A DNA stretch of 64,000 nucleotides, from positions 496,001 through 560,000 of the forward strand of contig CANMXP010000002.1 in the NCBI GenBank assembly GCA_947501845.1. The letters are read 5' to 3'. Below the pieces are notes generated by a model. The model was given only the letters and a program-made list of their open reading frames with translations. It searched no databases and had not been told where the DNA came from. The position numbers were made by a program, and so were the translations under genes. Shown here piece by piece: positions 1 to 64,000 of the stretch (positions are counted from its first letter, which is position 1; every line of letters starts with the position of its first letter). This stretch comes from an uncultured Flavobacteriaceae bacterium. GTDB lineage: Bacteria; Bacteroidota; Bacteroidia; Flavobacteriales; Flavobacteriaceae.

Positions 1-300
1 TTTATAAGCGGTGCTGCAGACGGTATTTCAATGGTCATTCGTCAAACGATACTTCAATTAAAAACACCAGATGATATGCGTGGTCGTGTATCGTCTGTTA
101 ACTCTATGTTTGTTGGATCATCTAATGAATTAGGCGCTTTTGAGAGTGGTTTGGCTGCTAAACTAATAGGGCCTGTAGCTGCTGTAGTTTTTGGAGGTAC
201 TATGACCTTACTTACCGTATTTGCTATTGGTCTAAAAAACCCAGTGCTTAGGGAATTAGATTTAACCGAAGATGTTGAGGCTCAAGAAAATGAAGACTAA
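1..300 (+). CDS. MFS transporter, C-terminal part
   Basis: The reading frame is open from the first base of the window, so the gene is cut by the window edge and only its last 99 codons are seen. The fragment has the stretch LKTPDDMRGRVSSVNSMFVG followed by a hydrophobic span (about residues 55-80), which is typical of the penultimate loop and last helices of drug/siderophore exporters of the MFS_3/EntS type. The tail is acidic. The substrate cannot be told from this piece. Confidence 0.75.
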   Translation, partial: FISGAADGISMVIRQTILQLKTPDDMRGRVSSVNSMFVGSSNELGAFESGLAAKLIGPVAAVVFGGTMTLLTVFAIGLKNPVLRELDLTEDVEAQENED

Positions 301-339
301 CACACCCCTTTCAAAAAGTACATCTTAACTTTCCAGATA

Positions 340-1203
340 CTACTTTAATTTAAATTGTGATAGAAACTCCCAAATTACAGGAGTAGCTTCAAAGCTAGTA
401 TTGCCTTCTCGCCCTGGCCATAAATGGGTTCCTCCTATAACTTTGTAATGCACTATTTTGGAATTGTTTTCTCCATTAAGAAATTCATGCTTCTCTACAG
501 TTTGTTCATCATCAGGGTTTTTATCTGTAACAGAAGTGATTATTGGTGTTTTATCACATTTATTATGGTCAACCCAAAACTTTAAAGATTTATCTACTGA
601 TTTTCCGTATGTATTGCCATTATAAGGAACAGCATTATCGTTATCACCGTTAATTACTATAGCAGGTGTACTATGAGTTGGAGCACATTTAAATAAATTT
701 GAAACTGGCATAGCACCAGACACAGGGGCAATTGCTGCAATTCTATTATTTAAGTGACAACCAGCAATAAAACTCATATAGCCTCCTTGAGAAAAGCCTG
801 TGATATAAATTCTTTTCTCATCTATGGCGTAATCGTTTATTAATTTATCCATAAATAAATTCACATAATCCACATCTTTAATTTCGCCTTTATCATTGGT
901 ACTAGAAAAATCCCATGCAGGTACTTTTACAGCATTAATTTTTCCCTCTGGACACGCTATAATAAAACCATATTTTTCAGCTAGTGGCTGAAACTTGGTA
1001 TATTCTAAGATCCACCCAGCTGGTTCACTATATCCATGAATAAGTAATAATAAAGGAACTGGTTTTTCTTTAGTATATGAACTCGGAATATAGATTTTAT
1101 GAACACGTTCTATATGGTCATGCATCATGGTTCCACTCACTGTTTCTTGAGCTGTTGCTAAAAAGGTTATGAAACATAAAAACGAAACGGTTATTGTTTT
1201 CAT
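340..1203 (-). CDS. Secreted polyhydroxybutyrate depolymerase/feruloyl-esterase-like hydrolase
   Basis: A 287-residue alpha/beta hydrolase with a signal peptide (residues 1-18, ending at ATAQE), so it is exported. Seen motifs are the oxyanion-hole HG at 56-57, the nucleophile elbow GFSQG around Ser138, a likely acid Asp187 in NGDND, and His260 in GGTHLWPG. The HxWPG ending and spacing match the LpqC/PHB-depolymerase esterase family, which cleaves ester bonds in polymers or feruloylated glycans; the actual substrate is not known. It lies 11 bp downstream of lpxH on the same strand and may be cotranscribed with it. Confidence 0.8.
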   Translation of the reverse strand: MKTITVSFLCFITFLATAQETVSGTMMHDHIERVHKIYIPSSYTKEKPVPLLLLIHGYSEPAGWILEYTKFQPLAEKYGFIIACPEGKINAVKVPAWDFSSTNDKGEIKDVDYVNLFMDKLINDYAIDEKRIYITGFSQGGYMSFIAGCHLNNRIAAIAPVSGAMPVSNLFKCAPTHSTPAIVINGDNDNAVPYNGNTYGKSVDKSLKFWVDHNKCDKTPIITSVTDKNPDDEQTVEKHEFLNGENNSKIVHYKVIGGTHLWPGREGNTSFEATPVIWEFLSQFKLK

Positions 1204-1214
1204 TAGAAAATAGT

Positions 1215-1976
1215 TTAATATTCTTTTAATTCAAGATGTTCACCATCAAAAACACCATAGGTGTAATATTTTATCCAGTCACCTAGGTTAACATACTTTG
1301 ACTTTTCATTAAGATCTATGTTAAGAGGAAGATGCCTGTGTCCAAATACAAAATAATCGCGATGTTTCTCTTCTAATTTTCGTTTGCAGTATTGTACAAG
1401 CCATTCATTGTCCTCACCTAAAAACTTAGCATCATCTTCACCAGAAATAAGCTTGTTTTTAACAGATAAATATTGTGCCATTTTCACACCCAAATCTGGG
1501 TGTAACCATCTAAACAACCATTTACAAAATGAGTTTGTAAACACCTTCTTCATACGCTTATATCCTTTGTCTCCTGGTCCTAATCCATCGCCATGACCAA
1601 TAAAAAATGTTTTATTATTAAATGTAAATTCCTTTGGTTTATGATAAACGGGAATGTTAAGTTCTTCTTCAAAATAACCGTTCATCCATAAATCATGATT
1701 TCCAACAAAATAATGAATCGGGATTCCAGAATCTGAGATTTCAGCTAGTTTCCCCAAAGTCCTAGTAAAACCTTTTGGAACGACTTTTTTATAGTCCATC
1801 CAAAAATCAAATAAATCGCCTAAAAGAAAAATAGCTGCTGCATCTTGTTTCACTTCATCTAACCAAGCTACAAACTTTTTTTCGCGAGGGAGAGATGCCT
1901 CTCTAGTTGGTGCTCCCAAGTGATTATCACTTGCGAAATATATTTTTTTCCCTTTGGGGATATTTATGTTTTTCAT
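1215..1976 (-). CDS. lpxH: UDP-2,3-diacylglucosamine diphosphatase (LpxH)
   Basis: A metallophosphoesterase of 253 residues. The metal-binding motifs are all visible: D17-x-H19, GD at 53-54, GNHD at 92-95, H128GDG and GHRH at 212-215. LpxH removes UMP from UDP-2,3-diacylglucosamine to give lipid X in lipid A synthesis, at the inner face of the cytoplasmic membrane. Length and motif spacing agree with the Bacteroidota LpxH form. The gene precedes the secreted esterase at 340-1203, with no obvious functional link. Confidence 0.88.
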   Translation of the reverse strand: MKNINIPKGKKIYFASDNHLGAPTREASLPREKKFVAWLDEVKQDAAAIFLLGDLFDFWMDYKKVVPKGFTRTLGKLAEISDSGIPIHYFVGNHDLWMNGYFEEELNIPVYHKPKEFTFNNKTFFIGHGDGLGPGDKGYKRMKKVFTNSFCKWLFRWLHPDLGVKMAQYLSVKNKLISGEDDAKFLGEDNEWLVQYCKRKLEEKHRDYFVFGHRHLPLNIDLNEKSKYVNLGDWIKYYTYGVFDGEHLELKEY

Positions 1977-2123
1977 CAGACTGTAAATATAAGGAAAGTC
2001 ATTTTTTTAGGATTCATAAAAAACAGTTGTAAATAAAAATTAATACTGAATTTTAAAATTCTGATAAGTTAAAGAAATTTAATACTGTATAAAAATTTAG
2101 TACTTTTAGTTTTTAATAAATGT

Positions 2124-3116
2124 ATGGTTATCAAAAAACAGGTCATATTTCTTTTTCTTATTTTATTTTCAATAAGTACTATAACTATAGCTCAGGAATT
2201 AAATAAAGAAAAGCCTATTACGAAAGAAGTCATGAATGAGTGGATGCATGAACTTTCCAATTGGGGCAGATGGGGAAAAGATGATGAGCTGGGAACTTTA
2301 AATTTAATAACGCCAGAAAAAAGAAAAGAAGCCGCAAGCCTTGTTTCTGAAGGTATTTCGGTGTCACTGGCTCGCGATATTTCAAAAAACCCCACACTTA
2401 ATAACCCATATCCGCTTAAGCAACATATAACCATTCAAGAATGGGCAGGACATCGTTGGGCTAGTGATACCTATACAATGAGGTATCATGGCAACGCCTA
2501 CTCGCATATAGATGCTTTGTGCCATATTTTTTATGACGGGAACATGTACAATGGTTTTTCGCAAAATCTGGTTAAAGAAAACGGGGCAGAAAAATTAGAT
2601 ATTCAAAAAATGAATACAGGGATTTTTACAAGAGGCGTTTTGGTAGACATCCCTATGCTTAGAAATGTGACTTATCTTAAACAAGGGGACATTATTAAAC
2701 CTGAAGATATCATGGCTTGGGAAAAAAAGACGGGGATTAAAATAAAAAGCGGGGATGTACTTTTAATTAGAACGGGTAGATGGTCTAGAGATAAGGAAGA
2801 AGGCTCTTGGGATTTTGGGAAAGATGCCATAGGCCTACACCCTACAATGGCAAAGTGGTTAAAAAAACGTGATGTTGCAGTAATTGGTTCAGATGGCGTT
2901 AGCGACACATACCCATCGGGAATAGAGGGTGTTGGCGCACCAATTCATCAACTATTATTGGTGGCTCTTGGAATGCCTCTTTTAGATAATCTACAATTAG
3001 AAGAATTAGCAGCTAAAGCAGCAAATTTAAATAAGTGGGAATTTCTTTTTGTAGCTGCCCCTTTACGTATTCCTGGAGGCACGGGGTCTCCTATTAATCC
3101 TATTGCAACATTTTAA
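2124..3116 (+). CDS. Secreted cyclase family protein (kynurenine-formamidase-like fold)
   Basis: A 330-residue protein with a signal peptide (residues 1-24, TIAQE cleavage region). The metal motif of the cyclase family (PF04199) is visible as S127-H128-x-D130-xxx-H134, with a GDVLLIRTG segment near residue 215 and the GSDGVSD and GVGAPIHQLLL signatures in the C-terminal part. Members hydrolyse cyclic imides, formamides or lactones with Zn or Mn. The export signal suggests a periplasmic substrate. It is followed 20-40 bp later by a hydrolase on the same strand, so the two probably form an operon. Confidence 0.82.
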   Translation: MVIKKQVIFLFLILFSISTITIAQELNKEKPITKEVMNEWMHELSNWGRWGKDDELGTLNLITPEKRKEAASLVSEGISVSLARDISKNPTLNNPYPLKQHITIQEWAGHRWASDTYTMRYHGNAYSHIDALCHIFYDGNMYNGFSQNLVKENGAEKLDIQKMNTGIFTRGVLVDIPMLRNVTYLKQGDIIKPEDIMAWEKKTGIKIKSGDVLLIRTGRWSRDKEEGSWDFGKDAIGLHPTMAKWLKKRDVAVIGSDGVSDTYPSGIEGVGAPIHQLLLVALGMPLLDNLQLEELAAKAANLNKWEFLFVAAPLRIPGGTGSPINPIATF

Positions 3117-3155
3117 ATTTAAAACATAACTTATTATGCTAAAAAAAGTGCACTA

Positions 3156-4019
3156 TTGATCATTGCTTTTTTGGGAACACAAATTATTTTTTCGCAGCGA
3201 GTTATTGAACTTCCTCATGAAAAACCCGAAAATACCAAGTGGAAAAACCCCGAAAAAGCATACTTTTCTAAAAAAGCAAATTCTAAAATAGTAGCAAATA
3301 TTTCGTCGCCTTCATTGCTTGTTTTTGAACCAGACCCAAAAAAGAAAAATGGGACTTCGGTTATTGTATCGCCAGGAGGTGGCATGTACCTCTTAAGTAT
3401 AAAAAGCGAAGGCTATAATGTAGCTAAATGGTTAGCAGAAAAAGGGATTACTGCTTTTATTTTAAAATACAGATTGGTGCCTACAGGTGAAGATGCCGCT
3501 CAAGATTTACATGATATTATTAAGGAAAGTAATGCAGAGAGAATTCGTATTACAAAAGAAGTATTGCCCTATTCTGTAAATGACGGTTTAAATGCTATTT
3601 CCTATGTTCGAAAACATGCTGGAAATTTGGGTGTTGACCCAGATAAGATTGGTTTTATGGGTTTTTCTGCTGGAGGCGTTATCGCCTTTGGCGTGGTAAA
3701 TGAATGTAAAGAGGAAAACAAACCTAATTTTTTAGTTCCTGTTTATCCTGGAACAGATTTAATTATACCTAAACCAAATAAAAAGACTCCTCCTACATTA
3801 TTTATTGCTGCAGCCAATGACCAATTAATTGATGCTACTGTTTTTACAGATTTATACAATAAATGGCATAAAGCGGGCGTAAAAACAGGAATGCACATGT
3901 ATACCAAAGGTGGACATGGTTTTGGCACTTGGAAACGGGGCTTTCCCAGTGACAATTGGTTAGACCGGTTTTATGAATGGGGTGAAAGCGAAGGATTCAT
4001 TAAAGCCAAGCTTCAATAA
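3156..4019 (+). CDS. Secreted alpha/beta hydrolase (acetyl-esterase/lipase-like), start region frameshifted
   Basis: An alpha/beta hydrolase with oxyanion motif SPGGGMY (72-78), nucleophile GFSAGG around Ser171, likely Asp in ANDQLID and His in GGHGFG near the end, as in the BD-FAE/HSL-like esterases. The annotated start is a TTG inside the signal peptide. A better ATG lies at 3136 but is out of frame by one base; the two frames meet in a run of seven A (3141-3147). With eight A the protein would begin MLKKSALLIIAFLG, a normal signal peptide. The gene is therefore either disrupted at its first codons or the run is miscounted. Confidence 0.78.
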   Translation: MIIAFLGTQIIFSQRVIELPHEKPENTKWKNPEKAYFSKKANSKIVANISSPSLLVFEPDPKKKNGTSVIVSPGGGMYLLSIKSEGYNVAKWLAEKGITAFILKYRLVPTGEDAAQDLHDIIKESNAERIRITKEVLPYSVNDGLNAISYVRKHAGNLGVDPDKIGFMGFSAGGVIAFGVVNECKEENKPNFLVPVYPGTDLIIPKPNKKTPPTLFIAAANDQLIDATVFTDLYNKWHKAGVKTGMHMYTKGGHGFGTWKRGFPSDNWLDRFYEWGESEGFIKAKLQ

Positions 4020-4034
4020 ATACTTGCCAGCAAA

Positions 4035-4487
4035 TTAATTATCATTGGCAAACCACTCTGCAAAACTCGTTGCTGTTTCCTGAAGTTTTAAAGAATGTAA
4101 TTTAATGTTTTCGGGTAATCGCATCTTTATTTTTTTAGAAAAATCTATAACCATCATTTCGCTAGTAGGCTGGTAGTCTACCAATAAGACATTATGCCCA
4201 CGGTCTTTAAGCTCTTTTGCCAGTTCTACGTGTGGGGTGTTTTTGTTAAATACTGTGGCATGATCAAAAACATCTACAATTTCTTCCTCCACTATTTTTT
4301 TTAAATCACCAAAGTCTATCACCATACCATACTTTACATTGTTTTTATCGGTAATTGGTTGTCCAATAACGGTTACATATAAGCGGTAGCTATGACCATG
4401 TACATTTTTGCACTTACCATCGTACCCGTAAAGTGCATGCCCTGTTTCGAAAGAAAACTGTTTTGTAATGCGAATATTGTGGCCCAT
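4035..4487 (-). CDS. queD: 6-carboxytetrahydropterin synthase / 6-pyruvoyl-tetrahydropterin synthase (QueD family)
   Basis: A 150-residue T-fold enzyme. Zinc ligands H17, H30 and H32 are visible, and the QueD motif CxxxHGH is present at 26-32 (C26 to H32). The family makes 6-carboxy-5,6,7,8-tetrahydropterin from dihydroneopterin triphosphate in queuosine/7-deazaguanine synthesis. No other que gene is nearby. Its ATG overlaps the stop codon of a 32-residue membrane ORF upstream (TAATG), suggesting translational coupling. Confidence 0.85.
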   Translation of the reverse strand: MGHNIRITKQFSFETGHALYGYDGKCKNVHGHSYRLYVTVIGQPITDKNNVKYGMVIDFGDLKKIVEEEIVDVFDHATVFNKNTPHVELAKELKDRGHNVLLVDYQPTSEMMVIDFSKKIKMRLPENIKLHSLKLQETATSFAEWFANDN

Positions 4488-4585
4488 TATCTTCTTTTTC
4501 TTCTATTTACAAGATATACAATGATTAAAACTAAAGCTAACAGCAGAAATAATCCGTTTCCACTTAAAAATGACATGATATCCAT
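4487..4585 (-). CDS. Small single-span membrane protein, 32 aa
   Basis: A 33-codon ORF beginning MDIMSFLSGNG, with one hydrophobic span (about residues 11-27) and a basic NRRKRR tail, so it is probably inserted with the C-terminus in the cytoplasm. Its TAA overlaps the queD ATG. I do not recognise a family; the membrane/basic-tail layout and the tight coupling are what support it as real. Confidence 0.5.
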   Translation of the reverse strand: MDIMSFLSGNGLFLLLALVLIIVYLVNRRKRR

Positions 4586-4593
4586 AATAATCT

Positions 4594-4764
4594 TTATTGA
4601 TTCTTTTTTTTGTTATATATATAAATTGAATATGCCATCAACACAAGAACAACAAATGGTAACATTGAACCAATGAAAACGCCTATTTCATAACCTCTAT
4701 CTGGGGCATTTTGTATTTTTTCTTCTATTTTAATTTGTTGAAGAAAGGGAGTTAGCAATAGCAT
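4594..4764 (-). CDS. Small membrane protein, 56 aa
   Basis: Starts MLLLTPFLQQIKIEEKIQ and has one clear membrane span (about 29-50) ending in NKKKNQ. The ATG at 4764 is preferred over an upstream in-frame TTG at 4788. It sits between the MATE pump (4791) and the 32-residue ORF, all on the same strand with short gaps, so MATE, two small membrane proteins and queD may be one transcript. Function unknown. Confidence 0.5.
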   Translation of the reverse strand: MLLLTPFLQQIKIEEKIQNAPDRGYEIGVFIGSMLPFVVLVLMAYSIYIYNKKKNQ

Positions 4765-4790
4765 ATTTGTTTTTATACAGTATGGCAAAG

Positions 4791-6125
4791 TTAATTGTTT
4801 TGAGAAAGCGGAATAAATATTTTTCTAAATTTTACAATTAAAGGAATGCCTCTGGCCAGAATCCAAAATGTAAGCGCAATAAATATACCATGGAGTTTAT
4901 AACCTAAACTGTCTAACCAAAAGAGAATTGGTATAAAAACAACAAAGGTTGAAAACAATAACACATTTCTTAGGGACCTCATTTTACCCAGACCTTTAAA
5001 CATACCATCAAAAATAAATGCTAACGAACATAAGGGTTGCATAATAAGTATAATCCAAAAAGAGTCATAGAAAAGTGCTAACACTTCTGGATCGTTAGAA
5101 AAAAGTCTCCCTATGGGGTAATATAATCCAGCACCGACCAATGCTAATATAATACCAATAATTATAGCATATTTAATTAATTTATTGCTTAGTTTAAGAA
5201 GTAAACCGTATTCCTTGCCTCCAAATAGTTTTCCAGATAAAATATTACCCGCACTTGCATAACCATCTATAAAAAAGGCCGCAAAAAACCATAAGTTTAT
5301 AGCTATAGTGTAAGTCGCAATATAGGCTGGGCCATAACCTGTAGCAAAACGAGTTGCAAAATAAAGTGTCGTATTTAGGGCTAGTGTCCTAACAAACAGG
5401 TTAAGGATCATGATAATAAACTTATTAATTTCTTTGTTAAAAGGAAAGCTTATTTTTAAGGGAATTGGTGTTTTTTTAAGTAAATAATATGCCGAAAAAG
5501 CAGCCATTATTAATTGGGCAATAACACTAGCATAGGCTGCTCCTTTTATGTTCATAGCAGGAATAACATCTGAAATACCATAAACCAAAATAACATCCAA
5601 CACAATATTAGCAGAAGCTCCTATAATTGCAATTATCATTGGGTAATAGGTGTTTTGTAACCCTCGAAAAGCACCAAAAACGGCTATAGTAAATAATGTA
5701 AAAGGAAAACCAAAAACACGAATTTTGTAATAATCGACGCTATAATCTAAAATGAGATTAGAGGCATTATATAGTTTAAAAATATTCTGGGCAAAAGGGT
5801 ACGTCCCGATTATAATCAAAATACTTAAGGATGTTATTATAAAAATAGCTTGAGCAGGCAAGTTTTTTATCTTGTCAAGTTGGTTAGCTCCAACATATTG
5901 AGATACAATAGACGATATAGCACTTCGTGTTTGTCCTAACACCCAAATTAACATAGACATAAAGGTGGTAACAATGCCTACTGCGGCCAAAGATTCGGTC
6001 GCATATAAATCTATGTTTCCTACTATGGCCGCATCGGTTAATGATAGGATGGGTTCCGATATACCAGAAATTAAGGCTGGTATGGCTAATTTGTTTATAT
6101 GATTTAGGCTAATATCGGTTCTCAC
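4791..6125 (-). CDS. MATE family efflux transporter (DinF/NorM-like)
   Basis: A 444-residue polytopic membrane protein with about 12 hydrophobic spans in two halves. The N-terminal segment NKLAIPALISGISEPILSLTDAAIVG is characteristic of the DinF-type MATE branch (quoted in part: ISEPILSLTDAAIVG, helix 1). MATE proteins export cationic drugs or metabolites using Na+ or H+ gradients across the inner membrane. The substrate cannot be predicted. It heads a possible operon running into two small membrane ORFs and queD. Confidence 0.87.
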   Translation of the reverse strand: MRTDISLNHINKLAIPALISGISEPILSLTDAAIVGNIDLYATESLAAVGIVTTFMSMLIWVLGQTRSAISSIVSQYVGANQLDKIKNLPAQAIFIITSLSILIIIGTYPFAQNIFKLYNASNLILDYSVDYYKIRVFGFPFTLFTIAVFGAFRGLQNTYYPMIIAIIGASANIVLDVILVYGISDVIPAMNIKGAAYASVIAQLIMAAFSAYYLLKKTPIPLKISFPFNKEINKFIIMILNLFVRTLALNTTLYFATRFATGYGPAYIATYTIAINLWFFAAFFIDGYASAGNILSGKLFGGKEYGLLLKLSNKLIKYAIIIGIILALVGAGLYYPIGRLFSNDPEVLALFYDSFWIILIMQPLCSLAFIFDGMFKGLGKMRSLRNVLLFSTFVVFIPILFWLDSLGYKLHGIFIALTFWILARGIPLIVKFRKIFIPLSQNN

Positions 6126-6251
6126 AGCATCAATTCACAACAAGGAAAGCGTATTTTTATCTTACCAATAATTCATTATTTTTTGCAACTAATAATTAAA
6201 TTAGTTCTATAATATCCGAATACGTTCCTTTAAGAATCATTTTAAATGTTA

Positions 6252-6259
6252 TATTTTTG
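6252..6259 (+). promoter_or_regulatory. Bacteroidota-type -7 box upstream of the Usp gene
   Basis: TATTTTTG fits the TANNTTTG consensus of the primary sigma factor in this phylum and lies 44 bp ahead of the ATG at 6303. The matching -33 TTG is not clear, so this is a candidate only. Confidence 0.4.
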
Positions 6260-6302
6260 CATAAATATCGTTAAAAATTTAGTCTAGTAAACTATAATTA
6301 TC

Positions 6303-7097
6303 ATGAAGAATATTTTAGTTCCTGTTGGGTCATCCAAAAATGCTTTAAGCCATTTGCAATACGCTGTAGACTTTGCTGAAGCTTTTGGAGCGAAACTTTT
6401 TATTGTACAGATATACAATGTCTATACTAAAGCAGGGACTATGATTAAAATAGATCCTATAATTGAGCGGGAAAGCAATACTTTTTTAAATGATTTAGTT
6501 TCTAAGATTGATACTAAAAATGTCGAAGTTGTTATAAAGACTTTAAAAGGAAAGCTGGTCAATACGCTTGAATTGGCAAGTAAGGCTGCCAATATTGATT
6601 TAATTTTAATTGAACCTAGAACCAATTCTATTAGGGAAGAAGTGTTTTTGGGAAAAACTTCAGGGAAAATTATTAAACAAACCCAGATACCTGCATTAAT
6701 TGTTCCTGAAGCTTATAAATTTAAGCCGTTTAGCAATATCTTACTAGCTATTAAATCTGCAATAATAAAAAAGAACGATGCCTTAAATCCTTTATTAAGC
6801 ATTAAAAACAATTTTAAGGCTTCAGTAAATATGCTATTGGTAAAAACACCTTATTATAATGAAGGTGATTTTGATGTTGAACAAAAACTATCGGACACCG
6901 TAAATAATATAACCCAGACAGAGAATGCCACTACTTTCCATGGCGTTTTACAGCACTTACAATCTTATAATCCTGATATGCTTTGTGTTGTTAGACGTAA
7001 AAGAGGTTTTTTTACTAAAAAATGGGAGAAGAATGTTATTTTGAAAAAAGACTTCTCAAGCTCTATTCCTGTTTTAGTTTTAAGGGGGTTAAAATGA
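6303..7097 (+). CDS. Universal stress protein, tandem UspA domains
   Basis: 264 residues with two Usp-like halves. The first (1-135) begins MKNILVPVGSSKNALSHLQYA and ends with GKTSGKIIKQTQIPALIVPE, a good match to a UspA nucleotide-binding fold. The second (about 143-264) begins SNILLAIKSA and ends SSIPVLVLRG. The ATP-binding GxxG-S/T motif is recognisable in the first half only in relaxed form. Usp proteins are cytoplasmic and act in stress or stationary phase. It is transcribed alone, away from the MATE gene. Confidence 0.85.
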   Translation: MKNILVPVGSSKNALSHLQYAVDFAEAFGAKLFIVQIYNVYTKAGTMIKIDPIIERESNTFLNDLVSKIDTKNVEVVIKTLKGKLVNTLELASKAANIDLILIEPRTNSIREEVFLGKTSGKIIKQTQIPALIVPEAYKFKPFSNILLAIKSAIIKKNDALNPLLSIKNNFKASVNMLLVKTPYYNEGDFDVEQKLSDTVNNITQTENATTFHGVLQHLQSYNPDMLCVVRRKRGFFTKKWEKNVILKKDFSSSIPVLVLRGLK

Positions 7098-7153
7098 TTC
7101 ATATAGCATTAACAAAAAGTCTCACTTCATTATAATTAATTAATGGTTCGTGC

Positions 7154-7861
7154 TTATACCTTTTTTAAAATTGCAAATACTTGCTGTTTGTAACTAATAC
7201 CTATCGGAATCTCTTTATCTCCCAATTCCACATCCTGACTTGTAAATGCAGTAATTTTTTTGGAATTCACGATATATGAACGGTGTGTGCGAATAAAAAA
7301 ATCAGGGAGTTTAGTTTCAAAATCACTTATTTTTTCTTTGGTTATAATACTCATACCTTTTGTATGGACCTTAACATAATCTTTTAAGCTCTCAGCATAA
7401 ATAATATCATCAAACAAAATCCTATGATGCTTTTTATTCATGTTTATTTGTATATAGTTAGGCATTTCTGTTGGCTTGGAAAGAAGTGTTTGAGTATTTA
7501 TAGAGGAAACCGATTTAAAATATTTATCTACAGCTTTAAAAAAGCGCTCAAAAGGGATAGGTTTTAGCAAATAGTCCAGTACTTCTAGTTCATAACTTTC
7601 AATGGCATACTCTCTATAAGCTGTTGTAAAAATAACTTTTGGTGTATTACTTAATGACTTTAAAAAATCGATACCCGTAAGTGTTGGCATTTGAATATCT
7701 AAAAACAATAAATCTACCTGTTTGTTTTTTAAAACTTCAAAAGCTTCAAGTGCATTATGGCATATTGCCAAAACCTCTAATTGAGGAATTTTAGAAATAT
7801 AATCTGCAATTAAAGTACATGCCAAAGGTTCATCATCAATAATGAGGCATTGTGTTTTCAT
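7154..7861 (-). CDS. LytTR family response regulator
   Basis: A 235-residue response regulator. The receiver domain (1-120) has the acidic DDEP start, phospho-acceptor Asp55 in LFLDIQMP, and a conserved TTAY segment. The LytTR DNA-binding domain (about 140-235) has the FIRTHRSYIVN signature. Its ATG overlaps the stop of the upstream sensor kinase, so the two are translationally coupled. Together they form a two-component system of the LytS/YesM type common in Flavobacteriaceae; the target is unknown. Confidence 0.92.
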   Translation of the reverse strand: MKTQCLIIDDEPLACTLIADYISKIPQLEVLAICHNALEAFEVLKNKQVDLLFLDIQMPTLTGIDFLKSLSNTPKVIFTTAYREYAIESYELEVLDYLLKPIPFERFFKAVDKYFKSVSSINTQTLLSKPTEMPNYIQINMNKKHHRILFDDIIYAESLKDYVKVHTKGMSIITKEKISDFETKLPDFFIRTHRSYIVNSKKITAFTSQDVELGDKEIPIGISYKQQVFAILKKV

Positions 7862-8940
7862 TAGTTTAAATTTATTTTAAGTTTTAATAAGTACGACATC
7901 TCTTCTTCATAAATTTGAAATTGATATTTATCTGGATAAATTAATTTCAATTGCTTCTCAATATTTTTCTGACCAATACCCTCTCTATATCGTGTTTTAT
8001 CCTTTTGTAATATTTTTGCTTTTGTATTAAACACACTAAAATCCAGTACACTTTCCTGTTCTTTAATATCGATTCTAATTTCTGTTTTATTAATAATCTC
8101 TCCAACACCATGTTTAAAAGCATTTTCTATAATCGATATTAAAATAAGTGGTGCTATTTTGGTTTGAAGGTTATCAATATTCTTTTCAAGTTTTATTTCT
8201 AATCTATCACCATAGCGCAGTTGCTCTAAATGAATATAATTTTCTACGAGCTCTAATTCTTTTTCAATAGTCACATGCTTGTCATTACATCGATATAACA
8301 TATAATCCAAAATTTGAGAAAGCTTTAAAACGGTTTCTGGCGCTTTTTCAGATTTTTGAAGAGATAGAACATATATATTGTTTAATGTATTAAATAGAAA
8401 ATGAGGGTGTATTTGGGCTTTTAAAAAGTTTAATTCTGCTAAAGACTTTTTTCTTTTAAGTTCTTCTATTTGATTTACTTCTACGAACTTCTCTTTTACT
8501 AATTTTAAAATAAAAAACATGAGTGTAGGAAAGTATAAGCTAAGAAGATATGTTGAATGGAGTTTTTCAATATCAGTCAATATTTCTAAAACTGGTTCTT
8601 GTTCAAAAGTTCCTTTTCTTAATAAAGCTTCAATAACATGCACCACCAATAGTCTTTCTATAACACAAAAAACATAGCTAAAAATGATACCTGAGGTTAT
8701 AAATAAGAGATATTTTTTCTTGTATAACAATTTTGGGACTTGATAATAAATAAATAGATAAGCGGCTATAATTTTAACGCTCATTTTAATAAGCTGATGA
8801 AAAAGTCCATCTGTAGAGTATTTATAATCAGAATCAAATCCTAATACGAGTAAGATATAAATGCTTATCCAAAAAAAAACATGTGCTAACCATCTTTTTT
8901 TTTGGATAAAATCTATAATGTGTAATAAATAATCTTTCAT
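7861..8940 (-). CDS. Sensor histidine kinase (His_kinase PF06580, LytS/YpdA-like)
   Basis: 359 residues. About four membrane spans lie in residues 18-150, with no extracellular sensor domain of note. The kinase region carries the phospho-acceptor motif QIHPHFLFNTLNN (residues 177-189, His180) and the ATP-binding N box IENAFKHG, followed by a GIGQKNIEKQL G box. It overlaps the response regulator by one base at 7861. The short membrane module suggests sensing inside the membrane or by a partner. Confidence 0.92.
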   Translation of the reverse strand: MKDYLLHIIDFIQKKRWLAHVFFWISIYILLVLGFDSDYKYSTDGLFHQLIKMSVKIIAAYLFIYYQVPKLLYKKKYLLFITSGIIFSYVFCVIERLLVVHVIEALLRKGTFEQEPVLEILTDIEKLHSTYLLSLYFPTLMFFILKLVKEKFVEVNQIEELKRKKSLAELNFLKAQIHPHFLFNTLNNIYVLSLQKSEKAPETVLKLSQILDYMLYRCNDKHVTIEKELELVENYIHLEQLRYGDRLEIKLEKNIDNLQTKIAPLILISIIENAFKHGVGEIINKTEIRIDIKEQESVLDFSVFNTKAKILQKDKTRYREGIGQKNIEKQLKLIYPDKYQFQIYEEEMSYLLKLKINLN

Positions 8941-9224
8941 CTAATAATTCTCTTTCTTTTAATCTGATGATTATAATTAGTCAATGTTTTATAAGGCTAC
9001 CATAAACTTATATTGTTTGTTAAAAATACACAGAATTCAAGCCTGATTTAATAAATATAGCCCAATTTGAATTAAAACCTTACGAATTGGAGTTTTAACA
9101 AGACGAATTAGAATGGATCGGTATAAACTGTTATTTATGAGCCATAACCTCTTGTTTATCTAAATTTCAAAAACCACTATTGTTTTTATACAATTTTTGA
9201 TGCGTTAATATAAACTTTAAAAAA

Positions 9225-10187
9225 ATGAATAAGTTCTCATCATTATTTGTAATTCTAATGTGTTTAGCCTTTAATTTAGCAGTAGCACAAAACACTCCAT
9301 TTAAAACAATTAAAATTAATGAAGGTTCTGGCTCCTTTCTAATGCTGGGTGGCATAGGTCATGAAAACGATACTATTACCGTTTATTATCATAAGCCTAA
9401 AAACTTCGCCTCAAAATCTAAGATTTTAATGGTTATTCCTGGATCTGGAAGAAATGGGGATAGCTATAGAGACTCCTGGGTGGAAGCATCTGAAAAACAT
9501 AGTGTTTTGATTATATCACCTTCATACCCTAAAAAAGATTATTCTTATCTAGCATATCAATTGGGCGGTATTGTTAAGGACCGAGACATTAGGCATGCTT
9601 TTACTTTCATAAAAAACACGAATCAAGTTGTCATGGATGAGGAAAAAGCAATCTTTGAATATAGAGCTGATGAGCAACAATGGATTTATCCCGACTTTGA
9701 TCGCCTTTTTATGTGTGTTAAAAACGTGGTAAAATCGAAACAAAACAAATATGATGTATTTGGTCATTCTGCTGGCGGACAAATATTACATCGTTTTGTT
9801 TTAACACGTCCACACTCTATGGCTGATCGTATTTTAGCATCGAATGCAGGCTCCTATACTTTACCTAATGATGAACTCAATTATCCTTATGGTATTAAGA
9901 ATGTAAATGTGAACTTAAAAGAGTCATTTAAAAAACGTTTAGTAATATTTTTAGGTGAGTTGGATAATGCCAATGGAAATGGCGGGATACTTCTTAGGTC
10001 TAAAACAACCGACAAACAAGGGACACATAGATTAGCACGAGGGAAGTATTTTTATCACTATGGTAAAAAAAAGGCTAAAAACGAACATTGCAAGTTTAAT
10101 TGGAAATTAAAAATCATTCCTAATATAGGTCATAATCAAAGAAAAATGGCTCAAGCTGCTTCATTGTATCTTTATGGCAATGACTGA
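9225..10187 (+). CDS. Secreted alpha/beta hydrolase
   Basis: 320 residues with a signal peptide (1-21, LAVAQN). The nucleophile elbow is GHSAGG with Ser182, an oxyanion-type IPGSGRNGDS lies at 71-80, and a late PNIGHNQ could supply the catalytic His. It resembles secreted hydrolases or PHB-depolymerase-like proteins, but I cannot assign a substrate. It stands alone on the plus strand between a two-component operon and a GNAT gene. Confidence 0.75.
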   Translation: MNKFSSLFVILMCLAFNLAVAQNTPFKTIKINEGSGSFLMLGGIGHENDTITVYYHKPKNFASKSKILMVIPGSGRNGDSYRDSWVEASEKHSVLIISPSYPKKDYSYLAYQLGGIVKDRDIRHAFTFIKNTNQVVMDEEKAIFEYRADEQQWIYPDFDRLFMCVKNVVKSKQNKYDVFGHSAGGQILHRFVLTRPHSMADRILASNAGSYTLPNDELNYPYGIKNVNVNLKESFKKRLVIFLGELDNANGNGGILLRSKTTDKQGTHRLARGKYFYHYGKKKAKNEHCKFNWKLKIIPNIGHNQRKMAQAASLYLYGND

Positions 10188-10571
10188 CAAATTATTTGTT
10201 TGTTAGAAAAAAAACCGTAAACGGTCTGCCCTACTATTTAAAGGACATTTCAATAATGATATGTTTTAAGCCTCCTTTAATAACTTCTGCATGCCATCAT
10301 ATTTCAACTTTTTCTATGATTAAAATCTACAAAAAGCTCTTGAATATAAACTAATGTATCCTAATGCCTAGGATAGGAATAAGCAAAAACCTCTCCGACT
10401 ATTATTCCCAGATCAATAGTAACAAAACACCTGTTTGGATTTATCTTGTAGAGTCTTGTTAGATAATTACAAACAGGTGTTTGCTCCAGTTTTCTTGATA
10501 TTCTGGTGCAGCGTATACTTAATTGTTTCGTATATCTTCCAAATTGTTTTCCTGACAGCTCATCATCTTCA
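10188..10571. other. Intergenic region with a 13-bp perfect inverted repeat
   Basis: No convincing gene is seen. AAACACCTGTTTG (10425-10437) is repeated in inverted orientation at 10470-10482 with a 32-bp loop. A 72-codon minus-strand frame (10361-10579) spans it but overlaps the GNAT gene end and has no recognisable similarity. The inverted repeat may be a remnant of an insertion or a structured 3' region. Confidence 0.45.
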
Positions 10572-10991
10572 TCATTCATCTTTTTCTACAATCACATATT
10601 GAATTCCTCCTTTAACAAATTGTTTGTCAGTTTGTTTAAAATGAAACTTTTCATAAAAAGCTGTTTTGTTCACTCTGGCATTACACCATAATTTTTGATA
10701 GCCTTCTTTTTTCGCAATTTCAATGATATGCTTCAATAAAACCGTACCATAACCACGGCCTTGATATTCTTTAAGGGTTGCAAATTTTCTAAATTGGATC
10801 TCTTTACTTCCTCCAAATAAGGATACTACAGAAACAATTTTATCATCTACAAATAAACCAAAATGTTTGCCGAACATGTCATTTTTTAATTGAACATAAT
10901 TTATGGGCTTATCAGACCACATAACTACATGACGAATTGGCCAAGTTTCGAAGGCTTCAATTTGCCTAATGTTAAAATTGTTAGGTGCCAT
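10572..10991 (-). CDS. GNAT family N-acetyltransferase
   Basis: 139 residues. The acetyl-CoA pyrophosphate loop is visible as EYQGRGYGTVLLKHI (R/Q-x-x-G-x-G/A type, residues about 73-87), with preceding beta strands EIQFRKFATL and a C-terminal strand VVEKDE. The KTAFYEKFHFKQT segment is the usual GNAT tail. The acyl acceptor is unknown. It is 12 bp downstream of the amidohydrolase gene and may be cotranscribed. Confidence 0.85.
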   Translation of the reverse strand: MAPNNFNIRQIEAFETWPIRHVVMWSDKPINYVQLKNDMFGKHFGLFVDDKIVSVVSLFGGSKEIQFRKFATLKEYQGRGYGTVLLKHIIEIAKKEGYQKLWCNARVNKTAFYEKFHFKQTDKQFVKGGIQYVIVEKDE

Positions 10992-11003
10992 GATTTTTCA
11001 TTA

Positions 11004-12530
11004 TTAAATGGTCATATAGACCAACATATCCCAGATTAGTTTTGCATGCATCTGTACGCTCTTTCTTCTATCTTTTATTTTTTCTTGCACACCCTCTAAA
11101 TACCCTTTATTCAAATAAACACCATTGTTTACAACACCAACAATACTACTTGTATTTTTAATATCTAACATTGGATTTTTAGACAAAATAACGAGGTCTG
11201 CAATTTTATTTTGTTCTACAGTGCCATATAAATAATGTAAGTTATAATATTTAGCTGGATTTAATGTGGCACAACGTAGTACTTCAAAGTTTGACAATCC
11301 TGCTTTGGATAGCTCAATAAGTTCTTCATGAAGGGATGCTCCAGGTAATTCTGGCACATCAGAACCTGCTAATATATTAACCCCACGTTTAGCAGCTTGT
11401 CCCGTAATTTCAAGACCCTTTAGATAAAAGTCTTTATAGGTTTTCCTTCCTAAAGAAGAGGTGTCCTCTTGAATGGTTCCGTCAAGGTCTTCAAAAGAGA
11501 GTATTCTTAAAATAGGGTTAATATGGTCATATCTTTCACGAAATGCTTTATCCTCGGCATAAGCATCTGCTTTTCTGGTTAAATGTGTTGGGCAATACCA
11601 TGTGTTATTTTTAATAAATGTATCAAACGTTTTATATAACATGATAGTATCATGTTCTACTAACATCCTTTTTCTAAGTTCAGTATTGTCTCGACCTTTC
11701 GGGTTTTTGTCATCTCTAAGTTCTTCTGAACCTTTAAAACTGTCCCAAATAAAAAAACGAGCATGTTCCATTGTTTTCATGCCAGAATTTGAAGCATCAA
11801 CTGCACTCACTCTTAATGGTTTATGCCCTGAAACTTCAACACCTACTTTATTAGATTCATCCATTAATGCAAAAAATGCCTCTTTAGGAATGTTGTTATA
11901 TACTTTAATTAAAGTAACCCCTTTTTGATTAAGAAATTGAACCAATTTTTTAGCATCTTCGGGAGTGGCACAATTAAAAAAATCTGGGGAATTTTTAAAC
12001 ATAGGGCTCGGACCTTCAACAGCAAAGCTTGAAAATCCATGCGTTTCAGGACCAATTATTTTCTCAGCAAGAACTTGATTGTTCCATTTTTTGATTCTTT
12101 CTTGTGAACCTGCAAAAGGATTTCTTTCATTATAGGCCCCCATTAAATCTCTAACATGTGTGACCCCATGACGTATAAATTCTGGATAATCAATATGTGG
12201 AGCTTGCTTAAAAAGGTGGGCATGCATATCCCACAGTCCACTTATTATAAATTTACTGGAACCATCGATTATTTTAGTTTTATCCTTTGAAAACTCAATA
12301 GCATCACTGGAAATTCTTGTAATGACATTTTCTTGAATTAAAATATTTTTATTTTCGAGTATGGAATCTGTTGTTACATCAACGATATTAGCATTCTTTA
12401 TAAGAATACGCGCTTCTTTTTGTTGGGGAGGCTTAATGGTCTTAAAAGGATAAATGGTAAAACAAGTAAACAGTAGGAGTACGAAAAGAATAAAATAACC
12501 TAGAAGTTTTAATATTTTTTTGATTGACAT
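11004..12530 (-). CDS. Membrane-anchored amidohydrolase (imidazolonepropionase-like)
   Basis: 508 residues with an N-terminal membrane anchor (8-26). Metal-binding HxH is at 103-105 in DMHAH; further ligands are likely the His in EVSGHKPL and in MEHARFF, and the Asp in LAGSDVPELPG. The C-terminal beta sandwich returns with IADLVILSKNPMLDIKNT. This is the PF01979 branch often annotated as imidazolonepropionase-like hydrolases, acting on amide or cyclic amide bonds in the periplasm. Its C-terminal half resembles that of the fusion protein at 14140-17043. Confidence 0.82.
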   Translation of the reverse strand: MSIKKILKLLGYFILFVLLLFTCFTIYPFKTIKPPQQKEARILIKNANIVDVTTDSILENKNILIQENVITRISSDAIEFSKDKTKIIDGSSKFIISGLWDMHAHLFKQAPHIDYPEFIRHGVTHVRDLMGAYNERNPFAGSQERIKKWNNQVLAEKIIGPETHGFSSFAVEGPSPMFKNSPDFFNCATPEDAKKLVQFLNQKGVTLIKVYNNIPKEAFFALMDESNKVGVEVSGHKPLRVSAVDASNSGMKTMEHARFFIWDSFKGSEELRDDKNPKGRDNTELRKRMLVEHDTIMLYKTFDTFIKNNTWYCPTHLTRKADAYAEDKAFRERYDHINPILRILSFEDLDGTIQEDTSSLGRKTYKDFYLKGLEITGQAAKRGVNILAGSDVPELPGASLHEELIELSKAGLSNFEVLRCATLNPAKYYNLHYLYGTVEQNKIADLVILSKNPMLDIKNTSSIVGVVNNGVYLNKGYLEGVQEKIKDRRKSVQMHAKLIWDMLVYMTI

Positions 12531-12621
12531 ATTATAGTTGCTTAATAATTTTTGAAGGCTCTTTAGTTTTAAGACGATAATAGACTAAAATTGTAACAAG
12601 GTTATTTTTATATAAAACTTA

Positions 12622-12655
12622 AAAAGCGATTTGAATTGAATTTCAAATCGCTTTT
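12622..12655 (-). terminator. Terminator of the SnoaL/SRPBCC operon
   Basis: A 14-bp perfect stem (AAAAGCGATTTGAA with its complement) and six-base loop, with A/T tracts on both sides. It lies 52 bp beyond the stop of the SRPBCC gene and before the amidohydrolase gene, so it separates the two transcription units and could also act in the other direction. Confidence 0.8.
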
Positions 12656-12707
12656 AATAAAAACTTGTAAAAATTATAGAATTTTTAAAAATTAGAAAAT
12701 AAAAAAA

Positions 12708-13151
12708 TTAGTTTTCGACATATAGTTTAAGTCCATTTAAAAAAAGCTTAATCCCCTTATTAGACTGTCTTTTTATTATAAGCGTATCTAATATTTTACC
12801 AAAAAAACCAAATTTAACCGTATAATTCATAACCTGCTTTACCTTCACCTTGCCCCATTGATTTTCAAAGGAATATATGTGGTTTAAACGATGTACAGGA
12901 AATGAACAAGCTGTTAATTCGTATGCTAAAGTCTTATTGGGTATAGAAATTGTGCATTTTTCATCAAACCAATTCTTGCCATCCTTCATGCTTACTTTTC
13001 TTTTAGCACCTACCCCATTTTTAGACTTTGACAATATGGTACATTTTTCTACTGTTGGATCATACTTATCTAATTCATCAATATTAGAAAGCGCATCCCA
13101 TATTTTTTCTATCGGTGCATTTATTTGTATTTCGTTATTTAATGTTGCCAT
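12708..13151 (-). CDS. SRPBCC family protein (polyketide cyclase/START-like)
   Basis: 147 residues with the START-like opening EIQINAPIEKIWDALSNIDELDKYDP and later LAYELTACSFPVHRLNHIYSFE strands (only short parts quoted here for reference: IEKIWDAL, HIYSFE). SRPBCC proteins have a hydrophobic cavity and act as ligand binders or cyclase-like enzymes. It lies 23 bp downstream of the SnoaL-like gene and shares the HxlR-controlled promoter region, pointing to a small detoxification or redox-responsive operon. Confidence 0.8.
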   Translation of the reverse strand: MATLNNEIQINAPIEKIWDALSNIDELDKYDPTVEKCTILSKSKNGVGAKRKVSMKDGKNWFDEKCTISIPNKTLAYELTACSFPVHRLNHIYSFENQWGKVKVKQVMNYTVKFGFFGKILDTLIIKRQSNKGIKLFLNGLKLYVEN

Positions 13152-13174
13152 AATTACAAGTGGGTTTTTAATAA

Positions 13175-13537
13175 TTAGTTTAGTTCTTTCCTAAACTCCT
13201 CGGCATCATAATAAATCTTTATATCCTGAATTTTACCATCCGTGATTTCATACCACTCGTTCATGTCTAATTCAATGGTTTTTCCAGATGGCATAGCCAC
13301 TTTCATTACTACCTGAGTGATTACAAAGTTTCCAGATTCTACGGCTTTTTGTATTTCCATACCACGTATCATAGGCATAAAACCTTCATTTAGCTTAGCA
13401 AAACCTTCAAGGCCATTAACTTGGTCTACAGGACCAGTAAATGTAACATCTTGAGATACGACGTCTTTCCAAGAGTCTGTTCCAGACATTAAGCCTTGTC
13501 CGAAGGCTTGAAATACTTTCATTGGTGTTTTTTCCAT
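13175..13537 (-). CDS. SnoaL-like / NTF2-like protein
   Basis: 120 residues, alpha+beta cone fold pattern: an N-terminal helix, then VTFTGPVDQVNGLEGFAKL and a C-terminal sheet with ELDMNEWYEITDGKIQDIKIYYD, of which NEWYEITDGKIQDIKIY is the diagnostic part for ketosteroid-isomerase-like proteins. First gene of a two-gene operon with the SRPBCC protein, divergent from the HxlR regulator. Specific ligand unknown. Confidence 0.78.
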   Translation of the reverse strand: MEKTPMKVFQAFGQGLMSGTDSWKDVVSQDVTFTGPVDQVNGLEGFAKLNEGFMPMIRGMEIQKAVESGNFVITQVVMKVAMPSGKTIELDMNEWYEITDGKIQDIKIYYDAEEFRKELN

Positions 13538-13560
13538 TGTTTTTGTTTTAATATTATAAA

Positions 13561-13616
13561 TTTAACTTGCTTTTCCGAAGCTAAAATATAAATTAACTTC
13601 GAAAAAGCAAGTTAAA
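13561..13616. promoter_or_regulatory. Large inverted-repeat operator between HxlR and its target operon
   Basis: Two 20-bp arms (13561-13580 and 13597-13616) are inverted copies with a single mismatch, separated by 16 bp. The core is TTTAACTTGC on one side and GCAAGTTAAA on the other. The site lies in the divergent intergenic region, upstream of both the HxlR gene and the SnoaL/SRPBCC operon, so it is very probably the HxlR-dimer operator controlling both. Confidence 0.75.
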
Positions 13617-13631
13617 AAACACTAAAATTTT

Positions 13632-13639
13632 TATCTTTG
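13632..13639 (+). promoter_or_regulatory. -7 promoter box of the HxlR gene
   Basis: TATCTTTG matches TANNTTTG and ends 4 bases before the ATG at 13644, so the mRNA leader would be extremely short or absent. It lies 16 bp beyond the inverted-repeat operator, placing the operator over the -33 region, which suits repression by the regulator itself. Confidence 0.55.
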
Positions 13640-13643
13640 CGCC

Positions 13644-14054
13644 ATGAAGATACGTTCACACTGCCCTATCAACTTTACTTTAGAACATATTGGAGACAAG
13701 TGGTCTCTACTTATTTTAAGGGATCTTATGTTTAAAGAAAAACGGCATTACAACGAATTTTTAGAGTCTGACGAAAAGATCTCAACCAGTGTTCTTGGTG
13801 ACAGATTAAGGATGCTTGAAGAAAATGGCATCATCTTAAAGGAGCAGGACGATGTAAAAAAATCGCGTATAAAATATAGCCTCACTAAAAAAAGTTTGGG
13901 CATGCTCCCTATACTTATTGAAATGATTATATGGGGTGGTTTTAATGATGATAAAACAGAGGCGGGAAAAGATTTCCTAGAACAAGCTACTAAAAACAGA
14001 GATCAACTTATTTCTTCGATTAGGAAAAAAATTGAAAAGGATCATTTTTCATAA
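13644..14054 (+). CDS. HxlR family transcriptional regulator
   Basis: 136 residues of winged-helix type. The N-terminal Cys7 followed by P and then IGDKWSLLILRDLMF is the HxlR/MarR-like signature, with RYNEF-equivalent RHYNEFL and a wing near KKSRIKYSLT. In the family the N-terminal Cys often senses quinones, aldehydes or oxidants. It is divergent from the SnoaL/SRPBCC operon with a strong palindrome in between, which indicates direct regulation of that operon. Confidence 0.9.
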   Translation: MKIRSHCPINFTLEHIGDKWSLLILRDLMFKEKRHYNEFLESDEKISTSVLGDRLRMLEENGIILKEQDDVKKSRIKYSLTKKSLGMLPILIEMIIWGGFNDDKTEAGKDFLEQATKNRDQLISSIRKKIEKDHFS

Positions 14055-14139
14055 CGCATAGTTTTTTAATGTATTTAGACGTAAGGCATTGGGCTATATA
14101 CATAGCACATTTCCACTTATCCTTTTTAGCTTATCCTTC

Positions 14140-17043
14140 TTAACGTTTTACAGCATTATAACTAGCTACTTCTTCTAAAAATTCATCTAATTTGGCTTTG
14201 TTCAACCATGTGCCTTTTAACATAACCCCATCTATACTTCTAGTATTTTTTATATCCTCTAATGGATTTTTATTTAGTAATACTAAATTGGCATTTTTAC
14301 CTTCAGTTATGGTTCCTTCCATAGAAATAATATTTAAATATCTAGAGGCATTTACGGTACTAGCTTTAAGTATTTCATAAGGTGTTAAACCAGATTCTTG
14401 CAAAAATTCGAATTCTTTATGAATTGAAAAACCAGGAACCACCATACCAAAGGTGTCACTTCCAGTAAGCAAAGGTACTTGGTGTTCGTTTAATATTTTA
14501 GTGAACTTTTTCATCCAGATAAAGAATTTTTTAAAAAATTCATCAGAATCAATTCCAACAATTTTTTTACCCATCAATTCAGCTCTGTAATGATTTTTTT
14601 CGGTTAGGTATTTTTCGTATTCACCCCGTGTTAAATAATTAGACTCTGGATGCTTTTTTAGTTCAGCAAATTTCTCCTCATCAAAATACTCCAAAATCAT
14701 TTCAAAAATGACTAAGGTAGGTGCCACGTAAAGACCACTTTCTTTAATTTGTTCTGCCGCTTTGTTTAAGTAATCAATATCATTGACTAAGATTTTAGAG
14801 TTTTCAAAATTATCTACTTTCTCATATACATTACCTTCTTGAAATATGTAAATAAACTCTTCAACGTGCTCAACAGACTTCATTCTAAGCGAATATTCTA
14901 AAGGTAAATTATGTTGACCATGACCAATCACTGTAACACGGTGTTTGTATGCTTCATCAAGCAGTTTCAAGTAGTTTTCTTTTGGAATGTCAACCCCATC
15001 ACCAATTTTTAAAAAATCGTATTTTTTCTCTTTGTGTTCTTTAACAATGCGTTTTATATCTTCAAACGTCTTTAATTGGTCATAACCCAAATAAGGTCCT
15101 GTGGTAAAATAGTTTGGCCCGAATATCTCCCCTCTTAAGGTTTTCTCGCGAATACCTACATGATCCTGTCCTCCATACTCTGCCATATTTCTAGCAGTTG
15201 TTATACCATTGGCTATTAATAATTTAAATTCATTTTCTATAGGACTGGTATTATCTCGCCAATGGTAATGCATTTCAGATAAGCCAGGTATTAAATATTT
15301 ACCTGTTCCGTCTATAGTTGTATGCACTTTATATGTTGTCTTGGTTGCATGAGGTTCTATGCTAGCTATTTTTCCATCAACAATAACCACTCTTTGGTTT
15401 TTCAATACAGTGTCTTTATCCATGGGTATAACATTCACATTTTCAAATGCTATGGTATTAGAGTGTTTATTCAACCATTTATTTTTTGTTGAAAGCTGCC
15501 TTGAACTAATGTTTGTGTTAACTGATAATATGTTATCCTTTAAAATCAAGCCTACCATATTAAAATAGGTCTGATAATTAATAGGCGTATCGCCTTCTAC
15601 ATGATTTTTAAAGAATTCACCAACTGACGGATAAGTCATTTTTGTAATTTCATCCAGTAAATTGTCGTCTACAAATGGCGTGTCTTTTCCATATTTTTTT
15701 GTAAGCGCTTTCATGAGTGACAACAAACCTCTTTCTCCCTGACTTTCATGTCTTATTAAAATATCTAAGCACATCCCAATTAATGCCCCTTTTTGGTATA
15801 CATTCGGATAGTTTTTACTGTAAGGGTCTTTAAGAATATTTTCGCTCATTATTGTAACACTTATACTATCATTATATCGTTTTGAACGCTGAATTTTTTT
15901 TGTAATGACATTATAGAATTGCTGTTCGGTAACAAGGCTCTGGTCTATTTGAAATAGCTTTGAGAAATATTCGGTAACGCCTTCATAAAGCCATAAGTGT
16001 TTTGAAAAACTTGGATTGTTATAATTAAAATCATGTATGTCTTCAGAATGAATATTTAATGGGGTTATAATATGAAAGAATTCATGAGCCATAAAGTAGT
16101 TTAAATCATCATAAAGTTCTTTTTTATCTGTGTTTTCAGGTAGGACCATGACCGTTGAAGTATGGTGTTCGAGAGCCCCATAGTCTTTTGGTGCGATATT
16201 TATACCATCAAAAAAATAAATTTGTACATCGTACCTAGGAGTCGTTTTAAAGTCTTTTAAATAATTTATTTGCGAACGCATGGTCTCCTCGATGGTTTCC
16301 TTAATTTCTTTCGCTGTATAAATACCGTTGGGAGAATATATGCTGACAACAATTTTAGTATTGTTAATTTTAAACTCTTCAATATCAATATTTCCATACA
16401 TCATCGGATTATCAATTAAATCGAAATAACGAGAAGCAGAGAATTTATTTGTAAATGTTTGGTTATTCGTGTTTTTTGTGGTTGACTCTAATTTTAACGC
16501 TGTTGCATATTTGTAGCTATCTGGCGCAATGACTTCTAAGTGATAATTACTATTTCCTAAACCGTCAAAATATCCTATAAAACCATGAAGGTTTAATACA
16601 TAATTATCGGGATCTATATTTGTACCTGCTGGAAATTGAGGGATATTTTCAAAGTCTTTTTCTTTAAGATCGTAAGTATCGTTAATCTGGTAGGTTATTT
16701 GAGCTAGCTTTTTCGCATTATTAATTTTCCATGAATTTGCATCTATTTGCGAAACCGAAATTTCTTTTCCTTTTTTGTCTAAAGCTTTAAAATTCTCTAC
16801 AAATCTGCCAAAATCACTAATAGTATAGGTACCTTGAACGACTCTTGGAAGTCTGTATATTACCGTTTTTGTTTTTATTTTACTCAGATTAATGGTAACG
16901 GGAACTTTATCGTTAATCACACGGGTTAAATCTACAGAGCTAGAAATTAAGAGATTGTTGTTTATATCTTGACTTAGTCTCTTTGTTGTACTAAACCCTT
17001 GAAATAGCATTAGAAATAGTACAATTTGAATAAAATTTTTCAC
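14140..17043 (-). CDS. Bifunctional M61 peptidase-amidohydrolase fusion, secreted
   Basis: 967 residues starting at a GTG (17041-17043) that keeps an intact signal peptide. The N-terminal half is an M61 glycyl-aminopeptidase-like module: zinc motif H320-E-x-x-H324 in AHEFFHIITPLN and third ligand Glu354 in YEGVTEYF. The C-terminal half (about 530-960) is an amidohydrolase with H592-x-H594 (EMHYHWRD), GHGQHNL, and GSDTFG near the end. Both active sites look complete. The pairing suggests that a peptide end is first released and then a cyclic or amide product is opened in the periplasm. It could also be one enzyme with an inert half. Confidence 0.82.
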   Translation of the reverse strand: MKNFIQIVLFLMLFQGFSTTKRLSQDINNNLLISSSVDLTRVINDKVPVTINLSKIKTKTVIYRLPRVVQGTYTISDFGRFVENFKALDKKGKEISVSQIDANSWKINNAKKLAQITYQINDTYDLKEKDFENIPQFPAGTNIDPDNYVLNLHGFIGYFDGLGNSNYHLEVIAPDSYKYATALKLESTTKNTNNQTFTNKFSASRYFDLIDNPMMYGNIDIEEFKINNTKIVVSIYSPNGIYTAKEIKETIEETMRSQINYLKDFKTTPRYDVQIYFFDGINIAPKDYGALEHHTSTVMVLPENTDKKELYDDLNYFMAHEFFHIITPLNIHSEDIHDFNYNNPSFSKHLWLYEGVTEYFSKLFQIDQSLVTEQQFYNVITKKIQRSKRYNDSISVTIMSENILKDPYSKNYPNVYQKGALIGMCLDILIRHESQGERGLLSLMKALTKKYGKDTPFVDDNLLDEITKMTYPSVGEFFKNHVEGDTPINYQTYFNMVGLILKDNILSVNTNISSRQLSTKNKWLNKHSNTIAFENVNVIPMDKDTVLKNQRVVIVDGKIASIEPHATKTTYKVHTTIDGTGKYLIPGLSEMHYHWRDNTSPIENEFKLLIANGITTARNMAEYGGQDHVGIREKTLRGEIFGPNYFTTGPYLGYDQLKTFEDIKRIVKEHKEKKYDFLKIGDGVDIPKENYLKLLDEAYKHRVTVIGHGQHNLPLEYSLRMKSVEHVEEFIYIFQEGNVYEKVDNFENSKILVNDIDYLNKAAEQIKESGLYVAPTLVIFEMILEYFDEEKFAELKKHPESNYLTRGEYEKYLTEKNHYRAELMGKKIVGIDSDEFFKKFFIWMKKFTKILNEHQVPLLTGSDTFGMVVPGFSIHKEFEFLQESGLTPYEILKASTVNASRYLNIISMEGTITEGKNANLVLLNKNPLEDIKNTRSIDGVMLKGTWLNKAKLDEFLEEVASYNAVKR

Positions 17044-17132
17044 TTAAATATTGAATTAATTGTTAATCTATGTTGCAAAGATTCACTTTTGTAAAAGGTT
17101 TTAGCAATTTATAAAAATTATCAAGTCCCATT

Positions 17133-18254
17133 TTACGTAATTGGGACATTTCCTCCTTTATTGTTTTTAAATTGAGTTGGTGTAATCCCTGTTTCTTTTT
17201 TAAAAATTCTGTAAAAACTACTTTTAGAATTAAATCCACAAGTTTCCGCAATTCCAGTAATAGAATACTTATCGTAATCGCTTGATACCAATCTTTTTTT
17301 GGCCTCTTCGATTCGGTATTTATTTATTAAATCATAGAATGAGATTTCCATCATATCGTTAATTACAGCTGAAAGTTTTCGGTCTGAAGTACCCAAACGG
17401 TCTGCCAATACACTTAATGTTAAACCTGATTGCAAATATGGTTTATCTGTATTTAAGCTATGTTCTAGTTTTTCATGAAGTGCTCTTAATTCTGAAGTGT
17501 TTACTTCTCTAGTACTCGTGTTCTTATTGGTGAGAAAATCGGGGAGAAATATGGTAGATTGTGTTAAACCATAATACCCTAAATAAATCATTGAAGCCAC
17601 CAAAACTACAACTGTTATATAACCAAGTTCGGCTGGGTTTAGGTTAAACCACATGGCTAAGAATACCAGAATTAAATCTAGAATAATGATTATAATAAAA
17701 CAAAACAGAAAATTTCTAATCCATAAAAAGTCTCTTGCTCTAAGGTTTGAATATTGATGCTTCAAATTATCTTTTGAAGTGAAGAACAGACGGATTGACA
17801 ACATTAAATAAACAAGACTAATTAAATCTAAAACCAGACCTTGGTTTATGGTCTTATCAATTAATTTAACGTGTTCAAATACTTCTTTTTCCGCTAAATG
17901 ATTGACCACCGATGGTAAAATATAAATAATTAGATATATTAGAAACGGAGTAAAGTGAATCAGGTTTTTTTTAACCAATGATTTATAAGGTTGAAAAATA
18001 GATTTTATATAGATAAAAATTAGAGGTGCTAAAAATATTCTTACGCCATTAGCAAATATGAATGAAATAATGTAGAGTAAATCCATGTCATGCAATTTCG
18101 CATAAAAATGAATTAAGGATATAAAAATAAAGGTCCACATAACAATAAGAATTTTATGTGGCGCTTGTTTTGCTTTAATTTTTAATAAACCTAATAAAAC
18201 AAGTGTATTAAGAGTGAGTCCTGTTATAATTATAAAATCTATTATTAGTTTCAT
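17133..18254 (-). CDS. AraC family regulator with membrane-embedded N-terminus
   Basis: 373 residues. Residues 1-230 contain about six to seven hydrophobic spans, and residues 265-373 form an AraC/XylS domain with the signature GFNSKSSFYRIFKKETGITP. This layout (membrane sensor fused to AraC) is common in Bacteroidota. It lies between the peptidase-amidohydrolase gene and a dienelactone-hydrolase-like gene, all on one strand, so it may control either. A similar regulator is encoded at 23116-24201. Confidence 0.88.
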   Translation of the reverse strand: MKLIIDFIIITGLTLNTLVLLGLLKIKAKQAPHKILIVMWTFIFISLIHFYAKLHDMDLLYIISFIFANGVRIFLAPLIFIYIKSIFQPYKSLVKKNLIHFTPFLIYLIIYILPSVVNHLAEKEVFEHVKLIDKTINQGLVLDLISLVYLMLSIRLFFTSKDNLKHQYSNLRARDFLWIRNFLFCFIIIIILDLILVFLAMWFNLNPAELGYITVVVLVASMIYLGYYGLTQSTIFLPDFLTNKNTSTREVNTSELRALHEKLEHSLNTDKPYLQSGLTLSVLADRLGTSDRKLSAVINDMMEISFYDLINKYRIEEAKKRLVSSDYDKYSITGIAETCGFNSKSSFYRIFKKETGITPTQFKNNKGGNVPIT

Positions 18255-18332
18255 ACGACTTCAATTAAAACAAACCTACAAAAGAAATTCATACTAAATT
18301 TGAAGTTTTCCTTTAAAACTTAGGATATAAAC

Positions 18333-19166
18333 CTATTGTAGTTTCTTTTTGAAAAAACCAATCATATGGTTAAAATGATTTTCCCAACCTGGCCCATAAG
18401 AACCATGGCCTCCGTTTTTTGCAATAAATAACTCAACATCTTTATCCTTTTTTAACATGTCTAAATACATCAATGCAGAATGATCGATTATAGTATTTTT
18501 ATCCTTATCGCCATGCATAAACAAAACAGAAGCGCTAATTTTATTAGTCATAAACCTTGGGGAACGGTCCATTGGAGAGCCTTCTTTTGCACATTGGTTA
18601 TAAATATAATCATCTAGGTCTAAATTTGTAGTTTCTCCCCACATTTTAAAATCGGTTACAGGAAAGTAAGCTGTCACTGCCTTTATTCTATTAGTTTTTG
18701 CTGCGACAGTTAAGGCAACTTGACCTCCTAAAGATTGTCCTAATATTCCAATGTTATTAGCATCTATTCCTGGTTGTTTTGATAACCAATTTATAACGTT
18801 TAAAATATCTGTTGTTTGTTTAAAGCCACAATCGTCATTTCCACCTGTATCTTGCCAGCCCCTAAGGGTAACTCCCAGCGTAATGAACCCTTGTTTTGAT
18901 ATCTCTTTAGCAAAATAAGTATGTCCTTCGCCACCTCTTAAATGGTATGGAGCCCACCCGTGAATAACAATAATTGCTGGCAATTTTCCTGATTTTTGTG
19001 TTGTATCTGGTCTGTAAAGAACTCCATGTATTTTAATATCTAGCGATTTTATTTTTACTTCTTCACCTCCTGGAGCATCTTCTCCAGGTTTCCCAGGGTG
19101 CTGCGCATTGCAAAAGGTTGAAATAAAAATTAAAGATAGTATGAACTTTAATTGAATGTGTCTCAT
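18333..19166 (-). CDS. Secreted alpha/beta hydrolase (dienelactone hydrolase/peptidase S9-like)
   Basis: 277 residues with a signal peptide (1-21, FCNAQ). Motifs: oxyanion HGWAPYH at 69-75, nucleophile GQSLGG with Ser145, likely Asp in MHGDKDKN and His in NGGHGSYG. This is the dienelactone-hydrolase/prolyl-oligopeptidase-like secreted branch. It lies 78 bp upstream of the AraC gene on the same strand. Confidence 0.82.
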   Translation of the reverse strand: MRHIQLKFILSLIFISTFCNAQHPGKPGEDAPGGEEVKIKSLDIKIHGVLYRPDTTQKSGKLPAIIVIHGWAPYHLRGGEGHTYFAKEISKQGFITLGVTLRGWQDTGGNDDCGFKQTTDILNVINWLSKQPGIDANNIGILGQSLGGQVALTVAAKTNRIKAVTAYFPVTDFKMWGETTNLDLDDYIYNQCAKEGSPMDRSPRFMTNKISASVLFMHGDKDKNTIIDHSALMYLDMLKKDKDVELFIAKNGGHGSYGPGWENHFNHMIGFFKKKLQ

Positions 19167-19299
19167 AATAGGTTTTCGTATTGATTAATAAATATGTTCA
19201 AACCTAATGACGACATTTGATTTTAAATGTTGCAAAGCGAATTGATATACCTATCTTCATAAATAAAATCGCTATAGACATTGTAAGCTATATAAATAA

Positions 19300-19806
19300 T
19301 TACTGATTTATAGGATTTAGTTTATTAACCACTCCTTTTTCAATGTAATTTTTAAGGCCAATAAGCATAATATCAACTTCTTTAGCCATTTTCTTTTTAA
19401 TAAAACCATTCATCAAATTAAGTAAGAAGTTCTTTGGTTTATAGTGAGATTGCATTATAAAGTTGGTTTTATTGATATCGTGGCTATGAAACTCGGCAGC
19501 AAAAGACATGTTTTGAAGCATTTTAGTCATACCAAAAGTATCTTTTTCAACTACAAATTCTGCTCTTTCTTGCCCCGCCATAGAAACACATCTCGTCTCT
19601 ATAGTGCCACTTTTTCCGTTTACAATACACTCATTTTTTCTAAGCAGCCCAGGAGCAGCCATTTTTTGGTCATAGTGAGAATGCTGAACATCGTGTGTCC
19701 ATTTTGTAAGTAACGATTGATCGTTAAAGACCTCCCAAACCTTTTTTGGGGAAGCATTAATAATAATGTGTTGGTCTAACTGTAAAGGTGCTGTTAATTT
19801 TGTCAT
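19300..19806 (-). CDS. SRPBCC family protein
   Basis: 168 residues beginning LDQHIIINASPKKVWEVFND, a START-like opening, with later KTNFIMQSHYKPKNF strands. It is the second gene after an ECF-type sigma factor (stop at 19851, gap 44 bp), so it may be part of the same response. A third SRPBCC protein, with a signal peptide, is encoded at 22531. Confidence 0.78.
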   Translation of the reverse strand: MTKLTAPLQLDQHIIINASPKKVWEVFNDQSLLTKWTHDVQHSHYDQKMAAPGLLRKNECIVNGKSGTIETRCVSMAGQERAEFVVEKDTFGMTKMLQNMSFAAEFHSHDINKTNFIMQSHYKPKNFLLNLMNGFIKKKMAKEVDIMLIGLKNYIEKGVVNKLNPINQ

Positions 19807-19850
19807 AATTATAAATAGTATTTTTATTTATAATTATAGACAAATCAGCT

Positions 19851-20672
19851 TTATGTTTCGGACGGGTTTTCCAGTACTTTTTTCTTTTTCCCTTCTTTCA
19901 CCCATTTTTCAGAGTTCTCTAAAAAGTAGTTAGTTACCAATGCGTTTTTAGAATTTAAGGGGTCTATGTTATTTACAAGCTCTAGTCTTAAATCAAGAAG
20001 AAACTCCTTGTTCTCTTTATTTTTAGCTTTTGCCAATTTAAGTGCCTTAGCTTTCATGTGTACATCTTGTTTTGGGTTCAATATCCCTGTTAGTTCACTG
20101 CATTGATGACATGTTCCATTTTTATTTACAAATGCACAACGGCGTTCAAAAATGTTCATTAAAGTCTTACGTGCATTAGCAATAGCATGCTTTACTTTCC
20201 CTTCGGTTAACCCTGTAATTTCGATGATTTCCGAAACCTTAAAACTATAAACTTCCTTTAAAAGCAAACACACTTGTTGCTCGATTTCAAGTGTTTTATT
20301 CATGCAATTAAAACAATAATTGAGATGTTCTTTTATTTCATATAACTGATCTGGAGTAGCACTGAACACATTTTGAAAAGCCTCCCAATGCTCTTTAGAT
20401 TTTACATGCAACATGGCTCCATAATCCTGAGCATTTTCAACCCATTTATTTTGACGTTTCAAAATATTTTTTGAATGATTGGTCGCTATGGTAAAAACCC
20501 ATGTTTTAAATGAAGACCTTCCTTCAAAGGATTCCATTTTATCTACCATTTTCAAATAAGTATCATGAACAATGTCTTCGGTAAGTTCTTTGTTTGTTAC
20601 CAGTCTGTAAATATAAGAAGCTAGCTCGTTTTTAAAACTGTTAAATTGCTCGTCTAAATAATTCTGATCCAT
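19851..20672 (-). CDS. ECF-type RNA polymerase sigma factor with C-terminal extension
   Basis: 273 residues. Region 2 (about 10-80) contains TEDIVHDTYLKMVDKME and SFKTWVFTIATNHSKNIL; region 4 (about 125-175) contains KVSEIIEITGLTEGKVKHAI. The remaining 95 residues are an extension not found in minimal ECF factors, with a Cys cluster (RRCAFVNKNGTCHQC) that might bind zinc or sense redox state. No anti-sigma gene is adjacent; the next gene is an SRPBCC protein. Confidence 0.85.
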   Translation of the reverse strand: MDQNYLDEQFNSFKNELASYIYRLVTNKELTEDIVHDTYLKMVDKMESFEGRSSFKTWVFTIATNHSKNILKRQNKWVENAQDYGAMLHVKSKEHWEAFQNVFSATPDQLYEIKEHLNYCFNCMNKTLEIEQQVCLLLKEVYSFKVSEIIEITGLTEGKVKHAIANARKTLMNIFERRCAFVNKNGTCHQCSELTGILNPKQDVHMKAKALKLAKAKNKENKEFLLDLRLELVNNIDPLNSKNALVTNYFLENSEKWVKEGKKKKVLENPSET

Positions 20673-20904
20673 TTAAGTTCGTTTAATTTGAGATTTTATG
20701 TAGATACATTTGCTGTTTTGATATCCAATTATTGCCTTTGGTTAATTCTTCATATTTGTTAAAAACAAACGGTTGCACCCCAATTGATATTCTATCCATA
20801 AAGCAAACTAAGTTGACTTATTTACATTTGTTTAGCAAGGATTAAAAATAAGTCCTATAAATTGATTTTCATAATGAATCTTCCAGAGGGCAGTAAATAG
20901 AAAA

Positions 20905-20942
20905 TTGAAATGTTTAAAAAATTAACTTTTTAAACATTTCAA
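20905..20942 (-). terminator. rsgA terminator
   Basis: A 16-bp perfect stem (TTGAAATGTTTAAAAA and its complement) with a six-base loop, lying 42 bp beyond the rsgA stop. The rest of 20673-20984 holds no gene that I can support; it contains the promoter region of the sigma factor on its left side. Confidence 0.75.
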
Positions 20943-20984
20943 TGAATTCTATAACTCGCATAAACTTTTATGCAGTAATAATGC

Positions 20985-22052
20985 TTAATATTTATTTCTA
21001 TTTCTCATTTTTTTATGAATTTTCATCATTTTACCTAATTCTTTATCTGCTTTACGTTTTTTTTCAACAGTTGCTTCAAAATGCGCTTTCTCTCTTTCCA
21101 ATTTTAGATAATTTTCGTAAAAATTTATGTCTAGATCTCCTTCTTCTAGAGCTTTAAGAACCAAACACCCTATTTCAGTTGTATGGCTGCAATCTTTGAA
21201 TTTACATTTTTTAGAAAGACTGGTAATTTCATTAAATGTCGTTTCTATTCCTGTTTTAGAATCTGTTATTCCAATTTCTCTCATCCCTGGAGTATCAACC
21301 AATATACCTCCGTTTTTAAGAACTATCAATTCTCTATGGCTAGAAACATGTTGCCCTCTATTTGAACTTTGACTAGTGGCTCCTGTTTTCATTATATCCC
21401 TGCCATAAAGGTTATTTAGCAAAGTAGATTTTCCAACTCCCGAAGATCCTAGCATACCATATGTTTTGCCTTTTTTAATTGTTTTTTTTAGCGTTTCATA
21501 TCCATGTTTAGTTTCATTACTTAGGGTAAGAACTAAAACTTTTTTCACCCTCAGCTTGATGCTATTTATTATTTCAGAAATATGTTTTTCACTTACTAAA
21601 TCAGTTTTTGTCAATACTATTATTGGAGTAATATTGGACGAATTACAAACCGTTAAATATCTTTCAAGTCTGTTTATATTAAAATCTCTATCAATAGATT
21701 GCATTAAGAATGCATAATCAATATTTGCAGCGATTATTTGGATGTCTCCAAAAGAACCTACAGCTTGTCTTTTTATAACTGAGAACCTTGGTAGTATTTT
21801 ATGAATTATTGCAAAATTAGAATCGTAAGTTACTAATACAACCCAGTCTCCTACTGCGGGGAAATCTTCCCTATTTCTCGCAGTATATCTCAAATTTCCT
21901 GTAATTTCTGCTTCAAATTCACCTTTTTGGGTAATAACAATGTATCTTTCCCTATGTTCAGAGCTTATTCTTCCAATTTCAAAATCATCTAGTTTTTGTT
22001 CCGCTCTAAATCTTTCAAAATTATTATTATATCCTAAATCTTCTAATTTCAT
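20985..22052 (-). CDS. rsgA: Ribosome small-subunit-dependent GTPase A
   Basis: 355 residues with the circularly permuted GTPase order: an OB-fold N-terminus, then G4 LTKTD, G1 GSSGVGKSTL, switch segment SNRGQHVS, G3 DTPGMREIG, and a C-terminal zinc module CKFKDCSHTTEIGC. RsgA matures the 30S subunit and checks its decoding centre. Its length is near normal. It is transcribed alone, with its own strong terminator. Confidence 0.95.
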   Translation of the reverse strand: MKLEDLGYNNNFERFRAEQKLDDFEIGRISSEHRERYIVITQKGEFEAEITGNLRYTARNREDFPAVGDWVVLVTYDSNFAIIHKILPRFSVIKRQAVGSFGDIQIIAANIDYAFLMQSIDRDFNINRLERYLTVCNSSNITPIIVLTKTDLVSEKHISEIINSIKLRVKKVLVLTLSNETKHGYETLKKTIKKGKTYGMLGSSGVGKSTLLNNLYGRDIMKTGATSQSSNRGQHVSSHRELIVLKNGGILVDTPGMREIGITDSKTGIETTFNEITSLSKKCKFKDCSHTTEIGCLVLKALEEGDLDINFYENYLKLEREKAHFEATVEKKRKADKELGKMMKIHKKMRNRNKY

Positions 22053-22530
22053 TTTTCTTTGTATTTATTGGTATTGTAATCATAAACCGTACATGCAATG
22101 AGGGCCATTATCCGTTATTTATGTAACGAACATATCTTGTAAGCCTTAATTACAAAGTCTGTATTTTGTTTAAAATCGGGTAATAATGGTGTGTCTCGAA
22201 AAATTATTCGAGTTGAGGATGATAGCCAATAATTTATTGACTATCTATTTAACAATATCCAATAAGAATGTAAAAAGTGTTTTTCGCATAAATGTAATAA
22301 CAATACAAAAATATCAAATTAAAGTAACATATAAGCGCCTAAGCGATTTTGAAATAAAAATAGAGGTCATCTAATTTAGAAAAAACGACTGTTTTTAGGT
22401 CTAAACCTGTTCGATTTCAGAAGTCGAACTCATATAGACTCTGATTTTTTGTGAGGGCCAATCTGCATTTATAGGTTTGTTCTGAAGTTAATTCTTCAAT
22501 ATTATTTTTATAAATTTAAAATTTAGAACA
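22053..22530. other. Intergenic region between rsgA and an SRPBCC gene
   Basis: 478 bp. A 62-codon plus-strand frame (22186-22374) has no recognisable features and was not accepted. A short near-palindrome GTTCGA...TCGAAC lies at about 22410-22430, upstream of the SRPBCC gene, and could be an operator. Nothing else is clear. Confidence 0.4.
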
Positions 22531-23049
22531 ATGAAAACAAAAGATGTAATTTTAATGACCTTAACATTAACTGTAGCCTTATTCACTAACCTATTAAGCG
22601 CTCAAGACTCCAATTCAAAAATACACGTGAGTAAGGTTGTAGATATTTCTGCAGATAAAGTTTGGCATTTATTGCGACAAATGGATGATATTGATAAGTA
22701 CTCGCCTGCTATAACTAAGGTCGTTTGGTCTGGCGAGCATGGCGTTGGTGGCGAACGGGTATGTTATGGGAATGACGGCAATGTTTATGTTAAAGAAGGC
22801 ATTATAAAGTTTGATGATACCGCACGTTCTTATAGCTATGCGGTAATTGAAGGTGCTCCTGCCAAGGATATGGTAAACTCTTTTAAAGTTGTAGATTTGG
22901 GCTACAATAAATCTATGGTTGTCTGGTCTACAAAATATACGTCCTTTATACAAAACCCACAGTTTACTGAAGATCAGTTTCGTGGAGCAGCTCAATACGG
23001 ATTTAACGATTTCATTAATAAAGTTGCAGAGACTGCTAATAAATCGTAA
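22531..23049 (+). CDS. Secreted SRPBCC family protein
   Basis: 172 residues with a signal peptide (1-24, LLSAQ). Mature part starts SKVVDISADKVWHLLRQMDD, then VWSGEHGVGGERVC, typical of the polyketide_cyc2/START group but exported. It is followed by a strong terminator and then an AraC regulator on the same strand, so the two may be functionally linked although separately terminated. Confidence 0.8.
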   Translation: MKTKDVILMTLTLTVALFTNLLSAQDSNSKIHVSKVVDISADKVWHLLRQMDDIDKYSPAITKVVWSGEHGVGGERVCYGNDGNVYVKEGIIKFDDTARSYSYAVIEGAPAKDMVNSFKVVDLGYNKSMVVWSTKYTSFIQNPQFTEDQFRGAAQYGFNDFINKVAETANKS

Positions 23050-23061
23050 TAATTTATATAA

Positions 23062-23090
23062 AGAAGGCTAGCAAAAAATGCTAGCCTTCT
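23062..23090 (+). terminator. Terminator after the secreted SRPBCC gene
   Basis: A 12-bp perfect stem AGAAGGCTAGCA with its complement and a five-A loop, beginning 13 bp after the stop codon and followed by a T-rich stretch. Confidence 0.85.
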
Positions 23091-23115
23091 CTTATACAAA
23101 AACTCAAATAAAGTT

Positions 23116-24201
23116 ATGACTAAAGTTTTTGAATGGCTTGTAATTTTTGGAATTCTTCAAGGTGTATTTTTACTACTTATTATTTTAAGTACACCTAAAC
23201 TTCGTAACCGAAAAAATCGCTATCTCATATTCATGATAGTGTTTCTTACTATAGGCCAAACAGGAAGATTTAGTTACGTTGAGTTTTTAAATGGCGGAAA
23301 CCCTACTTGGATGGGAATAGCAGATATTGTAATTTATACTTTGCCTGTAACCTACTTTTTATATTTAAAAGACCAGTTTAAGTTAAGCCCAAATCGTTTT
23401 GGTTGGCTACATTTTATTCCAGCATTTGTTCAATCTGGTTTTATTATTCTTGGTCTCTTGTATCCTAACGAAGATCTAAGAGCATCCTTTCAAACTGAAG
23501 ACAGTCAGCGTCTTTTTAAAATTTTTATGGCAATAGGGATTATTTACCATATTGTTTACTACATAAGCTCTATAGTACTTACCAAAACCTTTTTTAGAAA
23601 AATCACCAATAGCCTGAGTTTTCAGTTAGAAAGCAAATATTATATCAGGTTTTTAACGCTTTTAGGCTTGGGTTATATATTTTGGATATATTATTACATA
23701 AGGGGTGTGTTTTTTAATTCATCCTCCATTTTAGACTATGGCATGTTCTGGGGAGCGCTTTCCTTAACCATTTGTTTTATTGCATATAGCCTATTGCAAA
23801 ACCCAAATCGGTTTTACCTTGAAGAAACACAGGAAAAGTACAGTTCTTCAAAACTTAAAAAATCGGATATTGTAAAACTTAAAAATCAATTAGAACTTTT
23901 AATGTTAGAACAAAGACCCTATTTAAACAGTAAACTAACCAGAAAGGATATTGCTAATATGACTAAAATTTCGGAACCAGACGTATCACGAATCGTTAAC
24001 GAAGGCTTTGGATACAATTTTTTCGAGTGGGTTAACTACTACCGCGTCAAAGATTTTATGGAACGGGTTGAAGGCAAACTCAATTCTAACCTCACGCTTT
24101 TTGGTGTTGCACAGGAATCAGGGTTTGGTTCAAAATCAACATTTTATAAAGCTTTTCGAGATATCACTGGAAAAACACCTACAGAGTATTTTGGTAAATA
24201 A
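23116..24201 (+). CDS. AraC family regulator with membrane-embedded N-terminus
   Basis: 361 residues. The first 235 hold about six to seven hydrophobic spans; the last 110 hold an AraC domain ending GFGSKSTFYKAFRDITGKTP. It has the same architecture as 17133-18254 but is not a recent copy, as the membrane parts differ. It lies 66 bp beyond the SRPBCC gene, whose expression it may control. Confidence 0.88.
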   Translation: MTKVFEWLVIFGILQGVFLLLIILSTPKLRNRKNRYLIFMIVFLTIGQTGRFSYVEFLNGGNPTWMGIADIVIYTLPVTYFLYLKDQFKLSPNRFGWLHFIPAFVQSGFIILGLLYPNEDLRASFQTEDSQRLFKIFMAIGIIYHIVYYISSIVLTKTFFRKITNSLSFQLESKYYIRFLTLLGLGYIFWIYYYIRGVFFNSSSILDYGMFWGALSLTICFIAYSLLQNPNRFYLEETQEKYSSSKLKKSDIVKLKNQLELLMLEQRPYLNSKLTRKDIANMTKISEPDVSRIVNEGFGYNFFEWVNYYRVKDFMERVEGKLNSNLTLFGVAQESGFGSKSTFYKAFRDITGKTPTEYFGK

Positions 24202-24278
24202 TTATTTCTTCTTAGTTAGGTGTTATCCAGAAATTACAATTAAATTCTGTCAACCTGTATAAAATTGAATATCTCTAT

Positions 24279-24884
24279 TCATTTCCAAAACTTCCACCTT
24301 TTCTTTTTGTAAGTGCCACCTCCTTTATCATCTTTTGTGAGATCAATAGTAATACTGCCGTCATCTTCTATTTCCCAAACTTTCGTGCTGTTGATATTAA
24401 TATTATTCAAGTTTAGAAAAGATTCTGCTTTCGATAAAAGGATTTCATTTTTATAAATATTCCAGTTCTTGATAATATCTTTACTACTTTCAATCTCAAA
24501 TTTTCGGTTAAATATTGTTCTATCTGTGTTTAAATAAAGGTTTTTAATTCTTTCCTTTTCATTCTCATCATTAATGGAATCAAGGAATTCAATCAATATC
24601 TTTTTTCTTTCGTTAAAAGATAATCGAGGCACTTCAATTATTTGATTATCATCATTTTCTATTCTTTGAATTCGATTTATTAAATCAACTTCATTTTTTT
24701 TAGAGTAGGGTGTCGAAGTATTTTTTGCAAGATTAAAATTATCATCAAGCATAAAATAGTCAGTTGCCAAAATGGAAAAAAATTCATTATCCTTTTTGTC
24801 TAAATAGAATATTTCATTCAAACTAAAAGGAGATTGAGATACTCCAATCATTAGCCAATTTAATACTTGGTTTCCGTTATCCAT
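24279..24884 (-). CDS. Hypothetical protein with WKFWK tail
   Basis: 201 residues, no signal peptide, mixed charged composition with many Asn/Asp and Glu. It opens with a possible short domain (LNEIFYLDKKDNEFFSILATD) vaguely like UPF0158, and ends with a glycine-lysine linker and RWKFWK. It is the last gene of a five-gene minus-strand run from 27186 down, with 17 bp to its upstream neighbour. I do not recognise a family. Confidence 0.65.
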   Translation of the reverse strand: MDNGNQVLNWLMIGVSQSPFSLNEIFYLDKKDNEFFSILATDYFMLDDNFNLAKNTSTPYSKKNEVDLINRIQRIENDDNQIIEVPRLSFNERKKILIEFLDSINDENEKERIKNLYLNTDRTIFNRKFEIESSKDIIKNWNIYKNEILLSKAESFLNLNNININSTKVWEIEDDGSITIDLTKDDKGGGTYKKKRWKFWK

Positions 24885-24901
24885 TTTTAATCGAAATATT
24901 T

Positions 24902-25516
24902 TTATTTACAATCAGATTGTACCATTTTATTTTTCCATTGAATCCAATACTCTTGCAGCCCTTCAGGTGTAGTTTTTAAGTCACTTATATCTAAAGACTG
25001 TCCTTTCATCAAAGCTTTGTTTAGTTCTTTTTTTCTTCTAGATAGAGCTGGTTTATGATTCCATCCACCTACATGGTCAAAAGACGTATAGGCCTCACAT
25101 TTTTCTTTAACAGTTATAAAAGGAATTGATAATTTATAAGTTACAATACCAGACCCCATCCCTTCGGTTGTCATACTGATATCTAAAAAACCTACTTTAG
25201 AGTATTCACCTTTCTTATAAAGCACTTTCAATTTGTCACCTACCGCATTAGACATTTTATTTGAAAATTGATGCGCTATATCTGAACCATCAATAAATTC
25301 AGGTCCATGATAAAACCCTTCGCAGCCATTATTGGTGCAAGTTATTTTGGTATTATCTTTAGATTGAGTATTCCTTATAATTTCAGATGTATTAAGATTA
25401 AGTGTATCACCACTAAATGTTGTAGAACCAGTAATTATTTTTGGAGACATGTATGAAATTAAGAATCCTACTATTAATACAATAAAGGTTTTAAATATTA
25501 CAGGTTTCAATTTCAT
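24902..25516 (-). CDS. Hypothetical membrane-anchored protein
   Basis: 204 residues with one N-terminal span (about 9-24) and a soluble periplasmic part containing four Cys (CTNNGC near 60, then CEAYTS and final DCK), suggesting disulfides. The ATG overlaps by four bases the stop of the upstream membrane-protein gene (ATGA type), so they are coupled. No family recognised. Confidence 0.65.
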   Translation of the reverse strand: MKLKPVIFKTFIVLIVGFLISYMSPKIITGSTTFSGDTLNLNTSEIIRNTQSKDNTKITCTNNGCEGFYHGPEFIDGSDIAHQFSNKMSNAVGDKLKVLYKKGEYSKVGFLDISMTTEGMGSGIVTYKLSIPFITVKEKCEAYTSFDHVGGWNHKPALSRRKKELNKALMKGQSLDISDLKTTPEGLQEYWIQWKNKMVQSDCK

Positions 25517-26046
25517 ATTGATTTATTTTTCTTTGTTTGCAACTTTTCAATTGATAGTAAAATAATATACAATACAGTACCCGATATAAATAAGATTAGT
25601 ATTGGGTTTAAGTAAACTCTATTTATTGTTACTAGTGTTACATCAGAGGTTAGATATACAATTAAGAACGACATTGTTCTTGGTAAGAACATTAACGAAG
25701 TTATCAAAATAGTGTATTTTTTAATTCTTAATCTATTGATAATATTTAAAACAAAAGCTAATAGAGGAGATATAGTCATTAGATCGTATAACAAATATTC
25801 AAGGTCTAAATAAAATTTTGGTAATCTAATATCATCAAAACTATTATCTACATTCAAGGTTAATAATAATCTAATTACTAATATTCCATAAAACAGAACT
25901 AACCCAAAGACCAATATTATGCCTATTTTGTTCTGAATAAGCTTGAAATTAAGTTTAAATATTTTATTAGTCAAAGTGAGGTTTAGAATACTAGCTATTA
26001 AATATGAACTCATTAGTATCTCAGATATATAAGTGATAATTTCCAT
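25513..26046 (-). CDS. Hypothetical polytopic membrane protein
   Basis: About five hydrophobic spans in 177 residues. The ATG at 26046 (MEIITYISEILM) is preferred to the in-frame TTG at 26058. It overlaps the following gene by four bases. Function unknown; context is an operon of membrane and soluble hypothetical proteins. Confidence 0.6.
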   Translation of the reverse strand: MEIITYISEILMSSYLIASILNLTLTNKIFKLNFKLIQNKIGIILVFGLVLFYGILVIRLLLTLNVDNSFDDIRLPKFYLDLEYLLYDLMTISPLLAFVLNIINRLRIKKYTILITSLMFLPRTMSFLIVYLTSDVTLVTINRVYLNPILILFISGTVLYIILLSIEKLQTKKNKSI

Positions 26047-26072
26047 TTCTATATTCAAATAAGACCTTGAGG

Positions 26073-26669
26073 TTAATTAAGATTTTTGTCAAACAGATAA
26101 TTATTTTCTTCATCTAGTTTTGCTCCTTTCCACGAGTATTCAGGAAATATCTTTCTATATAAAAATATAGCTAAAATGGCTTGCGCTACTAATACAAATA
26201 CATATGCAAAAACCCATTTAGAATAATACCCTTTATTGTATTCTGAAATTACACCTAGTATTGTGAAAAATTCTATAATTACTATTGCCTTATAAATTCT
26301 TCCATTCCATTTAAAAAGACCCATAATTAGTTGAAGTTGAATAAATGTAAATACTATTATGGATATCATTGAGAGCGCATGAAAATTAACATGAGAAAAG
26401 AATTCAAAATATAAAGGAATCATCAGAATACTTGAAATCAAAACTAATATAATAAGTATAGTATTTAGTAATTTAAACTTTTCTCTTTTAGCGGGAAATA
26501 CGAAAAAACCAATGATATCCTTAAGGTGCTTTTTTAATTTATCATCAAGGTTCGATGATAATAATTCAAAAGTTTTGGTTTTTGAATTACCATTATCTAA
26601 CAATTCATAGGCTTCCTTTTTTAAATTCTTTAACTGTTTAAGGATATTAGTGTTTTTATTTTTGTTCAT
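26073..26669 (-). CDS. Hypothetical membrane protein
   Basis: 198 residues: a hydrophilic, lysine-rich N-terminal third (1-65), then four membrane spans (about 68-92, 95-118, 127-143, 150-170). The start lies one base beyond the stop of the preceding gene (26671), so translation is probably coupled. No family recognised. Confidence 0.65.
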   Translation of the reverse strand: MNKNKNTNILKQLKNLKKEAYELLDNGNSKTKTFELLSSNLDDKLKKHLKDIIGFFVFPAKREKFKLLNTILIILVLISSILMIPLYFEFFSHVNFHALSMISIIVFTFIQLQLIMGLFKWNGRIYKAIVIIEFFTILGVISEYNKGYYSKWVFAYVFVLVAQAILAIFLYRKIFPEYSWKGAKLDEENNYLFDKNLN

Positions 26670-26670
26670 G

Positions 26671-27186
26671 CTAATTCGTTTGTTTCCAAAATCTCCATTT
26701 CGATTTTATTGGCTTAGGTCTATAAATTATATTATTTTTTATTTGTTCATTGGTTAGGTCTTTTGTCCAAAAGTATAAATGAGTCAGTAATTCTATTTTT
26801 GGATTATGAATAATCTTTCCATTCTTTAAACTTTCGAATTTGGATTTAAGTAATTCTTCATCCAAATATTTTCCATATTTTTTCGGTTGGCTTTTTGCAA
26901 AGCTAATCAGCTTCCATAAATCAAATCCATCATGCCGCAATTCGGGTAAGTAGGCAAAATCAAAATCGACATACTTGTCTGTAAAGTGAGTTGCAATACC
27001 AATTCCATGACAAGCATAAAACGTTATTCCTTCATCAAGGATTTTTCCAGTTTGTCCATATTTCTTAGAATGCCAACCATCAAGAATATTATCTACATTA
27101 AATTTTCTTTTGAAAATTTCGACTACTTGTTGAGTCGAATTCTGGTAATCGATAATTAATTCAGATATGTTTAATTCTTGATTCAA
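26671..27186 (-). CDS. DUF6896-like hypothetical protein
   Basis: 171 residues, soluble. The core has a HGIGIATHF segment followed by a VDFDFAYLP and a GFDLWKLISFA stretch, which together look like the DUF6896 family, itself often beside polymorphic toxins or in hypothetical operons. The only usable start is a TTG at 27184-27186. The C-terminus ends KWRFWK, echoing the tail of the last gene in the same run (24279-24884). Confidence 0.6.
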   Translation of the reverse strand: MNQELNISELIIDYQNSTQQVVEIFKRKFNVDNILDGWHSKKYGQTGKILDEGITFYACHGIGIATHFTDKYVDFDFAYLPELRHDGFDLWKLISFAKSQPKKYGKYLDEELLKSKFESLKNGKIIHNPKIELLTHLYFWTKDLTNEQIKNNIIYRPKPIKSKWRFWKQTN

Positions 27187-27259
27187 TGTAATGTCTATTC
27201 CTTAAAATATGGCTACAGGTTATATTCGTTTTTAATTCTGTTCTTTATTTTACAATTTT

Positions 27260-27805
27260 TTAATATACTTTTTCCTTTTTTATTTCTCCCTTTTCATAAT
27301 AAGTTTTCCAAACACCTTTTTTCTTATCATTGACTCTTTGACCTTCTTTGTATAAATAATAAGTTCCAAGTTTATTGGAACATTTGTAAATCGTATTGTA
27401 TGTTTTAAAGTTCATATGGTCTTGAGATTTAAAAAACTCATTTAATGATTTTGCATTGGTGTCTATTTCAATGATTACGTACTCTACAGTCTTGTTTCCC
27501 TTTCGGTCAAACCCTTTCATCGATTTAATATTTCCATAATTATCCAAACAATATTCGTTTGCAATCTGTCCACTTTTATAGTATTGAACCATTCTCCCCG
27601 TTCTAGTTGAATAGTTTTCTGAATTATACTCATAAGTTGTCCAACAAGTCGTCCACCATACTTTTCCATTTTTATAATATGTAGTGTCTATTTTACAGCT
27701 AACATATTCCAAATCTTTTACAATTTCGAGAAACCTAGTTGTATGTTGAGCATTCGAAAAATGACCAATTAGAATTAAGACTATGACTGTTAGGATACTT
27801 TTCAT
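27260..27805 (-). CDS. Secreted YwqK/MORN-like repeat protein
   Basis: 181 residues with a signal peptide (1-19, FSNAQ). It carries repeated YY-x-NG-x-V/I-type units: TYYKNGKVWWTT, QYYKSGQIANEY, and a final GVWKTYYEKGEIKKE, which is the YwqK (PF07661) pattern. Such proteins are common in Bacteroidota and have been annotated as antitoxin-like, but their role is not established. It is separated by 73 bp from the operon downstream. Confidence 0.72.
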   Translation of the reverse strand: MKSILTVIVLILIGHFSNAQHTTRFLEIVKDLEYVSCKIDTTYYKNGKVWWTTCWTTYEYNSENYSTRTGRMVQYYKSGQIANEYCLDNYGNIKSMKGFDRKGNKTVEYVIIEIDTNAKSLNEFFKSQDHMNFKTYNTIYKCSNKLGTYYLYKEGQRVNDKKKGVWKTYYEKGEIKKEKVY

Positions 27806-28036
27806 TCAAATATATGTAGCAAACGAATAATTACATCTGGGAGTTTATCGAATACTTTTTAAAGATACCTCCCACAAGCAAATAATCATAATTATTTTAA
27901 ATAATAAATGTAAATGATGGTGAGTTTTAGTAGTAGGTTTTTGCAACTAAATGTATACATTTGCATAATTTTGTAACCAAATACATTATAGTATGAATGT
28001 TGCAAAAATGTAGTAAACATAGTGTTTATGCCTAAT

Positions 28037-28110
28037 GGGGATGTAGCTCAGTTGGCTAGAGCGCTTGACTGGCAGTCAAGAGGTCGTCGGTTCGAATCCG
28101 ATCTTCTCCA
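28037..28110 (+). tRNA. tRNA-Ala (anticodon GGC), integration target
   Basis: A full 74-nt cloverleaf: acceptor GGGGATG with CTTCTCC (one T-T mismatch at 6-67), D arm GCTC/GAGC, anticodon stem CTTGA/TCAAG with loop CTGGCAG (anticodon GGC), T arm with TTCGAAT. The G3-U70 pair is the alanine identity element. The discriminator A is followed by CT, so CCA is not encoded. From 28065 on, the gene is supplied by the inserted element, which restores an intact tRNA. Confidence 0.95.
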
Positions 28111-28114
28111 CTTA
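28065..28114 (+). repeat. attL, 50-bp direct repeat
   Basis: Identical to 57377-57426. It covers the 3' 46 bases of tRNA-Ala and four downstream bases (CTTA). Identity breaks upstream (GCGC versus AGAA) and downstream (AAAA versus GTAA). Confidence 0.95.
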
Positions 28115-28118
28115 AAAA

Positions 28119-28160
28119 TCAGGCAGTTACATTTATTTGTGACTGTCTTTTTTTATTTCG
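28119..28160 (+). terminator. Element-encoded terminator after tRNA-Ala
   Basis: An imperfect 11-bp stem (AGGCAGTTACA against TGTGACTGTCT) followed by seven T. It is similar in sequence to the terminator beyond attR (57431-57462), so the element brings its own substitute for the host tRNA terminator. Confidence 0.7.
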
Positions 28161-28178
28161 GCGTGTTTTTGGCGTGCT
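28159..28178 (+). repeat. Left subterminal arm-type motif
   Basis: CGGCGTGTTTTTGGCGTGCT, which differs in one base from 57258-57277, in the same orientation. It contains GGCGTG twice, 11 bp apart. Its place just inside both ends of the element suggests integrase arm-binding sites. Confidence 0.6.
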
Positions 28179-28235
28179 TATTTTAAAATGAAATGTGTTT
28201 AAAATTTCTGGAGAAAAACGTGCTTTTTGACTCAG

Positions 28236-29096
28236 TTATTTGCTAGCACCAGTTTTATATTCTTTAAAGTCTGAAATTTTATCGAAAGGAATATCATAAA
28301 TTCCAAGTTTAGTAGTTTTCTCTTCATTATTTATATTATAGAAAACTTTAATGTCATTTTCTTTTGTTTTATAATCACCTACAAAGGCTTCAATGTTTTC
28401 AATTACTTCTTCAATTTCGATTTTTTGTACTGAATAAACATATTTTTGAATATTTAATATAGACTTTGATAAATCATAAATTAAAGGTCTTATGTCGACA
28501 TCATCTTCAATTTTCATTATTTCCTTATGTATTCCACGAAAAGTACTCTTTTCCTTTTTTATTAATTCGATGTCAATTAATAACTGAATCTCTCCAATCA
28601 TTTTTTCAGGAAATTCTTCGTTTTTTTCTGCTTGAAATGATAATCCTTGAAGAGGAAATCCAATATGAATGGAATAATCTCTTAATTTACTCAAAAACCT
28701 GTAAGCGAAACTATTATCATAGTGTTTACTCAAAAGAGTTAAATAGTCATTGACGATTTCAGAGTTTTTTCCATATTTTCTTTTCAGAAACGTTTCTGCA
28801 TTGTCAAGAAAAAATTTGAATGAAGAAAGTAAGTTTAAAATTAACTTATTAGTTTCTAATAAAAGTGACGAATTGGTAATTGTTCTTATATCAAGTTGCG
28901 CAACTGGTAATTTGGAAGTTTTTTTTATAAAATTTGAATAATCATTTATATTAAGCTGCAAGTATTTAAAAACGACCAATTGCTTATGAGACTCATTTAA
29001 CCTTTTGCAATCCTCTTGTAAGCTTTCAAAACTCGATTCACTAATAATTCGGATAGTTTCGAGTTTGTTTTTTTCTAATGTTGATAATTTAATCAA
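28236..29096 (-). CDS. HEPN-like hypothetical protein
   Basis: 286 residues, all-helical in appearance. The middle contains FFLDNAETFLKRKYG and then FLSKLRDYSIHIGFP, where R-D-Y-S-I-H fits the RX4-6H catalytic pattern of HEPN ribonucleases. The start is a TTG; no ATG is possible in frame. It is the first cargo gene inside attL. HEPN domains are often effectors in defence or toxin systems. Whether this one is active cannot be told. Confidence 0.55.
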   Translation of the reverse strand: MIKLSTLEKNKLETIRIISESSFESLQEDCKRLNESHKQLVVFKYLQLNINDYSNFIKKTSKLPVAQLDIRTITNSSLLLETNKLILNLLSSFKFFLDNAETFLKRKYGKNSEIVNDYLTLLSKHYDNSFAYRFLSKLRDYSIHIGFPLQGLSFQAEKNEEFPEKMIGEIQLLIDIELIKKEKSTFRGIHKEIMKIEDDVDIRPLIYDLSKSILNIQKYVYSVQKIEIEEVIENIEAFVGDYKTKENDIKVFYNINNEEKTTKLGIYDIPFDKISDFKEYKTGASK

Positions 29097-29260
29097 ATTT
29101 TTGTTTCAAATGGTTGCTAACGTTGTTGTATAGTGAGGTTTTGTGTGCGAGGATTTTCCGAAGGAAAATCATACGTAACAAAACAAGCAACGATCTTTAT
29201 TTAAGCTAAAAACCAGCAATTTTTTATATAAGGCTTGGCAAACGTTTTTTTCTTAGAATA

Positions 29261-29782
29261 TTAAAAGTTCATTTCGTTAATTATATGTTTTGTTTTTTCC
29301 ATATCCGTAATCATAAATTCTAACATTTCAGAACGTTCTAATTTAGTTTTTTTAGAATACAAGTCTTTCCTTATTTGTAATAAAAATTCGCAAATTAAAG
29401 CAATTAATCTATTTCCATATTCTGTTGTATATTCTCCGTTTTCATCTTTATATTTATCTGCATGAAAGAATGTTTGCATTATTTTGTTAAATATTTTAAT
29501 TGCTTCATCAGAGCCGAAAGTTGTTAAATCAAATGCGGCTTTTTTGTATTCCAATGTTTTCAGTTTATTAATTTCTTTCTGTTTAACCTTTTGGGATAGT
29601 GTGGAAGTGAATGTAGCAATGAATGGCTCTAATAATAATTTGTAAGTTTCAATTTTATATTCCCTTGATTTAGCCTCAGAATTCATTGACTCTTCTCTTT
29701 TAGTTTTTAAAACCCAAGAAATTATTCCTCCAATTGTTAAAAGGATTGGTGTTAAAATTGCTATTATCAATGTTTGGTTCAT
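29261..29782 (-). CDS. Hypothetical membrane-anchored protein
   Basis: 173 residues, one N-terminal span (4-24, IIAILTPILLTIGGIISWVL), then a soluble helical part rich in Lys/Glu. Such small N-anchored proteins are frequent near transmembrane effectors, but no known family was recognised. Separated from the HEPN-like gene by 164 bp that contain an AT-rich segment without a clear gene. Confidence 0.6.
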   Translation of the reverse strand: MNQTLIIAILTPILLTIGGIISWVLKTKREESMNSEAKSREYKIETYKLLLEPFIATFTSTLSQKVKQKEINKLKTLEYKKAAFDLTTFGSDEAIKIFNKIMQTFFHADKYKDENGEYTTEYGNRLIALICEFLLQIRKDLYSKKTKLERSEMLEFMITDMEKTKHIINEMNF

Positions 29783-29981
29783 TCGTTATAATGTTTGCCA
29801 ACGAAAATATATCGTTAATATTAACTATAGATTATATGCTAAGGTAATAATTCTTACATATTAACAGGCTGTCACCAGTATGAAATTGAATATTAGTTTT
29901 TGACATCCAGTTGTTTATAACTTTATTGGAATTATTGATTATTCTTATAAATTTACGATATTAGTAGTCTAATTATTATGT

Positions 29982-30251
29982 ATGGAAGTAGTATGCTTAC
30001 AAGAAGAGGCCTTTTACAAACTTTTCGATAAGGTTGTTGAGCATTTGGGCAATAAATATGGCGATAGGCCGCGCAAGTGGATTAGCGATCAAGAAGCGAT
30101 GTCTCGATTGAATATAAAGTCAAAAACGACTTTACAAGAATTAAGGGATAACGGCGACATTGGTTTTTCTCAACCTCGGAAAAAAGTAATTCTTTATGAT
30201 GCGGATTCAATTGAAACTTTCTTAGAAAAACATTCCCGTAAACCCTTTTAA
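29982..30251 (+). CDS. Helix-turn-helix excisionase-like protein
   Basis: 89 residues. Residues 35-85 read WISDQEAMSRLNIKSKTTLQELRDNGDI and end with DADSIETFLEKH, the MerR-like/HTH_17 form typical of Bacteroidota excisionase and mobilisation-associated DNA-binding proteins. It starts a short plus-strand series (30255, 30574, 30774). It may be the recombination directionality factor of the element. Confidence 0.78.
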   Translation: MEVVCLQEEAFYKLFDKVVEHLGNKYGDRPRKWISDQEAMSRLNIKSKTTLQELRDNGDIGFSQPRKKVILYDADSIETFLEKHSRKPF

Positions 30252-30254
30252 ATT

Positions 30255-30560
30255 ATGAATGAGGACACAAAGACAAGTGAAGAATACATTGACATCGAAG
30301 CTTTTAATCAAGGCTATGAAGTAGCAAAAGAGCTGGGATTAAAACCAGATGCTTTACAAGGTATTCATGCAGGGAATAATCGTATGCAATCCATGAAAGA
30401 GGGCATGGAGCAATTTCAAAAAGAGGTTGCTTTAGAAAAAGCAAAGACCCAAGAAAAAGACATCATCCCCCCTTTTGATATGGATAGTATTGATAGCAAT
30501 TATATTGATCTAAGCGAACCCGACAAAGACAAGGATAAAGGGATGGATATGGATTTATAA
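30255..30560 (+). CDS. Hypothetical acidic protein
   Basis: 101 residues, begins 3 bp after the HTH gene stop. The first half is helical (IEAFNQGYEVAKELGLKPD), and the tail is Asp-rich (DKDKDKGMDMDL). No family recognised. Tight spacing with neighbours supports expression as a unit with the HTH protein and a small membrane protein. Confidence 0.6.
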   Translation: MNEDTKTSEEYIDIEAFNQGYEVAKELGLKPDALQGIHAGNNRMQSMKEGMEQFQKEVALEKAKTQEKDIIPPFDMDSIDSNYIDLSEPDKDKDKGMDMDL

Positions 30561-30573
30561 TTCCAAGCAACAG

Positions 30574-30726
30574 ATGGGAATATTCAGCAAAAAAGACAAG
30601 CGATATAATAATGATATGGACAATTATATGAGCAAGTATGAAGACCTTCTTAAATTAGGTTTTGTCTTATTTTTAATTGGAATGGTTTGCTATAGTTTGT
30701 ATTTACTTTATGAATGGCTCGTGTGA
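30574..30726 (+). CDS. Small membrane protein, 50 aa
   Basis: Begins MGIFSKKDKRYNNDMDNYMS and has one membrane span (about 27-48, GFVLFLIGMVCYSLYLLY). It lies 13 bp after the preceding gene and 47 bp before the RadC-like gene. Real status is supported by position and a clear signal-anchor shape; function unknown. Confidence 0.55.
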   Translation: MGIFSKKDKRYNNDMDNYMSKYEDLLKLGFVLFLIGMVCYSLYLLYEWLV

Positions 30727-30773
30727 AATTTAAGTGCATACTGATTTAAATCTTTCTCTGTTATGTTCCTTGC

Positions 30774-31232
30774 ATGACAAAAATAGACCTCTTTAAAATC
30801 TCTGAAATAGAACTGACCTATAAGCGGAAGGTCAAAGCTAATGATCGTCCGAAAATATCGAGTTCCCAAGATGCGTATAGGCTCTTTCGTGAGAATTGGG
30901 ATGATTTGACGATTAACTTGATGGAAGAATTTAAAATCCTTTTGCTGGATAAAAATAATCGCTGTATGGGAATAGTGCCTCTTTCCAAAGGTGGGGTTTC
31001 TGGGACTGTGATTGATGCAAAACTTGTTTTTGCCTCTGCTTTAAAAGCACGAGCCTGCTCGATTATTTTGGGGCATAACCATCCATCAGGAAACACAAAG
31101 CCGAGTGAACCTGATAAAAGCATCACCAAAAAACTTGTTGAGGGTAGCAACTATTTAGATTTAAAAATTCTTGATCATATCATTGTTACAGATGAAACCT
31201 ATTCTTCATTGGCAGACATGAATTACATCTGA
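30774..31232 (+). CDS. RadC-like JAB-domain protein
   Basis: 152 residues comprising only the JAB/MPN+ domain, without the helix-hairpin-helix N-terminus of chromosomal RadC. Metal ligands are H101, H103 and D114 in GHNHPSGNTKPSEPD. Short RadC proteins are very common on mobile elements and in anti-restriction or island contexts; they are not proven DNA repair enzymes. Confidence 0.85.
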   Translation: MTKIDLFKISEIELTYKRKVKANDRPKISSSQDAYRLFRENWDDLTINLMEEFKILLLDKNNRCMGIVPLSKGGVSGTVIDAKLVFASALKARACSIILGHNHPSGNTKPSEPDKSITKKLVEGSNYLDLKILDHIIVTDETYSSLADMNYI

Positions 31233-31658
31233 TTTTTCTGTCATTCCACGTAAAAGACAGAAAAATGTTTGGCAAGATTATTGGAATTTCTATCTTAGAT
31301 TCTTTAAACGTAAATTGTATAAAAAACAGACATATAGAACAATAATAAATTAACTATAACATAAGCATTAGCTAACGAATTTCGCAGGATATCGAAAACT
31401 GGTAATTTTATTATACCCACGCGAAAGTCAGACTCTAATGCCCACGGCATGCGTGGGCTTAGTTTTTGTCTTTGGGTATAGGTATACCAGTACCTCGATA
31501 TCAAAACATAACTAAGTTCCACGCTATTTTTTTGCCGTATGAATACATCTCTTATCAATATTCGAGCTCCTTAACGGGCATTCTTCATTTTTCAAATTCC
31601 CCATTTGCCAAACCTTCTTTGTGTTTAAGCTATTATTCAACACTTAAAAATTTCAAGT
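31233..31658. other. Intergenic region with hairpin
   Basis: 426 bp without a supported gene. GCCCACG (31440-31446) pairs with CGTGGGC (31452-31458), followed by TTAGTTTTT, so this is a candidate rho-independent terminator on the plus strand. A short GGTATA/TATACC palindrome follows at about 31476-31490. Two long frames (31304-31558 minus, 31466-31717 plus) look like shadows. Confidence 0.45.
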
Positions 31659-32432
31659 ATGAAAAAATCATTTTCCACCTCATTTATTATCATGTTTTTA
31701 ATGTTGGCTTCCTGTAAAGAGGCAAAGCCACAAACACGTGCAGAAATGTACCAACAGCAAGAAATTTTAGAGAGAGAAAATACAAAACAATTTTTTCTTG
31801 CCGCATCTAAACTTTGCCTAAATGAAGACTACGAACAACATTTTGGTGAGTATCGAGAAAGCACCTTAACATCTCTTGATGGAACTTGTTGCACCTTCTT
31901 TATTCCTAAGCCTTATATCAATCCGTATGAATATTATCTGTCCATATTTGAAAAAGAAGACAGCTTTATTTTAAATAGCGACAATCCATTTGCATTAAAA
32001 AAAATCCGTTCCAAAATGAAAAGAAGAATTGATAATGTAAAAGAAAAGGTGAAAGCGGTTGATGAAGAAAACCTTGTCTATGAGTCAGTAGAAATATCTG
32101 TAGATAAGTACGATTTTGACCAAGAAAAACTAATCCTTGAAAAACCGATAAGCTTAAACTTTAATGTAGGAATCGGTGTAAAAGTCATTAATAGTAATTT
32201 TTCTCGTGCTTTCCCTCTTGCACCTAAACAAGCAGAAAAGCTTTTCGAATATTACACAAATAATAACATTAGAGTTCATACTTCAAAAAGCACGTTAAGA
32301 GCTCGTGTTATTTTCAAACTACAAAAACCTTTAAAAAATAATTTTGGCAGTTCTTTTGAAGCAGTCGTAAAAAAAGTTGAGTTTTTTATGCCTACAGATT
32401 GGACGAACAAAATTGGCGAAATCACTTTTTAA
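31659..32432 (+). CDS. Hypothetical lipoprotein
   Basis: 257 residues with a lipoprotein signal peptide and lipobox MLASC (Cys about 20), followed by a helical KEAKPQTRAEMYQQQ. The mature part is mixed alpha/beta without a known motif. It is the first of three plus-strand genes (31659, 32458, 33064) that look Bacteroidota-like in contrast to the mobilisation genes around them. Confidence 0.65.
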   Translation: MKKSFSTSFIIMFLMLASCKEAKPQTRAEMYQQQEILERENTKQFFLAASKLCLNEDYEQHFGEYRESTLTSLDGTCCTFFIPKPYINPYEYYLSIFEKEDSFILNSDNPFALKKIRSKMKRRIDNVKEKVKAVDEENLVYESVEISVDKYDFDQEKLILEKPISLNFNVGIGVKVINSNFSRAFPLAPKQAEKLFEYYTNNNIRVHTSKSTLRARVIFKLQKPLKNNFGSSFEAVVKKVEFFMPTDWTNKIGEITF

Positions 32433-32457
32433 TTATAAACTTTAAAATCAAACAAAA

Positions 32458-33048
32458 ATGAAAACAATTTTAATCAGTTACAAATTTTTATTTATGACCC
32501 TTATAACATTGCCTTTGGCGATGTGTTCTGACGATGACAACACAGCAGAAGAAACTCCTTTTGAGCCTATCGAAATTACATTCATAGAAGATTTTCTTAC
32601 AGATTGTAATCAGATAAAAACCATATCAGGTGTTGATTTAAGCATCAGAAAACTATCTATAAATGAAAGACCTGCCAATGTTAAAGATAATGAAGAATGG
32701 GAAATTCCAGAATGTATATGGGATGATTATAGATTCTTTAGAATTCCAGCCGATAGGTCTCATCCTTGGAAAGGAAGTGTAACTTTGGGTTTAGGACTGT
32801 ATGATTGCTTGGAGATTGATTTTAGTAATGTAAAGGGAATTTCAAAAATCACCTTACCAATTGATGACCAATGTGACATAAATACTTTTAAAGCTAATTT
32901 ATATGAAGGGGGTAATGTTGTCTCAACACAAGGGAATAAATTGTTTAGATCAATTGAAAATCTTGTCTTTGATAATATTACTAATAACTCAACCAAAATA
33001 CGCGTATGGGCATGCGAAGGATCTCTAGGTAAAATTCTGATTGAATAA
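32458..33048 (+). CDS. Hypothetical lipoprotein, related to 57650-58138
   Basis: 196 residues. The leader KTILISYKFLFMTLITLPLAMCSDDD contains a lipobox (AMC) followed by an Asp-rich spacer. The leader and the SKI/GISKI-type segments are shared with the lipoprotein just outside the element at 57650. No function known. It lies 25 bp after the preceding lipoprotein gene. Confidence 0.7.
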   Translation: MKTILISYKFLFMTLITLPLAMCSDDDNTAEETPFEPIEITFIEDFLTDCNQIKTISGVDLSIRKLSINERPANVKDNEEWEIPECIWDDYRFFRIPADRSHPWKGSVTLGLGLYDCLEIDFSNVKGISKITLPIDDQCDINTFKANLYEGGNVVSTQGNKLFRSIENLVFDNITNNSTKIRVWACEGSLGKILIE

Positions 33049-33063
33049 ATCAATTTAAAACTT

Positions 33064-33342
33064 ATGAAAGAAGATTTCTTTATTCCCACGATAATTTCAG
33101 GGCTTGTTTTAGTTCTTGGGATATTTATCTCAATTAAAGCATTTCAAAATTTAAGGAAGAAAGCAAAATATGAATTTGAAAATAGAAGAGGCGGCGGTGT
33201 CGTTGGTTTTAATTCGTATGAAGAATCAGTGAGACACAAAAGAAGCAAGTCATTTAATGGTTGCCTTTTAACAGTTGGAATTTTGACCATACTGATTTCA
33301 TTTTTCATTTTTAGAATGCTGTTTGCAATATCAGTATTCTAA
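33064..33342 (+). CDS. Hypothetical membrane protein, 92 aa
   Basis: Two spans (about 8-27 and 69-90) separated by a basic, Gly-rich loop (ENRRGGGVVGFN). Begins 15 bp after the lipoprotein gene, likely cotranscribed. Family not recognised. Confidence 0.55.
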   Translation: MKEDFFIPTIISGLVLVLGIFISIKAFQNLRKKAKYEFENRRGGGVVGFNSYEESVRHKRSKSFNGCLLTVGILTILISFFIFRMLFAISVF

Positions 33343-33380
33343 GTTTGGTATCATCAAGAAAACGCCCTGTTTATCGGGTG

Positions 33381-33408
33381 AAAAGTGCGCGGTTAATCGC
33401 GCACTTTT
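33381..33408. terminator. Bidirectional terminator
   Basis: AAAAGTGCGCG with its exact complement, loop GTTAAT, between the plus-strand 33342 stop and the minus-strand gene ending at 33409. The GC core and A/T flanks make it usable in both directions. Confidence 0.85.
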
Positions 33409-33951
33409 CTATTCAAAATCATCGGAGGGGGATGGAGGTTTATCTACGTCCTTTTCGTTTTTGTCAAAATCAAGATAGATCGGATAGTCTTCAAATTTGG
33501 TTTTATCATCAAGATCAAATTCAAGAGCTTGCTCAAGTTCTTTTTGTTTTTCAATCTGTCTTTCTTTATAGGCGTTAAGTCCTTTCTCTAACAAGATTGG
33601 TAAATCGTTTTTGTCAATTTGCTTTAGGGCTGGTAAAAGATGATCTGCATCGGTTTTTAAGGCTTTTTCTTCCATAGCTGGCTTTATTTGGTCAGCATAC
33701 ATCGCTTCAACTCTTTCAATTTCTTTTTTAGTTTCTTTCATTGAGCGCATTTCTTTGGTATGAAGTTTAGTAATGCGAATATCACCATCAGGTTTCGGTG
33801 CTGGCTCTGGTTTTTTGAAATTGGTTTTTTGCTGTAATTCAAGATAATAAATGTCTAAATTTTTATCATTGATAAGGTCTTGAATCTTTTGACTGCTCTT
33901 GCCGAGTTCTTGAATAGCAATCAGTTCTAAATCATCTGGCTTTTTTGACAT
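33409..33951 (-). CDS. Hypothetical mobilisation-region protein
   Basis: 180 residues, highly charged, coiled-coil-like: IELIAIQELGKSSQKIQDL near the start and ETKKEIERVEAMYADQIKP in the middle; a Pro/Asp-rich tail. No membrane span. It is divergent from 33999 and part of a block with the coupling protein. I do not recognise a family. Confidence 0.55.
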   Translation of the reverse strand: MSKKPDDLELIAIQELGKSSQKIQDLINDKNLDIYYLELQQKTNFKKPEPAPKPDGDIRITKLHTKEMRSMKETKKEIERVEAMYADQIKPAMEEKALKTDADHLLPALKQIDKNDLPILLEKGLNAYKERQIEKQKELEQALEFDLDDKTKFEDYPIYLDFDKNEKDVDKPPSPSDDFE

Positions 33952-33998
33952 AAATTGAGTTTTATGTTAGACTTTAGTTATTAACTTCGGAGTTTTTC

Positions 33999-34280
33999 AT
34001 GCCGCTTTATCACGGAGTTGAGGTCAATGCTGATAAGTTAGAAGCTTATTCAACAAAGGACTTGGATTATAAAACCCAAGCCCGTGAAATGGTTTGTCAA
34101 TCTCTGGGATATGAGCCGCCCATTGAATTGTCCGTTTTTGGTGAGCTTTGCATTCGAAGCGCTTTAAAACGATATAATAATGATGAATTTTCAAAGCAAT
34201 CTCTTGACGAGAAAATTGATTTTCATATAGGTGTTATCAAAACTGTTATGCTAGAATATGCCCAAGCTGGAAAATGTTAA
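33999..34280 (+). CDS. Hypothetical protein, 93 aa
   Basis: Soluble, helical C-terminal half. A good Shine-Dalgarno site (GGAG, 7 bp before the ATG) precedes it, unlike host genes. It is convergent with the membrane subunit gene of the coupling protein (34303). No family recognised. Confidence 0.55.
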   Translation: MPLYHGVEVNADKLEAYSTKDLDYKTQAREMVCQSLGYEPPIELSVFGELCIRSALKRYNNDEFSKQSLDEKIDFHIGVIKTVMLEYAQAGKC

Positions 34281-34302
34281 GCTATACCAGGATTGGTTTC
34301 CT

Positions 34303-35094
34303 CTAATCATTATCCCAAATATCTAAGGGGTTATCATCTATTGAATTTGATAACTGTTCCCTAATCTCTCTGCTCTTTGGTAATTTAATTGGCAGGGAAA
34401 GCCCTTTAGTTTCGCTTTTAGGCTTTTCCTCAACTAATACATCATGTTTCCATTTGGCGACTAATTGCTCATCAATGGTATCTAAGACATGGCCTCTTGC
34501 GATATGCGCTTTCATAAAACTTCTAAAGCCAAAAAAGAATCCGCAATAATTAATGAGTATACCAACACCTCGGGTAGGTGGAATAAAGGCTAAAATCATT
34601 CCTATAATGATTGGAACTGCAGGTTCTAATAAAATATGAACATGATACTGTGTGACTTTAAACCCCCAAATTTCTTTATTGATAATCTTCCACCAAAGAG
34701 GATGAATTTCGCCATCGGAATAACTAAAGCGGTCAAAATTATACGTTGTGCCAAATTTTTTAATTTCTCGTCGATGGCGTATCGCTTGAAAAAGAAATAG
34801 ACCAATAAAGGGTAGCCACATAACTCCTATATATTCTTGTCCTTGATCTCCAATAGTAAACCATAAAATAATCAAGATAATGGAGATAAAAAAAGCATTG
34901 GCAGTTGTAAAATAACGCTCACCAAATTTCTTCCTTAGAAATAATACCTCTACGATATAACTTGGATATGAAGAAAGTGAAAAAAGAAGACCCGTAACAA
35001 ACTCAAATAAGAAATTGATACGTCCTACGCTTACGGTTCTAAAAATGTTTTGTTTGCCTGTTCGGGGTTGAAATGTGTTGTGCTGTCGTTTCAT
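34303..35094 (-). CDS. Membrane subunit paired with the coupling ATPase
   Basis: 263 residues with about five to six membrane spans (around 28-46, 66-82, 88-104, 160-176, 180-194) and a cytoplasmic tail. Its ATG overlaps the TGA of the coupling ATPase (35091-35094). The ATPase lacks its own membrane domain, so this protein probably supplies the membrane anchor of a split type IV coupling protein. Sequence similarity to known TraG/TraD anchors was not recognised. Confidence 0.6.
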   Translation of the reverse strand: MKRQHNTFQPRTGKQNIFRTVSVGRINFLFEFVTGLLFSLSSYPSYIVEVLFLRKKFGERYFTTANAFFISIILIILWFTIGDQGQEYIGVMWLPFIGLFLFQAIRHRREIKKFGTTYNFDRFSYSDGEIHPLWWKIINKEIWGFKVTQYHVHILLEPAVPIIIGMILAFIPPTRGVGILINYCGFFFGFRSFMKAHIARGHVLDTIDEQLVAKWKHDVLVEEKPKSETKGLSLPIKLPKSREIREQLSNSIDDNPLDIWDND

Positions 35095-36527
35095 AATAAT
35101 ATTTGGTTTAAAGTTATTTTTTCGTGATTGGCTTTGGTTGAGTGGAATATTTTACCTTGAACATGAACAATGGCCTCTGCCATAAAACCATTTTTAGGGC
35201 CACCCGTTTTGAGCTTTGTAAATTCAGAAGGAGGAACAATATGCTGGTAGGTTTCAGATTGTCCTGAGCTAAAAGAAAACTTTTCGCCAAATGATTTTCC
35301 TCTATTGGATGCCCACGAAAACTCACTTCCGATCAAATCTGCTGCAAATGTGTTTGTTTCAGGGTCAGAATTAGCGTGAAAGAATTTTGTGTTTAAGTTT
35401 CCTGCAAGGGCTTTGAAACGAGTTTTGCCGATTTCACCACTACCTGCGGATAAGTAAAAGTTTGGTAGATTTTGTGTTATATAAACTGTACAAGCTCTAT
35501 ATTCTCTAGCTGTTGATTGAAAAAAGTTGTCATTTTCAGCATAAAAATATTGACACTCATCTACAAACAATCCAGTTAAAGGACTGTCTTTTTTAATAAG
35601 CCTTCTTTGCATACATCTCTGCCATAAAAATTTCCAAAGTACTGCTGAGTCTTGACCAATTTTGTCGTACACTAGATAAGGCAAATCAATAACAATGACT
35701 TTTCCTTTTATTGTATCTTCTGGTTTTATTGTTGTTTGTGTGCAAAAAAGGTCTGATAATGGAGGACTTAAAAATCTATCACCAAAACTAGATACCATTT
35801 GTTCAATTATAGAGCGTGTTTTTTCAGATAAATTCAACCAACTTTTGTAAAAGAATCGTTCAATTAATTTTAGCCGTTTACATTGTTTCTCAACCTCTGG
35901 ATTATAAGGTTGTTGTTCTTGTTGCTGTTCAAGAATTTCTGCTACATAATGCATGGATTGAAAGCATTTTGATGATTTTTGCCAATCAATATCTTCACAT
36001 TGTTTCTTTGTTCTTGGTGCCGATTGAATAATATCATAGATATGTTCAAATCGCATGTTTTTTGTCAAAAGACATAAATCAATGCTTTTTGTAAATAGCT
36101 GAGTTAAAGATGAGTTCCAAAAGGCTTTGTCCGTTTCATGCTCTCCCTGATTACTTGATTTAATGATTGTTATAAGAACATCTGCGATATTACTCGCAAT
36201 TCCTTTACCATTGTCAGCTCTTTTCATTTCCCATTCAAGGAAATTAAAAGATTCTCCAGATGTGGGGCTAAAAATAACAAGGTCTTCCTCGCGCTCATAT
36301 TTTTTACAATATTTTACCCAACGATCTTTTTCCGATTCTTTTGCACATAGGACAAGCATACCCATACCACTAGACAGGTAATGTCCTGCCAGTAATCCTG
36401 CACTACCAGAAGATTTGCTGCTACCTATCGAGCCAGTCACAATACATCCTTCCGTGGCGGCACGCCCATCATGGATTACATCTGGACTCAGCCTAAAAAA
36501 AGTCTGGTTTAATGGATCATCATTCAT
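35091..36527 (-). CDS. Type IV coupling protein ATPase (TraD/TraG/VirD4-like)
   Basis: 478 residues. A Walker A-like motif at 32-39 reads GSIGSSKS, with Ser where the usual second Gly stands. Walker B is LFVDECQYF near residue 318, and TraM/AAD-type C-terminal motifs follow. Coupling proteins bring the relaxase-DNA complex to the secretion channel. No N-terminal membrane helices are present; the overlapping gene downstream supplies spans. MobF-type mobilization of this element is supported by it and the relaxase at 42033. Confidence 0.82.
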   Translation of the reverse strand: MNDDPLNQTFFRLSPDVIHDGRAATEGCIVTGSIGSSKSSGSAGLLAGHYLSSGMGMLVLCAKESEKDRWVKYCKKYEREEDLVIFSPTSGESFNFLEWEMKRADNGKGIASNIADVLITIIKSSNQGEHETDKAFWNSSLTQLFTKSIDLCLLTKNMRFEHIYDIIQSAPRTKKQCEDIDWQKSSKCFQSMHYVAEILEQQQEQQPYNPEVEKQCKRLKLIERFFYKSWLNLSEKTRSIIEQMVSSFGDRFLSPPLSDLFCTQTTIKPEDTIKGKVIVIDLPYLVYDKIGQDSAVLWKFLWQRCMQRRLIKKDSPLTGLFVDECQYFYAENDNFFQSTAREYRACTVYITQNLPNFYLSAGSGEIGKTRFKALAGNLNTKFFHANSDPETNTFAADLIGSEFSWASNRGKSFGEKFSFSSGQSETYQHIVPPSEFTKLKTGGPKNGFMAEAIVHVQGKIFHSTKANHEKITLNQILL

Positions 36528-36544
36528 AATAATTTTGTTTCAGA

Positions 36545-36727
36545 TTAGACAATAGTTGTGCTGGCAGAAAACCTAAATCGATTAGGACTGCCTTTAAAAA
36601 GGATTAAAAAATTCAGATTAGTTAACCAACGAACTAAAAAGGTTAGAGTATGAGTGTTTTTAAAAAACCACATGTTGCGTCCAACACAATGGTTTTCATT
36701 TTTGACTTCAATATTGAACTGCGCCAT
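36545..36727 (-). CDS. Possible small ORF upstream of the coupling ATPase
   Basis: 60 codons, ATG start, beginning MAQFNIEVKNENHCVGRNMW, 17 bp upstream of the ATPase gene. No Shine-Dalgarno site and no family; a 41-codon plus-strand frame overlaps it. Kept as a weak candidate only because of its position. Confidence 0.25.
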   Translation of the reverse strand: MAQFNIEVKNENHCVGRNMWFFKNTHTLTFLVRWLTNLNFLILFKGSPNRFRFSASTTIV

Positions 36728-36753
36728 CCAATATCAAGCTATCTACTTAAATT

Positions 36754-36773
36754 TTGCTCTCCAACAAAACTTT
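36754..36773 (+). repeat. 20-bp repeat, copy 1
   Basis: TTGCTCTCCAACAAAACTTT, identical to 41945-41964 in the same orientation. This copy lies upstream of the coupling-protein genes, the other upstream of the relaxase gene, so a shared regulatory or transfer-origin role is possible. Confidence 0.7.
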
Positions 36774-36794
36774 AGTAATTAGGCCAATAATGCC

Positions 36795-36929
36795 TTACTT
36801 CAAATGCTTTTTAACGTTAGCAGGAAGTGATGACTTTTCTTTTACTTGCGTGCTTCCACTACCGATAGGTCTAATTGTAACCTTAGAACTTGTCGGGCTT
36901 GGTGTTGAGTATTCATACTTTTTTCCCAT
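36795..36929 (-). CDS. Small polar protein A, 44 aa
   Basis: ATG start at 36929. Sequence begins MGKKYEYSTPSPTSSKVTIR and ends KKHLK; rich in Ser/Thr/Pro/Lys, no membrane span, likely disordered. First of four similar-sized minus-strand ORFs in 0.95 kb. A segment encoding RPIGSGSTQVKEK is partly repeated at DNA level near 37245-37285. Confidence 0.5.
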   Translation of the reverse strand: MGKKYEYSTPSPTSSKVTIRPIGSGSTQVKEKSSLPANVKKHLK

Positions 36930-37015
36930 GATAAAATTTGTTAGGATTAATAATTATTAGCCATCCTGTCAAAGACAGGCACGAGGTCAGTAAAGAGATA
37001 GATTTTTTTGTTTAT

Positions 37016-37165
37016 CTATCTCCCATTTAATTTCTTTTGTGCCCAACTGGTCGGTTTAACTTCTGGTGGTTTATTAGGAGTTTTAATTACCGTGTTGTAA
37101 CCTGTCGAAGTGTAGCTAGTACCTGTTTTTGTGTCTCGGTACGTCTTGTTTTTGTCTAATTTCAT
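37016..37165 (-). CDS. Small polar protein B, 49 aa
   Basis: Begins MKLDKNKTYRDTKTGTSYTS and ends WAQKKLNGR. Basic, Thr/Ser/Lys-rich, without hydrophobic core. Spaced 86 bp from protein A. No known family. Confidence 0.5.
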   Translation of the reverse strand: MKLDKNKTYRDTKTGTSYTSTGYNTVIKTPNKPPEVKPTSWAQKKLNGR

Positions 37166-37326
37166 AATTTAAAAGATTAAATTTTTTGTTTTTACTTGAG
37201 GACAAGATTGTTTCTTGTCGTTGTAATATGCTTCGTTGCCTGTCCTTTTCTTTTACTTGCCATCATTCCGATGGGTAAAAGCCTGACCATTTTGGTCTTC
37301 TGTTCATTTTTGTTAATTCATAGTCT

Positions 37327-37473
37327 TTAGGTTTTAATTAAACATAGTCTTCCTTTCCCCATCCAAAAACGATTGCTGGGTGTGTTCTTTTCCTCTGGTT
37401 TTACGTACGGATTTCCCGAACAGCCATCCTTATAATATGTTTCTTTTTTAATATCATTTCTCATTCTTTCCAT
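37327..37473 (-). CDS. Small polar protein C, 48 aa
   Basis: Begins MERMRNDIKKETYYKDGCSG, with NPYVKPEEKNTPSNRFWMG following. Two Cys, basic and polar. Between it and protein B (37166-37326) only very short frames exist, including one related to protein A at DNA level. Confidence 0.45.
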   Translation of the reverse strand: MERMRNDIKKETYYKDGCSGNPYVKPEEKNTPSNRFWMGKGRLCLIKT

Positions 37474-37530
37474 TATCTTATTTTTTAATTGGTATGATTT
37501 GGGGTATCCATATTTTAAAACTAAAAAAAA

Positions 37531-37551
37531 CTCAGATACTAAGTATCTGAG
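37531..37551. terminator. Hairpin terminator in the small-ORF array
   Basis: CTCAGATAC and GTATCTGAG with loop TAA, flanked by eight A and six T, so it can end transcription on either strand. It separates protein D from protein C. Confidence 0.85.
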
Positions 37552-37583
37552 TTTTTTAGGAATACGTTCTTTTAAATTAGAAC

Positions 37584-37736
37584 CTATTTTCCTTGGTTAA
37601 ACCTTAAATTTGTTCTTGAAGCAGGCTCATAACTAGTAGATTTGTTAGGATTAGTTACTCTTACTAAACCTCCATTACCTCTAGAATAATTTGTGTTTCC
37701 TGATTTCCAAGTCTCATTTTTTTTGATAGAACTCAT
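37584..37736 (-). CDS. Small polar protein D, 50 aa
   Basis: Begins MSSIKKNETWKSGNTNYSRG and continues GNGGLVRVTNPNKSTSYEP, ending NQGK. Asn/Ser/Gly-rich, no core, probably disordered. It has its own terminator downstream (37531-37551). Confidence 0.5.
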   Translation of the reverse strand: MSSIKKNETWKSGNTNYSRGNGGLVRVTNPNKSTSYEPASRTNLRFNQGK

Positions 37737-38295
37737 AGTTTCTAAATTTTAAATAATTAAACATTAAACAAATTTGAGATTTGATTACTACGGAAAACTT
37801 GGAGTACCTTAGGATAGTGCTTTAAATATAACTACCTCATCGTCATAAAAGAAAGAACGTATATCCCAATGGTGATTTTAACTTTAATGTATGCCTAGTT
37901 AAAACTGTCTAGATACTCCGAAAATCTCCGCAGCGTCAACCTCTTTAAAAAATCTTATTGCTAAGATTTATTCTTTAATTGGTTATCCACCTATATTTTC
38001 TAGCTTGTTTTACGAATAATCAAATTAGTTTGTGAAATATTTTTAAAAAGTATCGAAACTATATTTAATTATTCAAAACAATTAAAGACAATTGATCTGA
38101 AGTTTACGAAAGTAAACCGTTTAAATGACGAGGTAGTTTTTTTAATTTTTAAAGAAAGCAGCGAAAAGCGTACGCTGATTTTTAATTGATGTATAGTTGT
38201 TGACGTTACAAACGTAAATATAAATCCGCAAATTAACAACTTGAGTGTTATTAATTCGTCAAAATGTTTATATTTGTCGATAAACGACTAATTGT
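37737..38295. other. 559-bp intergenic region
   Basis: AT-rich, no supported gene. It presumably holds promoters for the small-ORF array (minus) and for 38296 (plus). A 17-bp segment at 37888-37904 (TGTATGCCTAGTTAAAA) is almost the same as the start of the 38296 gene but has a stop as its fourth codon, a possible relic of a duplicated gene start. Confidence 0.45.
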
Positions 38296-38994
38296 ATGCC
38301 TAGTCAAAATGAAGTAAAAAGTAGAGTACCTCGAAGAATTAAGGGTCAGCAGGCTTTAAAAAAAGGAAATAGAATATCCCGAAAAGATGCTGTTCAACCC
38401 AAAAAATCTATTGACATTGAGAATAAATTACATAATAATGCACAGAGGGATATAGGCAAGATATTGCAAAAAAAATACTATACTTTATTTGAATTTAATA
38501 AAGATCAAATCATTAATCTTTTAGAAAAAGATGGATTTGACCAAATGATTACTTATTGGGAAGAAAACAAGTCCGTTGTTCCTATTAAAACGATTACCCC
38601 GTTTATTGATGATGACAAGTTTATTGATCTGGTTGCCAAACTAAAAATCAATTTCATCTCTCAAGATGAGCCAGAGCTATCTCAAAAGGTATGTAATTTG
38701 ATACATAAAGCATCAAAGAAACAATATGGTAATCTTAAAATTGGCGAGGATAGGATAAAAGAAGCGGAAAAATTTGCCAGTAAAATAGGCCCTTTATTTG
38801 ATGAGATGAAGAGAATTAAAATAAAATCGTTAAGTGCTAAAGCTAAAGCACTAAATGACTTTGGAATCAAAACTTTTCGGGGAAAGGAATGGAATACTAC
38901 TACAGTAAAGAGAACTTTAGAGCGCTGGCAAAAATTAAAGAATGAAGAAGAAAACACTTCCACACCCAAAACTAAAACTCTAAAGCCAGAATAA
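38296..38994 (+). CDS. DNA-binding protein with recombinase-like C-terminal motif
   Basis: 232 residues, basic N-terminus (SRVPRRIKGQQALKKGNRIS). Near the C-terminus, KAKALNDFGIKTFRGKEWNTTTVKRTLERW matches the helical motif seen at the end of the serine-recombinase 'Recombinase' domain (quoted parts: ALNDFGIKTFRG, TTTVKRTLERW). No catalytic resolvase domain is present, so a DNA-binding role in the element is inferred rather than strand exchange. Confidence 0.55.
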   Translation: MPSQNEVKSRVPRRIKGQQALKKGNRISRKDAVQPKKSIDIENKLHNNAQRDIGKILQKKYYTLFEFNKDQIINLLEKDGFDQMITYWEENKSVVPIKTITPFIDDDKFIDLVAKLKINFISQDEPELSQKVCNLIHKASKKQYGNLKIGEDRIKEAEKFASKIGPLFDEMKRIKIKSLSAKAKALNDFGIKTFRGKEWNTTTVKRTLERWQKLKNEEENTSTPKTKTLKPE

Positions 38995-39382
38995 GCATTT
39001 TCTTAGAATAAGATTTTAAAACCAGACCTAAGCACTGCTTAGGGGAGATGTCTGATGAAAAAATGCACTGAAATATAGGGATATATATGCACTGTATGAT
39101 GTTGTGTTTTATCCTTAATTTAAAAATGTATAGAGTTGTATAATGTGCAATGTTAATCTTTATTGATAGTTTGATGCAAAATTTTTAACAAGCAATGCAG
39201 GCATTGTTTGAATAAACATAGCAGGCTGTGTTTATTCAAATTTTATATATACTGATAAGATATTGTTTAGAAAGCGTAATTTTCTTAGGGATGAATTTTA
39301 TTTTTCTTAGGGTAAAACTGAAAAGTGATGTTTTTTATTCACCCCTAAGGTTTTTAAACGAGAAAAAGGATATTATATATAT
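38995..39382. other. Intergenic region with two hairpins and short repeats
   Basis: CAATGC/GCATTG (39193-39206) is followed directly by TTTGAATAAACA/TGTTTATTCAAA (39207-39240). TTCTTAGGG occurs twice near 39283-39313. No gene is seen. The cluster could be a terminator pair or part of an old replication region. Confidence 0.45.
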
Positions 39383-40147
39383 TTAAGCACTTAAATTTAG
39401 ATAATAATTCACGGCTAGAATAAACAGTGTGGCTAATGCCAATAAACTATTAATCAGCAATACTTTCGTTAACGCTTTAGCGTAATATTTAAAATCAATT
39501 TTATTTGACTTTATAGTCTCAATTATCAACTTTAATTTTCTTAGAGTTTTATATTTTTTTCTAATCTTATATCTCAATACTAAAAAACAAAATTTGATTT
39601 TTGGAGTTAATACCAAATCTAGTAACTGATATAGTATGATTATAAAAGGCAATAAAAAAAGCCCGCATAGAAGTAATGTAACGAAAGTGTCATTATCAAT
39701 CTGATTTACTTTTTCCGACAAAACTCTAAACCAAAAAGCCATGATACAAATCATCAAAAAGAACAAATGGACGAATATTTTTATAAATACGATCGTTTGT
39801 TTAGTTGATATTTTTAGCTTGTTTTTCCAATAATTAACGGCATAATTATCATTCTTAAATTTGTTAAATATGACGGAGATATATCTATTCCCAACAAAGA
39901 ATATCAGGGCAAAAATGTCTTTTTGCCCATTAGAAAGGTTTAGGCTAAAGAAATCAAAAAAGTCTATAATCGGATAAATTATGCTCCTGTAAGATTGAAT
40001 AACTCTTTCAATCCATTGATGAAAAGTAATTTCTCCTAGATGACCAAACAAGCTAAGAATACCAATAACTGTTATACAAAAGTTGATAATAACCCAAGTG
40101 TGTTTAAGGTATTTCGCCTGTTGATAAGGAACTAAATCTGTACTCAA
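39383..40147 (-). CDS. Hypothetical membrane protein
   Basis: 254 residues with about four to five membrane spans (around 17-35, 120-141, 150-172, 225-248) and Lys/Ile-rich loops. The only start is a TTG at 40147. No family recognised; AT-rich as the host genes are. It lies between the recombinase-like gene and the methylase-like gene. Confidence 0.5.
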   Translation of the reverse strand: MSTDLVPYQQAKYLKHTWVIINFCITVIGILSLFGHLGEITFHQWIERVIQSYRSIIYPIIDFFDFFSLNLSNGQKDIFALIFFVGNRYISVIFNKFKNDNYAVNYWKNKLKISTKQTIVFIKIFVHLFFLMICIMAFWFRVLSEKVNQIDNDTFVTLLLCGLFLLPFIIILYQLLDLVLTPKIKFCFLVLRYKIRKKYKTLRKLKLIIETIKSNKIDFKYYAKALTKVLLINSLLALATLFILAVNYYLNLSA

Positions 40148-40299
40148 GTTAAATCCGTTTTATTTAGAGTTTTGTTAAAACAAAGTTTTATAAAGTATAA
40201 AGATGCTATAAATATAGGAAATAACTTTCGCTAAAAAAAGCGAGCAAAGCGCTGCAAGCCCCAACATCTACCGAACAAATCTATGAAATGGATGGTCAT

Positions 40300-41031
40300 T
40301 TAAAATAAAGTCAGTTGGTTTTCTTTATTGGATGGTTTGTTTTCAGGTTTCGAAACAAGAGAAGGTTTTGACCAGATTAAGGATTGTTCTTTTTCTATTG
40401 GCACTATTCCTAATCCATTCATATTAATATGCCAGCCTCCAAACCATTCCATTGATAGCGTATTCATCCATGCAATTTCTCCTCTTAATCCATTAAGGAA
40501 GAAGTTAAGAACAGACATCTTTGCGCAGGTCGCACTTATATCGGCACCATAGAAAAAATTATCTGGATAAAGTTTAGCCGATTTAAGAAGTGTTCGCCCA
40601 GAACCGCATGCAGGGTCAAGAATACGTTTATGCTTTTGATCTTCAATATTGCTTATTTGTGCCATTAATTCACAAATATGTTCTGGAGTAAAGAACTGTC
40701 CATTTTGACCGCGTGTAATATACTCGGTAAAATATTGACCTAAAAGATCAGAATAAGGGGCGTTGTAAACCTTCATTTGTAGGATACTTAAAAGCTTTGG
40801 AAACGTATCTATGCTTTCTTTGTTATAGGGTTTTATAGTTTCTAAGTAATGTTTTTCATTGTCTTCATCTTTTTTCTGAAAACGTGATTGAATATTAGTG
40901 TGATGGTAAGCACAGATTGCAAGGGTAAGAAAATCATCAAAAATGCGATTGCGTTCATATCGTCGACTTAGAAGTTCCATATTATTAGCAAAATCTTTGT
41001 AATAGTCTTGTCGTTGAGTAGTACCAGTCAT
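40300..41031 (-). CDS. N-6 DNA methylase-like protein with missing catalytic motif
   Basis: 243 residues. SAM-binding motif I is intact (LDPACGSGR around 138-146), preceded by FFTPEHICELMA. The target-adenine motif NPPY/F that should follow is replaced by NTLSMEW (about 190-196), so methyl transfer is doubtful. A strong Shine-Dalgarno site (AAGGAG) precedes the start. The group is common on plasmids and islands, where it may act as a structural or regulatory SAM-binding protein. Confidence 0.78.
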   Translation of the reverse strand: MTGTTQRQDYYKDFANNMELLSRRYERNRIFDDFLTLAICAYHHTNIQSRFQKKDEDNEKHYLETIKPYNKESIDTFPKLLSILQMKVYNAPYSDLLGQYFTEYITRGQNGQFFTPEHICELMAQISNIEDQKHKRILDPACGSGRTLLKSAKLYPDNFFYGADISATCAKMSVLNFFLNGLRGEIAWMNTLSMEWFGGWHINMNGLGIVPIEKEQSLIWSKPSLVSKPENKPSNKENQLTLF

Positions 41032-41088
41032 TTTTATTCTCCTTCAAATGAAGAAAGAGGCATCCATTTCTGAATGCCTCGATTTGAA

Positions 41089-41457
41089 TTAATATTCGCT
41101 AGGTAACATAACCGTTAAAACACGACGTGTTTTAGAAAGGTCAGCAGGATCTTCACTGCCATATTCGTAAGTGGTATCGTAATAATCGATTTTCCAAATA
41201 ATCTTTTGCTTATTATTTTCTAATTGAAAACTGCCATAGTCGTGTTCTCCATGAGGGTCATTATCCTCATTAAAATCATTGAAGTTTCTAACCTTATTGT
41301 GTACTTCACTTTGTTTAAAAAGCCCCAAACACTGGATACCAGAAGTAACAACATACCTACCCGATGGTGTCCCTTGAATATAATCTTGTAAAGACATTCC
41401 AAAATTTTGTCGAAACATATCATTTTGTTGAGCGATGATTTCTGATTTATTAGTCAT
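41089..41457 (-). CDS. DUF3768 family protein
   Basis: 122 residues. The conserved core NDPHGEHDYGSF, then WKIDYYDTTYEYGSEDPADLSKTRRVLTVML, are the DUF3768 signature (only short parts needed: NDPHGEHD, KIDYYD, TRRVLTVML). The family is best known from proteobacterial plasmids and islands. Shine-Dalgarno AAAGGAG precedes the ATG. Function unknown; an anti-restriction or regulatory role would be a guess. Confidence 0.8.
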   Translation of the reverse strand: MTNKSEIIAQQNDMFRQNFGMSLQDYIQGTPSGRYVVTSGIQCLGLFKQSEVHNKVRNFNDFNEDNDPHGEHDYGSFQLENNKQKIIWKIDYYDTTYEYGSEDPADLSKTRRVLTVMLPSEY

Positions 41458-41483
41458 TTAATTTTCTCCTTTCAATGAGAAAA

Positions 41484-41504
41484 AAAGGGGCGTGATGCCC
41501 CTTT
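41484..41504 (-). terminator. Terminator after the 66-aa gene
   Basis: AAAGGGGC paired with GCCCCTTT around loop GTGAT, with A-tract before and T after, immediately downstream of the gene ending at 41508. Confidence 0.8.
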
Positions 41505-41507
41505 AGG

Positions 41508-41708
41508 TTATGATTGAGGGTTTGGATTTTCGCCTTTGGTTTTGTTTTCAAAAACCACCATATTGTTAAGTGAGATATTAAAACCTCCGCCTTTGGAATG
41601 TTTCCATGCGGCTCCCACTTTCACGTTATGAGATTTACCCTGAATGTAGGTTTCGACAAAAACGGTATGTGTTGGTTTTCTGCCTTTTTTTTCTGTTTTA
41701 TCTGTCAT
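41508..41708 (-). CDS. Small plasmid-type protein, 66 aa
   Basis: Starts at the ATG at 41708 (MTDKTEKKGRKPTHTVFVE) with a Shine-Dalgarno site AAAGGAG 7 bases upstream; this decides the start over a longer frame. The body has GAAWKHSKGGGFNISLNNM, a glycine-rich beta hairpin typical of small plasmid-encoded proteins of unknown function. First gene of a minus-strand series with DUF3768 and the methylase-like gene. Confidence 0.65.
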   Translation of the reverse strand: MTDKTEKKGRKPTHTVFVETYIQGKSHNVKVGAAWKHSKGGGFNISLNNMVVFENKTKGENPNPQS

Positions 41709-41730
41709 CGTTTTACTCCTTTTTTTGTTA

Positions 41731-41849
41731 ATCAGATGATGACGCGTATTAGCATCAAGGCAGAAGATATTTACCCAGAACCACACGTTTATGCGGGCCA
41801 GTGGCGGGTAAATATCTGCGTTGGTGATATAGCTTCTGAGTCATCTGAT
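41731..41849. repeat. Interrupted inverted repeat, candidate transfer origin
   Basis: ATCAGATGA (41731) pairs with TCATCTGAT (41849), and further in, AGATATTTACCC pairs with GGGTAAATATCT, with smaller matches between. The site lies between divergent gene sets and directly upstream of the MobF relaxase, where oriT is expected. A 46-codon frame through it was not accepted as a gene. Confidence 0.45.
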
Positions 41850-41944
41850 GTATCAATACGGCAAAGGAGGAATTGACAGATATGCACATAAAAACAGAAG
41901 AAAAAAAATTCATGTAAAAATTTATGTTTAAATTTATCGTTCAA

Positions 41945-41964
41945 TTGCTCTCCAACAAAACTTT
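41945..41964 (+). repeat. 20-bp repeat, copy 2
   Basis: Identical to 36754-36773. It lies 69 bp before the relaxase start; a small hairpin CCCATT/AATGGG with loop ACTCTCC (41977-41995) follows it. Confidence 0.7.
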
Positions 41965-42032
41965 TATGTGCATACCCCATTACTCTCCAATGGGATTAAA
42001 TAAAGTTTTGAATTTTACACAGTAGAGAATTT

Positions 42033-44756
42033 ATGATACGCATGTTTCAAAGCCAGACGAGTAGTCAGGCAAAGAACTATTTCCGTGATGCCTTATCGCG
42101 GTCAGATTATTATATCGAAGACCAGGAAATGAATGGGGTTTTTAATGGCAAGATATCCAAACGATTAGGGATTGAAGGGCGAATAGTTGATACAGAAATC
42201 TATGATAAACTTTGTGATAACATTAACCCGAAAGATGGTGGCTCTCTAACACCCCGTACTGTTGAAAATAGACGGGTTGGTTATGATATTAGTTTTCATT
42301 GTCCTAAATCGGTTTCAATTCTTCATGCGTTAGGTGGTGACGAGCGAGTTCTCAAAGCGTTTGAAGAAAGTGTTTATGAGACCATGCTGGAAATGGAAGC
42401 CGATATGCAAACCCGTGTCCGTGTACAAGGGCAATATGATGATCGTGATACCCCAGAATTAATTTGGGCGAGTTTTATCCATCAAACGGCTCGTCCTGTG
42501 GACGGACATCCCCCTGATCCACACTTACATTGTCACTGTTTTACTTTTAATGTGACCTATGATGAGGTTGAGAATAAATTTAAAGCAGGGCAGTTTCATA
42601 ATATCAAACGGGATATGCCCTATTATCAAGCTCGTAAAGATAAACGTCTTGCCGATAAGCTCTCAAATTTGGGGTATGAGATAAGAAAAACCAAAAATGC
42701 TTTTGAATTGGCCGTTATTCCACAAAAGGCAATTGATTTTTTTTCCAAACGAACAAACTTAATTGGGCAGGTGGCCAAAGAAAAGAATATCACGAACCCC
42801 AAAGAACTTGACCAACTAGGCGCAAAAACCCGTGCAAAAAAACAAAAAAATCTTTCGATGCCAGAACTTCGCGAAGTATGGCATGATAATTTAATTAAAG
42901 CTGGGATTGATGGAAAAACTCCCGAAGAAATCAAGTCGACGGATTTATCACATACGGCAGATAAATCTATTGATTTTGCTATAGAAAATGTCTTTACGCG
43001 TAAATCCGTCATGCGTGATAGACAGATTTTAGCCGAAGGCTATAAACACGCCGTTGATAATAAAGATATTGCCCTCGATCAAATTGATCGTGCATTAGAG
43101 AAAAACGATCAGGTTTTTAAAATTCAAGTAGGAAGCCAGAGGCTTTGCACGACACAATTAGTACATAGGCAAGAACGCAATATGATTAATTTGGCTCGTG
43201 AGGGGATAGGAAAATTTCGTCCATTAAAACATGATTTTGATGGTTCAAAGTTTAAACACCTAAATAAAGAGCAAAATCTAGTTATCAATCATGTGATGAC
43301 ATCGCAAGATCAAATTACCATGATACGCGGTGCGGCTGGCACAGGAAAAACAACCCTTTTTAAAACGCTTGTGCCTGAAATTGAAAAAACAGGTAAACAA
43401 GCTTTTTTGTTTGCACCGACTGCAGAAGCCTCTCGTGATGTTCTTCGAGGCGAAGGTTTTGAAAAAGCCGATACTGTCGCAAAACTATTGATTGATAAGA
43501 AATTGCAAGAACAAATTCACGGACAGGTGCTTATTATCGATGAGGCAGGCATGCTTGGAACGCAGGATACCTTAAAAATTCTAGAGTTAGGTAATAAAAA
43601 TAAAGCAAAGATCATTCTCTCTGGTGATCCTCGTCAGCACCCTGCTGTTTTAAGAGGGGATGCTATGAGATTGCTTCGTGATGTTGGTAAAATAGAACAA
43701 GTCTCAATAGAAACCATCTATCGGCAAAAGAATAAGACCTATAGAACGGCGGTTAAGGAAATCAGTAGCGGTAATATTAAAACTGGCTTTTCTATTCTTA
43801 ATGGTATGGGTTCAATTAAAGAAATCAACCCCACTGAAATATCCCAAAAACTCGTTGATGATTATTTAGAAACACGAAAAGAGAAAAAATCAGCTCTTGT
43901 GATTACCCCAACTCGTGAACAAATGAAAGTCATTAATGAAGACATTCGAAAGGGTTTAAAAGAAAACAAGCTTATAGGTAAGCGAGAAAAGAGTTTTACT
44001 ATTTACGAAAACCATCATCTTACCATTGCCCAAAAACAAGATACTCGATTTTATAAAAAAGATCAGACTATTCAAGCCCGTCAAAATCTACCATCTTCCA
44101 ATGGTGGCATTAAAAAAGGATCTGCATTAACAGTAAAAGAAGTCAAAAACAGCCAAGTTATTATTACAGACCGTGGGGGTAGAGATCATATCCTGCCAAC
44201 ACAAAAGGCAAAGGATTATGATCTCTATAGCGCAAAAAATATTAGTTTAAGCAAGGGCGATGAAATTCGTATTGTCAATAAAAACGGCTTTGATGAGCAA
44301 GGCAAACGTCTTGATAGCAAAACTACCCTAAAAGTTAGTGGATTTACTAAAGAGGGGCATATTAAAGCGATTAAGCAATCAGAAAATAGGAATACTGAAT
44401 TTATCTTAAACAAAGAGCATGGCAATTTTGAATATGCCTATGCTATCACGTCGTATAGTTCTCAAGGAAAAACAGTTGACAAAATTATTATTTCCCAACC
44501 AGCAACAACCTTTTTAGCGTCGAATGAGAAACAGTTTTACGTGTCGGTTTCAAGAGGTCGGGATGATGTTTCGATCTATACCGATGATAAAGAAGAATTA
44601 CTAACCTATATAGAAAGGCATGGAGATAGGCAGGGAGCAACGGAATTGATTAAAACAGGACTAATGCCACTAAAAGAATTTGAGTTAGAAAAACCAAAAT
44701 ATAAGGAGGTAGAACCAATAAAAACAATCGATATAGATTATGAGCCAGACCTATAA
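42033..44756 (+). CDS. MobF family relaxase-helicase (TrwC/TraI-like)
   Basis: 907 residues. Relaxase domain (about 1-330): catalytic Tyr candidates Y16, Y26 and Y27 and the metal triad H164/H166/H168 in DPHLHCHCF. Helicase domain (about 390-850): Walker A GAAGTGKTT near 433, Walker B LIIDEAGML near 500, then a TSYSSQGKTVD motif and SVSRGRDDV at the end. It nicks and unwinds the element at oriT for transfer. It is slightly shorter than R388 TrwC (966). Codon use and GC look higher than the host. Confidence 0.93.
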   Translation: MIRMFQSQTSSQAKNYFRDALSRSDYYIEDQEMNGVFNGKISKRLGIEGRIVDTEIYDKLCDNINPKDGGSLTPRTVENRRVGYDISFHCPKSVSILHALGGDERVLKAFEESVYETMLEMEADMQTRVRVQGQYDDRDTPELIWASFIHQTARPVDGHPPDPHLHCHCFTFNVTYDEVENKFKAGQFHNIKRDMPYYQARKDKRLADKLSNLGYEIRKTKNAFELAVIPQKAIDFFSKRTNLIGQVAKEKNITNPKELDQLGAKTRAKKQKNLSMPELREVWHDNLIKAGIDGKTPEEIKSTDLSHTADKSIDFAIENVFTRKSVMRDRQILAEGYKHAVDNKDIALDQIDRALEKNDQVFKIQVGSQRLCTTQLVHRQERNMINLAREGIGKFRPLKHDFDGSKFKHLNKEQNLVINHVMTSQDQITMIRGAAGTGKTTLFKTLVPEIEKTGKQAFLFAPTAEASRDVLRGEGFEKADTVAKLLIDKKLQEQIHGQVLIIDEAGMLGTQDTLKILELGNKNKAKIILSGDPRQHPAVLRGDAMRLLRDVGKIEQVSIETIYRQKNKTYRTAVKEISSGNIKTGFSILNGMGSIKEINPTEISQKLVDDYLETRKEKKSALVITPTREQMKVINEDIRKGLKENKLIGKREKSFTIYENHHLTIAQKQDTRFYKKDQTIQARQNLPSSNGGIKKGSALTVKEVKNSQVIITDRGGRDHILPTQKAKDYDLYSAKNISLSKGDEIRIVNKNGFDEQGKRLDSKTTLKVSGFTKEGHIKAIKQSENRNTEFILNKEHGNFEYAYAITSYSSQGKTVDKIIISQPATTFLASNEKQFYVSVSRGRDDVSIYTDDKEELLTYIERHGDRQGATELIKTGLMPLKEFELEKPKYKEVEPIKTIDIDYEPDL

Positions 44757-45168
44757 ATTTAAAAGCTTAGAAATTGCCAAAGATGATCAGAAAAACAAAC
44801 AAGCCGAAAAAGACCCAAATGGTATAACGGTTTTTGAAATAGGAGATACTCGCACCATCGATTTTATTTTAAAAGATGGAACACGACAATGTTTTCTCTA
44901 TTCCCACATGCTCACCAGTTGGCTCGGCAAAGATGGCAACACAGAAAAAAAAGAACGAGTTATAAAAATATTCTTCGCCACGCATTTGATAACAATTAAA
45001 GGCTATTGCTTAGATGAAATTTACAACACTCTCACAACCTTATCCGTCAAATCTATCAAATCCCACGATGAACGCTACGCCGATATGGTCGCAGAAGACC
45101 AAGCTTTTGTTACGGATATTAATGTGAGCTGGAAAAAGGAAGAGAACGATAATGTAAATAACAGTTAA
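44740..45168 (+). CDS. Hypothetical protein coupled to the relaxase
   Basis: 142 residues, start overlaps the end of the relaxase gene by 17 bp. Central part FILKDGTRQCFLYSHMLTSWLG and KIFFATHLITIKGYCLDEI look like a compact alpha/beta domain. No family recognised, but the overlap implies a partner role in mobilization or a linked regulatory protein. Confidence 0.6.
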   Translation: MSQTYKFKSLEIAKDDQKNKQAEKDPNGITVFEIGDTRTIDFILKDGTRQCFLYSHMLTSWLGKDGNTEKKERVIKIFFATHLITIKGYCLDEIYNTLTTLSVKSIKSHDERYADMVAEDQAFVTDINVSWKKEENDNVNNS

Positions 45169-45171
45169 GCT

Positions 45172-45393
45172 TCACTTTTCTTTCTTTTTCTTCTTTTTTT
45201 TTGAAGGTTTTTTGTTTACCTCAATTCCATTGCGGGATATTCGGAAGCTTTTAATATTTTTATCTTTTTTGATAATTCTCAAAACGATAAACTCTTTGAT
45301 GATTCTCCAAAATATAAATACAACTAAAGCAAAGACTAATAGAGAGACTTCTTCGTTAGAAATAAATTTTAATATTTTGGTTAATTTTTTCAA
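45172..45393 (-). CDS. Lys-tail mini-membrane protein, copy 1
   Basis: 73 residues with a TTG start (45391-45393) at the same aligned position as the ATG of copy 2. Layout: amphipathic start KLTKILKFISNEE, one span (about 16-36, VSLLVFALVVFIFWRIIKEF), KSFRISRNGIEV, then a tail of Lys (KKKKKKK). The same pattern recurs at 45760 and 48358. It is convergent with the relaxase-coupled gene. Function unknown. Confidence 0.6.
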   Translation of the reverse strand: MKKLTKILKFISNEEVSLLVFALVVFIFWRIIKEFIVLRIIKKDKNIKSFRISRNGIEVNKKPSKKKKKKKEK

Positions 45394-45759
45394 TATATAT
45401 CTATTTAAAAAACAAGCGAATACGTTCGACTAATTGGTCAAACGATTTCGTTTAATAATAATATAGATATTTAAAAAAAATTAAAAAAAGATGCAACCTA
45501 TACTGACTAAAAGGCTGTATCGCAGTATTAGTAAATGTAATAAAAATTAAATTATAGACAAAATATTTTTACAAAAAGAAATAGAACTAAACAAAGTCGT
45601 ATCATTTTTTAATATTGAGTAGATACTCAATATTGTAGCAATGAAAGATGATATTAAAATTGTTTGATCTACCATTATGCTAAAATATTAGTTTTTAACA
45701 AAAGTTTTATTATTGATATAAAATGAATTGAAAAGAGAAAAGAATGGTATTAATAATTT
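45394..45759. other. 366-bp AT-rich spacer between copies 1 and 2
   Basis: No gene is seen. It contains the upstream region of copy 1, with a short imperfect palindrome around CGTTCGACTAATTGGTC (45424-45440) and an AAGCGAATAC motif that is also found upstream of copy 2 (46037-46046). Confidence 0.4.
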
Positions 45760-45990
45760 CTAGGTTTCGCTTTTGCTTTCCTTTTTTTTCTTTTTCTTAC
45801 TTTTTTTTCTTACCTCAATTGATCCAAGATGAGATATTCGGAAGCTTTTAATCTTTTTATCTTTTTTGATTATTAATAATATTGTTAATTCCTTAAAGAT
45901 TCTCCAAAATATAAATACAACTATAGAAAAGACTAATAGAGAGATTTCGTCGTTAGAAATAAATTTTAAAAATGTAAGTAGCTTTATCAT
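45760..45990 (-). CDS. Lys-tail mini-membrane protein, copy 2
   Basis: 76 residues from the ATG at 45990 (MIKLLTFLKFISNDE), which aligns exactly with the TTG starts of the other copies; an upstream TTG extension is rejected. Span about 17-37 (LLVFSIVVFIFWRIFKEL), then DKKIKSFRISHLGSIEV and the poly-Lys tail ending ESKSET. It lies 223 bp downstream of the synthase gene on the same strand. Confidence 0.65.
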   Translation of the reverse strand: MIKLLTFLKFISNDEISLLVFSIVVFIFWRIFKELTILLIIKKDKKIKSFRISHLGSIEVRKKSKKKKKKESKSET

Positions 45991-46213
45991 CCCATAAATC
46001 AATTTATAAATAATACAGCGCTTTTGATTATTAATCAAAGCGAATACATAATACCTAATTCTCCTTTTTAGGTATTATAAATTGAATATTTGGGCACTTC
46101 TCTGTAGCAATGTAATAAAAACCATTCAATATTACAAGATTTTTAATATGTCTATTAATGCATTTACAATCTCAAAACATTTTAGTTTTACACAAAGTAA
46201 ATTAGTAACAGGT

Positions 46214-46903
46214 CTATTTTAAGTTGGAAGCAATTCTTGTTTCAACTTTTTGACGGACAAAAAAGCTTTTTTCTAAACCCATACGCCCATATCTCTCTCG
46301 TAAAAATTGTTCTGCTTGTAATTGTTGGGCTGGGTATGCTTGTACCATTTTGCCATTACCTTTTTGCCATTCTCTTTGTGCCATATAGCTGTGTACGGCA
46401 AATTCTTCTATCAGAAAGGCGACACCATTTTGAAGATCATGTGCATTGTCGTTATCCTCGAGTTGTCGAGAAACCCAACGTTTGGCATCTAAATCGACAC
46501 AAGCCTTGAAAGGCTCTTTTGTTTGATAAAGATCGTATAATTTTGATTGAAGGTCTTTTACTTTGGTTAACCCTAGCCATTTATCCCAACGACAAACCTC
46601 ATGAGAAATGCTCAATTCTTGAAGCACGTTATCATTATCTGCAAGCCATTTTTTACCCATAGCAAGTGATTTTTGATAAGCTTCTTTTTTAGAGCATCCC
46701 TGATTTGCCAAATTATGACGTTGCAAACTATCGGACACATTTACAATACAGTGGTCAAAATTAGTATTAACCCATTTGATCATCGCTTTAAGCTTATCAC
46801 CTGTTTGATTAGGATTGTTCATACTAATATTAAGGCTACATACCCTAGCACCCGTTTGGCTCGCTGAGGGTTTTGCTTTGATTTTATAATGTTTTTGTTC
46901 CAT
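46214..46903 (-). CDS. Putative tRNA-dependent cyclodipeptide synthase
   Basis: 229 residues, the usual CDPS length. A nucleophile-type motif SLNISMNN (Ser27, Asn30) aligns with the GIS-x-GN motif of AlbC; a helix pair CSKKEAYQKSL follows; GVAFLIEEFAV (F163, E167) aligns with the Tyr178/Glu182 region, with Tyr replaced by Phe; and MVQAYPAQQLQAEQFL aligns with the late CYH/xYP motif. CDPSs join two aminoacyl groups from tRNAs into a diketopiperazine. The start is 10 bp after the XRE gene stop with AGGTG as ribosome site. No tailoring enzyme is nearby. Family assignment is by motif reading only. Confidence 0.72.
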   Translation of the reverse strand: MEQKHYKIKAKPSASQTGARVCSLNISMNNPNQTGDKLKAMIKWVNTNFDHCIVNVSDSLQRHNLANQGCSKKEAYQKSLAMGKKWLADNDNVLQELSISHEVCRWDKWLGLTKVKDLQSKLYDLYQTKEPFKACVDLDAKRWVSRQLEDNDNAHDLQNGVAFLIEEFAVHSYMAQREWQKGNGKMVQAYPAQQLQAEQFLRERYGRMGLEKSFFVRQKVETRIASNLK

Positions 46904-46913
46904 TAAAAATCAC

Positions 46914-47552
46914 CTACTCATATGTTTCTGGGGCTGTGGTTTTTGTTGGCGCTTCGTAAATTTCCCAAAATTGATTGAAAATATTACGCCAAATTTCGGC
47001 TTGGTTACGGTCACGAATAACCATTGCCTTAGTATTGTTATCTAGCATAGTCGCAACCTTATCACCGAAAATGACGACATTGTAATTGTTGTAATGTTGA
47101 CCAGATATGTAACGATATTCTTTTAAGGGGTAAAGGAGGTGTGTATCACCCTCGCGAACCATAGAACGGACATTAGCAATCTTTCTAATACGGCTTTCAG
47201 CGTTAATAACTTCTTGGGAAGACAGAGAGTTATCAATAAACATATAAAGTAGTTCGCCGCTTTTTTCTTTTAACGTATGATAAACATCATCGAGAAGTTT
47301 TAAATAAAAATCCTTACCGTCATAGATAGTAATAGTGTCTTGACGAAAACGGACACCTTCGCCATCTAAAAACTCAATACCGTGATCTGAAAAAACGTTA
47401 TAAATGGTTTCAAGGTTTTTTTGTTTTGGTTGAACACGGTTTTGCTCAAAGGATCGGATTGTTGGTGTTTTAACACCAACAGCATCCGCCAAATCATCTT
47501 GCGACCATTCCAATAGATTGCGTGCATTACTGCACTGTTTTCCTGTTATCAT
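46914..47552 (-). CDS. XRE-type regulator with large sensor-like C-terminal domain
   Basis: 212 residues. The helix-turn-helix (about 8-60) includes WSQDDLADAVGVKTPTIRSFE and NRVQPKQKNLETIYNVF. The rest (70-205) ends with VIFGDKVATMLDNNTKAMVIRDR and NIFNQFWEIYE, resembling the PLD-like effector domain of TrmB-type regulators. It lies upstream of the synthase gene in the same transcript and has a consensus-like promoter with almost no leader, as autoregulators often do. It probably controls the synthase. Confidence 0.8.
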   Translation of the reverse strand: MITGKQCSNARNLLEWSQDDLADAVGVKTPTIRSFEQNRVQPKQKNLETIYNVFSDHGIEFLDGEGVRFRQDTITIYDGKDFYLKLLDDVYHTLKEKSGELLYMFIDNSLSSQEVINAESRIRKIANVRSMVREGDTHLLYPLKEYRYISGQHYNNYNVVIFGDKVATMLDNNTKAMVIRDRNQAEIWRNIFNQFWEIYEAPTKTTAPETYE

Positions 47553-47559
47553 GATTCGG

Positions 47560-47589
47560 ACTATATCAGAAAATATTACTATTAGTCAA
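47560..47589 (-). promoter_or_regulatory. Sigma70-like promoter of the XRE/synthase operon
   Basis: On the minus strand: TTGACT (47589-47584), 18 bp, TATAGT (47565-47560), then only 7 bp to the ATG, so the mRNA would be leaderless. The -35 overlaps the 14-bp motif TACTATTAGTCAAT (47577-47590), which recurs upstream of the mini-membrane copy 3, and a TACTATTA/TTAATAGTA inverted repeat extends over 47577-47610. Confidence 0.6.
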
Positions 47590-47662
47590 TAAATTAATAT
47601 TAATAGTAAATAGTATTAATTGTAATACTGTACGTTAAAAATATTAATAATGATATTTTCTC

Positions 47663-47691
47663 TTGACATATGGAATACGATTCGGTAATAT
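47663..47691 (+). promoter_or_regulatory. Consensus sigma70 promoter
   Basis: TTGACA (47663-47668), exactly 17 bp, TAATAT (47686-47691). This is a near-perfect proteobacterial promoter, not the Bacteroidota type. It faces the small genes at 47764 and 48097 and diverges from the XRE gene. A CCCGA/TCGGG hairpin lies in the leader (47709-47730). Confidence 0.7.
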
Positions 47692-47763
47692 CCAAATTGT
47701 GAGGTTGCCCGAGCTTAATATTATCGGGTTTGTGAAAAGATTACTTTTGTGAGGAAAGAAACT

Positions 47764-47922
47764 ATGACACCCCAACAAACAATGGCTCTTAGAGCCAATG
47801 AAAATGACGAATTTAACTTTTATGCAATGGAGCGTATTTATGAAAAGGGTTTAGACCCTTTCAAGACACAAGATTTGTATGAAAGATATGTCCGTCGGGT
47901 TTGTCGTAAAAAATCCGCATAG
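47764..47922 (+). CDS. Small protein, 52 aa
   Basis: Begins MTPQQTMALRANENDEFNFY and ends VRRVCRKKSA, with a Shine-Dalgarno GAGGAAAG upstream. It is helical and basic at the end. First gene behind the consensus promoter, possibly a plasmid regulatory peptide. No family recognised. Confidence 0.6.
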   Translation: MTPQQTMALRANENDEFNFYAMERIYEKGLDPFKTQDLYERYVRRVCRKKSA

Positions 47923-48096
47923 ACTAAATTTTTACCTAAAATAGGTTCATACGGAGCGTGTCCCTGCTTTCCTGTTATCAACGACGGTATGTGTTCCCTT
48001 GCGCTTATTTCAGACGAGACATGGCTGGCGTTATTCGTTTCTCAACAGCCATGTCTCACTCACACTTTTTTAAACAAAAACAAGTGAGGAAAACTA

Positions 48097-48291
48097 ATGA
48101 CTAATAATAACGATGACGATTTTGACAATGAAACTCCATTAGATAGCGCTTTTGATGCTGTTGAGGACTTTGATGAGGAAGTGGATTTAGACCCACACCT
48201 TAAACGTGCTTTACGAAACCTAACCACTGGGATCGATGAACTTAAAAAAGCAATGCGAAAACGTGGCTTGCTTCCTATTGGAAAGCATTAA
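48097..48291 (+). CDS. Small acidic protein, 64 aa
   Basis: Very acidic first half (MTNNNDDDFDNETPLDSAFD) and a basic helix at the end (GIDELKKAMRKRG). Shine-Dalgarno GAGG 8 bases upstream. A perfect 16-bp terminator follows. The charge pattern suits a partner or inhibitor of a basic DNA- or RNA-binding protein, but that is a guess. Confidence 0.6.
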   Translation: MTNNNDDDFDNETPLDSAFDAVEDFDEEVDLDPHLKRALRNLTTGIDELKKAMRKRGLLPIGKH

Positions 48292-48315
48292 GAAATTCGC
48301 TAAACGGTGTTAATG

Positions 48316-48349
48316 AAGAACAGTAGCCTTATTTAAGGCTACTGTTCTT
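48316..48349. terminator. Bidirectional terminator
   Basis: AAGAACAGTAGCCTTA and its exact complement with a two-base gap (in practice a smaller stem with a larger loop). It lies between the plus-strand small genes and the minus-strand mini-membrane copy 3. Confidence 0.85.
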
Positions 48350-48357
48350 AAAACAAT

Positions 48358-48591
48358 TCACTTTTCTTTCTTTTTCTCTTTTTTTGTAGAAGTTTTTTTG
48401 TGTATCTCAATTGAGCCAAGACGAGACATTCGGAAGCTTTTAATCTTTTTGTCCTTTGCGATAATTCTCAAAATTATCAACTCTTTGATGATTCTCCATA
48501 ATAAAAACATGATGAAAGAAATGATTATTAGATAATTTAATAACGGTTCTTTGTTGGAAGTAAATTTCAGTATTTTAATCAATTGTTTCAA
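48358..48591 (-). CDS. Lys-tail mini-membrane protein, copy 3
   Basis: 77 residues with a TTG start in the aligned position (KQLIKILKFTSNKE). Span about 17-40 (NYLIIISFIMFLLWRIIKEL), then AKDKKIKSFRMSRLGSIEI and a lysine-rich tail. It is about as diverged from copies 1 and 2 as they are from each other. Its upstream region shares TACTATTAGTCAAT with the XRE/synthase operon. Confidence 0.62.
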   Translation of the reverse strand: MKQLIKILKFTSNKEPLLNYLIIISFIMFLLWRIIKELIILRIIAKDKKIKSFRMSRLGSIEIHKKTSTKKEKKKEK

Positions 48592-48689
48592 TTATAAGTA
48601 TTTAAATTCCTACTATTAGTCAATCTTTGCAATTTTTTGAGTTAAGCTTTGCAAGCTATGAAATAAGGAAATTTAAATACTTATAATTG
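48589..48689. repeat. 22/23-bp inverted repeat upstream of copy 3, with shared 14-bp motif
   Basis: The arm at 48589-48610 is an inverted copy of 48667-48689 with one single-base indel. The loop holds TACTATTAGTCAAT (48611-48624), which on the minus strand gives TTGACT (-35-like) 17 bp before TACTTA. The arm contains the copy 3 start codon, so folding of the transcript could hide or expose it. Confidence 0.6.
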
Positions 48690-48825
48690 AAAAGGCAATC
48701 TAAATTAATAGTAGCCATTTCGAAGTACGAGCAATATAGTAAAAACAAAATAAAATACTTACTAGTTTTGTGTTTTATTCTTACGAAGCTGTATCTTGTA
48801 TACTTTATTTTTACCCAATATACTG

Positions 48826-49428
48826 ATGAACACATGTGATAGCTGTGGTCGATATACAAGACCCAATACAGATTTATGCCTACTATGTCTTAAAGAGCAA
48901 AACTCTAAGCCTTATCCAAAACGATATTTTGAAGAGAAACCGATAAACTATGTTAAAGGGCATATAGGGGAAGCCTTAATTCAAAATCTATTTTCAAGTC
49001 AGGGCTTTATGGTTCTTAAATATGGAATTGAGAATAACCTAACTTTTTTAAGTGAATTTCTAAGCGAAGATGATTTAACTTCTGCAGAAATTACTTTTAT
49101 TAAAAACCGTCCAGATTTAATGGTTTTAAATCCAGTTAAACGAAAACTCTATTTTATTGAAGTTAAATACACCTCTAAAGGAGTGATTTCTCTTGATACA
49201 TTTAGCGATGAGTACCCATATAATAGTTGCTATATGATTGTAATATCTAAAGATGTTTTTCGATGTGTTAAAGTAAAAGACTTTAAGGCATTTGAAAAAA
49301 AAGAAGATATATTAAATGATGATTATCTTTTAAGGGATAATGAAGAGTTTAATCTAGATAAAGGATTAGTCTCTCTATTTGAAAACAATGCTAACGGCAT
49401 TTATAATGCAATATCTAAACTGAATTAG
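48826..49428 (+). CDS. PD-(D/E)XK nuclease-like protein with N-terminal zinc ribbon
   Basis: 200 residues from the ATG at 48826. A zinc ribbon is formed by CDSC near 4-7 and CLLC at 18-21. The nuclease core shows KGHIGEALIQNLFSSQGF and then RPDLMVLNPVKRKLYFIEVKY, that is D...E-x-K. Such orphan nuclease folds occur in restriction and defence or in recombination. No methylase or helicase is adjacent. A very strong shared terminator follows. Confidence 0.68.
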   Translation: MNTCDSCGRYTRPNTDLCLLCLKEQNSKPYPKRYFEEKPINYVKGHIGEALIQNLFSSQGFMVLKYGIENNLTFLSEFLSEDDLTSAEITFIKNRPDLMVLNPVKRKLYFIEVKYTSKGVISLDTFSDEYPYNSCYMIVISKDVFRCVKVKDFKAFEKKEDILNDDYLLRDNEEFNLDKGLVSLFENNANGIYNAISKLN

Positions 49429-49433
49429 TTTTA

Positions 49434-49478
49434 AAATGCAAAGAAGAAATAAAACAGCTTTATTTCTTCTTTGCATTT
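49434..49478. terminator. Bidirectional terminator, 20-bp stem
   Basis: A perfect 20-bp stem with five-base loop ACAGC between convergent genes (stop at 49428 plus, stop at 49483 minus). Confidence 0.9.
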
Positions 49479-49482
49479 AGTT

Positions 49483-50328
49483 CTATTTTTCTTTTTTTGG
49501 TTTGGGGATTGAGTCATTTATCTTAGAATTTGTTTCATCCCTCACTCTTATACGGTCTTCTTCTGTCAGTCCTTGTTTTTTACTTCCATCTTTCTTGGTA
49601 TATGCAAGGATAAATTCTTCAATGACTTCTTTTTTAATACCTAAACCTTGAAATATTGATAGTATTTTATTAAGCTCTTGATATGTCTTATATTCATATT
49701 TAGTTTTTTCAACATTCGCTGTAAACTCCTTTGTTTGGAGGTCTTGAGCAGTTTCAATTATAGAACAAAAAATTGTCTCATTTAAGTTATGATTAAAAAC
49801 ACCTTCATTCATTCGATAGCCTAATGTTCTTACAATGTTAAGTGTTTCAGATTTCTTAGTTAAAGAACTAACAGCACTTAAGTAACTTGATGCTAAGTTT
49901 GCACTTGCATTTGCACTATCTCCTTTATTAGCTTTGATAAAACCTTGAAATGCACTTGTGACTTCATATGCAATATCAGGTTGTTCCTCTGCTAAATATC
50001 TAGGTCTAAAAGTTGGAGTGCCAGCTTTTGTTAGATAAGTCTCATATGTTGAAATCCCTACTCTTTTTGATGCATCAAAAAAATGTGCTGACAGAGAGGC
50101 ATAAGACGGCGAACTTTTAATTAGTTTTTTATTACTCTCATTGTTTTTCTCTGACGTGTCAGAAATATCATAATCTTTATTTTCGATTTTGATAAATTTT
50201 GAATTTACTGTACCCGCGCTTACATTTTTACCAAATTCAGATTTGTCAGGGCTAAAAAGGGATTCTAAACTAGAACAGTTAGTGAATAATAATGAAGCTA
50301 AAAGAAGGGGTGAAATAATTTTTTTCAT
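49483..50328 (-). CDS. Hypothetical lipoprotein
   Basis: 281 residues with lipobox LFTNC (Cys18) and a charged, Lys-rich mature part. Segments such as SASANLASSYLSAVSSLTKKSET suggest a helical bundle. It is downstream of a secreted protein gene (50796-50344) by 15 bp; together they look like a two-gene cell-envelope cassette. No family recognised. Confidence 0.65.
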   Translation of the reverse strand: MKKIISPLLLASLLFTNCSSLESLFSPDKSEFGKNVSAGTVNSKFIKIENKDYDISDTSEKNNESNKKLIKSSPSYASLSAHFFDASKRVGISTYETYLTKAGTPTFRPRYLAEEQPDIAYEVTSAFQGFIKANKGDSANASANLASSYLSAVSSLTKKSETLNIVRTLGYRMNEGVFNHNLNETIFCSIIETAQDLQTKEFTANVEKTKYEYKTYQELNKILSIFQGLGIKKEVIEEFILAYTKKDGSKKQGLTEEDRIRVRDETNSKINDSIPKPKKEK

Positions 50329-50343
50329 AATTAAGGATTTAAA

Positions 50344-50796
50344 TTAATAACTAAACCAAGAAACGGTTAATGCAACACAAGCCATTTGTTTACCAGTCAT
50401 ATTAACAAGTGCCGTATTGAACATTTTTTCAAAATCATTCATTACTTTTTGTCTTTCTTTGGTATTTTCAGTTCCTTCAATAAGAAAATTTTTGATTAAT
50501 TCTATTGCCGCAAACGGAGGAACAAAATCAGTGTCTTTTATAGCAATAATACCTGTAAAATAATCACCATCTCGATATATTTTCAATTTTGTTGTATATC
50601 CTTCATAAAAAATATCAGCAAGAACATAGTCTGAATAAACAGAATATTGGCCGCTTGAATAAGTATTTGTAGGATGTGCTAAACCTGCTAATAATGTAAC
50701 TCCTTCGTATTTAAAAAAGTTATCCATACTTTGTGTAAAACATGTATTCACAAAAAGGATTGAGCAAGTAAGAAATAAAAATAAGTGCTTTTTCAT
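50344..50796 (-). CDS. Hypothetical secreted protein
   Basis: 150 residues with a signal peptide (1-21, NTCFTQ). The mature part is beta-rich (SSGQYSVYSDYVLADIFYEG) and ends with a hydrophobic CVALTVSWFSY. First gene of the pair with the lipoprotein at 49483. Function unknown. Confidence 0.62.
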   Translation of the reverse strand: MKKHLFLFLTCSILFVNTCFTQSMDNFFKYEGVTLLAGLAHPTNTYSSGQYSVYSDYVLADIFYEGYTTKLKIYRDGDYFTGIIAIKDTDFVPPFAAIELIKNFLIEGTENTKERQKVMNDFEKMFNTALVNMTGKQMACVALTVSWFSY

Positions 50797-51130
50797 CGAT
50801 TAGGATTTAATTAGACAAATAACATTTTTAAATAAAAGGCTATTAATTAAATCGTCTATCAGAGAATTTTCAAAAGAAAAATTTGATAATGCGATGAATA
50901 AACTAGGGAGGATTCAAATATATAAAAAATAATTAACTTGTAGTCAAAGACTTATATTATTTTAATTACATAAGTGGTTTCTTCAAAAGTAAATTAAGTG
51001 AAAATGTTTTTGTTGAGGAATAAGTTGATAAACCGATTCACTTTTTTAGCAAAATATGCTATACTCTAGCCAGATCCTTAGCCAAAAGAGTTTTTGAGAA
51101 TTTGGTAAACGCTGTAAGTGTTGAGTTAAG

Positions 51131-51175
51131 TGGTGCCGGTTGTCGGACTTGAACCAACGACCTACTGATTACAAA
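51131..51175 (-). repeat. Relic of tRNA-Thr 3' half, likely att site of the P4-type integrase
   Basis: Read on the minus strand, 45 bases give the anticodon loop TTTGTAA (TGT), ATCAG stem, variable region, T arm GTTGG-TTCAAGT-CCGAC and acceptor AACCGGCA-CCA. The 5' half is absent. CCA is encoded, which is normal for Gammaproteobacteria and not seen in the host tRNA-Ala here. It lies 99 bp before the integrase start. Confidence 0.82.
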
Positions 51176-51273
51176 CGAACTTTGTGTGCATTTTATAATC
51201 GCCTCTGAATTCTTAAAACACCCCTTAGCTATTGATTAAACTATTAATTTTATCATTTGGAGGGTGCAGTATC

Positions 51274-52770
51274 ATGCACAAGAATTCACAAAATAACACG
51301 TCAAACCTTAGCCAAATCCTTGACCAAAAAGAGAATAGAAATATAAGGAAAATACGGTTTACTGAACTTACTGTAAAACATTTAAAGCCTCTTAGCAAGC
51401 GAACCATTTTTTGGTTTGAAGGAATGATGGGATTCGGTCTAAGGGTTTCCCCAAAGGGAAGAAAAACGTGGATATATGTTTTCCAATTTGACAATAAACC
51501 TCGGATGCTGACTTTAGGTAAATATCCTAAAATGTCTTTAAGTGAAGCACGTATTGCTTATTCTAAAGCCGTATATAAAACGGATTTGGAAATAGACCCT
51601 GCAAAAGAAAAGACAAAAGAAAATGAACAGGAATTAAAAGCTCCAACGGTAGAAGATTTGAGTCTTAAATATATCAAATACTGCATTGCCAAAAAAGAAG
51701 CTTCATGGAAAGAAAAGCAACGAGCCATCAATAAAGAGCTTTTACCTATTATTGGAGATAAAAAGGTAAAAGACATTACTTTTAGAGATATTGCCCCAAT
51801 TATAAATAATATTCACATTGAAAGAAAAGCGACAACACAAGCACAAAGGTTATTATCACATACACGGTGTATGTTCAAATATGCTAAGAATGGTCTTGGT
51901 TTGATTGAAATTAACCCTTGTTCTGACCTTGAAGCTCCAAAAAGGCAGAAAAAACCAAAATATGCCTTGGACACAAAAGACATCTACCGTTTTTGGAATA
52001 ATATAGATTATACGTTTATGAAGCCCGTTGTTCGATTAGGGTTAAAATTTATGTTTTGTACTCTCGCTAGAGGTGTTGAAGTACGAAAAATGAAATGGAG
52101 CGATATTAACTTTGGTGATAAAACATGGTTTATTCCTTCTGAAAATGCAAAAAATAATAAAGCAATGCTCCTACCTTTGAATAGTTATGCACTAACAATT
52201 TTAAAAGAGATATATCAATATACTGGTCACTCTGATTTTGTCTTTGGCTGGAATAGATCTTTGAATTCAGGGCAACAACTATTGGACAAACAAGAAATGA
52301 TACCAATGGGTGTAACAGCGTTTAGTCATGCTTTAAGAGATAACTTTGAACTTCTGCATATCGAAAGAAAATTTACGCCACATGATCTGAGACGTAGTAG
52401 TGCAACCTGTTTAACAAGTGTAGGCTACCCAAGAGAATGGGTCAGCAAATTACTTAACCATACGCCAAATAATGTCACGTCAATGGTCTATGATGTTTTT
52501 GATTACTTTGAGGAAAAAAGGGCAGGAATGGAATCGATTAGATATATTCTTGATAGAATATTATCAGCAAAAAGTGTTGACCTTGTTCCATCCCTGCGTG
52601 CCATTAGAAAAGAGTTTTTATCTCAAAAACTTATTTATCAGTTTCTTGATGAGGCTTATTTTGAGCCTCAGAAGTCTGTCGATAATTCACAGGGCTTTCA
52701 ATCCAGTTTTGTAAATCCTGTATCTTATACCCTTTCCTACGACCATGATGAGTTAAAGAATGAAGCTTAG
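51274..52770 (+). CDS. P4-type tyrosine integrase (DUF4102 arm-binding)
   Basis: 498 residues from the ATG at 51274, chosen because GGAGGG lies about 10 bases upstream; a longer TTG frame is less likely. N-terminal arm-binding domain includes RVSPKGRKTWIYVFQ and TLGKYPKMSLSEAR; catalytic R in ARGVEVRKM, HDLRR, LLNH and Tyr in MVYD. The P4/IntS family targets tRNA genes of Proteobacteria. It is a second integrase inside the element, next to the tRNA-Thr relic. Its C-terminus overlaps the AlpA-like gene on the other strand by 140 bp. Confidence 0.88.
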   Translation: MHKNSQNNTSNLSQILDQKENRNIRKIRFTELTVKHLKPLSKRTIFWFEGMMGFGLRVSPKGRKTWIYVFQFDNKPRMLTLGKYPKMSLSEARIAYSKAVYKTDLEIDPAKEKTKENEQELKAPTVEDLSLKYIKYCIAKKEASWKEKQRAINKELLPIIGDKKVKDITFRDIAPIINNIHIERKATTQAQRLLSHTRCMFKYAKNGLGLIEINPCSDLEAPKRQKKPKYALDTKDIYRFWNNIDYTFMKPVVRLGLKFMFCTLARGVEVRKMKWSDINFGDKTWFIPSENAKNNKAMLLPLNSYALTILKEIYQYTGHSDFVFGWNRSLNSGQQLLDKQEMIPMGVTAFSHALRDNFELLHIERKFTPHDLRRSSATCLTSVGYPREWVSKLLNHTPNNVTSMVYDVFDYFEEKRAGMESIRYILDRILSAKSVDLVPSLRAIRKEFLSQKLIYQFLDEAYFEPQKSVDNSQGFQSSFVNPVSYTLSYDHDELKNEA

Positions 52771-52945
52771 GAAAACGCCTTGCTTTTCTTATCCGATATT
52801 GAGTTGTTTTATCGAGTGTTGTTAAAATCTCTGCTGTTTTGATGGATGCAAAACCATTCATTTCTAATAGCAACCCAATTACGATTTCTTTTTCCTGATC
52901 TGGGTCAATCAAAATAACACCATTATTTTCAATCGTCTTAATCAT
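52631..52945 (-). CDS. AlpA-like DNA-binding protein
   Basis: 104 residues from the ATG at 52945 with AAGGAAA ahead. The pattern ILTTLDKTTQYRIRKARRFP and GYKIQDLQNWIESP is the AlpA/Cox-like excisionase form. Such proteins sit beside P4-type integrases and regulate excision. Its last 46 codons are antisense to the 3' end of the integrase gene. Confidence 0.78.
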   Translation of the reverse strand: MIKTIENNGVILIDPDQEKEIVIGLLLEMNGFASIKTAEILTTLDKTTQYRIRKARRFPKLHSLTHHGRRKGYKIQDLQNWIESPVNYRQTSEAQNKPHQETDK

Positions 52946-53133
52946 CGTCTTATTTCCTTTTTGAGTGAACAATGAGAAAGGGTTTATATTGTTTTTAAAA
53001 AATGAACTATGCACAGAAAAACTTTATTTATAAAACACTTAGGTGTGTATTAAATACCATAAAATAGATTTTTGTGTGCATACTATGTACTGCTCCGAGG
53101 TTTTAAAAAACCATAAAACAACGGAGAAAAACA

Positions 53134-53394
53134 ATGGTAAATATGCGGTTTGATTATCCCTCAAAAACACGTGATGATTTTTTAAAAGAGGTTGTATCTC
53201 TATTAAGAAATAAACGAATTGAAATGAAAATATCTCAGCAAGAATTAAATCATAGGTTAGGAATGGCTGATTTTTTAGTCACAAAATGGGAAAATGGTAT
53301 ACGAACCCCTCTAGCATATCATCTCTATTGCTGGGCGGATGCTTTGGATAGTAAACTGACTATAGTTGACAATACGTCGTCAGAACCAATTTAA
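53134..53394 (+). CDS. XRE family helix-turn-helix protein
   Basis: 86 residues. HTH: VVSLLRNKRIEMKISQQELNH and LGMADFLVTKWENGIRTP. Ribosome site GGAG just upstream. It is divergent from the AlpA-like gene, so it may act as the repressor of the integrase/AlpA module. Confidence 0.8.
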   Translation: MVNMRFDYPSKTRDDFLKEVVSLLRNKRIEMKISQQELNHRLGMADFLVTKWENGIRTPLAYHLYCWADALDSKLTIVDNTSSEPI

Positions 53395-53607
53395 GAAATA
53401 AAAAAATCGGTTAATGATAATGCTTTTGATTATTCAAAATAAGAATATTGAAACTAATATTCAAAAAATAACTCCTTCAAAAATTAGAGAGGTGTAATTT
53501 GTATATTTTTTTGTCGAGATTGTTTATAATGCTGAACATAACACTATGACAGAATTAAGAATTTTTAGAACAGGTCGTTTGTTAGATAAATATACTATAC
53601 TAAGATG

Positions 53608-53892
53608 TTAACCATATATTATGCTGTAATCTTGAACGTACTTACTTATTAAACTATAAGTGTTTTTATTAGTTTTTAATTTCACATTGCGCTTAAAAGT
53701 GTCCAAGCCAAAAATATCAATAAACTTTCCAATTGAAGAGTTAAGAAAAGAAGATGAAAGATTTAAAGAACCGTTGAGTTCAATTAACACTTGATCGGAA
53801 ACAGCATTATCGCTCAAATAAGAATATAAAATATCCCCATCATTATTTGATGATGTTTTTTGAGTGATATTAAAAATGTTAATCGTTTTCAT
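53608..53892 (-). CDS. STAS-like DUF4325 protein
   Basis: 94 residues from the ATG at 53892 (MKTINIFNITQ). Core ELNGSLNLSSSFLNSSIGKF matches the DUF4325 STAS-like pattern, where a Ser/Thr-rich helix start follows a beta strand. The upstream gene is a GHKL ATPase, so the pair may work as an anti-sigma/anti-anti-sigma-like or switch module. They are separated by a tandem repeat. Confidence 0.62.
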   Translation of the reverse strand: MKTINIFNITQKTSSNNDGDILYSYLSDNAVSDQVLIELNGSLNLSSSFLNSSIGKFIDIFGLDTFKRNVKLKTNKNTYSLISKYVQDYSIIYG

Positions 53893-53939
53893 GACTTCAT
53901 GTATATGATGCAAATATACGTATAATTTATGTTTTAGCC

Positions 53940-54027
53940 ATGTTTTACCCGTATTATATCGATGTTTTACCCGTGTTATATCGATGTTTTACCCGTGTTA
54001 TATCCATGTTTTACTCATGTTTACCGA
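53940..54027. repeat. Tandem repeat, 22-bp unit, about four copies
   Basis: Units at 53940-53961, 53962-53983 and 53984-54005 are nearly the same (ATGTTTTACCCGTGTTATAT plus two bases), followed by a degenerate one to 54027. It lies in the only gap between the GHKL and STAS-like genes, upstream of the latter, where it could set expression by copy number. Confidence 0.85.
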
Positions 54028-54033
54028 ATTGTT

Positions 54034-54921
54034 TTAGAAATCGTAGATTTCATCATCAGGATCAAATTCATCTAACGAATTAGTGTCAATTTGTACTTGA
54101 ATTAAAGTGCCATGAAAATAATCACAATCAAATCTGTGAAAATCTTCACCTGCATTTTTTTGAACGAATCCTTTATTAGAGATTATGGTTAAAGTCCCAT
54201 TGCAATTCTCAGTAAAATCTAGGACGTTACTTAATCCAAAACCAGCGTTCTGAGGTATTGATCTTATGCTGAAACCTCTTTCCAATGATTTGATTATGGC
54301 TGAGCAATCATCCAAAGTACTTTTACCTTCAGAAGATAAAAATTCATTGACTGAATGTGGAATTCCAACTCCAAAATCACAAACAGAGAATTTTATAATA
54401 CATAATTTGGGAAAAAATTGTGTTAATACATACCCACTAATTAACGAATATGAATGGTTAAATATGTTATTAAATACTTCAACTAAATTTGAAGATAACA
54501 TAAGCAGATCTTTATCAGGTAAATATGCTTTTCTAAAATATGCTTGAGCCATTCTACCATAAACGTCAATAATATTTTGAGATATCTTCCAAAGGCCAAG
54601 TGTAGAAGAGTTATTACAATTTGTGTAGTTATCTCTGTTGAAATTATTGTTCCAATACTTTTTAAACTTAATATTATCTAAATGACTGTTTAATGTGCTT
54701 GAACCATTAATAAAAGTGACCTGAATTTTATTTTTTAGTTTAAATTCCTCAATTAGACAAGCGATTAGCACTAATTCGGAAGGCTGTATAAAGGCTGACC
54801 TACTCAAATCAAATTCTACCGTATCTGTATTACTAAGATCTAATACACGGGCTTTATTAATGAATTCAATCCATTTTTTAGGATAGAAGTGTACAGGAAC
54901 TTTAATTGTTAGTTTTGACAT
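54034..54921 (-). CDS. GHKL ATPase with STAS-like N-terminus
   Basis: 295 residues from the ATG at 54921. The first 100 residues look like a STAS fold (TVEFDLSRSAFIQPSELVLI). The second half is a HATPase: NIFNHS (N box), DFGVGIP (G1) and GFGLSNVLDF (G2). There is no phospho-acceptor His, so it is not a classical kinase. Paired with DUF4325, this type occurs on many islands; a role in defence or signalling is inferred from context only. Confidence 0.75.
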   Translation of the reverse strand: MSKLTIKVPVHFYPKKWIEFINKARVLDLSNTDTVEFDLSRSAFIQPSELVLIACLIEEFKLKNKIQVTFINGSSTLNSHLDNIKFKKYWNNNFNRDNYTNCNNSSTLGLWKISQNIIDVYGRMAQAYFRKAYLPDKDLLMLSSNLVEVFNNIFNHSYSLISGYVLTQFFPKLCIIKFSVCDFGVGIPHSVNEFLSSEGKSTLDDCSAIIKSLERGFSIRSIPQNAGFGLSNVLDFTENCNGTLTIISNKGFVQKNAGEDFHRFDCDYFHGTLIQVQIDTNSLDEFDPDDEIYDF

Positions 54922-55110
54922 ATGCAAATTATAAGAGACTTCAAAACTAATGGAAAATCTTAAGTCCTATAAGTATTTTCTTTAATTTAATCGTTTCCAG
55001 ACAGAAATAATAATTATTTATGTTATTTTATATGACTTGTTAAATGATTCAGGTCATCACACAACAAACTTTTAGGGTAACATTTTGGACAAATTAATTG
55101 GATTAACCAA

Positions 55111-55896
55111 TTACTGTTTCTTTTTTAACTCTGAGAGAAGTTTCCCCAAGTCCATTTTCTCAATTTTTCTTTCATTCTTTCTTTCCTTTTTTCTTGCTTC
55201 AATTATTTGTCTAAGAATTTGATTTATAACGGGATTTTGAATTTTTACAATTTCTTCTATTTCTTCTTTTGATTTTTCTTTGAGGTAATTGATAAGCTCA
55301 AATATCTGATTTTGAAACTCAATAACGATTTTATATGCCTGTTTATACTCTTTCTCTGGTATTTGCATGGGCGTTTCTAAGCTATTTGAATAATCCACAT
55401 AAAATCCCCTGTTTTTTTTGTAATTGGCTTTTTCCCACCAATCCATCATTTCATCAAGGTTTTTGAATGTATGCTCAATTTTCTTTTCGCTTTTCGGTAT
55501 ACTTTCTTTTGTCTCTTTAAGAATTTGTTTAATGTCTGTGGAAGTATGTAATTCTTCTTTTAATTCAAATACAAGTCCTAAAAACGCTTTAACCATTGGA
55601 TATACCAAGCTTAACATTGTAGCCAATCGGTGCCTTATAATATGGTCTGTAAAAAATAAATGAATACCTGAAACATTTCTGACATTAATACCTAAATGTT
55701 GCATATATAAAAGTAGTCCTTTAACTAATTCCTCTGTAAAGAGAATGAGATGAGAGATAGCAATTCCATAATGCTTTTTTTGAGAACTATCCTCTGCAGA
55801 TTCTCTATGAATATTAGCATTCTCAAATGTTTTCTCACTTGCATTTAAGCAATAATCATCTGTAATTAATTTTAAAAGGTTTCGTTCATTTTTCAT
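55111..55896 (-). CDS. AbiV-type abortive infection protein
   Basis: 261 residues. The N-terminal half reads FENANIHRESAEDSSQKKHYGIAISHLILFTEELVKGLLLYM (short key parts: HYGIAISHLILFTEELVK), the HEPN_AbiV pattern, followed by IHLFFTDHIIRHR. The C-terminus is lysine-rich and coiled. AbiV proteins block phage translation or replication upon infection. It lies between the GHKL pair and the integrase, a typical defence spot. Confidence 0.65.
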   Translation of the reverse strand: MKNERNLLKLITDDYCLNASEKTFENANIHRESAEDSSQKKHYGIAISHLILFTEELVKGLLLYMQHLGINVRNVSGIHLFFTDHIIRHRLATMLSLVYPMVKAFLGLVFELKEELHTSTDIKQILKETKESIPKSEKKIEHTFKNLDEMMDWWEKANYKKNRGFYVDYSNSLETPMQIPEKEYKQAYKIVIEFQNQIFELINYLKEKSKEEIEEIVKIQNPVINQILRQIIEARKKERKNERKIEKMDLGKLLSELKKKQ

Positions 55897-55923
55897 TTTA
55901 TGATTTTGTCAATTTATATATCT

Positions 55924-57237
55924 TTATCTCTCCGTAATCTTCGCATTGATCTCATCAAGTATTTTTGTTGAAACATTTTTTCCGTAGTGTTTTTCTGTGA
56001 CTTGAACACTTGAATGACCAAGCCCCGATGATATTTTACGAATATCAATGCCCATATCTAAGCCGATATTTGTCCATGTATCTCGGATGGTGTAGGTGGT
56101 TATCTTTTTGGAAATTCCTGCCAATTCTGCTATTCTTGACGCATATTTATTGAATATTTTTACTTTGTCCTTATTAACTCTGTGTAAGCGTTCAGGGGTG
56201 GTTGAATTGGGGATGATTGGAAATAAGTAATCGTTATCCTCTTGATCGCTTAAATAATATTTGATGATTTCTAATGCTTCATCACTTTGAAGCACACTAA
56301 AATAATCCCCCTCATAATGGGTTTTTTTACGAAAATATTTTATGCGATCATCCTCAAATTGAAACCGTTTTATAACTGCCATATCAAAATGATTCATCCC
56401 CATATTATTGAACATGAATAATAGATAATTGCGGGTATGCCAGATTGGTGTATTAGGCTCTAATGTGAGTTTTCGAATGGTGTTTATATCATCGATAGTA
56501 ATTGGAGCAGGTGCATTTTCAAAACTTTGTTTTTTAATCTTAGATAAAGGCTTATGGTCGCTTAAATCTTGAAATGATTTAGAAGCATCATTCATGATCG
56601 CCTGAATGCTTCTTAAATAGATATTCGGTGTATTCTTAGAGTTAGATCGACTGACGAGATAGGCTTTAAAATTTTGCACAAAACTGTAATCAATCGCCTT
56701 AATTTCCATGTCAAATTCCTCAAATTCTTCCAATGGAACCATCTTATCTTTTTTAATCTCGTATAACGTTTTGATAATTTCGTTGTCTAAGCCTTTTAAA
56801 TGCCTTCTGTATTTAATAAGAGCCTTCAACGCACTCTCATAGGAATCAGCCGTAGAAAATCGTCTTTCCATGCGAAGGCGATACAGGTAAATAGCACCAT
56901 AATTTAAGAGTGTTCGTGATGGAGATTTTTTAAAAAAGTGTTGCTCGATTTCTTGTTTTAGGCGTGTCATTTCCCATGTTTTGATTTCTCCCTCATTTTC
57001 ATCAATCCAATAATCCACATCGGAATAAATTTTACGTGTACGTTTGGTGTGGCGTGTTGCGTTTAAAATTCCTGTGATTTTTCCTGTTTCAAAATCGTAT
57101 TGGCTTTCTTTTAAATGTAGATTAAATGGAATATCTCGTGTTTTTCTGGCGTGCCCGATACGAAGAACGAGAGGAAATTTTTTATCTTTAGTCGTGTGAT
57201 CTGCGCGTTTATCAAGGGTTATCTTAATTGTAGCCAT
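55924..57237 (-). CDS. Tyrosine recombinase, integrase of the element
   Basis: 437 residues with Bacteroidota phage-integrase arm and SAM-like domains (1-230). Catalytic part: TYTIRDTWTNI (second Arg), GLGHSSVQVTEKHYGK (His and nucleophile Tyr). The place of the first Arg reads NNMGMNHFDMA, with Met where many relatives have Arg, as IntDOT also lacks it. It lies beside attR and is expected to recombine at tRNA-Ala. Confidence 0.92.
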   Translation of the reverse strand: MATIKITLDKRADHTTKDKKFPLVLRIGHARKTRDIPFNLHLKESQYDFETGKITGILNATRHTKRTRKIYSDVDYWIDENEGEIKTWEMTRLKQEIEQHFFKKSPSRTLLNYGAIYLYRLRMERRFSTADSYESALKALIKYRRHLKGLDNEIIKTLYEIKKDKMVPLEEFEEFDMEIKAIDYSFVQNFKAYLVSRSNSKNTPNIYLRSIQAIMNDASKSFQDLSDHKPLSKIKKQSFENAPAPITIDDINTIRKLTLEPNTPIWHTRNYLLFMFNNMGMNHFDMAVIKRFQFEDDRIKYFRKKTHYEGDYFSVLQSDEALEIIKYYLSDQEDNDYLFPIIPNSTTPERLHRVNKDKVKIFNKYASRIAELAGISKKITTYTIRDTWTNIGLDMGIDIRKISSGLGHSSVQVTEKHYGKNVSTKILDEINAKITER

Positions 57238-57257
57238 AAGGAATGAGGGTTTTAGAT

Positions 57258-57277
57258 CGGCGTGCTTTTGGCGTGCT
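57258..57277 (+). repeat. Right subterminal arm-type motif
   Basis: CGGCGTGCTTTTGGCGTGCT, one base different from 28159-28178, between the integrase start and attR. Confidence 0.6.
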
Positions 57278-57376
57278 TTTTTCTGTTTAATATGAATTAA
57301 TATGATGTCAAAAATACGAAAACCCTTGTAAATAAAGGGTTTTAAATCAGATTAATTCGGAAAACCCTAAAAAGAA

Positions 57377-57426
57377 TTGACTGGCAGTCAAGAGGTCGTC
57401 GGTTCGAATCCGATCTTCTCCACTTA
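57377..57426 (+). repeat. attR, 50-bp direct repeat
   Basis: Identical to attL. It keeps only the 3' part of tRNA-Ala and so is not a functional tRNA gene. The host sequence resumes after it. Confidence 0.95.
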
Positions 57427-57430
57427 GTAA

Positions 57431-57462
57431 AAAAGCAGTTACAAAAATTTGTAACTGCTTTT
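57431..57462 (+). terminator. Original tRNA-Ala terminator, host side
   Basis: AAAAGCAGTTACAAA paired with TTTGTAACTGCTTTT, followed by T. It is the likely native terminator, now cut off from its tRNA by the insertion. Confidence 0.75.
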
Positions 57463-57649
57463 TTTATTTCGGCATGTCCTTGATTTACATTTTTTTAGTC
57501 AGAATTTTCCATTTTTTAAATATATTTGAAATTCGTTCGTTCACAAGAAGGAACCATTGTGAAATGGATGTAACGATAAAAAAAATATTGAATCAAAAAA
57601 AACTGAATTAAGAGAACTTATTTTTAATTTATAAAACCTAAATCATGCT

Positions 57650-58138
57650 ATGAAAACATTTTTATTAAATTACAAATTTTTATTTTTGACCCTAATATCA
57701 TTTTCTTTGACTTTTTGCTCAAGTGATGATAATGAAAAAGCGTTTCAACCTGCTACGATCAACCTAGAAGGGTTGAATGTTGAGACAGACGATACTTCTT
57801 TTGCAGTTAATGGTTTTCAATTTAAAACCACACGTGTTAAATCGGAAGCTGGCGGAATAGGTTTAGCCTACCCTAACGCAAATAACGATTTCAGCTTTTT
57901 AGAATTGGATTTAAAAAACTCGGCAGGTATTTCCAAAATTTCAATTTCATTGTTCAATAATTGTAGTTCGTGTTTAGATATTCAAGTATTGAATGGCAAT
58001 CAAGTTATAACGGAAGTAAAAGGAAAAGATCTGGATTCTGGAACAACAAACTTAGTAGAAATAGATATAACTTCTGAAATAAGCGCCTTAAAAATAGGCT
58101 CTTTAGAAGCAATCGTTTACTCGATTAAACTAGAATAA
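57650..58138 (+). CDS. Hypothetical lipoprotein, host relative of 32458-33048
   Basis: 162 residues, leader KTFLLNYKFLFLTLISFSLTFCSSDDN with lipobox (LTFC) and an Asp/Ser spacer. A GISKISISLFNN segment and two Cys (SSC) follow. The leader is close to that of the lipoprotein inside the element (quoted portion: YKFLF and TLI). No function known; lies directly beyond attR. Confidence 0.72.
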   Translation: MKTFLLNYKFLFLTLISFSLTFCSSDDNEKAFQPATINLEGLNVETDDTSFAVNGFQFKTTRVKSEAGGIGLAYPNANNDFSFLELDLKNSAGISKISISLFNNCSSCLDIQVLNGNQVITEVKGKDLDSGTTNLVEIDITSEISALKIGSLEAIVYSIKLE

Positions 58139-58486
58139 AATTATAGCAACTAGCCCTGTTTCTTTAAGCAGGGCTGGTTTTTATCCAAAAACATAGCCAC
58201 TATTTAGATAGTATTTTCAAATCTAAAAAAACAACTTTAAGTAAATACAACTGACTAAGCTTTTATATTCTTATAGTTATTGTCTGTATTTAAAACAAAA
58301 ACACATATGCAAATAAAAACCATTTGTTATATTCTTTTAAACATATAAGGCATTGACTAAAATCAAAAATAAGATAGTTTTATCATCCAATTAACTGATA
58401 AACAATGGCTAAACATACGTTCTCTGAAAAAATATAGCAAAAATATTGAATCCAATTCTTTCATTTTCCTTTTACAAAAAGGGGAT
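58139..58486. other. Intergenic region with terminator
   Basis: AGCCCTG (58152-58158) pairs with CAGGGCT (58169-58175), followed by T-rich sequence: terminator of the lipoprotein gene. The rest is AT-rich and holds the promoter region of the sigma factor, without a box I can name. Confidence 0.65.
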
Positions 58487-59026
58487 ATGACTGCCCATGA
58501 AACATTATTTCGTCTCTATTATGACAAACTCTTGCACATAGCAAAAGGGTATTTAGGAACCATTGAAGATGCCGAAGGTGTTGTTCAAAATGTTTTTCTG
58601 AAAATTTGGGAAAAGAAAAAAAACTTAGAAAAAATACATCATATTGGAAACTACCTTCATACCATGACAAAAAATGCTTGTCTGGATTTACTAAAACACC
58701 AAAAGGTTAAAATCAACTTTTCTAACAATTACTACGAAGAAAGACTTGCTATTAAAAATCAGTTTATAAAAGATGAAGCCGCTTCTTTAATCATAGAAAC
58801 CGAATTAGAAGAAAGAATTACCAAAGCCATTGACACGCTTCCAGAAAAATGTAAAAGAGTCTTTCTTAAAAGTAGATTTGAAGGTTTGAAACATTCAGAA
58901 ATAGCAGATATCATGCATATTTCTAAAAGAACCGTCGACAATCATATCTCTAACGCTTTACAACATATGAAGCTTCATTTAAAAGAGTATTTAACCTTAT
59001 TCTTAATTTTTTTTAAAAATATTTAG
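58487..59026 (+). CDS. ECF sigma factor, FecI-like (SusC/D-associated)
   Basis: 179 residues. Region 2 includes GTIEDAEGVVQNVFLKIWEKK and NYLHTMTKNACLDLLKH; region 4 includes KHSEIADIMHISKRTVDNHISNAL. It is followed after 46 bp by a FecR anti-sigma gene and a STN-domain receptor, the typical set in which an outer-membrane signal releases the sigma factor to transcribe the receptor genes. Confidence 0.93.
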   Translation: MTAHETLFRLYYDKLLHIAKGYLGTIEDAEGVVQNVFLKIWEKKKNLEKIHHIGNYLHTMTKNACLDLLKHQKVKINFSNNYYEERLAIKNQFIKDEAASLIIETELEERITKAIDTLPEKCKRVFLKSRFEGLKHSEIADIMHISKRTVDNHISNALQHMKLHLKEYLTLFLIFFKNI

Positions 59027-59072
59027 GTATCATTTAGGTTTCAATCGTCTATATATAGTTAGCTAATTATAT

Positions 59073-60233
59073 ATGGAGACAAAAAAAGCCTTAAAGTACA
59101 TTAATGGGACTGCTTCCGAGAAAGAAAGAAGAGAAATAGAAGCATGGATAAATGCTTCACAAGGCCATGCAGAAAAATTCAATCTACTAAAAGCTAATCA
59201 TATAGCATCAACCTTTGATGAAACTATAAAAACTACAGATACAAATCAAGGGTTCTCTAAGTATAAAACCAATATTGAAAAAAGCTCAAAAAAGAAAACA
59301 AAAAACTTAAAGCGATCTGTATTAAAATATGCAGCAATATTTATAATAGCCATAGGATCTTCATATTTAATTATGACTGGTAATTTTTTAGGGAATAATC
59401 AGGAAATACCTAAAGACGCCATTACTTTAGAGCTAGAAAATGGGGATACCAAAATAATACAAGAAGATGGAACTGCTCAATTTGTAGATTCTAAGGGAAA
59501 CACCATTGTAACACAAAAAGGAAATAAGCTCAATTATAATATCGATGACTCTAACCCCGAAGAACTCGTATACAATACATTAACCGTTCCTTATGGAAAA
59601 CGGTTTAACATCGTGTTATCAGATAACACCCATGTAACCTTAAACGCAGGAACATCTCTTAAATATCCTGTAAAATTCATTAAAGGCCACAATCGTGAAG
59701 TACATATCAATGGAGAAGCTTTTTTTGATGTTGCAAAGGACAAAGATCATCCGTTTGTTGTAAAATCTTCAGGTTTAAATGTTAGGGTATTAGGAACAAA
59801 ATTCAACGTATCCAATTATCCAGAAGATCTTAGCACAAAAACTGTTTTGGTTGAAGGCTCTGTAAGTCTTTATCAAAAAGAGACCTACACATCTAAAGAG
59901 GCCACACTATTAACTCCAGGACACCTAGCATCTCTAGATAAAGAGAATAAAACAATATCCTTAGAAAAAGTAGACGTTGCTTTACATACCTCATGGATAC
60001 ACGGTACTATTAGTTTTAAACACGAGCCATTCAAAAATATTTTGAAAAAATTAGAAAGACAGTACGACGTTGTTATAAAATGCGAAAGCATAGAATTAAA
60101 CGAAACATTCTTTACCGCCAGATTCGATAAAGTCTCTCTGGAATATATTCTTAAAACCTTTAGGAACAATTACGATATAAAATATACCACAAAAAGCACA
60201 CCAAATAGACAAACTATAACTATCAAACCTTAA
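59073..60233 (+). CDS. FecR family anti-sigma factor
   Basis: 386 residues. Cytoplasmic N-terminal part (1-75) binding the sigma factor, one membrane span (about 88-106, YAAIFIIAIGSSYLIM), and a periplasmic FecR domain with TVPYGKRFNIVLSDNTHVTLNAG and GEAFFDVAKDKDHPF (short parts: VPYGKRF, EAFFDV, PFVVKSSGL). The C-terminal DUF4974 part ends with FRNNYDIKYTT. It relays the receptor STN signal to the sigma factor. Confidence 0.94.
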   Translation: METKKALKYINGTASEKERREIEAWINASQGHAEKFNLLKANHIASTFDETIKTTDTNQGFSKYKTNIEKSSKKKTKNLKRSVLKYAAIFIIAIGSSYLIMTGNFLGNNQEIPKDAITLELENGDTKIIQEDGTAQFVDSKGNTIVTQKGNKLNYNIDDSNPEELVYNTLTVPYGKRFNIVLSDNTHVTLNAGTSLKYPVKFIKGHNREVHINGEAFFDVAKDKDHPFVVKSSGLNVRVLGTKFNVSNYPEDLSTKTVLVEGSVSLYQKETYTSKEATLLTPGHLASLDKENKTISLEKVDVALHTSWIHGTISFKHEPFKNILKKLERQYDVVIKCESIELNETFFTARFDKVSLEYILKTFRNNYDIKYTTKSTPNRQTITIKP

Positions 60234-60301
60234 AATCAAAAAAAATATGACATAACAAACTCACCAACAAACACATAACCATTATTCTACTTAATCACAT
60301 T

Positions 60302-60356
60302 TTTATTTGCCATAGCAAATAAAAAAACCGGAAAATGCTGGAACATTTTACCGGTT
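60302..60356 (+). terminator. Double hairpin between FecR and SusC genes
   Basis: TTTATTTGC/GCAAATAAA (60302-60323) is followed at once by AACCGGAAAATG/CATTTTaCCGGTT (60326-60356, one bulged A). No T-run follows the second. They may terminate most fecR transcripts or act as an RNA-processing site ahead of the receptor genes. Confidence 0.65.
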
Positions 60357-60402
60357 AGAGACGTGATTAAATTAATAACCAACGTAAAGAACTATAAAAG
60401 TA

Positions 60403-63400
60403 ATGAAAAACCTTGTTATTCAAAGGGAATCTATTCTCTTTCTTTTACAACGCAATTTAAAAATGAAACTTACCACAATCTTTTTAATTGTTGCCTTGTT
60501 TCAAACCCATGCTAATCCATCATCCAATAGCGAAAACATTAAGGTTACAATAAATCTTAAAGATGTAAGTTTGGAAAAGGTATTGAACCGGATAGAAGCA
60601 CTCACCGAATTTAACTTTGTCTATAGAGATGATGATGTAGACTTCCAAAAGCGGGTTACTGTTAAAGCAAACAAAAAACCTCTTAAAAAAATATTAGACC
60701 AATTGTTTTTAGATACAGATATAAACTATCGCGTATCGGATAATCAAATAGTATTAAAGCCAAAACCAATAACAAAACCAGTCAAATTATCTGAAATAAA
60801 ACAAACAAAATTTCAGATAAATGGTCATGTCGTTGATGAATTTGGTCAACCTCTACCTGGCGCCAATGTTATTGAAAAGGGTACCACAAACGGAGCTACT
60901 GCAAACTTTGACGGTAATTTCTCTCTAAAAGTAAATGACGAAAATGCCATATTAGATGTATCATTCCTTGGGTACACATCCAAAGAAATACCTGTGAACG
61001 GCCAGTCACAAATTACGATAGTATTAAAAGAAAGCCTATCTGAATTAGACGAAGTAGTTGTGGTAGGTTATGGTAGCCAAAAGAAAGAATCTGTTGTAGG
61101 CTCCATTACACAAGCAAAAGGGGAAGAACTTCTTAGAACAGGTAGTGTTGCAACCGTTTCCGAAGCACTTACTGGTATTATGCCTGGTGTATCCACCATG
61201 CAAGCTGCTGGTCAACCTGGATCTACGGCTTCTAATATTTTAATACGTGGACAATCCACTTGGACAAGTAATAACCCCTTATATGTTGTTGACGGTGTAG
61301 AACGTGATTTTAATGATCTTGATCCAAATGAAATAGAATCGATATCGGTATTAAAAGACGCTTCTGCTACGGCTGTATTTGGTGTTAAAGCAGCAAATGG
61401 TGTTGTAGTTGTTACAACCAAACGTGGGAAACAAGGGGAAACCAAAATAAACTTTACTACGAGTTGGGGTATAAAAGAGCCAACCATGAACACGGACTAT
61501 TATGCCGATTATGCTACGACATTAGAACATTACAATATTGCTCTAATGAACGATAGATTATATAATGATCTTGTTCCTCAAAGTCAAATAGACATCTGGA
61601 GAGACCCAAACCGAGACAGGCGATTCTATTCCTATACCACATGGATTAATGAGCTTTTAACTACAGGAACAGCCTCTCAATACAACCTAAATATTTCGGG
61701 AGGGAACAACTTTGTTTCTTATTTTACTTCTTTGGGTTACCAACATGATGGCGATATTTTTGATATAGAAAAACAAAAAGATTTTGACCCCCGTACTTAC
61801 CAAAAAAAATATACTTGGCGAACCAACCTCGACTTTAACTTTAGTGAGACCACAAAGTTTAAAGTGGGACTGTCTGGAAACTTTAAAAACTGGAACGGAA
61901 ATTCAATAACACAGAATACCAATGGTGGTATTGCCAGAGGTAATGGAGATAGTTTCACCAGAATATGGCAGACACCTCTTATTGGTCCCATACCAGTTCT
62001 TGAAGATGGAAGGTTAACAACGGAAGAAGGTGCCGTAGTAAACCCCAATTTTTATAGAATGGAAAAGGAAGGGCAATGGAAAAGACGTACAAATACCATG
62101 TATACAGACTTTACATTAGTTCAAGACATTACAAAAAACTTTAAAGCGAGCGTCAAACTTTCCTATAATTTCAGTCAAGGATATAGTAGCGAGATAAGAA
62201 GAGATTTACTTTATTATTTTCCCAACCAAGAATTAACTGGTTTTGAACAAGAAGGAAACCCTGATGCCGTACAAGAGCCTTTAAGAGTGAATGGCGAAAG
62301 AATCTCTGGTTCGAGTAGTAGTTTATATTACGAATTACGATTAAACTACAACAAAACCTTTGGCAAAAATCATGACGTAGGGCTTATGGGTCTTTTTAAC
62401 CGCAGAAAGGCACAAAGCGGAACATCATTTCCCAGATACGAAGAAAGCTGGATAGGAAGAGCCACTTATGCATACAAGTCAAAATACTTGGCAGAATTTA
62501 ACGGCGCCTACAACGGTAACGAAAACTGGGCTCCAGGGCTTCGTTTTGGATTTTTTCCTGCTGCCGCTGTTGGTTGGGTCGTATCAAAAGAGGACTTCTT
62601 TAAAGATAATGTAGGCTTTTTAGATTTCTTGAAATTTAGATATTCCTATGGAGAAATTGGTTCCGATGGTGGTATAGGTAACAACCGTTTCCTCTATTTA
62701 TCTCAATATGAATCAAGAGCAGCGGGCAATAATGCCTTCTTCTATGGAGACCCCTTAATTAATTATGGTGGGGGCGATAATGCGATATATCGCGAAGGTA
62801 CACCAGCTGTACCAGACAATACTTGGGAAACAGCCATAAAGCAAGACCTAGCCATGGAGTTTGCCACATTTAATAACCAGTTAAGAGGTACCATTGAATT
62901 GTTTGATGAAAAAAGAACAGGCATTATCATGCAACGTCGCACGGTAGCGCCTTGGTACGGCAATGCAGCACCTAGAGCAAATATTGGTAAAACAAAAAAC
63001 CACGGTATTGACATTGAGCTTAAATGGAATTCTAAAATAGGGAATGACTTCGATTACTTTGTAAGAGTAAACATGTCATTAAGTGAAAGCCGTGTTATAG
63101 AACGAGATGACCCTCCTGCTACAGAATCATACCGTCGAGATGCAGGAAAACCCATAGGATGGCAAAATGGACTAATACATAATGGCTTGCTACAATCTTG
63201 GAACGATGTTTATAACACAACCGTTTCTGCATGGGATTCTAGTTTAATTCCAGGTATGTTATATTATGTAGATTATAACGGCGATGGTATTGTTAATGAA
63301 TTTGATAGAGTGCCAATTAACAACCCTAGCTTCGCATCCAAAACTTATGCCTTTAGTTTAGGTATGACTTATAAAAATTTCTCGGTACACGCTATGTTTA

Positions 63401-63819
63401 ATGGTATGTTCGATATTTCTAAAAACTTATCAGAACTTTATTTATTCGAATACGCTTCAGCTGCAACGTCCAGTTGGCAACTTTTAAATAATGAACAACT
63501 AAATTTTTGGTCGCCAGACAACCCAAATGGTGTACATCCTGCACTACGTTCAGCTTCGAACAATCATGATAGACAAAGAAGCACATACACCAATAGGTCT
63601 AGTAATTTCTTAAGATTTAGAACAATGGAAATCAAGTACAGGTTCGGTAAAAAACTTAAAGAAGCCATTAGGATATTTGACTCGTTCGAGATTTATGTAA
63701 ACGGAAACAATCTGGCTACTTGGTCTGATCTTCCAGATGAATTTGACCCCGAGCAGCGCCAATTAAATGTATACCCAATTACTAAGCGTTACAACTTTGG
63801 AGTGAGAGCCTCATTCTAG
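60403..63819 (+). CDS. SusC/RagA-type TonB-dependent receptor with STN domain
   Basis: 1138 residues. A long leader with a hydrophobic stretch around 21-38, then STN secretin/TonB N-terminal domain (about 48-110, VSLEKVLNRIEALTEFNFVY), carboxypeptidase-like beta-sandwich (about 140-225, GHVVDEFGQPLPGANV), plug (about 230-340, VVVGYGSQKKESVVGS) and a barrel ending YNFGVRASF. It imports a substrate bound by its SusD partner; the STN domain links it to the FecI/FecR pair. The ligand (glycan or other) is not shown by sequence. Confidence 0.95.
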   Translation: MKNLVIQRESILFLLQRNLKMKLTTIFLIVALFQTHANPSSNSENIKVTINLKDVSLEKVLNRIEALTEFNFVYRDDDVDFQKRVTVKANKKPLKKILDQLFLDTDINYRVSDNQIVLKPKPITKPVKLSEIKQTKFQINGHVVDEFGQPLPGANVIEKGTTNGATANFDGNFSLKVNDENAILDVSFLGYTSKEIPVNGQSQITIVLKESLSELDEVVVVGYGSQKKESVVGSITQAKGEELLRTGSVATVSEALTGIMPGVSTMQAAGQPGSTASNILIRGQSTWTSNNPLYVVDGVERDFNDLDPNEIESISVLKDASATAVFGVKAANGVVVVTTKRGKQGETKINFTTSWGIKEPTMNTDYYADYATTLEHYNIALMNDRLYNDLVPQSQIDIWRDPNRDRRFYSYTTWINELLTTGTASQYNLNISGGNNFVSYFTSLGYQHDGDIFDIEKQKDFDPRTYQKKYTWRTNLDFNFSETTKFKVGLSGNFKNWNGNSITQNTNGGIARGNGDSFTRIWQTPLIGPIPVLEDGRLTTEEGAVVNPNFYRMEKEGQWKRRTNTMYTDFTLVQDITKNFKASVKLSYNFSQGYSSEIRRDLLYYFPNQELTGFEQEGNPDAVQEPLRVNGERISGSSSSLYYELRLNYNKTFGKNHDVGLMGLFNRRKAQSGTSFPRYEESWIGRATYAYKSKYLAEFNGAYNGNENWAPGLRFGFFPAAAVGWVVSKEDFFKDNVGFLDFLKFRYSYGEIGSDGGIGNNRFLYLSQYESRAAGNNAFFYGDPLINYGGGDNAIYREGTPAVPDNTWETAIKQDLAMEFATFNNQLRGTIELFDEKRTGIIMQRRTVAPWYGNAAPRANIGKTKNHGIDIELKWNSKIGNDFDYFVRVNMSLSESRVIERDDPPATESYRRDAGKPIGWQNGLIHNGLLQSWNDVYNTTVSAWDSSLIPGMLYYVDYNGDGIVNEFDRVPINNPSFASKTYAFSLGMTYKNFSVHAMFNGMFDISKNLSELYLFEYASAATSSWQLLNNEQLNFWSPDNPNGVHPALRSASNNHDRQRSTYTNRSSNFLRFRTMEIKYRFGKKLKEAIRIFDSFEIYVNGNNLATWSDLPDEFDPEQRQLNVYPITKRYNFGVRASF

Positions 63820-63844
63820 ATTAATAACTAAAATATAAATGATT

Positions 63845-64000
63845 ATGAAAAGATATTATAAAACAATGCTATTAACTTTTTTAGTAGCTACGGCCTTTAT
63901 CTCATGTGAAGATTATTTAGATGTTAACCCTGAGTTAGGTATTAGTTCGGAAGAAGTTTTTACAGATTATTTTTCAACACGCGGTGTGGTGGACAGAGCA
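63845..64000 (+). CDS. SusD/RagB-type lipoprotein, N-terminal part
   Basis: 52 codons, cut by the window end. A lipoprotein leader with Cys at residue 21 in FISCEDYLDVNPE, the classical SusD start, then SSEEVFTDYFSTRGVV. It is 25 bp after the SusC gene and forms the outer-membrane surface lid of the receptor. Confidence 0.92.
   Translation, partial: MKRYYKTMLLTFLVATAFISCEDYLDVNPELGISSEEVFTDYFSTRGVVDRA

Follow-up and report, generated by a model that had tools for sequence, protein, structure and literature searches.

What is a putative cyclodipeptide synthase (CDPS) gene, preceded by a regulator of its own, doing inside a mobile island? The question is raised by two adjacent genes of the window (i.e., the whole 64,000-nt stretch analyzed here), which a preliminary description had grouped, together with three copies of a tiny membrane protein, into one regulated set. 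All ORFs were confirmed at the positions given there. Our preferred answer, to which we assign a probability of roughly 50%, is that the two genes form an exchangeable, autoregulated CDPS cargo cassette of tRNA-integrating mobilizable islands, most likely serving conflict. We favor this reading because of the CDPS fold, the linkage of the two genes at four loci, the unit-like sequence identities of the pair, the purifying selection acting on it, and a motif core found at two sites.

The host is a Flavivirga species with a genome of 5.37 Mb, and the pair lies within an integrated mobilizable island (28065..57426) bounded by a 50-bp direct repeat that represents the 3' end of tRNA-Ala (copies at 28065-28114 and 57377-57426). 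The island encodes a MOBF/TrwC-type relaxase as part of its backbone (42033..44756, plus strand; PF08751, 199 bits; 60-83% identity in four related islands) and a TraD/TraG-like protein, which, together with the tRNA repeat, bears out the earlier proposal of a mobilizable element. Since two integrase genes are present inside (51232-52770 and 55924-57237), the island may be composite. The cargo slot is delimited on its left edge by a 142-aa backbone ORF (44740..45168, plus strand) found in all five islands compared, and on its right edge by a small backbone ORF (47749..47922, plus strand) conserved in the F. jejuensis locus (L008) and in locus L026; a small acidic backbone ORF (48097..48291, plus strand) shows 72% identity in L008. 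A family-model scan of the window slot proteins gave no tailoring enzyme, in line with the preliminary description, and no transporter or exporter. Among the proteins of the island there is also a Pfam AbiV match, for which no PADLOC model matches.

The second gene of the pair (46214..46903, minus strand) encodes an XYP-type CDPS based on family models, sequence, and predicted fold. Its product scores 48.0 bits against TIGR04539 (cut-off 45) and 27.3 bits against PF16715 (cut-off 27), and retrieves 5ocd from the PDB by sequence (E = 2.3e-15). Foldseek with the predicted structure also returns 5ocd (E = 4.7e-14, TM 0.79); the first 48 of its best 50 matches are CDPSs, and the HUP/class-I aaRS-like fold of these enzymes is present. 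The identity proposed from the letters alone was thus confirmed, and a spurious assignment is ruled out by the 5ocd sequence match, the TIGR04539 score, and the fold. Aligned to the CDPSs of the PDB, the equivalents of S37, E182, and Y202 (S27, E167, and Y190) are invariant in the four intact CDPSs, that is, those of the window, F. jejuensis, Croceivirga, and Phycisphaerales, as is the XYP-subfamily proline equivalent to P203 (Y190-P191). The exception is the equivalent of Y178, which is Phe (F163) in 4/4 vs. Tyr in 5ocd, 5mlq/9i5m, and 9j61; PMC5935735 describes the activity of AlbC Y178F as substantially impaired. Phe at this catalytic position makes normal CDPS activity uncertain, and we do not claim such activity; the window protein is a CDPS by family and fold, an assignment that we keep because the fold, the models, and three of the four catalytic positions agree with it. 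The TIGR04539 and PF16715 scores of the partners are 55.0 and 26.8 bits (Croceivirga), 41.4 and 19.8 bits (Phycisphaerales), and 26.9 and 13.8 bits (F. jejuensis). Accordingly, two of the four intact proteins exceed the TIGR04539 cut-off and one exceeds that of PF16715, with Croceivirga the only partner to clear one of the two (TIGR04539), and the assignment of the Phycisphaerales and F. jejuensis proteins rests on their similarity to the window protein.

The first gene (46914..47552, minus strand) encodes an XRE-family regulator (HTH_3, 28.8 bits; cut-off 23) with a possibly TrmB/PLD-like C-terminal half. Its HTH is controller-protein-like (4yba, E = 4.1e-10; PADLOC Control_protein, E = 6.8e-9), and the only PADLOC models that the regulator matches are generic ones for HTH or control proteins. 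For the C-terminal half, no family match above cut-off was obtained, nor any to a Pfam TrmB family. The structure model is of moderate quality (pTM 0.54), and the Foldseek matches listed for it include TrmBL2 at E = 1.7e-4, but with TM 0.26 and rmsd 22, as well as the PLD nuclease Nuc (E = 0.022, TM 0.30). Therefore, the XRE part of the earlier assignment stands, whereas the TrmB-like half, with its weak Foldseek matches, is plausible but not proven. Both genes of the pair are under purifying selection, with dN/dS of about 0.12 for the regulator and about 0.11 for the CDPS (dS saturated in both cases).

The XRE/CDPS operon is probably transcribed from a leaderless promoter, as judged from the sequence. 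The predicted promoter (47553..47590, minus strand) contains the 14-bp motif ATTGACTAATAGTA at 47577-47590, overlapping the -35 box TTGACT, and in three of three islands 6-7 nt separate the end of the best -35/-10 pair from the ATG. The scores of these pairs relative to shuffles (147, 253, and 453 of 2000) leave no single pair clearly better. A second exact copy of the 14-mer, as previously reported, lies at 48611..48624 (minus strand), 19 nt before the start codon of the third copy of the mini-membrane gene. The 13-bp core of the motif, TTGACTAATAGTA, has only these two sites in the 5.37-Mb genome (the XRE promoter and upstream of copy 3), vs. zero occurrences of the reversed core used as control. 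A shared string of at least 14 bases between the XRE upstream region and those of the three mini copies was obtained in 24 of 4000 shuffles, and a motif match as good was obtained in 1812, 141, and 0 of 2000 shuffles for copies 1, 2, and 3, respectively. A motif common to all three copies is ruled out, as copies 1 and 2 have no significant match and only copy 3 does. No significance was obtained for a palindrome that would connect the XRE motif with the upstream regions of copies 1 and 2.

The three mini-membrane proteins flank the pair on both sides: copy 1 at 45172..45393 (TTG start likely), copy 2 at 45760..45990 (ATG at 45990; a longer ORF opens at 46038), and copy 3 at 48358..48591 (TTG start likely), all on the minus strand. 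They are single-span and diverged, as had been noted, with the two other copies showing 74% and 64% identity to copy 1, and their dN/dS values (0.34, 0.37, and 0.27) make them look like genuine genes. A second tiny membrane ORF of 42 aa (45547..45675, minus strand) is related to L008 12180-12344 (56% over 32 aa). The suggestion that the minis belong to the same set as the pair survived only within Flavivirga, where copy 3 has the motif and a second Flavivirga genome (G005) has two mini copies beside a truncated CDPS. No match to the mini proteins was found in the F. jejuensis genome (G007) or among the ORFs of at least 35 aa in the fetched Croceivirga locus, whose slot was also scanned. As a general part of the system, the minis are thus rejected, given that they were not found with these two pairs, and they are, by this sequence comparison, an optional Flavivirga addition. 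The upstream blocks of the G005 mini genes are partly conserved. Elsewhere, a distant mini-protein relative occurs in a genome without a CDPS match (G010), and a family search of 249 genomes gave six further weak matches (E = 6.7e-5 to 0.0086), five of which carry internal stop codons, the sixth being locus L018 of genome G520. Three weaker matches elsewhere in the window's own genome (E = 0.025 to 0.81) were not counted.

The partnership of regulator and CDPS itself was upheld. At all four intact loci (window, F. jejuensis, Croceivirga, and Phycisphaerales) the two genes are adjacent with the regulator first, at a spacing of 2-10 nt or with an 8-nt overlap. A scan with the two regulators alone gave two new loci, those of Croceivirga and Phycisphaerales, and a CDPS was directly next in both (locus L028 is the same as the F. 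jejuensis locus L008 and was counted once). HTH-only regulator matches were left out of the counts. The islands of F. jejuensis and Croceivirga carry the same relaxase family with the pair. XRE and CDPS identities are 75% and 63% between window and Croceivirga, and 38% and 31% between window and F. jejuensis, whereas relaxase identity runs in the opposite direction (60% and 83%, respectively). Because the identities of the two genes agree with each other and conflict with that of the relaxase, the pair seems to travel as a unit. TraD also conflicts with the relaxase (84% between F. jejuensis and Croceivirga, both about 50% to the window), and the islands are mosaic.

The cassette is very rare. 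It was found in two of 60 relatives, own genome included, and samples of the order (1/395 genomes), the phylum (1/395), and the Phycisphaerales genome's own phylum (1/392) gave query genomes only, on which ground a wide distribution was rejected; copies that are diverged or truncated may escape such searches, and the one of 60 relatives missed the G005 fragment. Plasmid matches to the CDPS are distant (four records in each search), including those on Ca. Endohaliclona plasmids, and plasmid matches to the regulator cover residues 1-127 at most (best 20 of 270) or, in three further cases, reach residue 92 at most. Genome contigs searched with a single CDPS sequence gave no lead, and neither did viral contigs (queries A1, A2, A3, A6, and A7) or phage records. 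Plasmids bearing the nearest relaxases were inspected and left out of the comparison.

Two related islands carry defence genes in place of the pair, which is absent from the stretches fetched: L033 carries CBASS, and L034 carries QatA/QatB as well as a PPDK_N protein and unassigned ORFs. The Phycisphaerales pair adjoins Cas9 and Cas1, and a type IIG restriction gene is present in L026. Nearness to defence genes does not by itself prove a defence role, and the CDPS matched zero families in PADLOC, i.e., none of its anti-phage systems.

How, then, might the pair act? The arrangement at the four intact loci, i.e., adjacency on one strand as a predicted two-gene operon with a DNA-binding partner, is that of type II toxin-antitoxin modules. 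It is conceivable, if unlikely, that the CDPS is a toxin that consumes specific aminoacyl-tRNAs and stalls translation, with the XRE protein as antitoxin and repressor and the minis as unrelated passengers. The close or overlapping regulator-first order, the HipB/HigA-like HTH matches of the regulator, the location on mobile islands, and a C-terminal regulator tail (PTKTTA..TY) kept in the window, Croceivirga, and Phycisphaerales would all fit addiction of this kind. However, the F. jejuensis regulator has no such tail, and the window regulator exceeds the usual length of antitoxins, with a second half that is folded in the model. Further, E. coli has served as expression host in product assays of known CDPSs, according to the methods of PMC5816076.

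CDPSs have been studied as metabolite enzymes, and a role as ordinary small biosynthetic cargo, making a metabolite or signal that is secreted or diffuses and is used in competition or communication without immune or addiction role, is a comparably doubtful alternative. The distant CDPS of the Ca. Endohaliclona plasmids and the GNAT acetyltransferase gene located some 0.8 kb away from the Croceivirga pair are compatible with it, and a survey of CDPS clusters (PMC5767969) suggests signalling for some products and reports N-acetyltransferases as frequent near CDPSs. Against it stand the window slot, with neither tailoring enzyme nor exporter among the proteins scanned, and the defence genes of L033 and L034. 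Slightly more doubtful appears the proposal that the pair is the core of an undescribed mobile-island conflict system, in which the CDPS would be the enzyme that is triggered. Either its cyclic dipeptide or the drain of aminoacyl-tRNA would then signal immunity or addiction, with the tiny membrane proteins as co-regulated effectors or protectors. Finally, the Phe shared by 4/4 members at the Y178 position, together with the role of Y178 in AlbC, might mean that the CDPS has little or no catalytic activity and serves as an aminoacyl-tRNA-binding sensor feeding the regulator. We consider this very unlikely given that the remaining catalytic residues and the XYP proline are retained in 4/4 and that the gene is under purifying selection, but the natural Tyr-to-Phe change does pose a clean enzymology question.

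We thus return to the autoregulated cargo cassette, for which we infer the following mode of action. The XRE protein would determine when and how strongly the operon is expressed by acting on its own promoter, which is probably leaderless and whose -35 box overlaps the operator that the protein would bind; its possibly TrmB/PLD-like half would be the likely sensor. The CDPS would join the residues of two aminoacyl-tRNAs into a cyclic dipeptide, in a slot that offers no tailoring gene. Mini-membrane copy 3 is probably a further target of the regulator in the Flavivirga of the window; this protein may have been added to the cassette as an accessory (a target, transporter, or protection protein). 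The conflict use would be island retention, rival inhibition, or phage arrest, through either the cyclic dipeptide product or the drain of charged tRNA. A CDPS with its own regulator, exchanged among islands that have immune-carrying relatives, would tie the CDPS family to conflicts of mobile elements, and the cassette, being small and recurring in flavobacterial and planctomycete lineages, is directly testable in E. coli.

We found no description of an XRE-CDPS mobile cassette in the part of the open-access literature that was searched, and PMC10132079 names CDPSs and toxin-antitoxin as general possibilities only. Compared with the XYP CDPSs of Fluoribacter dumoffii (5ocd) and Nocardia brasiliensis (5mlq/9iam), the window enzyme has the same fold (TM 0.75-0.80), the Ser nucleophile, and the Glu182 and Tyr202-Pro203 equivalents; unlike them, it has Phe for Tyr178, an XRE partner, and a place on a mobilizable island in a slot where no tailoring genes were found. 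C-protein operons have the regulator first, a motif at the -35 box, and a leaderless start. The window operon resembles that of C.Kpn2I (4yba) in its HTH, its regulator-first order, its -35 motif, and its probable leaderless start, but its regulator has the extra half and precedes a CDPS rather than a restriction enzyme. The likeness of this half to TrmB/TrmBL2 is a weak one of predicted fold, and the HTH is of XRE type, unlike that of TrmB proteins. The closest counterparts among the islands are those with CBASS (L033) and Qat (L034), which have the same relaxase (65-66% identity) and backbone but known defence genes as cargo. If the conflict-system reading were true, the pair would represent a cyclodipeptide counterpart of CBASS in the same kind of island.

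The gene for an XRE regulator (46914-47552(-)) and the downstream gene for a predicted cyclodipeptide synthase (CDPS; 46214-46903(-)) form a pair so rare that every conclusion has to be drawn from four intact loci and one fragment. The first recurrence found was in Flavivirga jejuensis, where both genes lie side by side, separated by 2 nt. Searching genome contigs with a profile built from the two regulators gave three loci (F. jejuensis again, one in a Croceivirga MAG and one in Phycisphaerales UBA7800), and a CDPS gene lies downstream of the regulator in both new loci (10 nt apart in one, overlapping by 8 nt in the other). The window and Croceivirga share 75% identity in XRE, 63% in CDPS and 60% in the relaxase, vs. 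38%, 31% and 83%, respectively, between the window and F. jejuensis, whose small ORF is 63% identical. That is, the XRE and CDPS identities are consistent with each other but run contrary to the relaxase, and the pair seems to move as a unit. This reading, which is based on pairwise identities, is qualified by the mosaic nature of the islands: F. jejuensis and Croceivirga share 84% identity in TraD, each being about 50% identical to the window, and a 142-aa backbone ORF (44740-45168(+)) is about equally distant across all three. NG86 dN/dS between the window and Croceivirga was about 0.11 for CDPS and 0.12 for XRE, with dS saturated.

The genome containing the window (5.37 Mb) belongs, we infer from its kinship to F. 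jejuensis KACC 14158, to a Flavivirga species. The pair lies within an integrated island whose ends are marked by a direct repeat of 50 bp from the tRNA-Ala 3' end (28065-28114 and 57377-57426), and these boundaries, together with a TrwC-type relaxase and a TraD/TraG-like protein inside, bear out the mobilizable element of the preliminary description. Since there are two tyrosine recombinase genes, one beside the right repeat copy (55924-57237) and one further inside (51232-52770), the island may be composite. Near its right end, the product of 55111-55896(-) matches AbiV (HEPN) of Pfam at 81.3 bits and no PADLOC model. Four tandem 22-bp repeats (53932-54019) lie between ORFs 53608-53913 and 54034-54927.

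A common backbone links five islands: those of the window, F. jejuensis and Croceivirga, and two related ones (L033 and L034) from a relaxase search that matched 4 of 299 family genomes, including the window's own, the fourth being distant. The pair stands beside the 142-aa ORF in the first three islands; the 19-20 kb fetched of L033 and L034 contain no XRE-CDPS. In L033, a SMODS cyclase and an S_4TM effector form a CBASS pair, flanked by tRNA-Met on one side and, judged by eye, an integrase-like ORF on the other. In L034, the 142-aa ORF is followed by a PPDK_N protein, unassigned ORFs, and QatA and QatB; any further Qat genes would lie beyond the fetched part. Between tRNA-Met and the integrase of the Croceivirga island lies a gene for a type IIG restriction enzyme, and the Phycisphaerales pair, at a contig end, is followed by an integrase-like ORF (by eye) and, at 3299-10764 of that locus, by Cas9, Cas1, a Cas2-like ORF and a repeat array (the last two by eye, the array in reading frames). 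The co-occurrence with defence genes is suggestive. Two proteins of 392 and 354 aa in L033 (6582-9365), membrane-anchored by eye and without Pfam or PADLOC match, lie around the 142-aa ORF, at the place that XRE-CDPS takes up in other islands.

The CDPS assignment, proposed from sequence alone, held under both profiles, clearing TIGR04539 (48.0, curated cut-off 45) and, barely, PF16715 (27.3, cut-off 27). Among its partners, only Croceivirga passes TIGR04539 (55.0; Phycisphaerales 41.4, F. jejuensis 26.9), and all three fall under the PF16715 cut-off. Solved CDPS structures match the window protein by sequence (5ocd, E 2.3e-15) and also match a profile of four relatives (9i5m, E 3.4e-31); the AlphaFold2 model (pLDDT 80.9) has the CDPS fold, its top structural matches being CDPSs (5ocd, E 4.7e-14, TM 0.79). 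The equivalents of Ser37, Glu182 and Tyr202, with roles described in PMC13062777 and PMC5935735, and Pro203 (the XYP mark) are unchanged in all four intact CDPSs, whereas each of the four has Phe at the position of Tyr178 (window F163). In AlbC, the Y178F substitution causes a substantial impairment of both activity and formation of the aminoacyl-enzyme (PMC5935735); in the Nocardia brasiliensis complex, the equivalent Tyr stacks on A76 (PMC13062777). A Phe could presumably still stack in this way. Therefore, catalytic activity is likely but not safely assumed. The sponge symbiont Ca. Endohaliclona has a distant CDPS gene, annotated as hypothetical, on its plasmid (L023, 5872-6684), next to a gene for a putative sensor histidine kinase and two that bear the names RenA and RenB.

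The regulator has an HTH_3 domain whose best match is the C.Kpn2I controller (4yba, E 4.1e-10). Its C-terminal half, described earlier as a TrmB-like sensor, scored over the cut-off of no family; with a model of pLDDT 76.6 and pTM 0.54, Foldseek returned TrmBL2 (E 1.7e-4, TM 0.26) and PLD nuclease Nuc (E 0.022, TM 0.30), and a TrmB-like sensor half is plausible only. The 14-bp motif ATTGACTAATAGTA (reverse strand) is exact at both sites reported. One site overlaps the -35 part of the XRE promoter; the other lies upstream of the third of three tiny membrane protein genes (48358-48591(-)), 19 nt away from its start codon. Across the five intergenic stretches compared at the locus, no other 14-mer is directly repeated; the 13-bp core of the motif occurs twice in the genome, both times here, and 24 of 4000 shuffles reached such a match. 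Upstream of XRE, the top-scoring promoter pair (-35, 17-18 nt, -10, 6-7 nt, ATG) is arranged alike in 3 of 3 islands; the letters differ, as expected if each regulator had its own site, and the individual scores are not exceptional. An AT-rich inverted repeat with exact 23-bp arms (48586-48608 and 48670-48692) spans the upstream region of the third copy and its motif.

The first copy (45172-45393(-)) shares 74% and 64% identity with the other two, of which the second lies at 45760-45990(-), and all three evolve as coding genes (dN/dS 0.34, 0.37 and 0.27). The family occurs in 3 of 12 Flavivirga genomes, with three copies in the window, two in G005 (E 2e-24, 2e-29) and one in G010 (E 1.4e-7, 33% identical); 249 sampled family genomes gave six further weak matches, five with internal stops. 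In G005, a CDPS fragment missed by the protein search of relatives (142-aa frame, profile positions 85-193 of 221, 66.6 bits) precedes the two copies on the same strand. It is named by neither Pfam nor NCBIfam, lacks Glu at the aligned Glu182 position and is truncated 5' at the end of a 216-bp repeat, and no regulator match was found in that genome. A 29-aa remnant of the 142-aa ORF (E 2.6e-5) lies between the two copies, suggesting a related island of this type that has since decayed. Two ~216-bp repeats with inverted ends, 96% identical and MITE-like, bracket this truncated CDPS and the two copies, next to tRNA-Met (L045, 8278-8495 and 9991-10206). The proposed three-gene set recurs as the XRE-CDPS pair, with no match to the mini family in the F. 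jejuensis genome or at the Croceivirga locus, and tiny membrane genes, which tend to surround the pair in Flavivirga, are therefore not required. Other tiny membrane ORFs lie in the F. jejuensis slot, and one of them is related to ORF 45547-45675 of the window.

Our preferred hypothesis is that the pair is a CDPS cassette that is autoregulated, can be exchanged and takes part in conflict, where the product, the sensing and the conflict role are inferred. Alternatively, the synthase might act in addiction by draining aminoacyl-tRNA, or serve as a sensor built on a dead enzyme, or the pair might be plain metabolite cargo, in line with a GNAT acetyltransferase gene that lies about 0.8 kb from the Croceivirga pair (8685-9215(-) of that locus, with the integrase on one side and the small backbone ORFs on the other). 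With respect to known systems, titles, abstract openings and passages of the open-access literature revealed no paper on an XRE-CDPS mobile cassette; the CDPS enzyme family is known, and the regulator-CDPS mobile unit is, as far as that literature shows, undescribed.
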